Source: Epinephelus fuscoguttatus (lineage: Eukaryota > Chordata > Actinopteri > Perciformes > Serranidae). Taken from it: 64,000 bases of DNA. The translations under genes and the position numbers were made by a program. The DNA lies in the NCBI RefSeq assembly GCF_011397635.1, contig NC_064769.1:19175207-19239206 (forward strand), read 5' to 3'. The notes under the pieces were generated by a model. The model did no database searches. It had not been told where the DNA came from and saw nothing but the letters and a program-made list of their open reading frames with translations. Positions 1 through 64,000 of this stretch are shown in pieces (the first letter of the stretch is position 1; each line of letters opens with the position of its first letter).

Positions 1-220
1 TAATAATACTCTAAGCTACTCCCAGTTTGGACAAATGCATTTTAAAGCCAGGCATTTTGAAATCTGCTCAGTGTTAGTGACTTGTTGAACTCTGACCTCT
101 CTGGCCTCTGACCGGATGACCTAAATCACATGACTCTGTAGACCTTAACAAAACAAACATCCTATGTTTACAACCTACTGCACATTGAGGTGGTTAATAT
201 GTGTGTGTTTAAAGACTCAC

Positions 221-3200
221 GCTGAGGTTTCTGTCCCAGATCTGGATGGTGCCATCCTGGCAGCCAGCTGCAATGAGCTTTCCATCGCGGCTGTAGGTAC
301 AGCATGTGGGGATGACCTTCTTCCCTTGAAAGGAACGCGGTTTGAACACGGACTTGTGCTGCTTCTCCGAGTTCAGGTCCCATGTGCGCACAGTGCTGCA
401 GACAGACAGAGAATTTAATTTATCCTCACCCAACTGCCATGACGCCCTCATAAAATATCCATCCCTCAAACATATCTGGTCATCAACACCATCCACCACT
501 GTCATAAATCAGAATCACATAGAGATACAGTGTGCCTCAGCCATTCTCATAAGGTTAGGGGTTAGCAAACAGCAGAGAGGTAGATCAGTCTGACAGGCGT
601 GTCTAAAGCTTCCATGAAATCCTTTAACACATTACACAACCTGAACCACTGAGAAGGAGGAATTCAAATACAGACTATTCATACAGTACATGTGCAAATA
701 GGAGGGATTATTCCACAATGTCATCAAATTTATGTCCAACAAGAATCCCTGATAGCTACAGGTTTATATTTCAAACACTAAACACATTAAACCAAATTAA
801 ATGGTGTAATTAAAAAAAAAAAAAAACTTCAACTATAAAGTCATAACTTTCATAATAGTACAAGCAATTTATTCATCAAACCACCATATAATTTACATAT
901 ATTTTCACATAAACAATGCAAAAATAAAGAGATAAATAGTCTTCCATCAATCAATCAATTGACCACTGTTTTTCAGGGCCAATTCCAATACCGTTTAATT
1001 GTAATCAAGGGAAAAAATAGTGACTGATGAACCAAGAGTGACCAATAGTGACGATTCCAATAATTTAAAAATGCTATATATAACGGACCATAATCTGCCA
1101 AGGTGATTATCAGTTGATCCTTTAAACATAAAATACAAGTGTTAACTTTGATATGATTAATCATTCATTGCAGTTAACCTTCCTATGTTACTCGTTAACA
1201 TAAGATAAAAGGATGAAGGATGATGGCTTGCTGTCTAAAGGATGTCCAAGCACAGGATGTTACACACAACTTCTACCTATATAATCTAAATCTTTTCAGT
1301 CAACTATCTCTATATTTTTTCTGGGCTTTTGTAAAAAGTGTATAAGAGAGGCTACAGTGACAGAAATAGATAATAAAATAAGATATAGAAACTGATAAGA
1401 CAAAACTGATGACAGAGGACAAACTGAGGTGTCCACCAGCACTGCAAGTCACCTCAAGAACCTTTAACCTCCCCATTTATTTATTGAACTACCTGACTAC
1501 ACACAAACATGTTTGACCAACCTCTCACACACCCACACTGACACTCAGCCAGACAGAGCGTGTCCAAATGTGTCTGTGACCCACTGCTTGCTTTAGTGAG
1601 CATCATGACCTTCAGGTCACAAGGTCAGCAGAGGAGTATAAACATACTCCTCAGGGCTGCTACTAACAGCCAGGCAAGGATTCCTCCGTGGCTGGATACA
1701 AAGTCACAGACACACACACTCAACTGTGTTTGGATAAGTCTAACAATGTGATACAAACGCCAGCTGAAGACATATGGTTTGAGTGAGAACTGGCAAGAGT
1801 CAAATAAAACTCTGTTTGATGCACGGTTGTGTTTAAATCCACATAAACCGAAGCTGTTCATAAATTCAAAGAATCCTAGTGCTGGAAAAAAGAAGCAAAA
1901 GCCACGTATATAAGGAGATTGCCCTGAACAACGTGAGAGCTACTGCACTGTACAGTAAGCGTTTACATGAGCAGGTATATATGTGGATGTGTGACAGTGA
2001 ATGAGATAGAGTGATAGCCATGGACTGGATGACATATTGGTCCACCTGTTGCATCACACAGACATCTCTGTTTTGTTTACAGAAGACTGTAGGTGTCTGT
2101 CAAGCCAATAAAGACAACATAACCTTTTGCGTAGCGCACAAAACCTGGAATGCTATTTATCGTAAGGGCTCTTTCCAAAACATGGCACTGCTGGCTGTCA
2201 GGGGGACAGAGCAGAGAGGTTTGAGCCCACCAGTGTCGAGCCAACCCTGAGCACAGGGCGAAGGCTGCACACCCTCACCTGTCAGGAGAGAGATACAGAG
2301 CACGGAAGGGAAGGGACAAGTATGTGGTATTCCAGAATTGTTAGTTAAACTGCAAAAGCTTCCCCCAAAACTTGCCCAAATGCTCTATCTTACAATGTTA
2401 ACAAAAGAGAAAAATAATATGTGTATCCACTCCAAAATTGAATGGATTCTTTCTTGGCCCATGCCACACCCTTTCACGAAGTTCCATGAAAATCGGGCCA
2501 GTAGGTTTTTTTTGTAATCCTGATGACAAACAAACGCACAAACAGACAAACAGAGTAGGAGCGGTCTCGAATAGGGTTGCAAAGGGTTGTTAAAATTCCA
2601 GAGGTTTTCCAAGGGAAATTAAGCTCAGGAATTTTGGCAAAAACATTAATATTAAAATTGTACCTTTCAATTGTTAAATTATTTGTGTGGAATAATAACA
2701 AAAAATGCAAAACTAAGTCTTTTGGCATGTTTCAGTCAACAGTAAATCTAGAGTTGCAAATAGGCGGTACATTCCTAGAAATTGTCTGAGAGATCTAAAC
2801 TCAGGATTTTTCAAAATTGATGTTTTTTCACAATTTCAATACAGAAGTCATACCAGAATTTTGCAATCTTCGTCTCAAACCTTATTCACTCAGAGGAGGT
2901 GGTTGTTTTGGGGAAGCAACGTCCATGAAAGAGTACGAGATGTCAAAATATTCACTTGCAGCATGAGGAAACTACCAAAAACATTCAAGGGCACTACCTT
3001 TGCCCTTTTCTACTTCCTACAACCCTGTTTTCTCTTCAATCAGCAGCCCCCTTTTTCCCACACAAACGCTTCAGAGACAGAGGGGTGAATGTAATAAAAT
3101 GAGACCCATACAACCTCAGTCATGCGTGTGCACTTTACGAGGTAGCACAGTCGTTCACACATCAACTGAGGACTGACAGCTCCCCGGGCCCCAGATTTTA

Positions 3201-6200
3201 TCTGTCCGTCAGGTTATGGACCTGGTGGGGGAGATGGTGGGATCACTTTCCCAGATTATGAGATAAGGAAAAGAGAAGGATAAGAGAGGTAGTACAAAAA
3301 TAAGTATGTCATGTATGAGGTTGTTTATTGTTCGAACTCCATTGATGGGGAGATGCTGTGTTGTCCAATGGCCGGTTGACTGACTAACTGGGGCTCTGTT
3401 ATGAGAAAGGCGGATTAGGAAGATGGTCCAGCTTGCATCGCTGTTTAAGAAGATAAAGTGGGGAAATAACAGAAGGATTTTGGGAGGAGGCAAGAAAGTG
3501 AGGCAACTCTGGTCTTAGCACAGATGCTCTGTGGGTACAGTGAGATACTGAAAAAATGCAAAACATTATTAGTGTGGCTCAAAAGCAGAAAAATCAACCT
3601 AAAAGGCCAGAGCAGGGCAGGTGAGACCACACACTACAGGAGCAAAAATTCTTGTCTCAAACTAAAAGGAGTCAAGACCGCTTTTCAGATTTAATCAAGC
3701 AATCCGGTTGATAAGATGCCGTCCCCATACTTTCGGTGTTGCGGAAAGTACGGCTGACAGCTGCTGACTTGTACTGGTCGCCCATGTTTCATTCATACTA
3801 CAATTGAGGGACAACGTCTGGCATTCCACGCATGCACAATCCCCAATCCACACTCCACTGTCATTGGTCGCAGGGAATTCAGCACCTTTGGCTGTCTTTG
3901 TATTTCTTTAACGATGAATTTTATAAAGTGGGTACCAGCAGATCATTCATCTTGTTGTCTTCTTCTTTTTGGCAAACCAGCTAGAAGTGCATAGACCACC
4001 AACTGGAACAAGAGATTTTTGTCACTGGAGCATGCACAATCTGCTTGCTTGCTATGCACCGCAGTCACAAATTCTGGGCTGCACAAGGACATCCACATAG
4101 GGATCCATGCGGACCCTTGCAAACATGGGCCGATCATAACATTTATGTCACACGGACCAAAGCAGACCCAGAAAAGGAAAGTATGAAGCAGCCTTAAGGA
4201 AGTAGCTCCAATATTTAGTCCATTAAGAAAAGAAACAAACATTCTGCTCACACACCAATGACCGGGAAGTTATTGTCAGTCAAAAATTCAGCCATGACTG
4301 TAAATTGAACTAGAAGGATATATGCACTCCTTAGAGTATGGTATGTGCGTTCTTGGGCAGGATATGGAACACTTGCAGTGTAAGGCAGGCAACAGTTGGA
4401 GACAAGCTGGACTGTGGATGAACCTGATGTGTTCAACCGTGTGAATCGCCCCAACATGCTCACGCACACACACTTTGTAATGTCTGTCCTCACTCTTCAT
4501 CCCTGTTCTGTCACGCAGATCACACTTAATAACCTAGGAGTTAGGCCCCTTCCCCTCTAGAAAAAAAAAACAGAAGTAAGCTATTTGGCTGAAAATACTG
4601 AAAACTAAATGACCTCCTTATACTTGACAAGTTGCTACTCTTAGCAATGATCAATAAGGATACAGTGGATATAAAAGTTGAGAGAAAGAAATACTGACTT
4701 ATATAAAGCTGAAAAGCGCCTACTCACATGCGAAAAACATCATCGGTTACCAGGATTTATCTAAGCAGTAGATCATGAATCTGCCTTGTGCGACTCATTA
4801 TTTTTGTGGCTGCTCTCCAATGATAATTCCTTAATGTGTCATACACATCACATCATGTGTTTGGTTTAAGCGTACAATGAAGACAAATAGTGTGTTCCTC
4901 AGCAGTAAAAGGACCTGCCATGTTGTCCTGTGGGTCTCCTTGCATACAGCTACACATCCACGTCCAGCTGCAGCCCTGACAGCAGGCCAGCACGAAGGGA
5001 ATCCCTGGCATTCAAACCTTCTGGAAACATTCCTCAAATTGTGTGTATTTGTGTGTGCACATTTGCAAGTGGGTCTCAAGACTCAACAGAAGTAACATGT
5101 GGGCCCAATTAGAAAGTCGCCGTTTGTCCTATCCTCCGCTCCCCTGGCTGAAATTTCAGTCACAAAAAGAGCATAACATGGATTTTTGATCGTTCTCCTG
5201 GTGTGCTATAAAACTACATAAAGTACAACTGAGTATCAGCCATGTCATGTCCTTGGAACCACTAACGCAAAGCTTTCCACAATGTTAGTTAGAGTTTGTT
5301 AACATTTCTACAGTGTGTGGCACAGTTTGTTTAACACAACTTACCCAAGCTTTTTTTTTTTTTTTTTTTTAAAGCTGCTACTGTTCAGGATTTTATCATT
5401 AGAAAAGGCAGCTCTCATAATAAACCACTAACTCAAAAGTCCCAGCCATATTTTTAGTTTACTTCAAGTTCAGTCCTGCCAAAGAAAAACTTCCACCGGG
5501 AGTACACCCAGCACATATTGCCGTCACTTTCTGAGAAATAAATCTGCGGTTTTCAAACAGGTGTTCAGTCTTTCAGCAAAGACTTAGTTAAAGTGGCTCA
5601 ATGCTTAATGCGCATTTTCCCCCTTGGATCAAACTTGAGTTACGTTGGAAAACTTTTCGCCATTTAACAATCGCACGATTCTCAAACAGAGTGACAGAAG
5701 AATGTGAAATGTTGACACATTCACACCCCTCTGGGCCCAAACGTTTTTTACAGAAGGACCTGAGTTGTGCACAGTTCTTTTGAAGCCTCCATTCAACCCC
5801 TGGTTTGAAAGGACAATCACTACCACCCTGCTGCTGCATTATTATGCTTCATCAGTGCTTCCCTCTCATCCACTTCCTCCCAGGGAAAAAAGTCCTGGTT
5901 AATGAAATCATTCAAGGAACCGGGAGGCAGTTCTCATGAATGAGATTCCATAAAACTAGGGGGACCTTTAATTAAGGAGCTGGGCGGTCCAGTGATCATG
6001 CTTAATAACCTATTCAAATAAACACAACAAAGACTCTCTAACTAGGCTGACACAGGAAGAGAAAGACAGAAAACTTAGGTGTTGGTCTGATGTTTAAGCA
6101 GACACAGCCAGTAGCAGACACCCACTGGTACTGTGGGCCAACTGCGGGTCCATTCTCAAGAGGCCCACAGACTACAGTCTGGCCGCCGCAGACTCAATCG

Positions 6201-9200
6201 TTGTTCAACGGGGCCCGATAGAGATGAAGAAGGATGTGCAAGAGGCCACATTTGACTGTGATAAGCTGACACTCCTGTCAATAAAGCAAACACATCTTCA
6301 TGAACTAAATAAATCAAATTCTTTGTTTTTAAATTCCAACCAATAAAGTGAACAATTTAGACCATACAACACTGAAAAAGGCTCTTTTTAAAACAGAAGT
6401 GGAAAGTTTGGACCTGTCGTGTGCACTGAGATTGCAAAGGAAGTCCTCATAAATTCAGCCCTAGGGCCAGTTCCAAGAAGCAGGACACATTTGAGTGAAA
6501 TCCAAAGTCCCCTCATATCTAGATGGATCGGCAAATGTCTGGTTGCGTTTCGTCAAGCTTAATGTACAGCCACGGGAGCTCTGCTCTGAGGATCTCAGGC
6601 TGTACTCCCAAAGCTGCTAAAATTTAACAAAGCAAAAGAAACCCATGCATGCTCGATGCTTTAATGCGTAAAGCTGGGATAGGTAGCTGTATTTTGTCGT
6701 CATTGGGCAAAAATCCCATTATAAATTTTGAGCATATTGCAATTAGAGAGAAAACTAGACTGTTTTTAAGCTTTAGGAAATCTAGGCTGTGATGAGAGAC
6801 TTTAACCAATCATGTCATTTCAGAGAGAGGGTGATCCTACTGGGTGTTCTACAAATGCAGATGTGCAAGCGCCTTCCTTCAGTGGAAGCTTGATTCCGTG
6901 GCAAAAAATCCTGCAGAGAAAGTTGCTTTTCAGCTTTGGCAACAATTGTTAACACTACAAAGCAACCCAAAAAAGGCAGACAGACTTATCAAAAAGACAG
7001 TCTAAAAAAAGAGAGTGACAATAAATGAGGTAAAACGTATCAATATTGGAGAAGGATTTCTTTTTTTAAGATATTTGCCTTTAATGGACAGGACAGTTAA
7101 GTGTGAAAGGGGGAGAGAGAGGGGATGACATGCAGCAAAGGGCCACAAGAGGCTGGACTTGAACCCGGGCCGCTGTGGCAACAGCCTTGTACATGGGGCG
7201 CCTGCTCTACCACTAAGCCACCGATGCCCCATATTGGAGAAGAATTTCAACGACGGAAAGTAAATGTTGCTCATAGTTTAGCCTTCTGCTAACCAGACCT
7301 AAAGGCTAACAGCTGAGATCACCTCACCAGGAGAGCAGGCAGCATGCTCCAGAGATGGACTCTCAGTCAGTGGCTGCTGCAACCTGAATCCAGCCAGCGC
7401 AACCCCCAGCTCCAGGGGACCAGACAGCCTCGACTCCCTGCTGGATAAGCAAACTTTCTGTTACTGCATTTACATTAGAGCCGCTGTGACACCCAGCTCC
7501 ATGGGGTTTGCACTGGCCGAATTTAAGCCGCTACCAACTGAAGGTCAGTCTCCTGAGCTGCTGCCTGCTTTCCTTGCGGGGAGGCAGTCCAGAGCAGCGG
7601 GGAGTGAGGCAGGGGGGCAATGGGGTGGCTAGCTAGCTAATTCTTGTCTCATTTGTGGTTTGATAAACAGAGAGAGAGAGTGAGAGAGAGGCAAGGTGCT
7701 GAGTGAATGCCATGCTCACATTTCTACAATGAAATGAAATAAATCAATGTATGGGAAAAACTGTACTGTATGAAGCGCATGTACATGACCATGGTCATCT
7801 GGTGGATGGAGCTTAGGACGGAGAGAGGGAGCAGGGTGTATTTTCAAATTATGCAGTATTTACTTTAACTCTGCTTTAACTCTGAAAATGAGGAGTTACC
7901 AGAGTACAGAAAGGACTAATGTAATGTGATCAGTATGTCTGGCACCTGTTCAAACCCTGGTACCGACACTCTGTTTGCACTGGAGGACTGTGAAAAAAGG
8001 GAGTTTGATTAAAGAAGTGTGAAGTTTGAGCGGTAGTGGTTCGACCAAGAAAATCAAATACAGCACGTCAACACCAGGCAGCCCCTGAATTGCACTGCAT
8101 ATTACTTGAGTGATGATGTGTAAACATGCAATGTGAGAGCTTTGACATGGGGTTACATGGACAACATCTTTCACCTGTAAATCACTATAGGCAGTCACTG
8201 CCTCTTTACATCTCTGAGAAGCAGGTTGCTGTGCTGACCTGCTCTGCTGCTGTGAACCCTTCTCGAAAGCAGCTGCTCTGCCTGTGAATGGTTCCCTGTG
8301 CGCTCCTCTCCGCTGTTCTCCCGCAACTGGCCAGGGGCAACACCCAGTGCTAACGTGCCAGGGGAGGATTTCCAGAGCCTCAATAAGAGCTAAATAAACC
8401 AGCCTCCACATCTGGGAGAGCAGTAACACTGGTAAACACTGGGTCGTGGCCTGCCCGCAAAGCCAGGCCCTTGTTTCCACTTAATGATGATAGCCCTGGA
8501 TGTCTGCACTGCTGCCTGTCACACTCACTTAGACTCATCACTGAGCTCTCACTCAAAGTCACACGCTTGCAAATATTCACTCACACCTATACACACGGCA
8601 AAGGGTTACAGCTTCAGTCATACAGGACTGGTGCTGCTTTTGAGGAGGCAGAGGACTGCTAAAACTCTGCTTCCTCAAGTGAAAAGATTAGAAAGATGTG
8701 TGTGTGATGTCTTGTTATCTCCAGCAGTGTTGCTCTGGTCCAAATCACTGCGTACAAATAAAGGGCTGCATTTGGACTACATCCAGTATAAAATGTGCCA
8801 TGTGTCAATGCACAGCTGTGAGGCCAAGCTGCCCTTTCCAGAGACATAATCTGGACTAGAGGACTCCCTGCTGGTGACAGAGGATGAGAGCAAAGAAACA
8901 TCTTAGCTATGACATGCACTAGTGAACTGCCCAGTAAATGACGATAATATTCAGGAGGGGTGTCTATTAATGTTATAATTAAACATGCCACACCCAAAAA
9001 GAATTTCTCCCAACAAGATAAATGGATATTTTGGTTGTTTCTGAATGTCACTGTGCAATAGATTGTTTTTCTGCACTTTCCTGGTGCGTGATATGGAATA
9101 ATGACACAGTATGAGCAAAATTCTTTTTTACAATTAGAAACAGGAAACACACTTGGCAGGATGTAGTATTTAATATAATAACTTTTACGCACTGAAAGTC

Positions 9201-12200
9201 TCCCGTTCCACCCAGTAAAGACTGCTCGCTCATGGAGTTATTCAAAATCTTTTAGTAATAGTTGCATACTCTAGTGGTAAACCATGGTGTGGCCACTTTG
9301 GTGTCTATTTCTCCCTCTGAATGTAATGGATGATGGTTTAGGTTTACAGTATGTACAATACTGCAGCTACGCCAAAGACAACATAATAAAAATCTACCTA
9401 CAACTCAGAGCTCACAACATTTATTTAAAACTCACCCATCATTAGAGCAGGTCATGAACTCTTCTTTAATTTTGGGATGCCAACAGCCAGAATTCAGCAT
9501 GGCTGTGTGGCCCTGAAAAGAGCAGAAAGTGAAAATGAACAAACCACACACTTTTAATAGGCACTAAACTGTTGCTGGCAAGATCGTGTGGCTAGCTTCC
9601 AGTTGCTCTGAGATGCAGCAGCAAACACCTGTGAATCATGTGGTTTACTGTGGATCCAGAAGGTATCATGGACATTCAGGGCTGCCATTTGCCCTTCAAC
9701 TGTTTTGAAACTCATTTGCTGTAGCAGTTGGACGAGGTAGTGGAAACATGAAAGGTTAAATGTCACCAGGAGGAACTAATGAAGGCTGAGTTCACAAAGA
9801 TGTACTTTGCAATCTTACTGCACACAAATTATGTGCAAGACAGCTGTTGTTCTTCATTGTTGAATCTCGAGCCAAAACTGCTGCGCCAAAGGTCACCTGT
9901 TAATTGTTTCAGGGGTGCTATTACATTTGTGTGACGATGCATTTTCAGAGTTGCGTAGTTTAAACTGCATGGCAACCGGCGGCCTGTATCCACAGAGACT
10001 CAGTCATCTACTACACAAACAAAAATTCCCAGGAGGCACCATTATGTTGCTTGGTCTGAATGCACCTTAAAGGGCTCTCCCTTGAGGAGCCAGTTCTTTT
10101 AGGACCTTTAATTTGATCATATTGTAACCTTGACCTTTAGCCTTCTTCGACATGAGCTTTGCCCTACACCTGACCTGTGAACTCTGAGGCAGTGCGGCAC
10201 GCTGTGTCACAGCTTCAAACAGCGAGCCCTTACAAGAGTAACTTTTAGACATATCCTCTGCTGGGGTAGTCCTGCGGAGAATTATTCATAACAAATGACT
10301 TCAAAGCGGGATAACCCAGAGCGCGGCCTCCCCCGGTGCCAGGTCAGAGAGGACCACTTCAGTCAGCGTGCTGCAAAGAGGCTTCAAACATGACGTACCG
10401 CTATTTGACAGGATGCTCAAGAAAAGCAGAGCCTCGCATGAGCAGAAGTTGACCAAATTACATTGGTATGTGTGCATCAGAGAAGAGAGGTCTGCCTGTT
10501 CTCTGTCAAATCCTTTAAACACACCACTTTAATAATCGATAAAAGGGAACTGCCTAGGTCTTAAATTTTATGGTAAAACACACACTCACTATATGATGAG
10601 GTTAAAGCTCAAATGGGCTGTGAATGATTGCTTCCCTGCTCTGTGCAGTAGCATTAAAGTAGACTGAATCATGCATTACAACAGCTTCATGATGAGGGTA
10701 AAGGAGCCGATATCTTCCTAAACAAATGTGATTCCTCTTCCTCAACAGTTTAGGACGACAAATTGCCAATGACTAAAGAGAAACAGACTGATGCTCATAC
10801 TAACAGTAAACTAAAATAGAGCAGGTTAATGACAAACAGCAACAAGAATAGAAACCCATCTGATAACAAGAAGCGACTAACCAGGACCACACATGCATGC
10901 CTAGTTTGTTTTCATTGCAGTAGCATTCAGCAAAGGCTAAACAGGTTTCTGTATTTGTTAATTAGTTGACTGGCTAAAAACTGGAGCTGAACAGTCAATA
11001 AATCAGTAAAGCAAGTTGACAGAAAATATATTTTCACAACAAACAAACCTCAGCAAACAGACATGTGTGTGGCAAATCTATCTGCACACAGACAGATGAG
11101 GCAGGAGGCAAGCAATTTTCTGTCAACAGAAGCAGAGCACAAACTCGGACCTAATTATCACATGAGACACAGCTAATCGACTGGGACGTTGTCGGCGGGC
11201 CAAAAGGCATTTCCATTGAACCAAACTCTCCCATCAGCTCCAGATGGGACCGAGCGGACAAGAATTTAGGACATCCAGGAACACTCCAGGAAACTCTACT
11301 TGCAATCAATGGGCCTTCACTTGTTCAAGTAATTCATACGGGTGGTATAAACTATGTCTAAATGCACTGCAGCTGGCACAGATGGTTACTGACCACCAAT
11401 ACAGCTTTCTTAAACACAGTAAAACCCAAACATGGGCAATCAATTAGGATCCTTCTTTGTAGAGGCAGGTACAAGCAAGAGATGAACCACGACAGTCCTA
11501 AAAGCATGTGGTGGTCCTCTCCCCCGGAGACTGCCTCTAGCTGGTTAATGCAATACAAAAGCAGACCAGCTCATGGCTACACCTTGCTACCATTACGCGC
11601 TGGCAGGATCTACGCATCTATCCAACAGAAGAGCAGAACATCCAGCCTGTGTTTAGAATTAGAAGTCACTCTTGGGCCAATGTTGCTACAGAAGAGAAAA
11701 CATGAATGCCTGTAACACATTTAAAGTGGCTTTAATCAATATTTATATAATAACCAATCACATGACAAAGTGAAAACAACGTGGAAAGGATCACTTGCAG
11801 TGATGAACCTTAAGAGAATTATCCCCTGAATCTGCAGCTCCTCTCGGTTTTACAGGATTACACAGTTTAAGCTCATTGTTTAGCGGTCAGCCCACATATT
11901 AGTGTTTTGGTCCACTCTCACCACTCTCATAGCGTCATTTTGGCCGCAGCAGGCAGCTGTTTTCAGTGAAAAAGAACTCTTAAGACCCACTGTACACTCT
12001 TTGCTCAGCACCAGACACAGTTAGCAACTGGCTGGAATACAGTGGAGCATTAAATAGAAGAGCTGCCAGATATTTCCCTCAGGAGTTGCTGAAAACCAAA
12101 AACAGAGCTAAAAGAAGAGTAAAAATTTAACTTACATTAATCAACTGTTCAGAAACATGACTGGATGTGTCAAGAAGCAAATGTTTGCTAACAAATTTGT

Positions 12201-14042
12201 AATATCAACTTAAAAGGTGACGATATGTTAATGTTGAATTCACAACATCTTTACACTGCCCCCAAGTGGCCAAAAAAAATTGTTATTGCAGGTCTACCAC
12301 TAACTCCAGTTTACTAAAACTTGGCTTTTATTTTGATAGTTTTTGGCTGTCAGTTTTATCAGTAGTAACAACACTGTACTTATCAAGACAATTACTGAAT
12401 GTACTAAAATGATATAACACATGGCAAAAAAAATGCGTAGTTCAACACCCACCAACCCCTTATTACGAGGAGAAAAACAGCTTCATGATTACCAAAACTG
12501 TGGTAAAAATCCATCTCAGTTTGAAGATTTTTTTGGCTCAACTTTGACCAACCATACTTGCCATACTTGAATGCTTTTGTTTCTCTTAACAAGTTGGTCC
12601 AGGATGTGATTAAATCCTTGGCTTGTTCACAACCTGTCTGATCATCTGACTACTCGTCTTTATTGACCTGTCAGACCTTATCGCTCTGTTTCCAGATCTC
12701 AGCAGTTACTTTGGTGAGTACAATATTACCATTACGAGGTGAAACAATTACCAAAATTATGAAAATACAACCCAAACTATTTGCGAGCGCCACTTTACCT
12801 TGGTTTTAGCCATATCCACAATGTACTGGTCTCCCTTCACACACTCCATGACATTGAAGCCATCACGGTCCAACACCTTGGCCTGTGCATTGCCAGAGAC
12901 CACCAAGAGGACATCACCAGTGATGCTGTACTGCAGGGACTTGATCTGATGGCTGAGGACACAAACACACACGACACACATGAAGAGGACATCTGAGGCA
13001 AATATTAGTTTGGATTTCTGTGGTGCTGATAAGTTTTAATAAGTGTCTTGGTGACTGTTTGCGAGCCATCTGCGAGCTGTGATTTTATAAGACTTCTGCT
13101 CCAAAACAATGTTATACAAGAAGTTTTTTAATCCTTGAAAGGGTTCATATGAGTAGCTATAGGAGCAAAACAATACAACATCTGATGTGCATGTGATGAT
13201 TGGGCTCTTTGATAAACGACACACAACTCATACAGAACAATGGTAACAGTGAGCATAATGGCATTTTAAGCTAGGAAATGGAAAGAACGACAACACATGC
13301 TTGGAAACATTTTACACCCACAACACATAATGAAACATATTGAATGAAATAAACACAAAACAACATAAGAAACATTATAAGATATGCACGTATAAACTTG
13401 AGCAAAGAAACACAAGTATTATTCCTCAATCCACACAGCAGTGCACACAATTGAAGAGACAGATAACTATCTGAACCACTTAACCAGAGTGAGATTAGCA
13501 ATTCAGGTCAGAATCAAATAGCATTAACACAGCAGGCGGTAGATGGGGCACCAATATTTCAGTACACAGAGCGAGTGAGGCTAGCACCAATGCCGTTTTA
13601 AACTGTGGGGGGCTTTGGCATCTTCAAAGGCTCACTACATGCACCAAATGCTCATTTTCCTCATTGATTTAGATTGACTGAGCTCTTAAGTTGCCTTTTT
13701 TGGGTCAGGAAACAGGAACAGTGGACCTCAGCCACACAGCTTTCTATATGAAGCCCAGCTTGTTGGTAAATTAAACAGGCTACTGGATCACACTGCAATC
13801 AAATTAAATGTAGCGTACATTTCTGTTAATAAGGGGAAGCCTGCTCCAGCTCAGCCCACTGGTTCCCAAAAGCAAAAAAGAATTTGATCTTTGATGATGG
13901 CTTCAGTGACACACAGTATAAACACGCGCAGACACACAAACACCCACATATCTCCACCATCTGCTTCTGAAAGGCTCATTTTGAATGAAAAGAGAGGATG
14001 TCACAGAGTTAACATGAGGCTCAATGAAGCTCAACAAATGTG

Positions 14043-14085
<43 letters not shown>

Positions 14086-17000
14086 ACCTTGGCACAAATA
14101 AATGCAGTGAGTGTGCTGGATGTTTGCATGAAACAAATTAACCACATGTTAAGCAACTGTGTTGATGTTCCACGTTGTGTTCTCAGAAGTGGACTCACCA
14201 CTCACAGGGCTGAAGGGATCGGAAGGCCTGCAGAGCCTGGTCCATCCCGGCAAAATCCCAGAAACGCACATCATAATCGTACCCGCCAGTCACCAGTCGA
14301 GCTCCAGAGGGGTCTAAGCCAAGAGCCGATACCTGAGGAGACAATGACTTTATTTAGAACTAAAAGACGACCTATAAGCCTGTAACACTCAGAGGCCAAC
14401 CGATTGTCAAAGGCTGCATCTGCTGCTTGAAATATTTGACAGTTTAGTTATACTGCCTCCTCTAAAAGGCAGCAAAAAATAAATAGAACCCAAATATTTA
14501 AAGTTTGTTCTTGTGTAATGATCAAATTAGTCAGATCTAAACTGTTTTAAAACTGAAATCAGGATCTGGATACCAGATTGGCTCTGCACTGATGACACTC
14601 AAAACATTTTTTTCCTTACTGCTACAGAACAAAATATCATGGAAAACAGATTTGCTGCCGCTCTTATTGCTAAAATTCAGCACAATGTGAAGGGACACTG
14701 GCTGAAAATCCAATAACTGATGCAGATCTCCAGATGTTTTAGCATGTGCATAATGTAAACAAAATATGGTGAGGATTATAAGCCACTTAGCATGAATATA
14801 GACCAACACCTCCCTCTTCTTTCTAACAGAGAGTAATTGAATAAATTTCCATAAAACCACATGAGCAATTGAGAGCGCTGACAGAAGAAGTCCTTACTGT
14901 CTTAGTGCCATGCTGCAGAGTGATTTCATGAGTGTCTGGAATCTTCTTCACTGGATTCTAGGGCGGAAAGTTGAAATGCATGTGAGGGAATGGTACAAGA
15001 CTGAAAAGGCTCAATAAGGTGTGTTTTACACTGTGGCATTTTACTGCAAGATTCAATTACACATGACATTTTACCTTTAATAGGCTGTGTAACTAAAAAA
15101 GTATGGAATCACAGTAATCATCTGCAAATGACTGACTGGGAACAGTTACACTTTTGGATGTAAAAGGTTAAGATCTGAGCTTTTTTACTCATAACCTGAG
15201 GCATGTGCCTTCCTATGTGAGGGTGTTACACTCTTAAGGCAAAAACCAATGAATCATCACACCGCAAGAAAATGCATGACAAATGTTGCATCCAATATGC
15301 TGATATGTTTCAGGTGGCACTGGCATTTTGGTGTGAGAAAAAAAAACTAGGAGAAAACACCTGAGACAACACTGCAATTACTGTAAAGTGATACTAGATC
15401 ATATTTGCCTAAGCCTGTAGAGCCACTGAATATATTTTCTTGTGCTGCCATCTAGTGGTGAAATCTTGAAAGCACCCTACAACTCAGAATAAATAGGTGC
15501 CTTTATTATTCAGCTTTTTCACTTAAGACACCGTGACATGTCACAGGTTTAAATAATAAAATGAATGATGGCTGAATTACATTTAGCTGCTTCAGTTCCT
15601 GGGTCCTGGTACTGTGCATGCTTTCTCACTGCCACACTGAGGCAGCAGGAGGACAGATTGGATGTTTTTAACAACAACAACAAAAAAAAACTCAAGAAGA
15701 CTCACTGATAGACCTATATGGAAATATTTTGTAAGCAACCTGTAATGCCTGCTGCTTAGTGAGTTATTTCAGACATACATCATCGTCATCATCTTGTTCC
15801 TCCTCTTCGTCATCATCTTCATCACTATGAGCCGTGCTGCCAGTTGGACGTGCAAGCTCATCAGCATTGCCCTGGGCTGTGTATTGAGGAGGCAGTGGAG
15901 GACCAATAAGCTCTGAGTCTGAGTCAGAGTCGGAGTCTGAGTCTGAACCACTGTCACTACTGCTCTCGCTCTCCTGTTTTCTAAAAAGAAAAAGAAACAT
16001 AATTGTCAGGAAAAGGAAAAAGGTATCTTACACTCGAATGACAGACATGTAACTAACCTCTGAGGCAGTGGCACCCTGACAAAACACACAAACAAAAAAT
16101 TTGCAGTTACCTGGAAGATGCAGCTGCAGCCTTGTCTTTCTGAATGTGGACTGATGACTTCACTGATTTGGAGCTCTCCGCTTCTTCCTCCATCTGACAG
16201 TCCTTCTCTCGCTCATCTGAGGAAGCAACAGTTACAGAACAGTTACACACACTCTAGTGACAGAGGCACTACCTAACAGCTTGTTATGTTGGTTATCCTA
16301 CCTAATACACGCTGACTTCTCTCAATGGCTGTTCGACGGGTCTGTTCAAAAATGGCATCCAGGTCAAATGTGCGGGCCTTCTTACCTGGAGGGAATAAAG
16401 ACAGAGCTCATTTGAACAATAACCAACACAACCCATACTGTTAGTATACCATTTAAGAAATGAAATAAGTCAAAATATTGACCATCTGGACTGGACTGTA
16501 CATACCAAACCCAGAGAATCCCATGACAGAAGCAATGTCGCCATCGCCACTCGACTTGCCCGATGCTGCAAAAGAGCAAAACTGCTTCATCATAACCTGG
16601 GTTATCTTGTTTATCATGAAAACTGTGGTGACATTTTGCTTTTCATGTAAATGCTCAAGAGTACAGAATGCAGCTGTCTTGGTTGGGTTGTTTTTCTTTA
16701 TAAGCGCTTGAGAGGTCATTTTTGCTGGAGGGGGGAAATTGCTCCAATGGGAAGAAAAATACTACTAGTATCGAGGTGTAAAAGAAACGCACAACTAAAA
16801 AAAAAAAAGAATCCTGTTATAACAATCATGACATATTAATGAACAAGAAAATAATGTTGGGCTACACGTGGTCATAAATTTCATATAAGTCACCTATTGA
16901 AAAATGTACACAAAGAAAAGAGGCTAGATTAAATACCTCTAAGTTACCTTTGTGGACTACCACATATGTTAAACCCAAACACTGCTTTTATACGACGTTA

Positions 17001-17506
17001 CTGACGCCTGAACATCTACCCGAGTTGAAACATAACTTAATTGTTGTCTCAAATGTAATAAAAAATGTCGCTTAAAAATAACATTATGTTAGAAAACGGT
17101 AAAATATTAAAACATGGCTGTTTGCTAACTATACTGTATCATTTCGGCTTGAATGACAGTAGCTTTAACAATGAAAACGACAAGAGCACAAATTACTCCT
17201 CTTTAGAAAGCCAACTGCCGCTTTAAACGACAAGTAAGCAAGTTAGCAACATTTAAACAGTTTAAATACACAACATTAATAGAAATTGGAGAGCTCCATA
17301 GCAGAGAGCACAAGCTAACACGAGCTAGCAAAACCAGCAACAACTGCTGTTTCTTTCGCCCTATTAGCCGATAAAAGTAACAAAAAACTACAAATGTAGC
17401 CAAATATAAATGCAAATACATGTCAGTCGTGTGAAATAAATATATACAACTTAAAGACGTGTAGTAGCTAAACGTTGCTACCTTCATCCACTTTGTTGGG
17501 ATCCAT
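221..17506 (-). CDS. wdr70: WDR70 (WD repeat domain 70), 5' ten coding exons, 3' end off window
   Basis: WDR70 is a nuclear WD40 beta-propeller protein, known as a CUL4-DDB1 substrate receptor linked to H2B ubiquitination and the DNA-damage response. Coding exons, in transcript order: 17506-17482, 16565-16506, 16385-16302, 16216-16111, 15980-15779, 14957-14898, 14332-14199, 12952-12799, 9512-9436, 395-221. All have GT-AG sites and the phase is continuous, giving about 359 aa; the human protein is about 654 aa, so the rest lies left of position 1. The start MDPNKVDEASGKSSGDGDIA and the stretch MGFSGFGKKARTFDLDAIFE are family-typical. Exon 5 encodes a long Ser-Asp/acidic tract ending in SELIGPPLPP and a DDDEEEE run. 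The propeller begins with VSALGLDPSGARLVTGGYDY; later blades include VRTWDLNSEKQHKSVFKPR and DGTIQIWDRNL. The last intron is about 9 kb. Identity is confident; exact boundaries are read by eye. Confidence 0.95.
2430..2572 (-). repeat. Dispersed teleost repeat fragment
   Basis: The stretch contains the phrase 'ttccatgaaaatcgggccag' followed by a run based on caaacaaacgcacaaacaga. This resembles the 3' tail of a common fish SINE/LINE family in which a 'catgaaaatc...ccagtag' segment leads into a simple-repeat tail. Recognised by memory of the consensus; the exact family is not assigned. Confidence 0.4.
7061..7230 (-). mobile_element. Full-length tRNA-derived SINE with 18-bp target duplications
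   Basis: On the minus strand the element starts at 7230 with a tRNA-like head: GGCTTAGTGGTAGAGC matches a Pol III A box and GGTTCAAGTCC a B box. A short body and a terminal A run at 7067-7061 follow. It is flanked by direct repeats 7043-7060 (atattggagaaggatttc) and 7231-7248 (atattggagaagaatttc), which differ at one base, so this is an intact, fairly recent retroposed copy. It sits in WDR70 intron 9 in the same orientation as the gene. The fused SINE body and A tail show it is not a functional tRNA gene. Confidence 0.9.
9513..17481 (-). other. Introns 1-8 of WDR70
   Basis: Non-coding segments between the listed WDR70 exons; the largest are 9513-12798, 12953-14198, 14333-14897 and 14958-15778, and 16566-17481 for intron 1. 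They contain a (TG)n microsatellite at about 14047-14083 and a few A/T homopolymers. No recognised gene, ncRNA or intact transposon was found. Open frames here (for example 13891-14385 plus) run through the microsatellite or overlap real exons in antisense. Confidence 0.65.
14047..14083. repeat. (TG)n microsatellite
   Basis: An uninterrupted TG dinucleotide run of about 18 units within WDR70 intron 7. Confidence 0.95.
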
Positions 17507-17536
17507 GTTTTCAAATGCGCAGATTACCTCTGACCG

Positions 17537-17544
17537 CCGGAAGT
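17537..17544. promoter_or_regulatory. ETS-type site (CCGGAAGT) in the WDR70 promoter
   Basis: The octamer CCGGAAGT lies about 30 bp upstream of the WDR70 start codon in a locally CpG-containing stretch without a TATA box. ETS/GABP sites this close to the start are typical of housekeeping promoters. The motif is seen directly; its function is inferred. Confidence 0.45.
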
Positions 17545-18415
17545 TGTTTCTTCTTCTTCTGTTGCGCTTATTGAGGTAGTCTCCAACGAGTTTAGTGATG
17601 CTTGGGTTGGCTCCGTTGTCCTTGAGTGCACAGTAATGACTGTTCCATGACCAGCTAACTTTACTTTAAAAGGTTTGCTTTGTAAATGATAATATTATTT
17701 TTTTTTTTTTAAATTCCTTTGGAACTATATGGTCAATATTGTCTAATATTGTCTGTCACACAGATGCCAAGTATCATTATTTTATTAGATAAAAAATATA
17801 TATAAATTAAACCTTTGGTAGACAACTAGAATAATATAATCAGTTGCCTTCTCAGTCCACTACATAGGCTACATGTTACTGCGATAAAATCATTGATGTA
17901 AGATGAACACATTAAAAACTATATCTCATTAGATAAAACAGATGTTGACAGAGTTTTCTTTTCCTTTCTTATGATCTTAGGTCTGATGACTTGAAAGACT
18001 CCAGTAAACTGAGACCACTTTGGCGAGTGGAGGACTACTCTGAAGATACCCCCATTTGTGTTACAAAGAGAGTTACTCTGGTCTGTCAACATGGCAGAGC
18101 GCCTTGCACAAGACCTACAGCTAAGGTAAACTGGCAAACAAGATTGTATGTATAGTTAAGCAATTTGTTTTTTGGCTAAAATATGTTTTGTGTCTGATCC
18201 CCATCTACAGCACGACATTGCTTGGCTTCCATGTTGGACTCCTGCCTCATTCTCCAAACTGTTGGTGTGTTGACTGACATCTGCTGTATGTGAGACACTG
18301 ACTATGGAGAAGTATGTCAAGGTATGAGGGTACCATCCGTGGAAACACAGATATTTGGGTGTGAAGGCTTGTTTGAGTCTACCAAAACCAAATGAAATTT
18401 TTAAGCTCATAAAAA

Positions 18416-18418
<3 letters not shown>

Positions 18419-18448
<30 letters not shown>
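18419..18448. repeat. (AT)n microsatellite
   Basis: An uninterrupted AT dinucleotide run of about 15 units in the WDR70-pim intergenic region. Confidence 0.95.
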
Positions 18449-18452
<4 letters not shown>

Positions 18453-18540
18453 TTTAAATAAATGTTGTATTTTTTTCAATTTAAATCATCTTAACTTGAA
18501 ATAGCAAGTCATATAATTGTCCATCCATCCATTCATTTTC

Positions 18541-18637
18541 ATCTGCTTATAGCCACACTTTCCAGCTCCTCCTGGGGGACCCTGAGGCATTCCCAGGCCA
18601 GACGGGATATGTAGTCCCTCCAGCGTGTTCTGGGTCT
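18541..18637 (-). mobile_element. LINE 3' ORF fragment
   Basis: Read on the minus strand, the segment encodes a peptide containing RTRWRDYISRLAWECLRVPQ followed by EELESVA. This is typical of the extreme C-terminus of a fish non-LTR retrotransposon reverse-transcriptase polyprotein (RWRDYI..LAWE.L..P.EEL.SVA). Only about 100 bp remain and no full ORF is nearby, so it is a dead 5'-truncated relic. The LINE clade is not assigned. Confidence 0.7.
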
Positions 18638-19120
18638 GCTGAGCAATGTGGAATAATGCAGGAATGTGCATTTGTTTGATGAGGTAAGGAAAGTTTTTAG
18701 CACTTCTCGTGTCATGTAATTATTTGGGTTAACTCACAGTAACAAATTGAAACAACAAGTGATTAAAAGGTCAGTCAACTTTACAACTTAAAAAAAATGT
18801 TAAACAATTAGGACATTGTCGTTAAATCAATCTTATGAACTTTATTTTCTGAGTTGAAACAAAGGTAATCCTCAAGTTGAGTTAACTTACATTTTTGAGG
18901 GAGCAGGTGAACTTTCATTTCCAAGGTTAACCAAGTTGTGCTAATTAGGAAACAGGTCTCTCCCACCACCAGGTATATCCAAACAAAATGTTGGTCTTGC
19001 ATTGGTAGGCTATATTGGCACTTCAAGGATTTTTCTCTGCCATTGTTAAATGGTTAAAATTGATGACAGACATTGCATCCACTGAATCTTTAATTGTAAG
19101 GATTAACAATTACCAATTAC

Positions 19121-19470
19121 TGTGGCAGTGGTGGAGCAGTTAGCATTGTCACCTCACAGTAAGAGAGTCCCTGGTGTGAACCCGGGGTGGAGGAGCTCTT
19201 GTGTGCAGAGTTTGCATGTTATCCCCATGTCAGCGTGGGTTTTCTCCAGGTAATCCAAAGACATGCAGGTTAATTGGTGACTCTAAATTGTCCATAGGTG
19301 TGAATGTGAGTGTGAATGTCTGTCTCTATGTGTCAGCCCTGTGATAGTCTGGTGACCTGTCCAGAGTGTACCCTGCCTCTCACCCAATGTCAGCTGGGAT
19401 AGGCTCCAGCCCCCCTGTGACCCCCAACATGATAAGCAGTTACAGAGAATAAATGAATTAATTAATGAAT
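19121..19470 (+). repeat. SINE-like dispersed teleost repeat
   Basis: The segment opens with a tRNA-like head (gtggagcagttagcattgtc, then an imperfect B box ggtgtgaaccc). It continues through 'gcatgt..ccccatgtcagcgtgggtttt', 'ccaaagacatgcaggttaat' and 'cagctgggataggctccagc', and ends in aataaatgaattaattaatg. This wording is very common across teleost genomes. No clear target duplication was found. Confidence 0.65.
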
Positions 19471-20530
19471 TTTATGAAGTCTACCATCCTATTAAGTTAA
19501 TGTGCTACTTAATTTTTACTTAGGTGGTATTTACTCATATTTATCTGTTTGTTTCTTCCTTTCCTTTTGTTGGTGTGGCTTATTCTACTTAGGTGAACTG
19601 TTATAAGTGTGATTTAATTTGTTGATTCTGCTTTGTTAAATGAACAGACAAATGAAACACTGGCTCTATAAAGTCATTCGCATTTTCATAATTTTGCATC
19701 AGCCAACATAGTTCTCCAACACACTTGGCACAAGGGAGAAGTTACAGTTCTGCAACCTCAACTAAATCCTACACACTGGACCTTTACGTTAAATATCTAA
19801 TATTTATGCATACAAAAGACTTATTTCTCACACTTGGAAAGTGACTTTTGGAGCTTAATATAGTCTTTCATATCTAACTGAATGTGTACAAAAAAACAAA
19901 ACGCTTCTTTGAATATAAATATGATATGATAAAACATGGTCTCAAACCAAAGTTTGAACTCAACAGAATATTATGAGCTTCATAAGGATAGTATTTATCA
20001 CAGGGCTATTGTATTGGGTTGGATTGGATTGTTGATGGCTTAACTTTTCTGTTCACTGAGCTTGTTGTAATGTGAAAAGGTCTAAAAGGCCACCCTGAAA
20101 GCACTTAGTCCTGCTGCTCCTTTTATTCAAGCTGTTTATTGCAAGGTAACAGAGATTTAAACACAAAGAAGCATTAATACAACAAAAAACAAAAACAAAA
20201 CAAACAAAAAATGTTGAGAAAAAACAGTAGATGTATTTGGTGTATTTTGTCATTGTGAAATTTCACATTGCTAAGCAGTCACACCTTTGTGTCGACTTGT
20301 TTAGTCAGCTCCTCCAATCTTTCAGTGTATGATTCTATGAGAAGGACTTTTACTGTGTTTGGTCATAACATTATATTAATAATGTATTATCATTAATTTT
20401 GTTATTGTTGCTGTTGTAACTTTTATTATTATTGGTGTTAGAAATGGGCGTGAAATTGGAATTAGAACTGGAACTGGCAGTGGAATTGGACCTGGAATGT
20501 TATGCATTTCGGAATGTCTTTGTTAGTCAG

Positions 20531-20537
20531 TATATAA
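20531..20537 (+). promoter_or_regulatory. TATA box of the pim-like kinase gene
   Basis: TATATAA in the context gtcagTATATAAgacc, about 121 bp upstream of the predicted start codon (20658). A strong TATA box suits an inducible gene and leaves a 5' UTR of about 90 nt. The element is seen directly; its use as a promoter is inferred from position. Confidence 0.6.
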
Positions 20538-20657
20538 GACCAGTTCACCTCATAACAGTCAGACGCACACAGACCAACATTCGAGTTACACAACTGTTAA
20601 CTACTTAGTTACGAATTATTTCCTTGAATAATTTAATTGTATCAGCATTTAACCATC

Positions 20658-22677
20658 ATGGCTGATAAATCTGCACAGGAGTTGAAGACTCTTCACGCTC
20701 TGGCCTCTGGAGAGGATCAAGGTGAGTGTCAAAAAAGAGGGATGAACAGTAACTCTGACATGGTAACTAAAATAACTCAGTCAGATTCCTCTCATCCTGA
20801 TAAAATATATGAGATTTAGAGAAATGGCTTCCAACATGTCAGGTTTGTGAAACATTTAAGGGGCAGTGTATGATTGCACCTCACCCAGTTTGCATGGGTC
20901 CATCAATTGTGGGCAGTTTTTGTGATTTTCTTTAGGATCAAGAAATTAAATTTCAAACACCTAGAAAGGTAAACTTTCAAATATATCAGAAGGGAACATA
21001 CAGTAGATAAAGATTTAGGGCACAAGCACACATTGGCAAAATTAACACCAGCAAATATTCACTGTCTGTTCACTTCAATTCAGTTTGAGTCAAAGGGGGA
21101 AAAAACCCATTTGCTTCCGGTGGCAAAACAAATTTGAATCTTCAGATCGCATGGAGTTGCAGCCTCAACCAATATCAAAGATGTACATGTGGAAGAGACA
21201 TTTATTGATTGCCATGTCTAACCAGCCAATAGGCTATTATATGATACTGGTCGTGACAAATACAAGCAGTCCCACATGAGAGATGCTGCCTGGTTGGCAG
21301 TGAGTCAGGAGACAGGCATGTAACATAAGAAGACGTAAAATGTTTCAATAACATCGTATTTCACTGTGTGTATTAGCAAGCTAGCTTTTAGGGCCATTAC
21401 AGGCACTGCCCACATTCAGTATATGGCCTCGGCAGATGATGGTAACTTGCGTGCAGTCGTATATGTGAGCATGTGAGAGAAAATGCACAATTCTAATATG
21501 TTGTGACACATTGGGAAAGGGGTGGGGGGGGTTGAGAACCAACAATTTAGTGCCTGTGAGTTCATACAAAGGCCATTTGACACAACACCACTAAATGCCA
21601 TCAACTATTTGGTGTTTCACTTTGTTTTTTCTTTGATTTTAGATAATGACTCCAGACACAACATTGTGGAAGAAGTCAAAGAGCGGTCAACCAAAAGGAA
21701 GGCCAGCACCCATGAAGGGCCCTCCAGGAAGAAAGTCAAGACTGACGATAGTACCCACACCCCGCACTTTGAAGGTGCAAGTGTGAGGGGGAGTAAGCGG
21801 AAGGCTCAGGAGGCTGATGAAGAGCGCCCCAACAAAAAGATCAGGGGTAGCGATCACGTCAGCATCACTGAGCCCAGCAGTGTGGTGTTTGAGGGTGTCA
21901 AAGTGAGGCAGAGTGAAAGAAAGGCCCACGATGACGGAGACAGAGCCTCAAACAAGAGCTCTGACCTCAGCCCAAGGATCAGCGCATGTTCATCCTCATT
22001 GTCAGATGAGGAGGAAACATACGACTTGTCCTTCACAGTCAAAACCAACCGAGGTAAGCTGATAGTGTGAAAGAAAGTTTGGTTGCACCTGATTCATGGT
22101 ACAAAATTTTGAAGAATATGCTCATTTGCTTTGTTGCCAGGAGTTAGATGAAGAGAGTAAAACCACTCATGTTTGTACCCAAAATATGAAACTACAGCCA
22201 GAAGTCTGATAGCTTAGCTTAGCACAAAGACTGAAAATGGCAAGTCTAGCTCTGTCTGCAATAAACAAAATCCACCTATCAGCATCTCTAAAGCTCACAT
22301 TTTAAAAAGTTATATCTTGTTTGTTTAGTCCATCCAAAATCTGAAGGGTAAAATTGGCACATGCCCCTGTTTGCAGTCTTTGTACGAAAGCTTACTGCTG
22401 GTGGTATCTTCATTTTTAGCATAAAGACAACAGCTGAACTTAATTTTCAAATCTGAATCTTGGCAAGAAAGCAGATGAGCATATTTCCACTCAATAGGCA
22501 TCCCTCTAAAGTTACAGTAATACAAATACACATCATCTCTCTGTGTCTGTGTGCAGCTGAATTTGAAGGCGACTACTACGAGCTTTCCCAGCTTGGTGAA
22601 GGTGGATTTGGAGCTGTTTATGAGGGCTACAGAAAAAATGACATGGCACCAGTAAGTCTTACACATTATCCTTCTCT

Positions 22678-22717
<40 letters not shown>

Positions 22718-23932
22718 AAAACAATTGTTTTTTAAGTGTATTCTTGGAAAGTGCCAAACACTTGTGTTTCCGTCTTTCAGGTGGCCATCAAACACATAAG
22801 GAAAGAAAAGGTCCTTTACAAGGAAGTGGTAAGTGATTCAGTCTGGTGTCCTAAGCACTATCATCTGAAACATGTTTGTACTTCTAGGGCTATTGGTCAG
22901 ACCACGCAAAATGATAGAATGATAAATGTTGAGATGTTATTTTCATTTCTATGTTTTCTGTATTTGCTTTAGGTCCAGAACGGAGAGGTGTTTCAAGTCA
23001 TTGAAGAAGTCGCCCTCATGGTGAAAGCAGCAGGTGGAGCTGATTCACCTGGGAAAACTGCAGCCATCTCCCTTCTTGACTGTTTTGATCTGGAGGAGGA
23101 GCTAATCCTGGTTTTGGAAAGACCAGTCCCCTCCATGGATCTCCACAAGTACTGCAGGGCCAAGGGAGGCTACCTGCAAGAAAACGAGGCTAAGGTACTG
23201 AAGCTAGGTGAAGGATGAAGAGTTAGGCTGCAGTCTCTTTATTATTTATTATTGCCATAATTTACACTGTGTAGTGATCACTCATTAATACGTCTGTCTT
23301 GTTTGTTTAATCCGTATCGACGCTGAGGTGTAAAAACACACTATGGTGTTCAGGGTGTATACACTGGGCTATTTCTTACCCCACTAAGCTAACAAATTTT
23401 GTTGACGTGAACGTTTAACTTAAACTCCACTCCATTCACTCGTCTGTTTCACTCTCTCCCTCCATCACAGATCATCCTGAAGCAGATGATACATGCAGCC
23501 ATTGAGATGCACTCGAACAGCGTCTTTCACAGGGACATCAAGCTGCAAAACGTCCTTGTGGAAACTGGACGCACTGTCCCACGCGTTCGAGTGATTGATT
23601 TTGGTTGCGGCTGCCTCGTGAGAAAGCGATACTACAATTACTACTGTGGTATGATATCTGGCCTCTCCTGATATTTTATTTCTACGTCTTGCCTTATGGT
23701 TGATTGTCTCTGACTGTGTCCCTCTGTCTTTGTGTCTTACATTGTGTATTTTAGGTACCTTCTCAAAAGCACCTCCAGAGTGGTTTCTGGTGCGAGAATA
23801 TCAGGCCATTCCCACAACAGTGTGGCAGCTTGGAGCACTGTTGTGGGACCTGCTCGACCGTAAACATTCATTTAAAACTCAGGTTTACTTCCAGGAGGGG
23901 CTTAAAATCAACATCAATCTTTCCAGAGGTAA

Positions 23933-23986
<54 letters not shown>

Positions 23987-24739
23987 GTTTGCAAGGATCA
24001 CTTAATTGAAATTACAGAAGATGATATTTCATACTACAATACACTACATGTTTTTATACCTTCATGCCAGCGAAAGCCGTTGCTGGAGGCATTATGTTTT
24101 TGGGTTGTCTGTTCATACATCCGTACGTCCGTACATCCATCCCATTCTTGTGAACTCGATATGTCAGGAACGCTCTCAAGGAATTTCTTTACATTTGGCA
24201 GAAACGTCTCTCTGAAGATTTTGTTGGTCATTGGTCAAAGGTCAAGGTCAATGTGACCTCATCTGTCTTGTTCTTGTCAACACATTATGGTCAGAAAACT
24301 TTGAGGGACTTTTCTTTTTTCAAATTTGGCAAAAATGTCCACTTGGACACAAGGATGAACTGAGTAGATTTTTGTGGTCAAAGGGAAAGGTCAAAGTCAC
24401 TTTGACTTTGCAGCTGCCTCATTCTTGTGAACTCGATATCTCAACAACACCTTGAGGAAATTTTTTCAAATTTGACATAAACATCCACTTAGATTTAACA
24501 ATGAACTGATTAGAATTTGGTGACATGAAATAAGTCAACATACACAAATCTTTGGGAGGATTTTTTGTTTTACAGTGGATCACCTCGCTGCCACTGAAAC
24601 CACTGATCTCCCTAACTCCCTCTCTCTCTCTCTCTCTTGCTCCCCAGGCTGCAGAGGTTTCTTGCAGATATGTCTGCAAAATGACCCTGAGATGCGTCCC
24701 ACATTAGAGCAGCTACAGCTTCATCCGTGGCTCAGATAA
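20658..24739 (+). CDS. PIM-like serine/threonine-protein kinase, eight exons, complete
   Basis: A cytoplasmic or nuclear PIM-family Ser/Thr kinase. Exons: 20658-20721, 21643-22053, 22557-22651, 22781-22828, 22973-23194, 23471-23648, 23755-23928, 24648-24739; all GT-AG, phase continuous, 427 codons. The start ATG has a good context (accatcATGG). Exon 2 encodes a Lys/Arg-rich low-complexity region with repeated KRKA-type motifs. The kinase domain starts near residue 165: glycine loop LGEGGFGAVYEG, lysine in VAIK (K194), HRDIKLQN (catalytic D302), DFG 323-325, PPEW in place of APE, C-terminal HPWLR. PIM membership is shown by the proline-containing hinge LERPVPSMDL and by VWQLGALLWDLL, which lacks the usual helix-F Asp as PIM kinases do. 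Such genes are expanded in teleosts, so a specific pim1/pim2 orthology is not claimed. The last four exons are duplicated immediately downstream. Confidence 0.9.
22142..22335 (+). repeat. Dispersed teleost repeat in kinase intron 2
   Basis: Begins 'gagttagatgaagagagtaa' and continues with 'gatagcttagcttagcacaa', 'caagtctagctctgtctgca' and 'ctctaaagctcacattttaa'. This is the same order of phrases as a widespread fish repeat and as the copy at about 50.5-50.8 kb here. The family name is not assigned. Confidence 0.6.
22681..22714. repeat. (TC)n microsatellite
   Basis: An uninterrupted TC run of 17 units in kinase intron 3, acting as part of an extended pyrimidine tract before exon 4. Confidence 0.95.
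23934..23985. repeat. (CA)n microsatellite, unit 1
   Basis: A CA run immediately after the exon 7 donor of the kinase; the orthologous run in unit 2 (about 26,054-26,086) is shorter and ends in a CATA variant. Confidence 0.95.
24060..24540 (+). repeat. Internally repetitive dispersed element in kinase intron 7
   Basis: Contains repeated phrases such as 'cattcttgtgaactcgatat', 'caaatttggcaaaaatgtcc', 'acttggacacaaggatgaac' and 'ggtcaaaggtcaaggtca', spaced by roughly 100-140 bp. This is a widespread fish minisatellite-like element. A shortened version is present in unit 2 at about 26,115-26,450. Confidence 0.75.
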
Positions 24740-24964
24740 TCAACGACGAGCCACGTGTTGTCAGCTCTGTCCCTCTCATGCATGGTTAGATCACACTCCT
24801 ATTGTTATTCTTTTTTTTTTTTTTAAATTTATATCTATTTTTCATATTTATTCTGCACTTTAAAAACCAGATGCCTCCTAGTCAAGGTCTCTGCTGGAAC
24901 TGTCCTAACATTCTACGTGTGCTTTTATTTATCTGTATATGCATTCTTTGTGATTTTCTGACTC

Positions 24965-26053
24965 TGATTCAGTCTGGTGTCCTAAGCACTATCATCTGAA
25001 ACATGTTTGTACTTCAAGTGCTGTTGATCAGACCACGCAAAATGATAGAATGATAAATGTTGGTATATTTTCATTTCTATGTTTTCTGTATTTGCTTTAG
25101 GTCCAGAACGGAGAGGTGTTTCAAGTCATTGAAGAAGTCGCCCTCATGGTGAAAGCAGCAGGTGGAGCTGATTCACCTGGGAAAGCTGCAGCCATCTCCC
25201 TTCTTGACTGTTTTGATCTGGAGGAGGAGCTAATCCTGGTTTTGGAAAGACCAGTCCCCTCCATGGATCTCCACAAGTACCGCAGGGCCAAGGGAGGCTA
25301 CCTGCAAGAAAACGAGGCTAAGGTACTGAAGCTAGGTGAAGGGTTAGGCTGCAGTCCCTTTATTATTTATTATTGCCATAATTTACACTGTGTAGTGATC
25401 ACTCATTAATACGTCTGTCTTGTTTGTTTAATCCGTATCGACGCTGAGGTGTAAAAACACACTATGGTGTTCAGGGTGTATACACTGGGCTATTTCTTAG
25501 CCCAGTAAGCTAACAAATTTTGCTGACGTGAACGTTTAACTTAAACCCCACTCCATTCACTCGTCTGTTTCACTCTCTCCCTCCATCACAGATCATCCTG
25601 AAGCAGATGATACATGCAGCCATTGAGATGCACTCGAACAGCGACTTTCACAGGGACATCAAGCTGCAAAACGTCCTTGTGGAAACTGGACGCACTGTCC
25701 CACGCGTCCGGGTGATCGATTTTGGTTGTGGCTGCCTCGTGAAAAAGCGATACTACAATTACTACTGTGGTATGATATCTGGCCTCTCCTGATATTTTAT
25801 TTCTACGTCTTGCCCTATGGTTGATTGTCTCTGACTGTGTCCCTCTGTCTTTGTGTCTTACATTGTGTATTTTAGGTACCTTCTCAAAGTCACCTCCAGA
25901 GTGGTTTCTGGTGCGAGAATATCAGGCCATTCCCACAACAGTGTGGCAGCTTGGAGCACTGTTGTGGGACCTGCTCGACCGTAAACATTCATTTAAAACT
26001 CAGGTTTACTTCCAGGAGGGGCTTAAAATCAACAAGAATCTGTCCAGAGGTAA

Positions 26054-26089
<36 letters not shown>

Positions 26090-26778
26090 AAGTTTGTAAG
26101 GATCACTTAATTGTGTCCACTTGGACACAAGGATGAACTGAGTAGATTTTGGTGGTCAAAGGGAAAGGTCAAGGTCACTTTGACTTTGCAGCTGCCTCAT
26201 TCTTGTGAACTCGATATCTCAAGAACACTGTGAGGGAATTTTTTTTAAATTTGACATAAACGTCCACTTGGATTTAACAATGAAATGATTAGAATTTGGT
26301 GGTCAAAGGTCAAGGTCACTGTGCATCAACACCTTGCGTCAGTCTCATTCTTTTAAACGCAATGTCTTGAGAAGACCCTGAAGGAATTTCCTCAAATTTG
26401 AGTTACTTGGCCTCAAGATTGAACTGATTAGAATTTGGTGACATGAAATAAGTCAACATGCAGAAAATCTTTGGGAGGAGTTTTTGTTTTACAGTGGATC
26501 ACCTCCCTGCCACTGAAACCACTGATCTCCCTAACTCCCTCTCTCTCTCTCTCTCTCTTGCTCCCCAGGCTGCAGAGGTTTCTTGCAGATATGTCTGCAA
26601 AACGACCCTGAGATGCGTCCCACATTAGAGCAGCTACAGCTTCATCCCTGGCTCAGATAATCAACGACGAGCCACCTGTTGTCAGCTCTGCCCCTCTCAT
26701 GCATGGTTGGCCTCCTAGTCAAGGGCTCTGCTGGAACTGTCCTAACATTCTACGTGTGCTTTTATTTATCTGTATATG
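24965..26778 (+). repeat. Tandem segmental duplication, unit 2
   Basis: Second copy of the 22834-24941 unit, about 1.8 kb. Left and right ends match unit 1 (tgattcagtctggtgtccta ... atctgtatatg). It lacks part of the intron 7 repeat and the T-rich segment that follows the stop codon in unit 1. Confidence 0.9.
25101..26660 (+). pseudogene. Duplicated C-lobe exons 5-8 of the PIM-like kinase (no N-lobe exons)
   Basis: Exons 25101-25322, 25592-25769, 25876-26049 and 26569-26660 match exons 5-8 of the upstream gene in length (222, 178, 174, 92), phase, splice sites and stop codon. They encode about 222 aa with only about six substitutions visible by eye, for example K-to-A-side change GKTAA to GKAAA, HKYC to HKYR, NSVF to NSDF, LVRK to LVKK, SKAPP to SKSPP and ININ to INKN. 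HRDIKLQN and DFG are intact. The start codon, glycine loop and VAIK lysine (exons 1-4) have no second copy, so as a separate gene it would be an inactive partial kinase. It could instead be an alternative 3' exon cassette of the upstream gene, because its first acceptor has the same phase 0 as exon 5. It is typed as pseudogene for lack of an own start, though no disabling mutation is seen. Confidence 0.8.
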
Positions 26779-26984
26779 TATATACAGTATATGCACGTAG
26801 GGCTTCTTCTCAGGAGAGAAGTTCGTAACGCAGCTACGCCTGGATGGTGTGTCGTGGGTATGCTGCTGCCGTGGCCCTGCCTAATGCCTACTGCTACTGA
26901 TGTTGTCAGCTATTGTCACTACTGTCTGACCTGTTTCTTTCTCAGTCTCTGACTCTCGTTATGTTTAAATTTGTCATATGGATT

Positions 26985-27165
26985 ACTGTAAATGTATTAT
27001 GTTGCTCTGTCCTGCTCCTGTCCGACATCTATTGCACATCTGTCGGTCCTGGAAGAGGGATCCTTCCTCAGTTTTTCCTCATCCGCTGTGAGGGTCTAAG
27101 GACAGAGGGATGTCATAATCTGTAAAGCCCTCTAAGGCAAATTGTGATTTAGAATATTAATGTAT
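26985..27165 (+). repeat. Dispersed teleost repeat
   Basis: Contains 'ctgtccgacatctattgcac', 'atctgtcggtcctggaagag' and 'gggtctaaggacagagggat', then 'tgtaaagccctctaaggcaa'. This is a commonly repeated fish sequence, probably the 3' part of a retroelement. The family is not assigned. Confidence 0.6.
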
Positions 27166-27216
27166 GATTTAGAATATTAATGTATGTATTAATATATGTG
27201 ATAAAATTCAAAAAAA

Positions 27217-27300
27217 TTTAATGCGTATATATGTGTGATGTGTATATATATACATGTGTGTATATATATATATATATATATTAAACATTTTATCTTTATA
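27217..27300. repeat. AT/GT-rich simple repeat
   Basis: A cluster of TATATA, TGTGTG and ATATAT runs, low complexity and likely polymorphic. Confidence 0.8.
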
Positions 27301-27705
27301 TTTTTGTACTTGTATGTGTGATATGTATATTCATATTTGTCCGTGTATGATGACACCTTGGTTGGGAGAAAGGGCAATTTCATTCCCATGTACTCTGTAT
27401 GTGGAAATGACCATGAAGTTGAACTTGACTTAATTTACTTAATCTTTTTATACAAAAAAAACCCCTGATTTGATGTAGGCCTATTACAACTGTCTCCATC
27501 CTATATCACTTCAGTGCAATCTTTGTATAGAATCAAAAGCAGATTAAAACATTACCAAGGCAGCCAACATGGGGATATGTCAGCAATATAAGCTCCACTT
27601 CCCATCTAACACACCATTCAGAACAATATCTGCATAGCAATAGTGGCAGGACACTACTCTGCTCTTGACCAGGAAATCACAGTGGATGGATTCAGAGAAG
27701 AGAAC

Positions 27706-27945
27706 ATGGTGGATAGATGCAGAGAAGATGAAGAGAGCATAGCGGATGGATATGGAGAAGAAAACAAGAATGTGGTGGATGGATACAGAGGAGGAGGAAA
27801 AGATAATGTTGAGAACAGACATATAGAAAAGAAGGGCATGTCCCAGTGCATTAAATCTGCAAAACTTGCATTCAGGACGAAACTGAAGTTGTTATGGGAT
27901 TATTTTTATTTATCTGAAGACCAAAGCAAAGTCCAGTTAACATGA
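27706..27945 (+). CDS. Small doubtful ORF with internal tandem repeats
   Basis: An ATG-initiated 79-codon frame with stop at 27943-27945. The open frame continues upstream of the ATG without another start. Its 5' half is an imperfect tandem repeat of about 30-33 nt based on gtggatggatacagagaaga, encoding units like VDGYxEExK; the 3' half is unique. No known family is recognised, no splice sites support it, and simple repeat structure alone can keep the frame open. It may be a non-coding minisatellite, a fragment of a gene-3' exon, or a species-specific peptide. Confidence 0.2.
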   Translation: MVDRCREDEESIADGYGEENKNVVDGYRGGGKDNVENRHIEKKGMSQCIKSAKLAFRTKLKLLWDYFYLSEDQSKVQLT

Positions 27946-28368
27946 TTAAAAACTGGACCTTTATAGAGTATCACTTTGTTTCAGTTTTAAAAGCAGGTGT
28001 GAGTGTGTTTGGATCATATATAAAGATAATAAAGATCTACTGTATATAGATTGTTTATATGTCTATGATTTTAATGAACACAAGACTGGTAAACAGCATG
28101 TGATCTGTCTCATGTAGGAGAAGTTTATGGTTTGACCACAAAATCCTTTGTGTAAGGCAATAAAATAATGGGATGAAACGGCTTTGTAATGCTTAGATCC
28201 ACACATTTAATAGTTGGAACTGTCAAATCTGTACAAAAATAAATTACAAATGTAGAAAACTTTATGCACAAATGGCTAAACCTAAATTCCAAGAGGACAT
28301 CATTGCAGATGTCAGTGCAACAGATATTGTTTTACAAACTAAATATAAAGTGATTACATCACATCTAA

Positions 28369-28374
28369 TTTATT
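28369..28374 (-). terminator. Candidate CPLANE1 polyadenylation signal AATAAA
   Basis: TTTATT on the plus strand (AATAAA on the minus strand), about 235 bp beyond the CPLANE1 stop codon. Position and orientation fit a 3' UTR of about 250-260 nt. It is a six-base motif in AT-rich DNA, so support is modest. Confidence 0.45.
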
Positions 28375-28607
28375 GTAGGCCTACTTTACCAATAAAAAAA
28401 TCTGTCCTTAAATATTTAATGCCATCACTGACCATATCAAATTCATTAAACATGTCTAGATTCTAAGCACTAAAAATGCTTCAGTATATTATAATTACAC
28501 TATATTTATAGGCACATAAAATATAAGAAGTGTTTTTCCCCAGTAATAAAACATCCACTTAAGTGACAACGTGGCACTGTTCCTTTCCTTTCCTTGAGAG
28601 ACTCAGC

Positions 28608-31600
28608 TCAGTCGTCCTCTGCAGCCACCATCCTCTCGACAGCCGCCCAGTCTATTTTACTGAGGTTGCTGCTGGTGGTGTCGGAAAGATTGTCCAGCCA
28701 GTCCATCGCTGACACACCAGCTGTGGCACCATCATCTTGCTCGTCCAGCAGTCCAGCCAAAACCTGACAAGTGTACAACAGTGTATGAAACTAGACATGA
28801 AACCAAATAATGTAGTTACAGTTCTCCCAGATGTAGGCTAGTATGTGATGAATGTGAGTCTTACTATGTTCGACTCTGACTCCTCTGGGCCCAGCAGCCT
28901 ATTCAATTCCGAGGTGGGCTCCCAAAGGTTCCCCTCTTCCCTCTCTTCCATCCTTGTCTGGTCCCTCAGGATCCCTCTCCCTGCAGCAGTCCCCGGTGCA
29001 AGACCTCTGTTCGGCCCTGTCTTTCTCTGGTGTCCAACACGCCTTTCCTCACTCTGGCTGGCTGTTTGCTGTTTAGTGTGGCTCTTTGTGTGTGTGAGCA
29101 TGCCACGTCTGGTAAGCTGAGACAGTCGGTCCCTTGGCAGAGATGTAACTAACACAAAATTCACACAACATAAACAAGTTAAGTGAATTTAACATGGTTT
29201 GGACAGTTGAGTAAAACACATCTACAGGCTCATCTCGGTGAGCAATGTAGTAAAATATAATTAATGATACCTGGTCTATGTAGTCCCAGTCTCCTGCGGT
29301 AATCCTCTGAAAGCAGTCCCTGTGTCTCAGCAGTCCATGGACGAAGGTGAGGTTGAGCTTGTCCTGACTTAAGACTTCTTTTATCATTAGCAGATACACT
29401 GTAAGCCCAATGAAAAGATATTACCTCCATCACCAAATCAGCCAATTCCAGATGTTTAGAATGAACACCCTGTACAAAATCTGATTAATGCCTTGTTCAG
29501 ACGCTAGATCAGAGTGCAGTTATTATCTAACGAGAAAGATCCTGGTCATATAACTGTTGCAGGGGATACCTGTGAGTGCTACCAGAGGGTGGAGCAGAGT
29601 TGGGTCGTGTAGTTAAGCGTGCAGGTGAAACTTCAGTCTTTGAAGAAATGAGCAGGGTTGGAGGGTTGGTGGGAAACTCACTGGCCAAAGAACAGGCCTC
29701 ACGGGTCCTCTGGTTGTATTGCTCCAGCAGCATGAACCTATTACATCAAATGGAAATAACAGTAATGCACATGCATGTTTATTGTGCACAGGTAATGTAA
29801 CAGTTACGTACTTTTCTTTTTCCTCCCTGGTTCTCCAAATGGTTGCTCGATTCTTGGTTGCTGGTTTCTGTGGAGGCACACAGAGGTAACGTCAACAACA
29901 ATGTGGATAGAATATTTCAATAAGAGCATACAGTGGATTATCAGTTCTAATAAAGAGGCAAACACATCTCACCACCTTTCCAGAGGTAGAAAAAGGTTTG
30001 TGTTCCCTCTCCCTCAGGCTCTCTCTGTGTTTCTGATAAACAGCCAGTCTTTCCCTCTGTTTCCTTCTCATCCAGATCCTCAGCTCTCTCCTCTCCTCCT
30101 CTGGAGGGGCACGTTTCTGCGACATCCAGCTACTCTGCTGCTGCTCCAGCCTGCTATGGGTCACATTACTCTCCAGCTCAGTCATAAATCATAGCTGTTT
30201 CAGTAGTCATTTGGACCGAATTTCAGTAGGTACCATACCTGCTATGTGGTGCAGTCTGTGAATTGGACAAATCCAGGTCAGTCGGGGATAAATAGCCTTC
30301 CCTCACCAACTCGTCTAGGATTTCGGCTGTATCGGATAACCCAGTCTGACCCAGATTCTCATCTGCACATCTAGAGATGGACAGGTAGAGGGAAGAGTAT
30401 TGGGAAGTAGGAGAAGTTACAGTGAGGTTTGCACATCTACAACAGATAATGGGCATCATAACACTTCTGATGTACTTAAACCTACTCAGGAGATATTCCA
30501 GATGCTTCAATCAGCTGATCTTTCATTTCTGTGGGAGCAACACAAACAGATGAAATAATTACTTTTAAAATTATGACTACTGAGAAAATATCCATGTATC
30601 TGACTATAAAAGAATAAAGTATGCATCTGCATTTCTATTTTAATATTTATTCATCAACTAGGAAGTGCAGTTTGCCAAGATACGTGGAAATTGTTTACGG
30701 AAGTAGAAATGTTTAGGAAGCGTTTAAGTAAATTGCATCCTTACTCCGAGGGGTGTGAAGGTAGGAAGGAACAGCATGGTGACCAGGCCTCCTTTCGTGA
30801 GCCCAGGAGTCATTATGAACCTCATATTCTTCTTCCTGATTTTTTTCCTCCTCCTCCTCCTCCTCCTCCTCCTCAGCCTCCTCACAGGTATCCAGGTGAG
30901 CTGAAGGGTTCAGTTGTGGTAACCATGCTGTTAGAGACAGAGAATATGCATGAATGTCTTATAGAGTTTTTTCAAACAATATTCAAGTTATTTATTATTC
31001 AATTAAACCTGCAACTTTGTTTTTTGTATCTAAATTTCGAGGATTTGCTTTGTAATTTAAAATGCAACATGAAGAGTTTAGGCTTTTATTACAGAAGAAC
31101 AGTTTTACATCATACCTTCCTGTGGAACAGACAGTCTGACAGTTTTTTTCCTCACATCAGGAGCCAAGACTGGTGTCAGCTTTTCAATAGTGTTCACCAG
31201 CTACATAAAGAATAAATTGCATTTTAATGTCAACTCTCAAAGACAATTTCTATTTTTGGGTGTCACTACTAATAAAAATCAGGAAAAATAATGAGAAGCA
31301 ACATGCTTATATACCATCCTCGAGTTGGTAAAGTCCATTTCCAGATAGTCTGCAATGTTCTGTAGAGCAGCCAGCTGAGCGTCCAGCTCTGAAAGGCGGG
31401 AGGAGAACCAAACTGTAGGCGGTGTGTATGAGGCACTGTGAGGTTGAGTGCTCTGGGTCTTTATGGCTTGACAGATTTCAGAGTCAGGTTCATCTACCAC
31501 ATCTTGTGTAGTGATTCTCTCTGGATCCCTGTTTGGCTCAGTGTAGCTGGGTGATGGTAGCTCCTCTGGGACACCTAGAGTGTACAGTACAACAGATATT

Positions 31601-34600
31601 TAGACCTCACTGTATTCAGTACAAAGTAATACCTGCATTAGACAATATAAAGACCTGTGTGCGGTCTCCAGTGGAAGTCCTCTGGAACTGGTTGTGGATC
31701 AGCAGCAGCAGAAGCACTCCTTATAACTGAAGTCGCAAGTACATGAAGCTGAGCAGAGGTAGGTGAAGGAGGGCGAAGGGGAGGTACATCTTGTACTTCT
31801 GGGCTGAGACAGCGAGGCAAGTCCTGATGCAGGGCTTTGTCTTCTAGATCCAAAACACTTATGAACTGGCGGCCACCAGGACCCTGAGACAAAGACAGAG
31901 AAACAGAGAAAAGTGAAGTAAAATGTCCATCAATCAAAGTTAAATCCTGCTCAAATTCATGAATTGGAACATTAGGTATGGAAACTAGGTAACTACATGA
32001 CAACAGTGCTCAAGAGGCAATGCTTTTAACTGTCATCGACTCAAGACAAGCACGTCATCAGTTAAAGCCACACCATGAAGTGGGTAGCCCTGTTGTATGG
32101 TGATGCAAATCCCTGCTGTGCTCGGCTGATGCGCCAAGCCAAACTGAGGCATGGAAAAGTGCTACTTGTATGTCTGGCCTCTTACCAGATTCTGCCCCGG
32201 CCCCTGTGGCATCTCCTCTTTGTCTTGAACAAGGCGCTCTTTGAAAAACTGCAGATTCCCTGAGCTTTGTGCTGGGTGGAGAAAGCACACACATACACAA
32301 ACACACAATGTTTAACTCTTCATTATATGCCCAACAAATAAAAAAAGCAGTGTGTTATCCTTGTTCCTGAGATATCAAATCCACTTACATTTAGGGCTAC
32401 TAGCAGGTACGGAGGCAGACACAGCTTTATCCACGAGTGCGGGAGGACAAGCTAAAAGAAAAATAATCAACATGTTACTGGCTCAGAATCTAGAATATGG
32501 AAAACATGTATCTGAAACAACCCAGGCAAAACAGAGAAATTCAACTACAACTGTGTAATAATATTACAGCAGTCCAAAACTATTACAGTATCAACATGAC
32601 ATAACTTGTAATGCAAACTATCTCACCTGGGTCTGTGTTAGTGAAAGCATCATGGCACTCTGGGGGTCTTTTATGTGTGGAAGCAAAGGCATGGAGCTCA
32701 GCTGACGTGGACATGGCCCTGTCCAATAATCTCTGACCAGTCAGCAGAGAATCAAAGGACCCTGGGAGGCAGAGATAAGAGGGAAAAAAACAATAGATCA
32801 ATAGAATTACAATATTTCAAAGTGTCTGGTCATGACCTTAATTATACTGTATACTGACACCAACCAAATTGAGCAAAATTGGGAACATCCTGCTCAGGGG
32901 TGATCTCCTCTGCAGCTGCAGGTTCCTTGTTTACAAGCTCATTTGTTGGCTGGAGATATATTGGAACAAACAAATGAAAAGTGAAATTACACTTAAGGAG
33001 GAGTAGCAGCACAAAACACTTCTTATTAAAAGTAATACTGCTCTACCTCTTGTGTAGGGATGATAGACTCATCTGGTCTGAATGTGACCTCTGCTTTTCT
33101 TCCCCTCTCTGCCTTCTCCTCTCTCCTCTTCCGTCTATAAACAACACAGTGTATTGTGAGTAAAATTATCAGCTTAAAAAAAGAAAGTCAATAGCATGAA
33201 AACATAAATGTGATTGCCTCTTGCTGGAGTTTAAGGTGGGGGGAGTGGTAGCTCTTCTAGTGCTTTCGATAGGTGGGTCCACTCTGAGCAGCCGCAGTCG
33301 AGCCTCTTCAGCATTCTGCCTCCCCATCACTGAACTTGTCAACTCCTCCATAGACATGAGACGGGCCATTTGGCTTGAAGGAGCTGCCTCGGGTAACATC
33401 TGTGGCAGAGACAGATATATCTGTTTGTAAACTACAATGCAAGATTTTATGATACATCACTTTACAGTCTTGAAATAACGGAAGTGCTGCTTGCCATTTG
33501 TGGTCCAGGTTCTATATGCAGAAGCTTGATCATAGGTGCTTCTCCCCTCGGAGCTGCAATGACAGAAGAGGGCCTGAAGGAAGGTGCTATGGGAAGTTTG
33601 GGGAACGTGGTGTTGCTTTGTGGAGCAGGCTCGAAGCGCAGCAGACGAAGGCCCTCCATTGGTGCAGGTGTATCAGCAGGAGGAAGTAGGGTGAAGCTTT
33701 GCCCCCTGGATCTGTCCGACATCTGACTCTTGGGTTGAGAGTTCATCGGAGTTGTATTAAAACTGAGTTGTCTTTTTGGCACTGAGACAGTTTGGTTGTG
33801 TTTTAGCTTATACTGATGGGATTCCACAGTTGCAGGGTTTGTCGTTTGAAGCACCTGGGGGCCTTGGGGATGGTGTGGCACACTCTGCTGGGGCAATGGA
33901 GGACGGCGGAGCTGAAGTAACTTCAAGCCGAAGACCTGGGGAGCAGAGTCCCTTTGTATGCTGTCATTAGAGGGCAGTAATACGGGGGCACTGTGAATAG
34001 CGTGGCTGGTGTCAGTAGTGGCCAGAAGCCCCTGTGAAGGTGGGATCAACCTCCTGCTCTCCATAAACTGGATTTCTGGTGACACCGCCTGGACAGAAAG
34101 TGGCTGCATTTCCTGAAGAAGAAATAAAAGTTGTATTCAGCTTAGTTATTGTTTACATAGAGGCAAAATGTGACACAGCTTGACAGAAAACTTGAGCAAC
34201 ATGTGATAACTTACACCTGCACTATTAGCAGTGGACGTGGTGTGATGCTGGACACCTGTTGGGGAGGTTTTCCCTGAGCTCTGGATGGCGGTGTGGTCTG
34301 TAAACATACACGCAGGGGCCTGATGGGGCTGAAGGTTGTTGGATCTTGAACTTGGCACGAATGCTTGTGTCTGAGATGGCACTGGCATGTTGGCATTTGG
34401 TTGAGGGATGAAATTAGTCACGTAAGATGATGGCACGTGAGGTTGTGAGGTGCCGATGTTAGACTGAGCCATGGAAGAGCTCTGCTGGGCAAGTTGAAGG
34501 TTAGAAAATGAAGCTCCCAAAACCTCCATTAGGCTCATGTAGTTGATATTCTGCAATGAAACAAAAACACTTCAGATCAAACTCAATCTTGAAAGCCACC

Positions 34601-35645
34601 TGACTCCAGACATTTTTGTGGTTAGTCTCTTCTTACCTGAACCAATCTGAATAAGTCTTCACCCAGACGCTGTTGCACTAGTGGAGTCTGAGCAGATAAT
34701 GGCTGATTAGGGGCTGTGGAATCTGCAGGGGGGGCACCAGATGTGGAGCTTTGTGGCTGAGTGCTTGGAGGATCCACAGGTGTGTCGGGGAGCAGCACTC
34801 CAGTGGAACCAGAAGGCTCTACATGGACCTGTGCCTCAGGCTGTACAGTAGGAGGAGCTTGGGGCTCTGAGTGCAGGGGGGCTTGTAGGCTTTTAGAATC
34901 ACTGTGGCTGAAACAACAAAACAAACAACAATGCCAATAAAGATTTTGTTTGTTTTGGCCTGAGGCTTGTAGAAATAACTCAGCAGGGATTGTACTTCAT
35001 TATATTTTTATAATGTCATAGTGTAATGTGGAAGAATATAAGTAAACAACAACTATTATTAACATTACATAACACAATAAGGCTAAAAATCTCAAAGAAT
35101 TCTGCCATCATTTTGGCACTAATTTACGACACTAATGGAGAAAAGATGCAAAGTTCTTAAGTTTACATTAAAAACTCACAGAGAGCTGGAACTGGACACA
35201 TCTTCAGCACTTTCTGAGAGGTCCAGGTCTGCGAGCTTTAAACTCTGCAAAGAGCAAAAACAAGTTATTTGTGTTTTGACAAAGCTGACGATATGTATAA
35301 GAATGGGAATCCTGGAAGGTAATATTCACCGTTTCAGGTGTGCAGATGTTTCCAGAGATGTTCTCATTGGAAACAGAGGACAACACTTCCAAGCCATCAC
35401 TCTCACTACTTTTGCCTACAAATATCAAACACGTTAATTCACATTCTCTGCATTACAGCAACATTGAGGATCCAATTTAACTTAGTAATATACCTTCTTT
35501 TTCAGGTGTAACATCCAAGTCATCGAGAGATGGTTGTTGTGAACTGGACTGTCTCTGCTGAGCATCAAAGGTCAGCTGATCCTGGTCGTTAGGGAGAGGT
35601 GTCCTGTGAAATGTCAGTTCCTCTGGTTCATCTGTAGAAGAACCA
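28608..35645 (-). CDS. cplane1: CPLANE1 exons 26-48 (disordered C-terminal region)
   Basis: Exons: 35645-35494, 35415-35330, 35244-35180, 34907-34637, 34550-34215, 34112-33495, 33399-33218, 33134-33047, 32949-32865, 32761-32627, 32451-32389, 32259-32186, 31883-31655, 31574-31315, 31200-31116, 30528-30486, 30370-30239, 30168-29973, 29867-29812, 29737-29570, 29398-29271, 29148-28865, 28763-28608. The first half is Ser/Pro/Gln-rich and probably disordered. Exons 31-32 carry a repeated LLxxEP-like motif. Conserved islands are LSELDAQLAALQNIADYLEM (exon 39), ILDELVREGYLSPTDLDL (42) and the Arg-rich helix ELRIWMRRKQRERLAVYQKH (43). Exon 31 may use a GC donor at 33494 or a weak GT at 33479; exon 32 seems to use a GC donor. 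The exon 43 acceptor is uncertain (30168 or 30153). Confidence 0.87.
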
Positions 35646-38600
35646 CTGCAGGGAAACACAGTAAAAAATGTTTTGCTGCTACGTTTTTGTTATATCGCCA
35701 TCAGTTGGTTGATATATCTGAGCTAGATTTAGCCCAATATTAAACCACCATAAATAGGGCACTCACATGGACAGTTCTTGTTGTAGATTCTGATCAAGAC
35801 CAATGATGGGAGTGTTGGCTGATCCAGGGTAGCCTGTATCGACACTGCTCTCTCTCTCCAGCTTCCTATCCACCTCAGGGCGCAGCATGGGAGCTACAGT
35901 CCACTGTGTTTCTGGAACTTGGATGTGAGCACTGTAGCGGTTTGTCCCGAGGAGAGCAGTGTACTTGCGCTCCAGCAAGCTGAGGGAAGTGAGGACAGCA
36001 GGCGCAGAGGCTTTGACACGGATCACCACTCCTTCATCAGCTGTGCCTCCAACTCCTCCTCCCTTCTCTTTCTTCTTTTTGCCATGATGTCCTAGCAGCA
36101 CCCTCCTATCAGCCCAGCGGACCATCCACTCCAGCAGCCTGCCAAGTTTTGGAAACTGAGCCTCTAGTTTAGGGTCTAGGCCCTGCTGAAGTTCAATCAC
36201 AGCTTCAACAGAAGTTGAGGAGCCAAGTTTCAAGCTCTCTGATTGCCGCCCTGTGGTAATGGCACTTCGAATAGCACTAGTATCAGATCCATAGTGTCCC
36301 CCCTTCAGTTTTTGGCCTGAATGCACACTGCTTTGCTGTTGGAGCCCAAACAAACCTTTACGCCTGCCTGTGCTTAGCCCAGGAAGAGAACTGACAGAGA
36401 GGCTTGCTCTGGATATGGGTGCTTCACTCCAGACAGAGGAAGTCTGCATATCAGTTGCTGCACCTTGTTTGACAGGCTTGTAGCAGTAGCCGGCTCTGAA
36501 CACTGGAAGATCATTGCCCACGTGTTTTCTGGCTGGATGGTGCGCATCTCTTTGGCGGCGATGAATGGTTGTGAGCACATCAAAGGTGAGAGAATGCAAC
36601 TCTCTCTCCCTCAGCTGGGAGGAGAAGCCCCTCAACAGAGGAAGTTCATTACCTGAATCCCCTCCATCCACACTGTCCTTCTCTAGCACATAGCTGAGGA
36701 AGAGCTCCAGGAAATTTAGATACTCGTCATCTTCCAGCTCAAACTCCCAGGTGCCAACCACTGGTAAGGAGGGCTGCTCATTCTCCTTGGCGTCGTCTGG
36801 GTGACTCTCCTCCTTGATGACGCTTTCAATCTTAACAGCAGTCTTCTTTGCATGCTCTCTGTCTCTTGATGTTTTAGCTTTTTTGCCCCTGCTAAAAAAA
36901 ACAACACAGAGCACAGAATAAGGCACAACACAGATATATGAAACCTCAATGTAATGGTATTGCAACTATTCCACGCTGGCTACCTTGTTGTGGCTCTGCT
37001 GTGCATTTCAGGAGAGACGGCCTCAGATGTATTATCCACTGTGTCTCCATCGCTGTAAACTGGGGGGAACCCAAAGTCAGTTAAGGTGCTGGTGCTCAGA
37101 CTTGTACCCAGTGAGAATTGCTTCCACACAGCCATCCCATGTTTGCTTCCCCTGTCTTCCTGTTCCTCCTCCTTCTCCCACAAATGGAGCTCAGGGGGCG
37201 CCAGATGCCTCGTCAAACGCCCAAGATGTTTTCTCCTCTGCCTGAATTTGTCTTGAATGACGATCATCATCAACTCGTTCACCTCCTCTTTTTCGCCCTC
37301 TAGAAGCAAATGGAATAACATAGATTGACATTTATAACATATGTTTAAGGAGTCGTGGACAATAAGTAAAATCAGCCTACATCCCTCACTTAAAGGAATA
37401 CATCGAGTGTTGAGGATGGGTGCTACGCTTCGGTGACAACACTGTTCCACCACCATGAGTCGGGAAAGCATTATAAGCACTAACCGCTGTACAAGCTTAG
37501 TGCAGAGCGATGCCAATAAGCTAGCCAGTGGGATACACACACAGGGACTCACATGCATGCGAGGACTGTCCGTCTACTACCACAAAGAACAGAGAGCTGC
37601 AGAATACAACAGACAGCAGTAGCGTGATTTCAATCTCTGCTCCGGAGGCCATAACTCTAGTGGTTTGCTGCTATATTGATGCTCTGAATGTCGCACACAG
37701 CTTCTTCAAAATAAAGAAATCAGTCTCTAAAAAGTGACATTTTTACAGTAGAAGTGCTGTATAGTGCTTCAAAGCAATTATTTTAAAACGGAAGTGTTCG
37801 TACCAAGGACATTGCATCGCTTCAGCCTCTGCAGCAGTGAGTTATACTTTTCTCTCAGAGCGACTCTTACAGACTCTTCCTCCTCTGGGAAGGCACGTAC
37901 CAACACATCTGCCACCTACAAAGAGGGACAAGCAAGGATGAGAATTTTATTCACTCAAGGTCATTCTATTTCACTTCAATAAGCACTGTTTATGTAAGAA
38001 AAGGGCATGGAAAAGTCACCAGAGAGAGGGGAGGAAGTTCAGACACAAGGCTGAGCAGTATGTCCTGGAGGATCTCCTCAGCGTTGAGAAAGCAAGAGAA
38101 AGGCAGGAAGCGACAGGCCCAGCGGAGAGCATCAACACAGGTAGCTCTCACTTCTGAACCACCAGGGATCTACAGGATACAAATACACACAGATATTTAC
38201 AGGACCTAATGGGCATATTTATACATAAACATGTCATCAAACACAAATGGAATACCTGCTCATCTCCACCATGCTGTCTGGCTGCCTGATACTTCCTGCA
38301 GGAAATGGAGAGCTGGTCCCTGACATGAAGCATCCAGCATAAACCACACAGCTCCCTGAAACAGACTTGTAGGAAAAATATAGTCAATAAGCACTATTTG
38401 AAAGTACATCATTGATTATGATGCCCAAAATTCACTATGAGTGGCGTCTTACTTATAGTTTGAATGGTGTCAGGGTCCAGGTGACCGTCTTTGTTAGGCC
38501 CCCGTCTGAAGAATCCACGGCAGGTGACGAACTTCATCAGGCCCTCTGGGAAAGCCTTTTCTTCTTCAGTGGCTGATGGATAGGAGTACTTCTTCTTGAT

Positions 38601-41600
38601 CTGAAAACATCATCAGATATTTGCACTACTTATTTCTTTTTTGCATGATAAACCAATAAAAGTATGGTAAAATGAAAAAACAGCATTTCTTTAGAAAAAC
38701 TGGACTGTCGCCATCAAACTGTAAGCCATACTTGAGGACCTTCAGTTCTCTTATTAAACCAAATCAAAACCCCATAGTCTTTGAAAGTACCTTGTATAAT
38801 ACGTGTCTGGCACGGCGCAGATTACTGATGTACCACTGAGCAGCAGGATGGCAACAACGTGCAGATCTCAGAAGTAACAGTAATCTCTGAAGAACTCCAG
38901 ACACTTTGTGACGTGATGCAACCTCTGCAAATTGCCCCGTTGTCCCTACTGGGTCCTGAACATGAGACACACATATTTAATTTTATAATTCACATGTTCA
39001 TACTGTTTGTAAAAGCTGATCTTCTGTTACGTACCTGTGTGTTGGGGGAAGGCTGAGGGCAATAAAGAGGTGGCGAGGGCAGATACAGTCCATTGGGCAC
39101 CAAGGCAGGCAGACAAGAACACAGGTCTTTGGCTGTATCCAGCAAGGAAGACAAGGGTGATGACGTAACGTTCACTCCAGCCATGACTGAAGCCTTCAGA
39201 ATCTCCTGTATGGAAACCTGTAACAAATCCCAGTCTTCTCCTTCCAAAGGGTCTGGTAAAAGAAGTGGAGACAAAGCACAGATTCCAATTAAACGGTGCT
39301 ACGTGCATTGTGGTCCTCTTACCATTGTCAGATCTCACCAACCTGTAAAGCTCTTGTCACCATCTTCATCTCTGTGCTCTTGGGAGTCAGACTTACTGCC
39401 AAGAAGACACTCCAACTCAGCCTGAAAAATGCTGTCTGGTTCTAAAGCTGTTGGGAGGTGGAGCTCTCTCCTCCTGAGCCTGTCATAAAAGATGTCATTG
39501 AGATGTGCGTGAAAACAAATATGGTAAAAGTTTGAAATTGAATTTATTCTAGTGAATATACTGTATGCTTTCAAACTGACTGAGTGAAGTCGAAGTGGTC
39601 GGCGCAGTAATTCGTATACGCCAAGCTCAGAGAGGCTGCTGTCTTCCAGTCCCCAAGATGGTAAGCCAACCACACAGTCTCAGGAAGCAGACCCCCAAGC
39701 AGGAGCAGGTCCTGGGCGTAGTCTACTGTCCATACTTCTGACAGCTGCTGCTGACGCACTGCCCTAGCCACCTCCTCCTGACACAGTGGCACCAAGCGCC
39801 CAACACTGGAGGCTGAAAAAGACCGTATTACCTAATAGCAATAAAACTTAAAAAATATATATTTTTATCTAGCAAAAATTATAGAAACACACCATGAGGT
39901 AGATGTAGTGGAGGCAAGACGGTAACATGGTGAGGGGGCAGGATGTAGAGGGGTTGGTTGGTGAAGTAAGAGGCCATGAATCTCCCCAGGGTCTGAACCA
40001 CAGCACAAGCTGTGTCACTGTGAAGGTCCATTGGCAGCCACGGGCAGGGAGGAGAGTCTGCTGCAGTGCAGGGCATAAAAGCAGAGCTTATAACTAACTA
40101 CAGAGACTGAGAATGAGGTCATTTGTGATGAAGCACAGTGTGCTGCAGTAACTGTGTCAAACTACTGATCATCATGGAGCAAGATCTAAGTTTCTAGCAG
40201 CTGGATTATTTCATTCTTCTCAGAGTGATAAGTGCCAAAATGACGGACAACTCCCCCATTTACTACATTCATAATCCAGAGAGATGTTGGAAATAGATTA
40301 ACCAGATAAAGCAAAAGAGAGGACATGTCTCTTTGTCCCCATAACAAAAACATATTTTTGGCCACACAGCCTTTAAAGGGAGACATTCAAAGCTAACTCA
40401 CCGCTACAAGACTGAGTAATTATGGACCATTGCTGACCTGTCATGTTGTCTTTCTGGTGTCCGGCCCTGTGCAGGATGAGACGGGCCATGTGGTCCCCTA
40501 ACTCCTGAGCTTCTCTCAGACGGTACTGGGATAACAGACTGTATAGGAGTGCCAGACAAAGACGTGTCTCCTTGAAAACGGCACGATCAGAGCCTAATGG
40601 AAAGATTTATGATTACTATTTCAGACTGATGATGAGCATGTGGTGTACTTAAATGAAAAAATGTAAGCAGTGGTTCTTACTTTTGTTACTCTCCTCACAA
40701 ATTTGTGACTGCCATGTATCAGCACTTTTAGGGTACGAGCCAAACAGGAAAAGGTGTTCACCTGGGGGAGAGGAGGGAAATAGTAGATACATTCATGTTT
40801 AACTCTAAGTCTTTTTTTGACCTGAGCCACAGATACATTGTTTTGCATTCGGTTTGATTTGATTTAAACTCCCCAGTTTACTTCCTGCTTCTAGTACAAT
40901 TATTAAAGTTAGATAATTAGTCCTTCTGCTACAGACCTGGGTAACTCAGCAGTGCAGGACCCTCCTCTAGCCTTTCTCCTGTAGCCTGCAAAGCTGTTTG
41001 GATCTGGGACATGATGACGGACAACTGCTGCTGTTCCTCCTCCCAGCCATCACAGCCTTGAAAGCTTTTCAGTTCCTCCATATACTGCAGGGTGATCTTG
41101 TAAACCCACTGCCACACTCCAAACAATCTGGTCAAAAAGGAAAATCATCAGTCTTGTTGGACTTTGTGACAAATTTAAATTCCAGGCAAAACATGACATG
41201 CAATGACTAAGGTTGGGATCCACAGCAATAAATAGTGGACAATTAAAAACACATAAAAAGCCAGAGAGATGGTCTGTACCTGCTAGACGGTCGCTGGGGA
41301 ACAGATTGTGCCTGACGTACAAAACTGGACTTCTGTTCCTTCTCATGCTGTAACAGAGGCACACAGTGTGCATCGGAAGACCAGAGATGTGACTCCTTCT
41401 CTGCAGAGGACCAGACAGTTTTTTGCTGCAGGCTGTAGGTGTGATCAAGACAATCAGAGACCAGCTCCAAGACATGCAAGACAGACGATAGACTATGAGA
41501 AGATAACTGACAGTGACCAGTCTGGTGGGACTCAGGGTGAGGGGTCAGCAGGAGGCGAATCAGCCGTTTACTGAGCTCCACCACCAGCCCCAGGCAGCAT

Positions 41601-44600
41601 GGCCCATCTGAGTGATTGCTATCCCAGGGAAGAAAAGACAGAAGGGCTTTGAGAAGGTGCAGCAGGCAAGGAGAAACCGAGATATTTGTCTTCCCTGTGT
41701 TCTCGGAGCTGGGGATCAGATGGAGTAGAGCAGCAAGTCGCACCACACAGTAGAGGGTGTGCTGCAGCAGACGAGTTCTGTTGTCCACAGTGTTTCCGAG
41801 AGACATGCCAAACGCCCAAGCTGTTAACAGCTTAGTCTGGATTTTTCCAAGTTCACGATAAAGACGAGGTGTCTTCCTCTCTGTATCACAAAAGTCCCTA
41901 TCAAAATCTGGGCTAGTGTCGGCCCTTGTGTCCAGGGCGTGGAGTGTGTCAAACATTGAGGCAAACTCTAGACGTCCACCATCCTCCATGTGAGAACCAG
42001 CAGGAGGTCCGTCTATGTCAGAGTCATCCTCAAAGAAAGTCTAGGAAGCCACACAAACAAGCAGCGGGTTAAAGACTGGTAACATAAGTAAAGTAAGCAA
42101 CTAAGGGCCCTTTCACACCTAACTCATTTGGTCCAGACTTTAAGACTTTCAGTTTGAGTTAAACCAAAATTACAAATGTTAAAACTCGCTTGGACCACAT
42201 TCTGGACCAAAAAGCCAAAAATCTTGGTTTGACAAAAAGAGGTGATGTCATTACAGATCAGACTGAACCTTGGTGGTGAAAACATTTTTTGTATGGTTCC
42301 AACTTTCGGACCAGTAACAGGAAATTTTGGCAGGCTATCATCACAATAGGTTATCAGATGCACTATAGTAATTTGATAGTCATTGTTAGCAGTAATCTGG
42401 CATTAAAATGTCCATATAGCAGAGAAAGTTGCTTTTTTAATGAGACAATGGGCTATAAACTTTAAGACAGTGATAATATGTCAATGCTGGTAAAAAAAAA
42501 AAAAAAATGATAGGGATGGGTGAGAAACCTGATTTATAATCTGCTTTTTACCTTCATGTAAAAACGCAGCCACAGTCAGTGTATATAGTCCACTGACAAA
42601 CCTCGAAATTTAAAGCTATACCTTTCTATCTTACACTATTTGACTGACCTGTACTTTTTCAAGAAGCTCCTTGGTACCACCCAGTGTCCCCTGATCCTGC
42701 AGGAAAGGTGGCAAAGTGGATCCATCTGTAGCTGCTGAAATGACAGAGTCTGCGGTGTTGGGCCCACATGTGACAAGGGTGCTGTCAAGATTCAGGCAAG
42801 ACAAGGACTCCAACCATGCTCTCGCATGTATCTGAAAATAAGAAAATGTAATGAGAAAACTGTATCGTCAAGAATAGCTCTGCAGAGAGTACAAAAAAGG
42901 GGAAGCTAAGTAAGATCCCTGTTCTAGAAGTCCCTGAGTTACCACCTGTGATTTATCCAGTATCCGACTGGCCTTCTCAAGGTCCTTGCTTGCATCCTTT
43001 ATTAGTGTTTTCAGCAACAGGGCAGGAGAAGGCCTATCTTGCACCCTCATAACTGTGGCCATGTAGCCATCAGACACAATGAGGTACATTAGCCGTGGAT
43101 GCCAGGTCACGGAATACCGCTGCCTCAGGACATCCCGCACAGACAAGCTAGAGCTGGACAGAGAGGGATCTGCTTTCCCTGCAGACATTGGTGCCCTGTA
43201 GAGGGAAAGTATCAGGAACATAATCAGAAGTTTAATTTATAATGAAAATAATCATTAGTTACCACCCTAAATTATACAAAATAAAATAGGACATGTTTCA
43301 CACTGGATTTGTACAACTCTTGGAACAACAGACAGGTGAGATGCAATGAATTGGCTCACATAGGGAAGAGTGTAAATGAGGAAATCAATGGCAAAGATGA
43401 CTGCAGATGAGAGAGGAGGAATAAGAATTAAGAAATATCAGCACAAATAAATCAATAAATTGTAACAAGGGCTCATGAGTGAGGCAAAATGTCTCAAATG
43501 TGCACCGGTAAGTGACGAGAGGGTGCAGGGGTAGGAAGTGTGCAGGCCCAAAGTCAACACTGCAACCACAGCTTGTTAGAGTGAGGAGCCCCCCAAGGCG
43601 AGCCAACATAAGAAGGGAGCCTCTCTTCAGAACACAGGCCAGGAACAGACCACCTGGTGACCAGCTCACACTGCCCACCCAGTAGGACCTAAAAGAGAAG
43701 ATATGTAAAGTATATTGGTAAATAAATACACACTGTACATCAAAGATATGAAAGAGGTTCTAATGACATTCAGGTGAAGCAACACATCCTTTAGTGGCAA
43801 TCATTTCCTGGTGTCTTGCATCTTGGCAGTCTTGATACAATTGTGCAGACATTGTTGTCTTTGCTGGTGATGCTGATAGGTAGTCATTCCCATTTTATAT
43901 TTAGACAGTCTGGAAATGGCGTGCTTAACACAGACACACTGTTGACACTACTATGTTTGTTTAGAGTAGTGAAGAATGAGTCACAAAGCTTCACCAGCAA
44001 TATTTTAGACAGTGTGACTGAGCAGATGTTGACCCCAGGTTAAACCCTCACATTGGCTGATGACTGCATAACACCAACATGCTTTCTGTACCTTATGTAT
44101 TTAGAGGGGATGTCCATTTTCTTGCTTCCACATCCTCCAAGGCCACTTGATATTGAGACAAAATTCTGTGTGCTCACAAAGAGGACCTGTGTGGCCTGCA
44201 TTCAACAGGAAATACAAATCATGGGTCACATTTTGTAGAGATGGACAGACCTGGAAAAACTTATAAAGATGTGAAAAAAGAAACAGATAGGCCTCACCTT
44301 TGGCTGTCTCTGGTTCAGGACTATGGCTAACAGTCGGCCATCTGGGGAGAAAGCTGGCACCAAGGCCCCTCTGGACTTCACTGGTTGGCAGGGCGGGGTG
44401 AGACGAGACATGGGGTATGTCTTGGTGGCCCACTGTATGCTGTATCCCACAGAGCTACAAAGAGAAATACGTACTTTTAACCACTGTAACACCCAGTGAG
44501 AGCCCTGCCTGTTATATAGACCTGCTCACTCACCCCGCTCTCATGTGGCCTTCTTCCCATTGAATTTTCAGGCAGGTGAGGACTAGCTTCTTCCCAGATG

Positions 44601-45564
44601 TGAAAACAAAGGCTGATAAGCAGGCATCACCCATAACCTGAGCGAGTTTGTGGAAAGATAAAATAAGATATAATATAATAAGAGTCATTTACTGAAACAT
44701 ATGACAACATGTTAAATATGTATTCTATTCAGACCTCTGTCTTGATGAAGATGGTGTTTTGGGATGCTTCTTTGTCTTGTGAGGAAGGCAGAATGGAGTC
44801 TTCAAGGGGTTGTATATGTGCCCAGTGTCCCTTGACCGTGCCATCTCGTACCCCCGTCAAATCCCTGACATCCATACACTCCCACAGGAACACTTGCCCT
44901 GTTATGGCTACCACGAGCACACGCTTTCCATCCCCTGAAACTTGGAGTGACAGTCTTGTGGCATTCCCTGTGAAAACATACACACATAAATCCAAAGACT
45001 TCCCCATCTTCCAGGTAACTTTACACATGTACATATACTGCACATACCTTGAACAGCATTGGTCATCTGAGCTACTTCTGGGACCGCTGCAGCAGTCTTC
45101 AACAAGTCTTTATCCCTGTTCCACAGAAACAGCTCTCCTGAGACCAGAAGTCCACACAGCCACATACCTGGAAAAGGAAAAGTGACAACAAATGTACTCT
45201 TTGAAATGACAGCAGACTTGTGTTTTGCTTTGGGTTTGCACATTAAACTCACCATTGTGGGATGAAGCCATTGTCACCACACTGTTGAGCAAAGGATGGA
45301 GTTTAGGAGTCCTCTTCTTGGTGCGTCCAGACACCATGTTGATCTCACTGATCCGTTTGTCATCTAACAGGAACACAGACTCCTTCTCCTAAAGAGGGAC
45401 ATGACACAGGATCACAGTCGTGTTCCTCTGACAAGGGAGGCAAAGTTTCAGTGTCTCTGGCTGAAATGTTTGACAGTCCTCACCTTGCCAAGCCAACAGA
45501 ATCGCGGCCATGGTTTCTTCCGTTTGATGCTGGATGACAAAACAACCTCCAGCTTTAGCTCCAT
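28608..45564 (-). CDS. cplane1: CPLANE1 (C5orf42/JBTS17), ciliogenesis and planar polarity effector complex subunit 1, complete
   Basis: CPLANE1 is a subunit of the CPLANE complex (with INTU, FUZ and WDPCP), which acts at the base of the primary cilium in recruiting intraflagellar transport proteins. Human mutations cause Joubert syndrome 17 and OFD6. I reconstruct 48 coding exons with continuous phase, about 3,169 codons, against about 3,197 aa in human. The N-terminus (MELKLEVVLSSSIKRKKPWP ... FLLDDKRISEINMVSGRTKK) and blocks such as LFGVWQWVYKITLQYMEELK, CFRELCGLCWMLHVRDQLSI and VGTWEFELEDDEYLNFLELF are clearly family-specific. The C-terminus ends SKIDWAAVERMVAAEDD. It overlaps no other gene and is transcribed toward the kinase. 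Exon lists are in the three block entries below. Identity is very secure; uncertain points are the 3' end of exon 31, the acceptor of exon 43 and the alternative donors of exons 9 and 43. Confidence 0.96.
35767..42040 (-). CDS. cplane1: CPLANE1 exons 11-25 (central region)
   Basis: Exons: 42040-41280, 41127-40937, 40761-40681, 40593-40438, 40060-39893, 39812-39581, 39479-39343, 39252-39035, 38955-38791, 38600-38453, 38365-38256, 38169-38020, 37915-37804, 37299-36984, 36888-35767. They encode an alpha-helical, leucine-rich region followed by a charged linker. Conserved signatures include GRLEFASMFDTLHALD, LCLALLYSLLSQYRLREAQE, YILPPHHVTVLPPLH, DLLLLGGLLPETVWLAYHLG, LRRARHVLYK, AFPEEEESVRVALREKYNSL and QFSLGTSLSTSTLTDFG. 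Exon 25 (1.1 kb) carries a lysine-rich stretch (GHHGKKKKEKGGG) and has a NAGNAG acceptor (start at 36888 or 36891). No disabling change is seen. Confidence 0.93.
42103..42330. mobile_element. Non-autonomous DNA transposon (MITE) fragment in CPLANE1 intron 10
   Basis: Starts with the phrase gggccctttcacacctaact, a familiar terminus of a fish MITE family, followed by ggtccagactttaag-type text. A matching inverted terminus and target duplication were not found, so it looks truncated. Family assignment is from memory only. Confidence 0.4.
42649..45564 (-). CDS. cplane1: CPLANE1 exons 1-10 (N-terminal beta-propeller-like region)
   Basis: Exons in transcript order: 45564-45484, 45388-45253, 45167-45048, 44967-44735, 44637-44534, 44454-44298, 44195-44092, 43688-43506, 43195-42946, 42831-42649. 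This part encodes about 517 residues with WD-like strands (GLLVSGELFLWNRDKD, VVAITGQVFLWECMD, SRGALVPAFSPDGRLLAIVL, GSVSWSPGGLFLACVLKRGS, LMYLIVSDGYMATVMRVQD). These suggest a degenerate N-terminal propeller, the best conserved part against human. The exon 4 donor is a non-consensus GTCTGA, but the phase and the continuation VMGDACLSAF support it. Exon 9 has two in-frame donors 3 nt apart (ends at 42946 or 42943). Confidence 0.92.
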
Positions 45565-45620
45565 GTTTAAAAGACAGCATCGGTGCCTACTCTTGGTTTT
45601 GGGAGGGTTTGCAGGATCTC

Positions 45621-45913
45621 ACTAGACAAGCAAGACGTTTAAGGTTAGCAGACAAGCAACAATTTTACATGTTGCACTGTAAACAACATGATTAGCGACG
45701 CAGCTAGTAAGAAATATTACTCTTAATTGTGTATATGTTAACAGAAGAGTGACGTATACTGACAATGTCAAAGTACCGTGTTGTTAGCTGGTGTTATACA
45801 TTGATTAAACCAACAAAAACCATCACCAATGTTAACCATACCGTTAACTAGCATTAGCCACCTAGCTAATTTTGTTCACTGCGCGGAGCATTGGTTCCGA
45901 CAAAAAGCCTTAC
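45621..45913 (-). other. cplane1: Probable CPLANE1 5' UTR intron
   Basis: On the minus strand a strong donor CAG/GTAAGG (exon end 45914) and an acceptor TTGTCTAG (next exon starts 45621) bracket about 293 bp upstream of the start codon. This implies a non-coding first exon ending at 45914, then a second exon 45621-45484 that carries the ATG. Read from splice consensus only. Confidence 0.55.
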
Positions 45914-46099
45914 CTGAGCACTCACACTACATTGGTTATAGTCAAATGTTGAAGGGCTCACATTTTTTGGTCGTGTAAATGTTAATATAACTACAGTATT
46001 ACATGTTTAACCGCAGCTAATCATGAAATATTTCGAAACTCCCTCCGCTCCCGTAGCCAGAATTTTTTCCCATGATCCTCTAGGAGGAAGCTTCAACGC

Positions 46100-46113
46100 G
46101 TTGCCGTAGGAAC
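46100..46113 (-). promoter_or_regulatory. cplane1: RFX X-box in the CPLANE1 promoter
   Basis: GTTGCCGTAGGAAC fits the RFX X-box consensus GTHNYY-N2-RRNAAC at all constrained positions. It lies about 190 bp upstream of the predicted first-exon donor and about 540 bp upstream of the start codon, in a short CpG-containing patch. RFX factors drive many ciliary genes, so an X-box here fits CPLANE1's role. The match is seen directly; RFX binding is inferred. Confidence 0.65.
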
Positions 46114-48917
46114 GCTGTAACCTGGTGATGTAGCCGACGCCCTGCGGGAAATAATGTGACCACAGACATAAAATGAAATAAAATACAATATTATTTACAT
46201 GACTGTGGCCCAAACCCTTACAAAAAAACCCCAACTTTAATCTTTTTAAACACAGACGTATTCATTTATTGTAGTTTACTGGGCGTGATGTTTTCTGGGA
46301 ACAGCTTTTCTGCTTCACTTCGCTTTCACTCCTCATTTTTGACTTTTAAATAAAGATGCAACCTCTCGACAGAGTACAGCGCTGTGTAAATGAGTGATGA
46401 CACAGATTATGTAAACAGTGCAAATATAAGCGATCTTTTTTATTATTATCATCATCTCTGGTATTTCTTGTTTGGAAATCGGAGTATTTAATTTCCTTTT
46501 TTTCTTTCTTGGTCTTTCGTAGGCAATTACTTATTTGAATATTGTAATCTTTTCCTTTCTTTTTTGTTCTTTTTTTCCCAATATTATATATCATATAATT
46601 ATATAATATTTTGTGTATTTGTAAACTGGTGATAAGTGCATACAACTTAATTTCAGTTTCACGAGCCATCAGGGTTTTTTTTCCATCTCACCTGTGCATT
46701 TTCTTATGTTACTGTATGTTTTATTTCTTATCTTATTTTTTTTATTATTATTTATTTTCCCAGATTCCCTACAATATCCCAAATGAAGGGCTGGGTGTTT
46801 TGTTTTAGGTTTTTGTTTGTTTGTTTGTTTGTTTGTTTATCCTCCCAGAGAGTTTCAGGGCAAGGCCTTTCAATACTAGGATGGGTTGGCTTTACATTGA
46901 CCTAATGGACTATTCACATTGCCCATGTTCATGCATGTCAGGGTTTTTGTGAATGTATGTTTATGTGACCCATGCTTAACCAGGTATGTCCTATTTTGAT
47001 CAACAATCTCTTTTCCAAGGGAGACCTGGCAAACACAGCAGCATACAAAAGTTACAAACAACAATAACCACAATAAAAACCCAGAAGATAAACATTAATA
47101 TGTCAAAATATTAAAACACTTATGTACAATGACAAGTACCAACTGATTATGAGAGCTGTGAAATAAAGGGAGAAAGACCACTTCTTGTAGTTTCCAATAT
47201 TTTTGAAGGCTATTCCAAGTGAGGGGAACAGAGCACATTAAATCTTTATTTCCCAGCTCAGTCCCAGTGCAGTGTATATGGAACAGACAACAAGACTAAA
47301 TCTGGAGATCTCAGACTGTAACTACAGTCAGATCTCTATCAAAGTGCAAATGCATGAGTTTACCCAATATGGCTTTATAAATGAACAAATGTTGTCCAGC
47401 ATTTGAACAAAGGACTATAATTGTGTGCTTTGTCATATTATGTTTCAGCAATTATGTTTGGGGATCTTTGTGTTCAATGCCCAATGCTTAATACTACAAA
47501 AAGACTGATAACACTTAACAAATGGCACTACACATTCACAGGTGCCTCAGGGTATTTCTGCACAAGCATACATTTGCCAGCAGATGGCAACCCTACAACA
47601 GACACTACTGTAAGCACCCAGCATAGCAAAGTGCCTGAGTCCACATGAAAGCCAGTTCAGACTAGAGCAGCAAAGATCACTGTGGTAGATAAACTATGGC
47701 ATAAGAGGTTTTTTGTACTTTGCCTCTGGGCTGTTGCGGATATCTCTCCACAATGTCAATTTTCTCTGAGGAACACGCAGGCCTATTAACTATCTGAATG
47801 TTTGTGTGCAGTAAGTGCTCCTCTTCACCATTAACATGCTTTGGGTTGTGTGAACTCTAGAGCAATAAGGTCTCTTATTGGCTTGTTACAGAGAGTTATT
47901 AGGTTTGCCCCCCGGCCTCTGCTGGTATTTAATTACCCTTGCTCTCTCTCCTTTTCATCATGATGAAGACGACAGCAGCCGATAGGTGAAAGAGGAGACT
48001 TCACCAGGCCTTAATTGGTTCATTTGCTTCTGCCTGCCAAGCGCAGATGGAGCACTTTATTACTGTCACTGCCAGGTACATGCTGGAGAGCTTGACATCA
48101 TATGAGGACATGATGACATGACCAAAACAGGATGATAATCAGGATGAGAGTTTGAGAAACAGTTACAGAACCACAGACTTTGTGCATTCATAACATAAGC
48201 TCACCCATTATTTTGTGACCAGTTTGTTATATTGCCATACTGTTATTGACACAACCTGTCTCAGCCTCTCCTCTCTGGTGGGTGCTACAGAGCACTTTAT
48301 GCCAACACAAGAGCAGCTCCTTCCCACAGGCCGTCACTCTGATGAAAAATTTAATCAGTCATACACTGTCAATAACCCTGTAACACCAGACATCCTCTGC
48401 TCCTATTATAGACTATTATAGATCACATTTTTGCTAGACATATCATCTGTTACTGTCTATATAAATCCTGCATGCTGTACAGTATACAAACATGTACATT
48501 ATCATCCAGTGCATGTTTACATCCATTTAATATTAATTTATTTGCCCTGATTGTAAAGTATTGAATTGGATATAAACATCACATAAATATAATTTTTGTT
48601 GTTGGTTATTGGTGCTTTATATATATATTCACTAGTCCATATCCATTCAGTGCACAGTTGCCCATGTGCAGTTTCACATGGTGTGTGTTTGGGATATAGG
48701 TCACAGGTAATTGCAGATTAAATAGTCAACTGAACCCATTAAGAAGAGCAATGTATTCAGACAGAGTTTTTGTGAATTTGATAGTATGATTGCTTTATTG
48801 AAAGTACAGTAGTACCATTGCCAATAGTGGGATAGTTAGTGGGCTAAAACTGTACATTAGTAGTTGAGGTAGCACGTTGAAAGGCAGATAGTTAAAGTTT
48901 TTATATGTTGTATTGAC

Positions 48918-49165
48918 TTAAAAGTGAGGCGCACTGGTAGTTCACATGGGAACGGTGCGGCTAGCCCTTGTTGCAGCGGTGGGGGTTGGAATCTGGCCTT
49001 CGTTCTTTGCTACAGCGCCCCCCTTTGGCTAATTGATGTAATATTGTTTCATTCGCATCCTCCCATGACCCTGTACCACTGCGCCAAATTTCACATGGAT
49101 TGACTAAGTCAGGGAGGAGAAAAATGTGGAACAGACACACCCACACACAGAGTTTTTGTCATTAT
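48918..49165 (+). mobile_element. SINE-like element with tRNA-like head
   Basis: Opens with 'gaggcgcactggtagttcac' and 'ggggttggaatctggccttc', an approximate A box and B box. It continues with 'caccactgcgccaaatttcacatgg'-type text (shared body phrase of fish SINEs) and ends near 'cacacacagagtttttgtca'. Divergent, with no clean target duplication seen. Confidence 0.5.
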
Positions 49166-49249
49166 ATAGTAAGATATAATATTCATATAAACACCTATTC
49201 TTTCACATTCTTGTGTACGTAATAGTCCTGTCAATGTTTCACCTTTATT

Positions 49250-49386
49250 TGTGCAGCTTTGCTGCCCTTGTTTCTGGCTTTTATGTCTATTTTTGTGTCA
49301 GAACACTGAGAGCAATGCAAAATGCCAAGTCAGTTCCTTGTATGTGTGCACGAACTTGGCCACTAAAGTGATTCTGATTCTGATAA
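49250..49386 (+). repeat. Retroelement 3' tail-like repeat ending in (TGATTC)n
   Basis: Contains 'ccaagtcagttccttgtatg' followed by 'acttggccactaaagtgatt' and 'ctgattctgat'. This phrase order is common at the 3' ends of a fish retroelement that terminates in TGATTC repeats. Only the tail is recognisable. Confidence 0.5.
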
Positions 49387-50514
49387 ACAGTATGTTCTTC
49401 TTGCAAAGTATCATATTGTTGAGATATTATAATCTCTTTACTTGTGTTTCATGATGTGACCTTAGTCTACAGTCCTGACTTTGGACATCTTCAGCAGTAA
49501 AATGTCTTTACACAGGAAAATATAGCATAACTGAGGACTATAAGTGTATGAATAAAATATTTAAAAGCATTACTTGTTAACTCAGTAAGTGTATAAATCC
49601 TCTACTTGATTCTGACATTAAATCTCTCTGTGTCATACAATACCCATCAAGAGAGATGTAATAAAATTACCCTAAAATACCATTAGCTAATTGCATCACT
49701 AAATGGGAGTAAACAGTTTTTCCACACAAATCTTGTCTCAATTTATTAATTACTGATCATAGCACACAAGCAGGTTACGACTAAAGGATGTCTGTAAATC
49801 TCCCAACACCCACTCTGCATCAGAAAGAAAAGAAAAGGTCTACTCTGTAATTACTCTATAATTACTATTTATTTGAATGCTGCCTGCCTCTAAATAAAGC
49901 ATGCCTGCACATAAGGTGGTGACAGTTGGGTTTGGATTTCTGAGTGATCCTCTTGCAAATTGAACAATCACTATGTGTGGATCGTAGAGATTTTATCATG
50001 TGTTTGACCACAAAGGATCAGTATGATGTTTGCATAATGCTCTTCAAGCACATGCTAACAGTGGACTCTGTTTAATTTCGATAAACTGTACGGCCGTTAC
50101 AACAGCATGCCATCAGCCAGAGAACAATAATCCATCTCCGTCTTTGGTGTTCAATATAGGGACATTAGTTGGCATGGTAACCTCATTTGCCATCTGCAGG
50201 TCTCATTCATACTGAAAAATGACACTCACGAAGCTGTAAAGAAACAATTCAATATTCTTTTTCACAGCAACGGTGGGTCAGAGTACGTCTGCTGCAATTC
50301 TTTGGGTGTGCACTCACTTGTCTTTCTTGGGAAAGAACAAACACCTGTATTTGAATGATTGAATTTGTAGTGATGGTTTCAGTCATCACATGTTTGTTGG
50401 GGGGATTTGTTAGTGTAGTGTTGAGTGCAGCATTGCTTGTAAAATAAAAACAATTGTTTGCTTTCATGTCAAAACGTAGATGAGCAAATCAATACAACTC
50501 TGATAACTGTCAGT

Positions 50515-50830
50515 TAAATACTAAGTTAGAGCCAGCAAGGAGCTAGCTTAGCTTAGCATACAGAGTGAAGACAGGGAAACAGCTAGCCTGGCTCTTTCCA
50601 CAGGTCAATTGTAAATCTATGCAAAAACAAAAGTGTAAAAATGATAACTTGTGGTTTCAGAGGGGATTATGCGGGATTATTTTTTGGCCGGGCACAATTC
50701 TGCAAGTCTAAGAACAAGACCCCAGCCAAGAAATGATCCTGGCCAAATAACTCCCCATACATGTACACATATTTGCTTTCTTGTCAAGAGTTAGATGTGA
50801 AGATTGATAGCATTCAAATTGTTAACAAGA
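50515..50830 (+). repeat. Dispersed teleost repeat, second copy
   Basis: Shares phrases with the 22.14-22.34 kb copy ('agctagcttagcttagcata', 'ctagcctggctctttccaca') and carries the further 3' part ('gggattattttttggccggg'). A second element head ('aagagttagatgtgaagatt') begins near 50,786, suggesting two abutting copies. Confidence 0.6.
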
Positions 50831-51359
50831 AAGCTAATAAGTGTATTCCCAAAATGTCTCTAACTATTCCTGCAGAAGTGAATGCAGCTGTGTTTGCTCA
50901 TCAGACATACCAGTGGTGGAAGTGGGGTCAATGGGCTTTCTTCACAGCTGACATTTTGACTTGCCATAGGCTAGTAGGAGGAGCACAGATGTTACTTGTT
51001 TTCAGCAACAAATCATGACAAGCTCTTATTTAGAGATATTTCAAACCTGAAAGACAGGTTTGGTAAAATTAGTTTTCTCTTTGCTGTCAGGGCACATTAG
51101 TCATGAAATAATAATTTGCATTGGAAAGGTTTTCCTGTATGTTTTTAAATACTATGTTTTGTCTGTGAAGACTCATGAGGTTAACCTGTACCTGCACACA
51201 TGGTCAATTTTTAAGGGTTTTTAGGATCAGCAGGCCTCTGGGGTCACAGTGTATCATCCGCTTTGTAGACTGTGTCAGAGAGGAGCTGATTCAATGCTTT
51301 AGTATTCATAAGGCGACAGTTTGTGGTGTCACTGTGTTTGATTGCATATTACTTTAAGG

Positions 51360-51638
51360 CAGAGGTTCCCAACTGGGTCCAGATTTCTGCTTAGTCATTA
51401 GTTCAAGGTCCACACAGTTTAATATATTCAGCGCCATACTTGCGTCCGGCCATGTCGTCAAGCTAGTTTGCTGTCTCTGTTAAGTGGCTGACAGATAGTC
51501 ACTCACTCTACAGCAGGACACGGCACTTTAAGATGAAAGCTCTATGCCGTAAATTCATTGTACTTAATAATAAAGTGTGTTTATTACAAACTTGACACTT
51601 TTGCGAGTCACTCGCGGTCCACCAGTTGGGAACCACTG
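51360..51638. mobile_element. hAT-type MITE with terminal inverted repeats
   Basis: A 279-bp element with terminal inverted repeats: CAGAGGTTCCCAACTGG at the left and the inverse of CAGTGGTTCCCAACTGG at the right (one mismatch). Flanking octamers 51352-51359 (ctttaagg) and 51639-51646 (ttttaaga) look like an 8-bp target-site duplication decayed at two positions. CAGNGGTTCCCAAC termini and 8-bp duplications are hallmarks of hAT elements. There is no transposase ORF, so it is non-autonomous. Confidence 0.85.
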
Positions 51639-53243
51639 TTTTAAGATGTATCTGTGATTGTGTCTGCTCTCGTATTCCAATCAGTGGTGGAAAGCAGTGG
51701 AGTCGGGTGAAGTCAGGTAATTTGAGACATCAGGTCAAATGGGACAAGTATGGTTTTACATCTTGGGCTCTTTAAATATTAGTTGCCAATCACCAAGCAT
51801 ATTATTGCATTGTTACTATAAATGTCTTTTACATGAAACAGTCATTTTGATTGAGATAACTAGAATGGGCAGAGCAGAGAGTCAAAAAATCACTGGTCTC
51901 AGAACATACTGCAGCTGAAACATATTTTAACTGTTTGACTTAGAATCAAAATATTTCCACAGTACACTTTACTTTTTATGGGAGAGGGTTTGAAGGAGTA
52001 CTTACTGCATTCAGGTAAAATGGGACAAAACATTAAGCTAAAATGGGACATTTTCCTGAAGTGAAACCAGCATGTTTTTAGCTACTATGTGCCATAAAAT
52101 AAAATAGAGTTATTATGCTATTGTTTGCCACCCTGTCACATCACTTCTTTGCCACTTAAAAAATATTAAAGACAGTGCAATGAGTCCAATGCCGTGTCAT
52201 TCACAATAGTCCAGAATTACCATGACTAATACATGCACACAGGGCACAGGCATTTCCATTGTAGACAATATGGCAGCAAGGAAAAAGGCAGCATGAAAAC
52301 AGGGAAAACATGGCAGAAAAGTTGGACAATCTTTTAAATGAATAGGTAGATTGCATTAATGATATAATTTAGCTATGAATGTGCTGATAAATGGATTTGA
52401 CCACATAACAAACAAACATGACTGTCTCACTTTTTCTCACTTTCTCCATTTTTACCTGAACGTGTTATTGGAGTAAGGGAGGGGTTCTTGATGTGTTTGA
52501 TAGTCCAACGTTTCTGAAATATTTTACTTGGCAACATATTTTGTGTATAGAAATATAGCAGAGAGCCGTAACAAGCTCTAAAAGTAAAATTCGTCATAGT
52601 CTGAAGACTTTTAAGTGGTTTTCTTGATAATCTACCAAAAAAGTCTCATTTTACCTGACTTCACCTGTGGTACTTTATTTGGAGGACATTTATTTGTAAT
52701 TTCTATCTATTCATTTATTATGTGGCAGTCCCCTCTCCCCAAGTGACAGCTCGTTTTCCAGCTCTGCTTCTGCACACCTGATCCCATTAAGAGTGCATTA
52801 AGCACTGCTGATTGGCTGAGCTGTAGAAACACATCAGCTGCACAGACAGGATGTGTATGTTTCCTAATCCATTAGTGCAGAAGTCAAAATGGACCTAAAA
52901 ACTTGCATTAGTTTTAAGCTTCCAAATCAGTTGCTCTTCTCCTTTAAATCTTTCCGCGAAACAGCAACGTGCTTACTTTGACGGGTTTGGCATCACGACA
53001 GCGGCCGCCTTCCCTTTCATCCGATTGGCCGAGCCGTGGGAATATTCAAATCCAGCCTTGATTGATTGGCCCACAGCCGGTTTCAACAGTGCAGGGGACT
53101 CATTTCCATTCCGACATCACTCTCTGTGGCACACACTGCTTGGTCGGCTGCCGAGATGAGACACAAGCAGCTGCACGGAAAAACACAATCGGTGAAATTA
53201 TCTTTCTAGAGCCACTGCTGAATATGTCGAGGAAGTACAATTA

Positions 53244-53372
53244 ATGGAGCCGGCTTCATCCATGGATATATCCCCGGAGGTTTCGCGAAATCTGTGGCGA
53301 GATTGCTTTTGCAGAGGAAATACGCCTTCCGAGCAGGAGAACAACCAATCAGCCGTGGCCAACCAAAGATAA
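53244..53372 (+). CDS. Short ORF in promoter-like patch (uORF or first-exon candidate)
   Basis: A 42-codon ATG frame in good context (ttaATGG), starting MEPASSMDISPEVSRN and ending at TAA 53370-53372. It lies between the CCAAT cluster and the second candidate start at 53414. It resembles no family I know. It may be an upstream ORF of an unannotated transcript or chance. Confidence 0.2.
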   Translation: MEPASSMDISPEVSRNLWRDCFCRGNTPSEQENNQSAVANQR

Positions 53373-53413
53373 ACAAGCCTTATGATAAGACTAAACTCTG
53401 TAAGACATTCATT

Positions 53414-53478
53414 ATGTTTCTTATAGCCATTCTTAATGTGCAGGGGACACTGTGTGGGCGCATGGGGGATAATCCTCG
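53414..53478 (+). CDS. Candidate first coding exon with signal-peptide-like start
   Basis: From ATG 53414 the frame reads MFLIAILNVQGTLCGRMGDN followed by PR, up to a donor-like CG/GTGCGT at 53479. The short hydrophobic run FLIAIL followed by small and polar residues resembles a weak signal peptide. The position just downstream of a promoter-like patch suits exon 1 of a secreted or membrane protein whose other exons lie to the right. No downstream exon was identified in the remaining 10.5 kb, so this is speculative. Confidence 0.25.
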
Positions 53479-53995
53479 GTGCGTAAAATGTTTTGTTGGA
53501 ATTGATTTCTAGTGGTAGCTGTGCAACTACACGACAGTAACAGAGTAAGATAAATATTTAGGTTGTAAAGATGCTTCAGTGCATGATGTCAGGATTTGCC
53601 CTGCATTGATTTTAAGTCGGCGGCGTTAAAGTGGTGAAAGATGCTCAGTGCGCACTAATGGATAGGAGCGTCTCGCCCTTACTATATATCAGTGTGATGC
53701 TATTGGCTAATGTGTATTTATATGGGCCGAGTCCAACTGTGAGGTTTGTAATTTATATTCACTTTGTAGAATAATTCATCCAATGGCAGGCTATTCCCAT
53801 AAATGTATTTAATGGTTAAATATATGCGCAAAAGACCTAATTTGGATATTAATATACGAGTTATATTTGTATAACAAAATGTATAGTTTCTTTTTTCTCA
53901 CATAACTGTTCTGTTGTGATCCAATCCAATCTCTAGTCCCATCCCTTTCATCCACAAATGGCACCTTCAGTTGGGATGATGGCTTTACGCGCAGT

Positions 53996-54018
53996 AAAAA
54001 AAAAAAAAAAAAAAAAAA
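53996..54018. repeat. A-homopolymer
   Basis: A run of more than 20 A residues directly following agtaa; no SINE head is recognised immediately upstream. Confidence 0.85.
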
Positions 54019-56864
54019 GCGTTTTATATGTCAGCATCACAGTGGATACGGGAAGTGCTTTGAAGTATATTATCGGTCATTCAGGGCTGCCTCTGAAGGT
54101 TTCCATTTCTATTGTCTAGAAGCCGGAGGTGGGATCATCGCACCTCACTGCACCGGTGGCAGCCGAGGTTGAAGGTTAGCCGCAGCAGAGGGGCCTATAG
54201 ATTATTGGCCAGGTGTGAAATTCTACCCCGCATGCTTTTTTTCTGCCTGTGCCAGATCCTTTATTACCCAGAGAGATGGGATGTCACAGCTTCCCACCAG
54301 AGGCAGAGAAGGAGAGGTTGCAATTTGGTGTTTTATTGTCCTCTTTTTTTTTCTTTTCTGGCTGTTTTGTGACCAAAAAGAGGAAAACTACTACAATTTT
54401 CCCTTGGCTTATTTTTATTTTGAAGCATGTGGCCATCAGGAATAGGCTCATCTTTCTTCTGATTTCCTATAAACATATTCAAATCGTGGCATTGTGACTT
54501 TAGATTTACCACGATGTCATAATACAGAATTTAAGTGCCTTCTTCCCCTTTCATTATAAAGTGAGGTTTGCTTTATTCACTATAAAATCTACAGTCAGAC
54601 TACTTTATAGAAGCCAGTAAATGTTTAATGTTGCATGTTTTTCATGCCATATAATCTAGCTAGATTTGAGGTGCACAGGGGTCACTCTTCAATATTAAGG
54701 ACATGTGCATATGTCCCCCCCAAGAACCCCCAAACCATCAGCTTCATGTGACCCCCGCCACCACAATGTTGAAACAAAACCTACGCCCTTGCAATCTAGA
54801 CATCACTGTGGTCTTCAATTATAGACTGTAATGGTAACTACCCTTAATGAGATATCCATATTTTGTTTGTTGGAAATGCGCTTTGCCTTTGCCTAGGGTT
54901 GTTTGAGAGGCTTGTAAATTGTGTCGTGTTATGAGCAGTCAATGTGCAGGTATCCCATGGGGGTTTCCCTCTGATCTCACATCACACCCCAGCAGTAATT
55001 CCAACTCTGTAAAGGGAAGGGATTTGTCATTTGGCTGCCTGCTTCCCTTTGCTTTCTCAGGAGCGAAGCTGAGCTCTGATTTATTGTGAAGTTTCCCCAG
55101 GCTCACTCAATCTCCATGCCTACCGAATTACTGAATGGAGGAAATGGCTCACCACGAGAATGACCTTTTCTTGGATGACTGTTAGCCAGGCCAGCGCAAG
55201 GACTGATTAAGGTCGTGCCTTTTTCTGCCATGTCATCCGTAGCTTCACATTTGAGGCTGGTTGAGTGTACAGTGAGTTGTGGGTTAGTTGTAGGAGCCAG
55301 GATGATGAGATGATGCAAAATGACTTGAAAATATTTATGCACCCAACCTTTCTGCCCTTTCTTAGGAATAATGTCAGTGGCTTGGTCGCTTAGCAGTTTC
55401 TCTCGTGCACCCTTTGTGATCGCATTTTTATCTGCTAAGAGATGTCGTGTGTAATTACAGGCGGCCTGCCATCATTTGCAATCTGTCTAATTGGTCTTTT
55501 CATTCTAATAGGATGAAGGGGGAGTGAGACGGGGGTTAAGGGTTGAAGGTTAAGGACTGGGCCTCCGAGGTCACTGGGGAGGGGACAGGACTGCAAGGGT
55601 TATTGGGAGCTCCAGCCATTTTTATTTTGCCTCTGTGATGGTGCTCAGTCATTACATCAAATTAATGAATAAGACTGCCGAATTGCAATTGATGCATCAT
55701 CATTTGCCCTAAATAGAAAAGCAGTGAGATGATGACATTTTTAGATGGTCCAGAGATCAAAGCCCCTTTTTTTCCTCTAGAACATTTTGATGTTTCTGTG
55801 ATGCATGCTAGAGAGCTTATCATTAGGTTATCTCCCACATTAGAGCCATACAGGCAGCATTTTCTCTGCAGTTTCTAATGAGTTTCATGTTTGCTTGAAG
55901 ATTTTTTAATGACCTGAAGGAATCAGTGACCCGTAACAGTGTTGAGGTAAAGTAAACAGCCAAAGGATAGGGCTTGGGCAAAGAAGGTGGGGAGGATTGG
56001 AGTGTTTGTGTAACATAAAGTCAATTTTCTGTCATTTTTATCCTCTTTTATGGTTTCAACTTAAGTTGATGAGAATGGGAGACTTAAACGGATACTTTGC
56101 CGAGTTTCAATCAGTGTGAATGAATTATGGTTAACTTCCTCTCTATCTTGCCAGCACCCAGATATCCCTGCTTGTTTGGCACATGGATGTATTAAGAGAC
56201 CTGGATACAGCATTGGAGGTGGGATCCTGTTTATTCCTATCAAAATTGCTCAGTGGTGCATGAAGCTATAAAAGCTCTATATCCATGGTATGACATTACC
56301 CAGATCTCCCGCATTATGGGGCCCATAGAGCAAGAACACTAGAGATTTAGGACAGCCAAGTGGCTAACTTCCACTGACCGAATGGCTAACTTCCTGTTTA
56401 GTGCTCTGATAACTTGAATGGGGTAAAAATTGTTTAGTCGTGTGGCTCTTGTAGACTTTCCAAATGTTATCAGACTGAATGGATTAACTAGATAATGCAG
56501 GGGTTGTGGTGTTTTAAAAATGTATTCACTGATTTCTCTTTCACAATCCTAAGTCTATGGGAAAAAGTCTTTTTGGCCCAGTGGCATTAGTGATGGACCG
56601 GGATGGTGTAATTCCGCTTTTGGCAATCATGTAAAATTGGCTTCAAAGCCTGGCACTGCCTGGGGGCTTGGGTTGTCAGCAAAAATGCATCAGATGACAC
56701 GAAACAAGTCACATGAGCTGAGGCTGTTGGTCAAACTACAGATTGTACTTCTCTATTGTACTACTCATTTTTGTATGCCTGTTGCCACCATGGACACAAA
56801 GATAATAGAAGCGGATCGAGAGAGAAAGCTGGCTCTCTTTCTCTCTCTATCATATTTTAAACTC

Positions 56865-57690
56865 ATATCAAACAGTAGCATAAAACCAGGCAGCCCTTAT
56901 CAAATCCAAACCAAGATTCTGATACTGCATTGCCCATTTCTTGCCTCAAATGTTAGTGCACTGTTTAGCTGTAATATGAGAGTTTGTGGACGGGAAGTGG
57001 GCACCATACTGTTTAATGTATTGTGCAAACAAAAGCAGAAAAATCTGAGATCAAACAGTAAAACTAGGCAGCACTGACCAAATATAAACCAAGATTGTGA
57101 TACTGAATTGCCAGTTAGTGCACAAATGTTAGTGCACTGTTTAGCTGTAATACGAGAGTTTGTGAAAAGGAAGTGGACACCATACTCTTTCCTGTATTGT
57201 GTAAACAGAAGCTGAAAAAACCCAGAGAGTAAAACTAGGCAGCGCTAATCAAATGTAAACCAAGATTCTCATACTGCATTGCCATTTCTTGCCTAAAATG
57301 TCAGTGCACTGTTTAGCTGTAATAAGAGAGTTTGTGAACAGGAAGTGGACACTATACTGTTTCCTGTATTATGCAAACAGAAGCTGAAAAAACTGAGATC
57401 AGACAGTAAAACTAAGCAGCACTGACCAAATATAAACCAAGATTCTCATACTGCATTGTCCATTTCTTCATGTTAGTGCAGTGTTTAGCTGTAATACGAG
57501 TTTGTGATCAGGAAGTGGGAACCATACTGTTAATTATTTCGTTAAAATGAAGGTTGATAAAACTGAGGCTAAGCAGTAAAAGTAAGCATTGCTGATCAAA
57601 TATGAACCAAGATTCTGTTACTGCATTGCCTATTTCTCACCTAAAATATTTTCTGAACTATATTTTAGTGTACTGTTTAAGTATGAGATT
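56865..57690 (+). repeat. Five-copy tandem array with a period of about 174 bp
   Basis: The phrase ccaagattct (or one-base variants) recurs at 56911, 57089, 57260, 57437 and 57607, that is at spacings of 178, 171, 177 and 170 bp. The intervening sequence repeats in the same order: 'actgcattgccatttcttgc', 'gtgcactgtttagctgtaat', 'gagtttgtgaacaggaagtg', 'gtaaacagaagctgaaaaaa', 'gtaaaactaggcagcactga'. Copies diverge by small indels and substitutions; the outer copies are the most degraded. No ORF is conserved across units. Confidence 0.9.
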
Positions 57691-60528
57691 GTTTGTTACA
57701 AGCCAACTGCCATAATGTTTTCAAATGAGCCGACACCATCTCCCATTACATCACCCACCAGCAGGAGCATTTACTGGTCTGGTGTGGTGCAGCTACATTC
57801 TGGTAGCTGTAGGTTTTCTACCTCTTGACCAAAAGCAAATGCCACAACCATTTACTTCTGTTTTCTCTGAATGTCAAAAGTATTTGCGTCTTTCTACTGC
57901 ATAGACAGCCTGGAAAAAGACCATCTTTCCAGCAGTGAAATACTTCTTAAAAATGATTCTGTACCTGATTGACCAACAGTTGTCAGCATTCAGTTTAAAT
58001 CATGGTTTGATTCTTTTGAAAACGAACTCATCTCTCCAAAAACACCCTCCAGCTCACTCTTTTACCATCTGTTATCTTTGAAGTCAAGGTTTTCTAAAGG
58101 CTGGACAGCATGCCCATAGCTCTTTGACAGTGTGCCTCAGTGTGCATACTGGGATAAGGATAAGATAAGGCTGTGTTTACCCTCTAATGCTACCTTGGCA
58201 TTGCCCAGACTTTACCCCATGCAGTGTGTTTCTTTTACCTTGGCACTGTCTGTGGACAAGGGCAGATATGGGTCAGTCCAAGTCTTTCAACTCCCTACCA
58301 AGGCTGTTCTCGAAGATAAGACCCAATTGTGCAGCTTTGGATTAATGGCTACATTTGTTCTCATCATGTGTATACATATAAAGTCAGAATTACTGTTTTG
58401 GCAAAAACAAATCCATGTTCAAACACTGGAGTCTAACCTCCTGTGTTCCTATAATCCCGTAAATATGATGTTGTGTAGCTGAACTACACAGTGTGTATCT
58501 CCACCAGCCGTTTTCTTTTGGTGTTAAAGAGCACTTTGCACAAATGAAAGCTGGGCACAGAAAATGTGCCCTAACAAAAACATGCAAAATGCCAGCTATT
58601 CAACACATTCCCCAAATTTAATAATGACGCACAGGGTAGGTTAACCACTAATCATCATGGCAATGTTAGTTTGGAAGACTGATTCACAGAAATGGATCTG
58701 TATTAACTCCAGAGTAAATGATTAATTGTTTGTCAAAACTGTAAACCTCCTAGACAAATAGGAACTTCTACTTCTTGCTGGCAGTGGCTGTGGCTGCTGC
58801 TGCTAAAATTAATGGTGCGAGCTCCGATCCCAGGGAGTTGGACTGCCATTCGTTTCAAACCATTTGTTGCTCCAGTGTTAGATGTTAAATTTCACTGAAA
58901 ATATTGTATATAAATGTTCCCTAACGGAGGTGATGGACATTTTTCACTGTTGGACATAAACATGGTCACAAGTCTAATGTGTTACTGTAGGGTTTCTTTG
59001 CACTTAGCCAAAATATTCAAATATGCAGTGCTTTTGTGTTTAAATTTCACACTCAGTTAAGCTTTTTCATTTAATATGACATTTATTTTGATTTCCAAAT
59101 AATAGTAGCTAGATGTGATACAGAAAGCAAGTCTGTCATGATGTATTTGCCAAAGAAAGTACGTGCTGACTATGTAGATTTCATATATGTTAGGTAAGGT
59201 TACTTTGTATTTAATGTGATGTCAAGTTGGTCCATCCCACATAGGATTACAGGACACCATTATTCTTTATACATTTTCAGTCCTGCAGACACAGAGTGTG
59301 TGAAAATGGAAAAGAAAAGACATACAAACTAAAACAAAATCAAATTATATCCCAAATGAACTGTTAACGTAAGGAACTACGAGATATTTACAGATTATCT
59401 CAATAAAGAGGGGTTTTTTTCTCTTCTTCCAGGCATTCACCAGATTTAAATGTTATATATGTGAACAGCCATCTCAGTCTTTTTGCATTTTCCATATTTA
59501 CAAAATTGATATATGTATTATTTTATTAAACAAAGCATTGTGCAGTTAACAATAAAAAGGACAATACAAAACAAAATTGAACAAATTTACCTAATCATTT
59601 AGACAACACATTGGACAACATAGCATAACACTGAAAAAAATTAATAACAAAAATGGCATTAGCAATTACTGAGGACATAGATGAAAATAGATGAATTTTG
59701 ATAAACAACATGTTTTCCTAGAGTATAAAAACCTGCTTGAACATGCAGGAGAAAAATGTAATTTGAATATGTGAAAAATGGCACTGAAGTTACAGTGACG
59801 GATCACATTGGGTGTTGCATGTATAAACAAGTTTAATTTATAGATGCATTATGCTTTGTTCAATTATGTGTGTGTTTCACAGTTATTAGGAAATGTGTGC
59901 GATAGTTAAGAGACTGTTAAAGATTGTCAGTGGATGTTGGTGTGTTGTTATACAATTATGGACCTGTCATTTTCATTTTTTTTTCTTTTTTTAGATTTAA
60001 ATGCCCTTAGATTCATTGTAACACAGCTGTCTTGTGACGGCTGCATGAAATTTTGCATGGCAGAAACTATAATGTTAATGTTTTCCCCAGACACCCAGCC
60101 ATTAACACTGTATGATTTACACCCGACTGAATGCTCTGGACATCTGTCTGAATATTGCCCAGCCATTGTATTTACATAAATTTAGTGGCTTGCGCATGAA
60201 TTGTATAAGAAACACTTTTTAACACTGTTGTAATACCTTTTAGCTAATCTCAATGGAAATGAGGCTCATTGTTATCAGCCGCAGGCCTCGAGTGTTCTTG
60301 CAGCGTAGAGCAGAGTGGCTCCGGGTTGTTTGGTTATCCTGCATGTGAACCTTTGTGTCCTTTTTTCTCCCTTGTTCTCCAGAGAAGGAGAAGAGAGAAA
60401 TCTGGGTCTCTCTTATATGCTGCTCTGATACCAATTATGCAAACTATTATAGAATTTAACCAGGCCAGCTCTTATCGGCTAATCCAGAAGTAATAGATTC
60501 TATTAAAAATGTATGAGGGGTTGGGGAT

Positions 60529-60530
<2 letters not shown>

Positions 60531-60563
<33 letters not shown>
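60531..60563. repeat. (GT)n microsatellite
   Basis: An uninterrupted GT run of about 16 units. Confidence 0.95.
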
Positions 60564-60564
<1 letters not shown>

Positions 60565-61556
60565 AGGGGTGTATAGAGATGAATCCAGCAGCTGCTGCAG
60601 CACTGCTGTCTAATTCTGTCTGTGTGTCAGACTACTTGTCTCTTCTCCATTACTTAGACAGGCTCCTGCAGTGCCTACCTTGAAGACAGTATAAAAGCCA
60701 TACGTAATATACAATTAATTATACAGTAAGTGGATTGTTATTCATGGACCATGTCACGTTCATTCAAAGGGAGGCACTGCTTTCTCTCTTCTCTTTAATG
60801 ACCAGTTGCTCTTCGTTAATCATTCATTTCCTCCTAAATTAACCTTCTTTTTTTCTGCCTTTGTGCTCTTTCCCTTTTTTGCTCTTCTGCAGTTTCTGAG
60901 TGGAAGGAAGGAAGGAAAAACATTAGCATAGCACTCACATGCTAATCCTCCCAGAGAGTGAAAAGGGTGCTTGTCTTAGACCTTTTTCATTATCATCTAA
61001 TTATTAACTGAGGATTCTGAGAACTGCTAACAGGAGCTGAGATGGTAGGGAGGGGGTGTGTGTGTGAATGTGGCAGGGCGAGGGTGTGTGTAGAGCCAGT
61101 GTGTATCTTTTTTTTTCTGTGCATTTCATGTTTGTTTTGAGGGAGCCTCCTTCTTTGCAATTTGCGTCTGTCTTCGCTCTGACCCTTGATGCCGCGCAAA
61201 CTCATAAAGACTCCAGCAAGTCAGACAGATGCTCTTGTCTGGGTTTCTGTATAATTTAGGGCTTTGATGGATATTCTTGTGCTGCCATTTTGTAAACATT
61301 GTAGATTTTTTTTATTGAACAGTAGTAGTGCATTTTCTGGGGAATTATGCATCGCCAGGTTTATTATCTCAAGAAATGTGATCCACATAGTCTAGATAGT
61401 CTGAAGTTCAACTTATTACTTTTACAGCCTTAATATGAATGCTGCTACTTTGATGACAATACTTCAATAGTTGTCTCTAGATAATTAGCAGAAAGATATC
61501 ATTTTTCCCCAGCAAAAATCAGTTGACATTGAAGGCATCAACAATCTGTCTGCTAA

Positions 61557-62220
61557 GGCCCAAACACACCAAACTGGCATCAAAAAAACTTGTAGCGACA
61601 AAGGCCGATTGTTGCCTCAAGTCGCCTGTTCCTTGACCAAAAAGCTGTGCTTGAACACATCGCAAAGACTGCAGCCAATGGCCAGCCAGCATGTATGTTT
61701 TGCACCTGCATGAGAGGAAATAGCTCTCCACAATAGCAGGTGGCAGTAGTCTGTAGTCATCATTCAAAAAGGGAAACCGGAAGACCGACAGAACAGATTC
61801 AAGACGCTAGTTAGCCAGTTAGCACATTGATAACACAACCCAATGTTAATTAAAAGAATAAGGGATTTTTACCGTGCACTAGCGAACTACAACACAAACT
61901 ATTCCCAACTCTTTCTTCTATAGAGCTTAATAGCCAAAAGAATATTCTTACCAAATGCAACACGTTTGGTTTGATTCCACGCCCTCTTGACTTTAGCCAT
62001 TTGTTTACTTTCCTCACTTCTGTGTCTCTTCTCGTGCACTGAATTGAACTGTCAATCAGAGTGATTTCACTGATTGACAGGCTCTGCCAGGTCTGACGCC
62101 GCTTCAGCATGCTGAATTGGCTGAAAAACAGCTTACTGCCAATGGTGCGGGACACACTGCAAACACAAAAGTGACAGCTGCTCACTTAAGGTCTGACACT
62201 GACTGACGGGCAACCTTCCT
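61557..62220. mobile_element. Possible MITE-like repeat
   Basis: Starts 'aaggcccaaacacaccaaac' and ends in a region with 'catgctgaattggctgaaaa' and 'gtgcgggacacactgcaaac'. This phrase pairing recalls a recurrent teleost non-autonomous element. Terminal inverted repeats and target duplications could not be resolved by eye, so the extent is approximate. Confidence 0.3.
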
Positions 62221-64000
62221 CAAGACTCTTCAGTTGACCTCATCTCTCACAAAGTTTCTTGTCCTGATCCCAAGACAGACGAAACCTTAGAAAATGAGGC
62301 ATTTTGCATGCTGTTAATGATTAGGGCAGAGGCTTGAAAAATACTACTATCTGCCAAGACATCCTTGGGGGACAGTTAGATGGACTGCGAAGCACAAGGT
62401 CTTTATCTCCCTGGCAGGACCTCAATGGACCACATCATGCTGCTTATCAGCTGCACGGTTGTCGCCTGAGAGTGGAGAAGATTAGACGTCCTTGCAGCTT
62501 AAACTTTACGCTCTTTTTCTTATTATAGAGAAGTCCTTGAACATGTCAACTTGTAAGACATGGGCAGTGCCAAAGTATAGGCTTTGGAGGAAAGATGAGG
62601 AGTTAGACAGCTGGTTTATAACCTCTCATGTCTTACACAAAGGCAGGTTAGATGCTGATTGGAAAGCTAATTAAAGAAAACAGGCTTGGAAGGGAGTAAC
62701 ACTGACCATTATGTTAATGACAAAGAGCCTTGACCTCATTTGTGAAGGTTGAGTTGAAATGCATGCTGCCATTTTGAAGATGGATGACTTTGCAGTTGCC
62801 CTGTACCTTATTTCTTTATCATTGCAGCCACCCACAATTGTAAGATATCCTGATATGACACTGTAAGAAAGTGCAAGAAGACATGAAACTTTTTGTTAGG
62901 CAAAACATTATGTAGAGGATGGGAAAGTTTATATTGCTTGAGAACTTAGCCCAGATAATATCATGTATTCTGCGATCACTTTGATCTCATATCTCTCTCC
63001 CCTTTTTCGGGTAATTCTGCTCAAAAGTCGGAAGGGAATTTTAAGCTTAAGTTTTCATAAAATCCCTTTAAATTTAAAATTTAGATAGCAGGATGAAAGA
63101 AACCATCATTACTTGCACTTTATGCATCATTTCTAGGTCCCGTTTCTGCTCTCAGTGGAAGTTTTTTTTTCTTTAAGCCACTGCTGGCTTCTCTTTGAAT
63201 TATAATGCTCTCCTTGATGTATTTTATTCCAGCTGCAAATTACGGGAGTAATGGAAGGTATTCCAATTCACGTCTTATTTTCTGCCAGTGAAGGGATTTC
63301 CCTGGAGAAACCTTTTCTCCCTTGTGTTCCTTTTTGCGTTTTCGGCACCTCCCTCTTGACAAATGTGTGGTAATGGAAGGGTTGTTGTGAAATTGCCATT
63401 ATTTTCTAAATGGAATGTGACCACGGCGAGGCTTTTAGCTCTTCAGATGAGTGTGTTCAGATGAGACAGGTTGCACTGAGCAGTTTGAAGTGGGCTTGTC
63501 ACCGAGGGACAGATGTTGAGCGGAGGAGGGGAGCGGGTACGAGAGAAATGGAAGAGTGAGGGAATCTTTTTTTTCTTTTCTTTTTTCTTTTTGGCACCTG
63601 AGTAAAATGAAAGCCACTCCGTCTCTTCTTCCTTTTGAGGCGAAGGTAATCATGTTTCTGCAGCTCGTCACTGAACACTGTTCTGTGGTAGACTCGCTTT
63701 AGCTGCCCTCTGGACCCTGAGGGAGAAATGAAAGCAAAATCCAAAAGAACCTTAAAACCGAACAAGAATAAAAGACATGACAGCTGTATGCTGCAGGCTT
63801 ATATCAGCCTTGTTGGGGACTACTGACTGCATTGTAATGAAAAGACTGTGTTTCTTTCTATCTTTAATAATTGCACCTATTAACTATTAATAACCTATAC
63901 TTCTCATCGCATCTATGGATTGCAGTTTCTGTCTATAAGGTACCTGATTCACATGCGAATAATTGTTTAACAGTAGCCCCAAGTTCTTTTAGTTTTGCAG

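Follow-up and report, generated by a model that had tools for sequence, protein, structure and literature searches.

Partial gene duplicates are a recognised class, some of which gain functions (reviewed by Katju, PMC3449122), and the tandem duplication of exons is common, a figure of about 10% of animal genes being cited (PMC9013439). In the window analysed here, a stretch of 64,000 nucleotides of the Epinephelus fuscoguttatus contig NC_064769.1, a gene predicted to encode a PIM-like kinase carries its four terminal exons, with their introns, twice in a row behind one set of upstream exons. Does this gene splice a shared start to either of two ends, or is the second end a young partial copy carried along by a gene whose kinase is made mainly from the first? 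Like the duplicates of Katju's review (PMC3449122), the copy covers part of a gene; unlike them, it lies behind its own parent's start and on the same strand, and may therefore share its transcript. It resembles the mutually exclusive exons of Dscam1 and Mhc in being a tandem exon copy, but the copies here include the stop codon and 3'UTR, and use of one copy at a time is a feature of those other genes (PMC9013439). A literature search for this duplication, which was run without the species name and covered subscription journals thinly, gave no title or opening of an abstract that names it among the papers listed.

A tandem duplication within one gene

A direct-repeat search and BLAST found two direct tandem copies 23 bp apart; comparison of the flanks fixed their ends to the base, with the shared sequence running to TATATG at 24941 and 26778:

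22834..24941, + strand: unit 1, which starts at the sixth base of intron 4 and ends in the 3'UTR
24942..24964, + strand: 23-bp junction sequence
24965..26778, + strand: unit 2

Given the length and identity of the copies, chance is no concern. Part of a single gene stands here in two direct copies side by side, the form of a partial tandem gene duplicate. The first-pass annotation had described exons 5-8 and their introns as duplicated with 23 bp between the units, and its coordinates proved exact to the base against the repeats, BLAST and the flanks. It had also described exons 1-4 as single-copy; tblastn of the whole kinase protein against the window indeed found exons 1-4 once and exons 5-8 twice, all further matches having E >1. 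The likeness of the units is uneven, as BLAST showed: they differ by several hundred bp within the repetitive part of intron 7, and a block of 84 bp in the 3'UTR (about 24789-24872) is absent from unit 2.

The junction is, by eye, unlike either outer flank, so that end joining with filler fits; the segment from just within intron 4 to the 3'UTR, whose copying in place is observed, was probably joined in this way through the 23-bp filler. A 13-nt match of the junction to intron 1 (at 20919), weak against chance (P 0.06 for the window as a whole, 0.02 for a match within 5 kb), gives only a hint that the filler may have been templated there.

As a separate observation, intron 7 holds related repeat copies at about 24060-24520 and 26114-26440, which are 64-77% identical to a family reference, and the array differs between the units.

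Gene model and kinship to PIM kinases

The exons of the gene model are as follows, with additional evidence for the single-copy exons in brackets:

20658..20721, + strand: exon 1 (start codon), single copy (open frame and GT donor; one tblastn match)
21643..22053, + strand: exon 2 (charged N-terminal region), single copy (tblastn)
22557..22651, + strand: exon 3 (glycine loop), single copy (PIM alignment, tblastn)
22781..22828, + strand: exon 4 (VAIK lysine), single copy, donor GTAAGT (PIM alignment, tblastn)
22973..23194, + strand: exon 5
23471..23648, + strand: exon 6 (HRD, DFG)
23755..23928, + strand: exon 7
24648..24739, + strand: coding part of exon 8, stop TAA
25101..25322, + strand: exon 5'
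25592..25769, + strand: exon 6' (HRD, DFG; V298D)
25876..26049, + strand: exon 7'
26569..26660, + strand: coding part of exon 8', stop TAA, peptide identical to that of exon 8

Spliced together, exons 1-8 (20658-24739) form an open frame of 427 residues, and the frame is again 427 residues when exons 5'-8' replace exons 5-8. The lengths of exons 5-8 (222, 178, 174 and 92 bp) are equal in both units, and the earlier claim that the duplicate exons keep their length, phase, splice sites, HRD and DFG holds for all four pairs. The description of the copied part as the C-lobe exons only was too narrow: since exon 5, aligned with PIM1 and PIM2, also includes what we take to be the alpha-C glutamate region and the hinge, more than the C-lobe was duplicated.

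Both forms match the protein kinase domain PF00069 of Pfam, with 133.2 bits for the unit-1 form and 128.6 bits for the unit-2 form (cut-off 31.7). Against solved kinases, among the best 60 of 1782 matches, the unit-1 form scored 164.6 bits with PIM-2 and up to 155.2 bits with PIM-1, followed after the PIMs by PAS domain-containing kinase at 85.3 bits. In the unit-2 form the PIM-2 match falls to 161.0 bits, and the best PIM-1 match is nearly unchanged at 155.1. The catalytic Lys, the HRD Asp and the DFG Asp are present in both forms, which by domain, proximity to the PIMs and catalytic residues are thus predicted to be PIM-like protein kinases. When viral contigs were scanned with exon 6 in search of outside relatives, 35 stretches fitted a pattern, and none of them was confirmed.

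Within the charged N-terminal region encoded by exon 2, a diverged twofold repeat of the form FEGxxVRxSxRKA was noticed at about 21760-21960.

Divergence between the two units

The first-pass annotation had put the difference between the two ends at about six residues, and had proposed that Ka/Ks of the duplicated exons and the divergence of the introns be computed. The coding parts differ by 15 substitutions in 666 sites, 7 of them nonsynonymous and 8 synonymous, which change exactly 6 residues (T235A, C267R, V298D, R331K, A345S and I393K). By the NG86 method dN is 0.0137 and dS 0.0556, a ratio of 0.25, and other methods gave 0.27 (LWL85), 0.32 (YN00) and 0.34 (ML), so that Ka/Ks lies between 0.25 and 0.34. 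In the noncoding parts, 22 of 781 aligned sites differ (2.8%), in a count that leaves aside the AC run, the part of intron 7 whose repeats have diverged, and the block of 84 bp in the 3'UTR; two of these differences (24788 and 24942) fall at alignment ends, without which the count is about 20 of 777. Such low coding and noncoding divergence indicates that the duplication is recent. Coding sites have not changed at a different rate from noncoding ones (Fisher P 0.62).

Under neutrality of every change, six or fewer residue changes would be expected with P 0.009, and seven or fewer nonsynonymous changes among the 15 with P 0.028. With unit 1 constrained at an omega of 0.1, 0.25 or 0.5 and unit 2 free, P for 7 nonsynonymous changes of 15 is 0.22, 0.16 or 0.09, respectively; given these values and the total of only 15 changes, neutral drift of unit 2 is not rejected. 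Some constraint on the pair is suggested, then, whereas for unit 2 alone constraint is not demonstrated. Clustering of the kind expected from gene conversion was sought among the 25 of the 37 differences that lie in 22834-23933, and was not significant (the densest groups held 4 differences within 15 bp, P 0.06, and 5 within 40 bp, P 0.15).

At residue 298, which adjoins HRD, Val is found in unit 1, PIM1 and PIM2, and Asp in unit 2; an Asp is an unlikely residue beside HRD. At residue 345, on the other hand, unit 1 has Ala, and unit 2, PIM1 and PIM2 have Ser. With PIM1 and PIM2 as the sole comparison, V298 of unit 1 and S345 of unit 2 look ancestral, and T235A, C267R, R331K and I393K read as uninformative. 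Since V298 is kept in one unit and S345 in the other, neither unit is plainly decaying.

Two arguments for a function of unit 2 were dropped. Its lack of stop codons is no sign of constraint, as a fraction of 0.52 of the neutral simulations with 15 changes had none either; by calculation, the chance that unit 2's share of the changes is stop-free is 0.61-0.66. Ka/Ks was set aside as proof of unit 2 function on account of the same small numbers.

Splice sites and switch points

The last 24 nt of the introns before exons 5-8 are identical between the units in all four cases, and a comparison of the three donors over 23 nt, 3 of exon and 20 of intron, showed no difference. The copies are also equal in length and phase, as alternatively spliced duplicated exons are. 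It had been suggested that exon 4, ending at 22828, could be spliced to either exon 5 (starting at 22973) or exon 5' (starting at 25101), and all three positions are exact in the spliced gene model. Eleven exon joins were tested: the forward switches 4-5', 5-6', 6-7' and 7-8' all reach the normal stop with 427 residues; the joins 7-5', 6-5' and 7-6' run into early stops; and the joins 5-5', 7-7', 6-8' and 4-6' are open, but the kinases are lengthened or shortened. The switch points after exons 5, 6 and 7 were missed in the first-pass annotation, as was the peptide shared by exons 8 and 8'; because of that shared peptide, the five possible full-length transcripts would encode four proteins.

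On a donor matrix, a possible donor after exon 8, at 24784, scored 4.81; the real donors of exons 5 and 6 scored 3.91 and 4.98, and the remaining five real donors 7.1-12.4. A transcript that contained exon 8 as well as the spliced exons 5'-8' would carry exon junctions downstream of its stop codon, which should expose it to nonsense-mediated decay.

Poly(A) signals and 3' ends

No AATAAA occurs between the first stop and unit 2, just as had been claimed, nor does any of 13 poly(A) hexamers in 24739-24964; farther on, a single GATAAA lies inside the unit-2 intron before exon 5'. The two-ended splicing proposal is partly supported: the reading frame and the absence of a hexamer as far as 24964 would allow it, but such absence is common by chance and counts for little, 26% of random stretches of 226 bp from the window equally lacking all 13 hexamers (and 70% the two canonical ones). 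None of the 13 was found in the matching 3'UTR of unit 2 (26660-26781) either. The first candidate of the ATTAAA/AATAAA type beyond unit 2 is:

27280..27285, + strand: ATTAAA, candidate poly(A) hexamer

Other candidates past unit 2 are AATATA at 27191 and GATAAA at 27200, and the first AATAAA is at 28028. Read most simply, these results would place the original 3' end past the duplicated segment and both units, today, in one transcript.

Which explanation fits best

On balance, the locus is probably a young partial tandem duplicate inside one PIM-like kinase transcription unit, in which unit 1 makes the main kinase and unit 2 is mostly a passenger. The apparent position of the original 3' end beyond the duplicated segment suggests that both copies belong to one transcription unit. 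Since the splice sites of the two units are identical and those of unit 1 are nearer, unit 1 would most likely supply the main 427-aa kinase, with exon 8 or exon 8', and unit 2 would be mostly 3' sequence, serving at most for minor alternative ends, all in frame, to which a forward skip after exon 4, 5, 6 or 7 would lead. The exact tandem structure with its junction unlike either flank, the intact frames and splice sites of both units, the low divergence, the lack of hexamers in both 3'UTR stretches and the open forward switches speak for this explanation, as do the loss of Pfam and PIM-2 bits in the unit-2 form and the position of V298D next to HRD. Against it, the dN/dS of 0.25-0.34 and the P of 0.009 lean towards constraint on the pair, and at residue 345 it is unit 2, not unit 1, that has the Ser of PIM1 and PIM2. 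A partial copy too young to have decayed, the alternative already named in the first-pass annotation, is at least as likely as two-ended splicing, and the event is a neat one but of an ordinary kind unless the second end is used in RNA.

Rather unlikely, in our judgement, is a working gene with alternative endings, in which either four-exon end can be joined to the common start and N-lobe core, giving two kinases and, with the other switches, up to four proteins. The frame held at four forward switches, the identical splice sites, the lack of hexamers before unit 2 and the low dN/dS would all suit such a gene. In oysters (Crassostrea virginica and C. gigas), the terminal exon 10 of AOX and part of its 3'UTR are tandemly duplicated, both forms are expressed, and one of the two rises under air exposure (PMC5589949). 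There, as here, terminal coding sequence and part of the 3'UTR were copied, the upstream exons are shared and the ends are equal in length; the oyster case involves one exon with copies 63.5-65.9% similar, in two species, whereas four exons with introns are copied here (PMC5589949). With these differences, oyster AOX may be taken as a close precedent for the splicing alternative. However, the acceptors are identical, so that nothing seen favours the distal one; exon 4 must jump 2.3 kb and four exons to reach exon 5'; a drifting unit 2 beside a constrained unit 1 fits the 7 nonsynonymous changes of 15 (P 0.09-0.22); and an Asp is hardly to be expected at residue 298. It is quite improbable that the locus shows, at a natural early stage, how an alternative ending of four exons arises: one start and N-lobe core would then serve two catalytic ends, lack of a poly(A) site at the proximal end would lead to use of the distal one, and with each forward switch in frame up to four distinct kinases would come from one promoter.

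An assembly artefact, in which two haplotypes of one locus were placed end to end, we regard as improbable. The locus is known here from the assembly alone, and intron 7 and the 3'UTR are rich in repeats. The window, however, contains no N; the junction, judged by eye, resembles neither flank, left of unit 1 or right of unit 2, as it should between end-to-end haplotypes; and the units differ by about 2.6%, with indels of 3, 7 and 84 bp and larger, which would be very high for alleles. A complete tandem copy of the gene that later lost its promoter and exons 1-4 by a deletion ending in intron 4 would fit the anatomy too, and teleost pim-like genes are multi-copy (PMC12562241), but it needs two events, the units are just 23 bp apart and exons 1-4 occur once in the window, so that we hold it to be very unlikely.

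For a passenger unit 2 a further fate is conceivable. In the Japanese flounder, 14 pim genes were reported, most of which, the expanded ones above all, are male-biased; many of the expanded genes lie near or overlap piRNA clusters, and the authors proposed that the expanded members may be pseudogenes that feed such clusters (PMC12562241). The present gene is PIM-like, as these are, and may belong to the same kinase family expanded in teleosts; an internal duplication of terminal exons is not described in the available part of that report (PMC12562241). By analogy, unit 2 may be a source of piRNAs. If the second end is expressed, the locus would be a very young case in which a partial duplication leads to alternative sets of terminal exons, and could be followed while the copies are still alike; otherwise it offers a clean partial duplicate, seen before it has decayed, from a kinase family expanded in teleosts.

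Neighbouring features of the window

Scans of the window for tRNA genes and against Rfam gave no matches. The kinase gene lies among the following features:

212-508, perhaps to 16027, - strand: WD40 gene upstream of the kinase (Pfam WD40, PDB matches)
about 28600-45400 (by eye), - strand: row of ORFs that together resemble a single large gene, convergent with the kinase gene
56881-57647: tandem array of about 172-bp units, 4.4 copies

The first PDB match of 212-508 was an unnamed WD-40 repeat protein (E 6.5e-38) and the second WD repeat-containing protein 70 (E 1.6e-29); the gene is presumably WDR70, which we take to reach 16027, where an ORF lies that has no Pfam match. Pfam gave no match for four ORFs of the row at 28600-45400, which may be CPLANE1.
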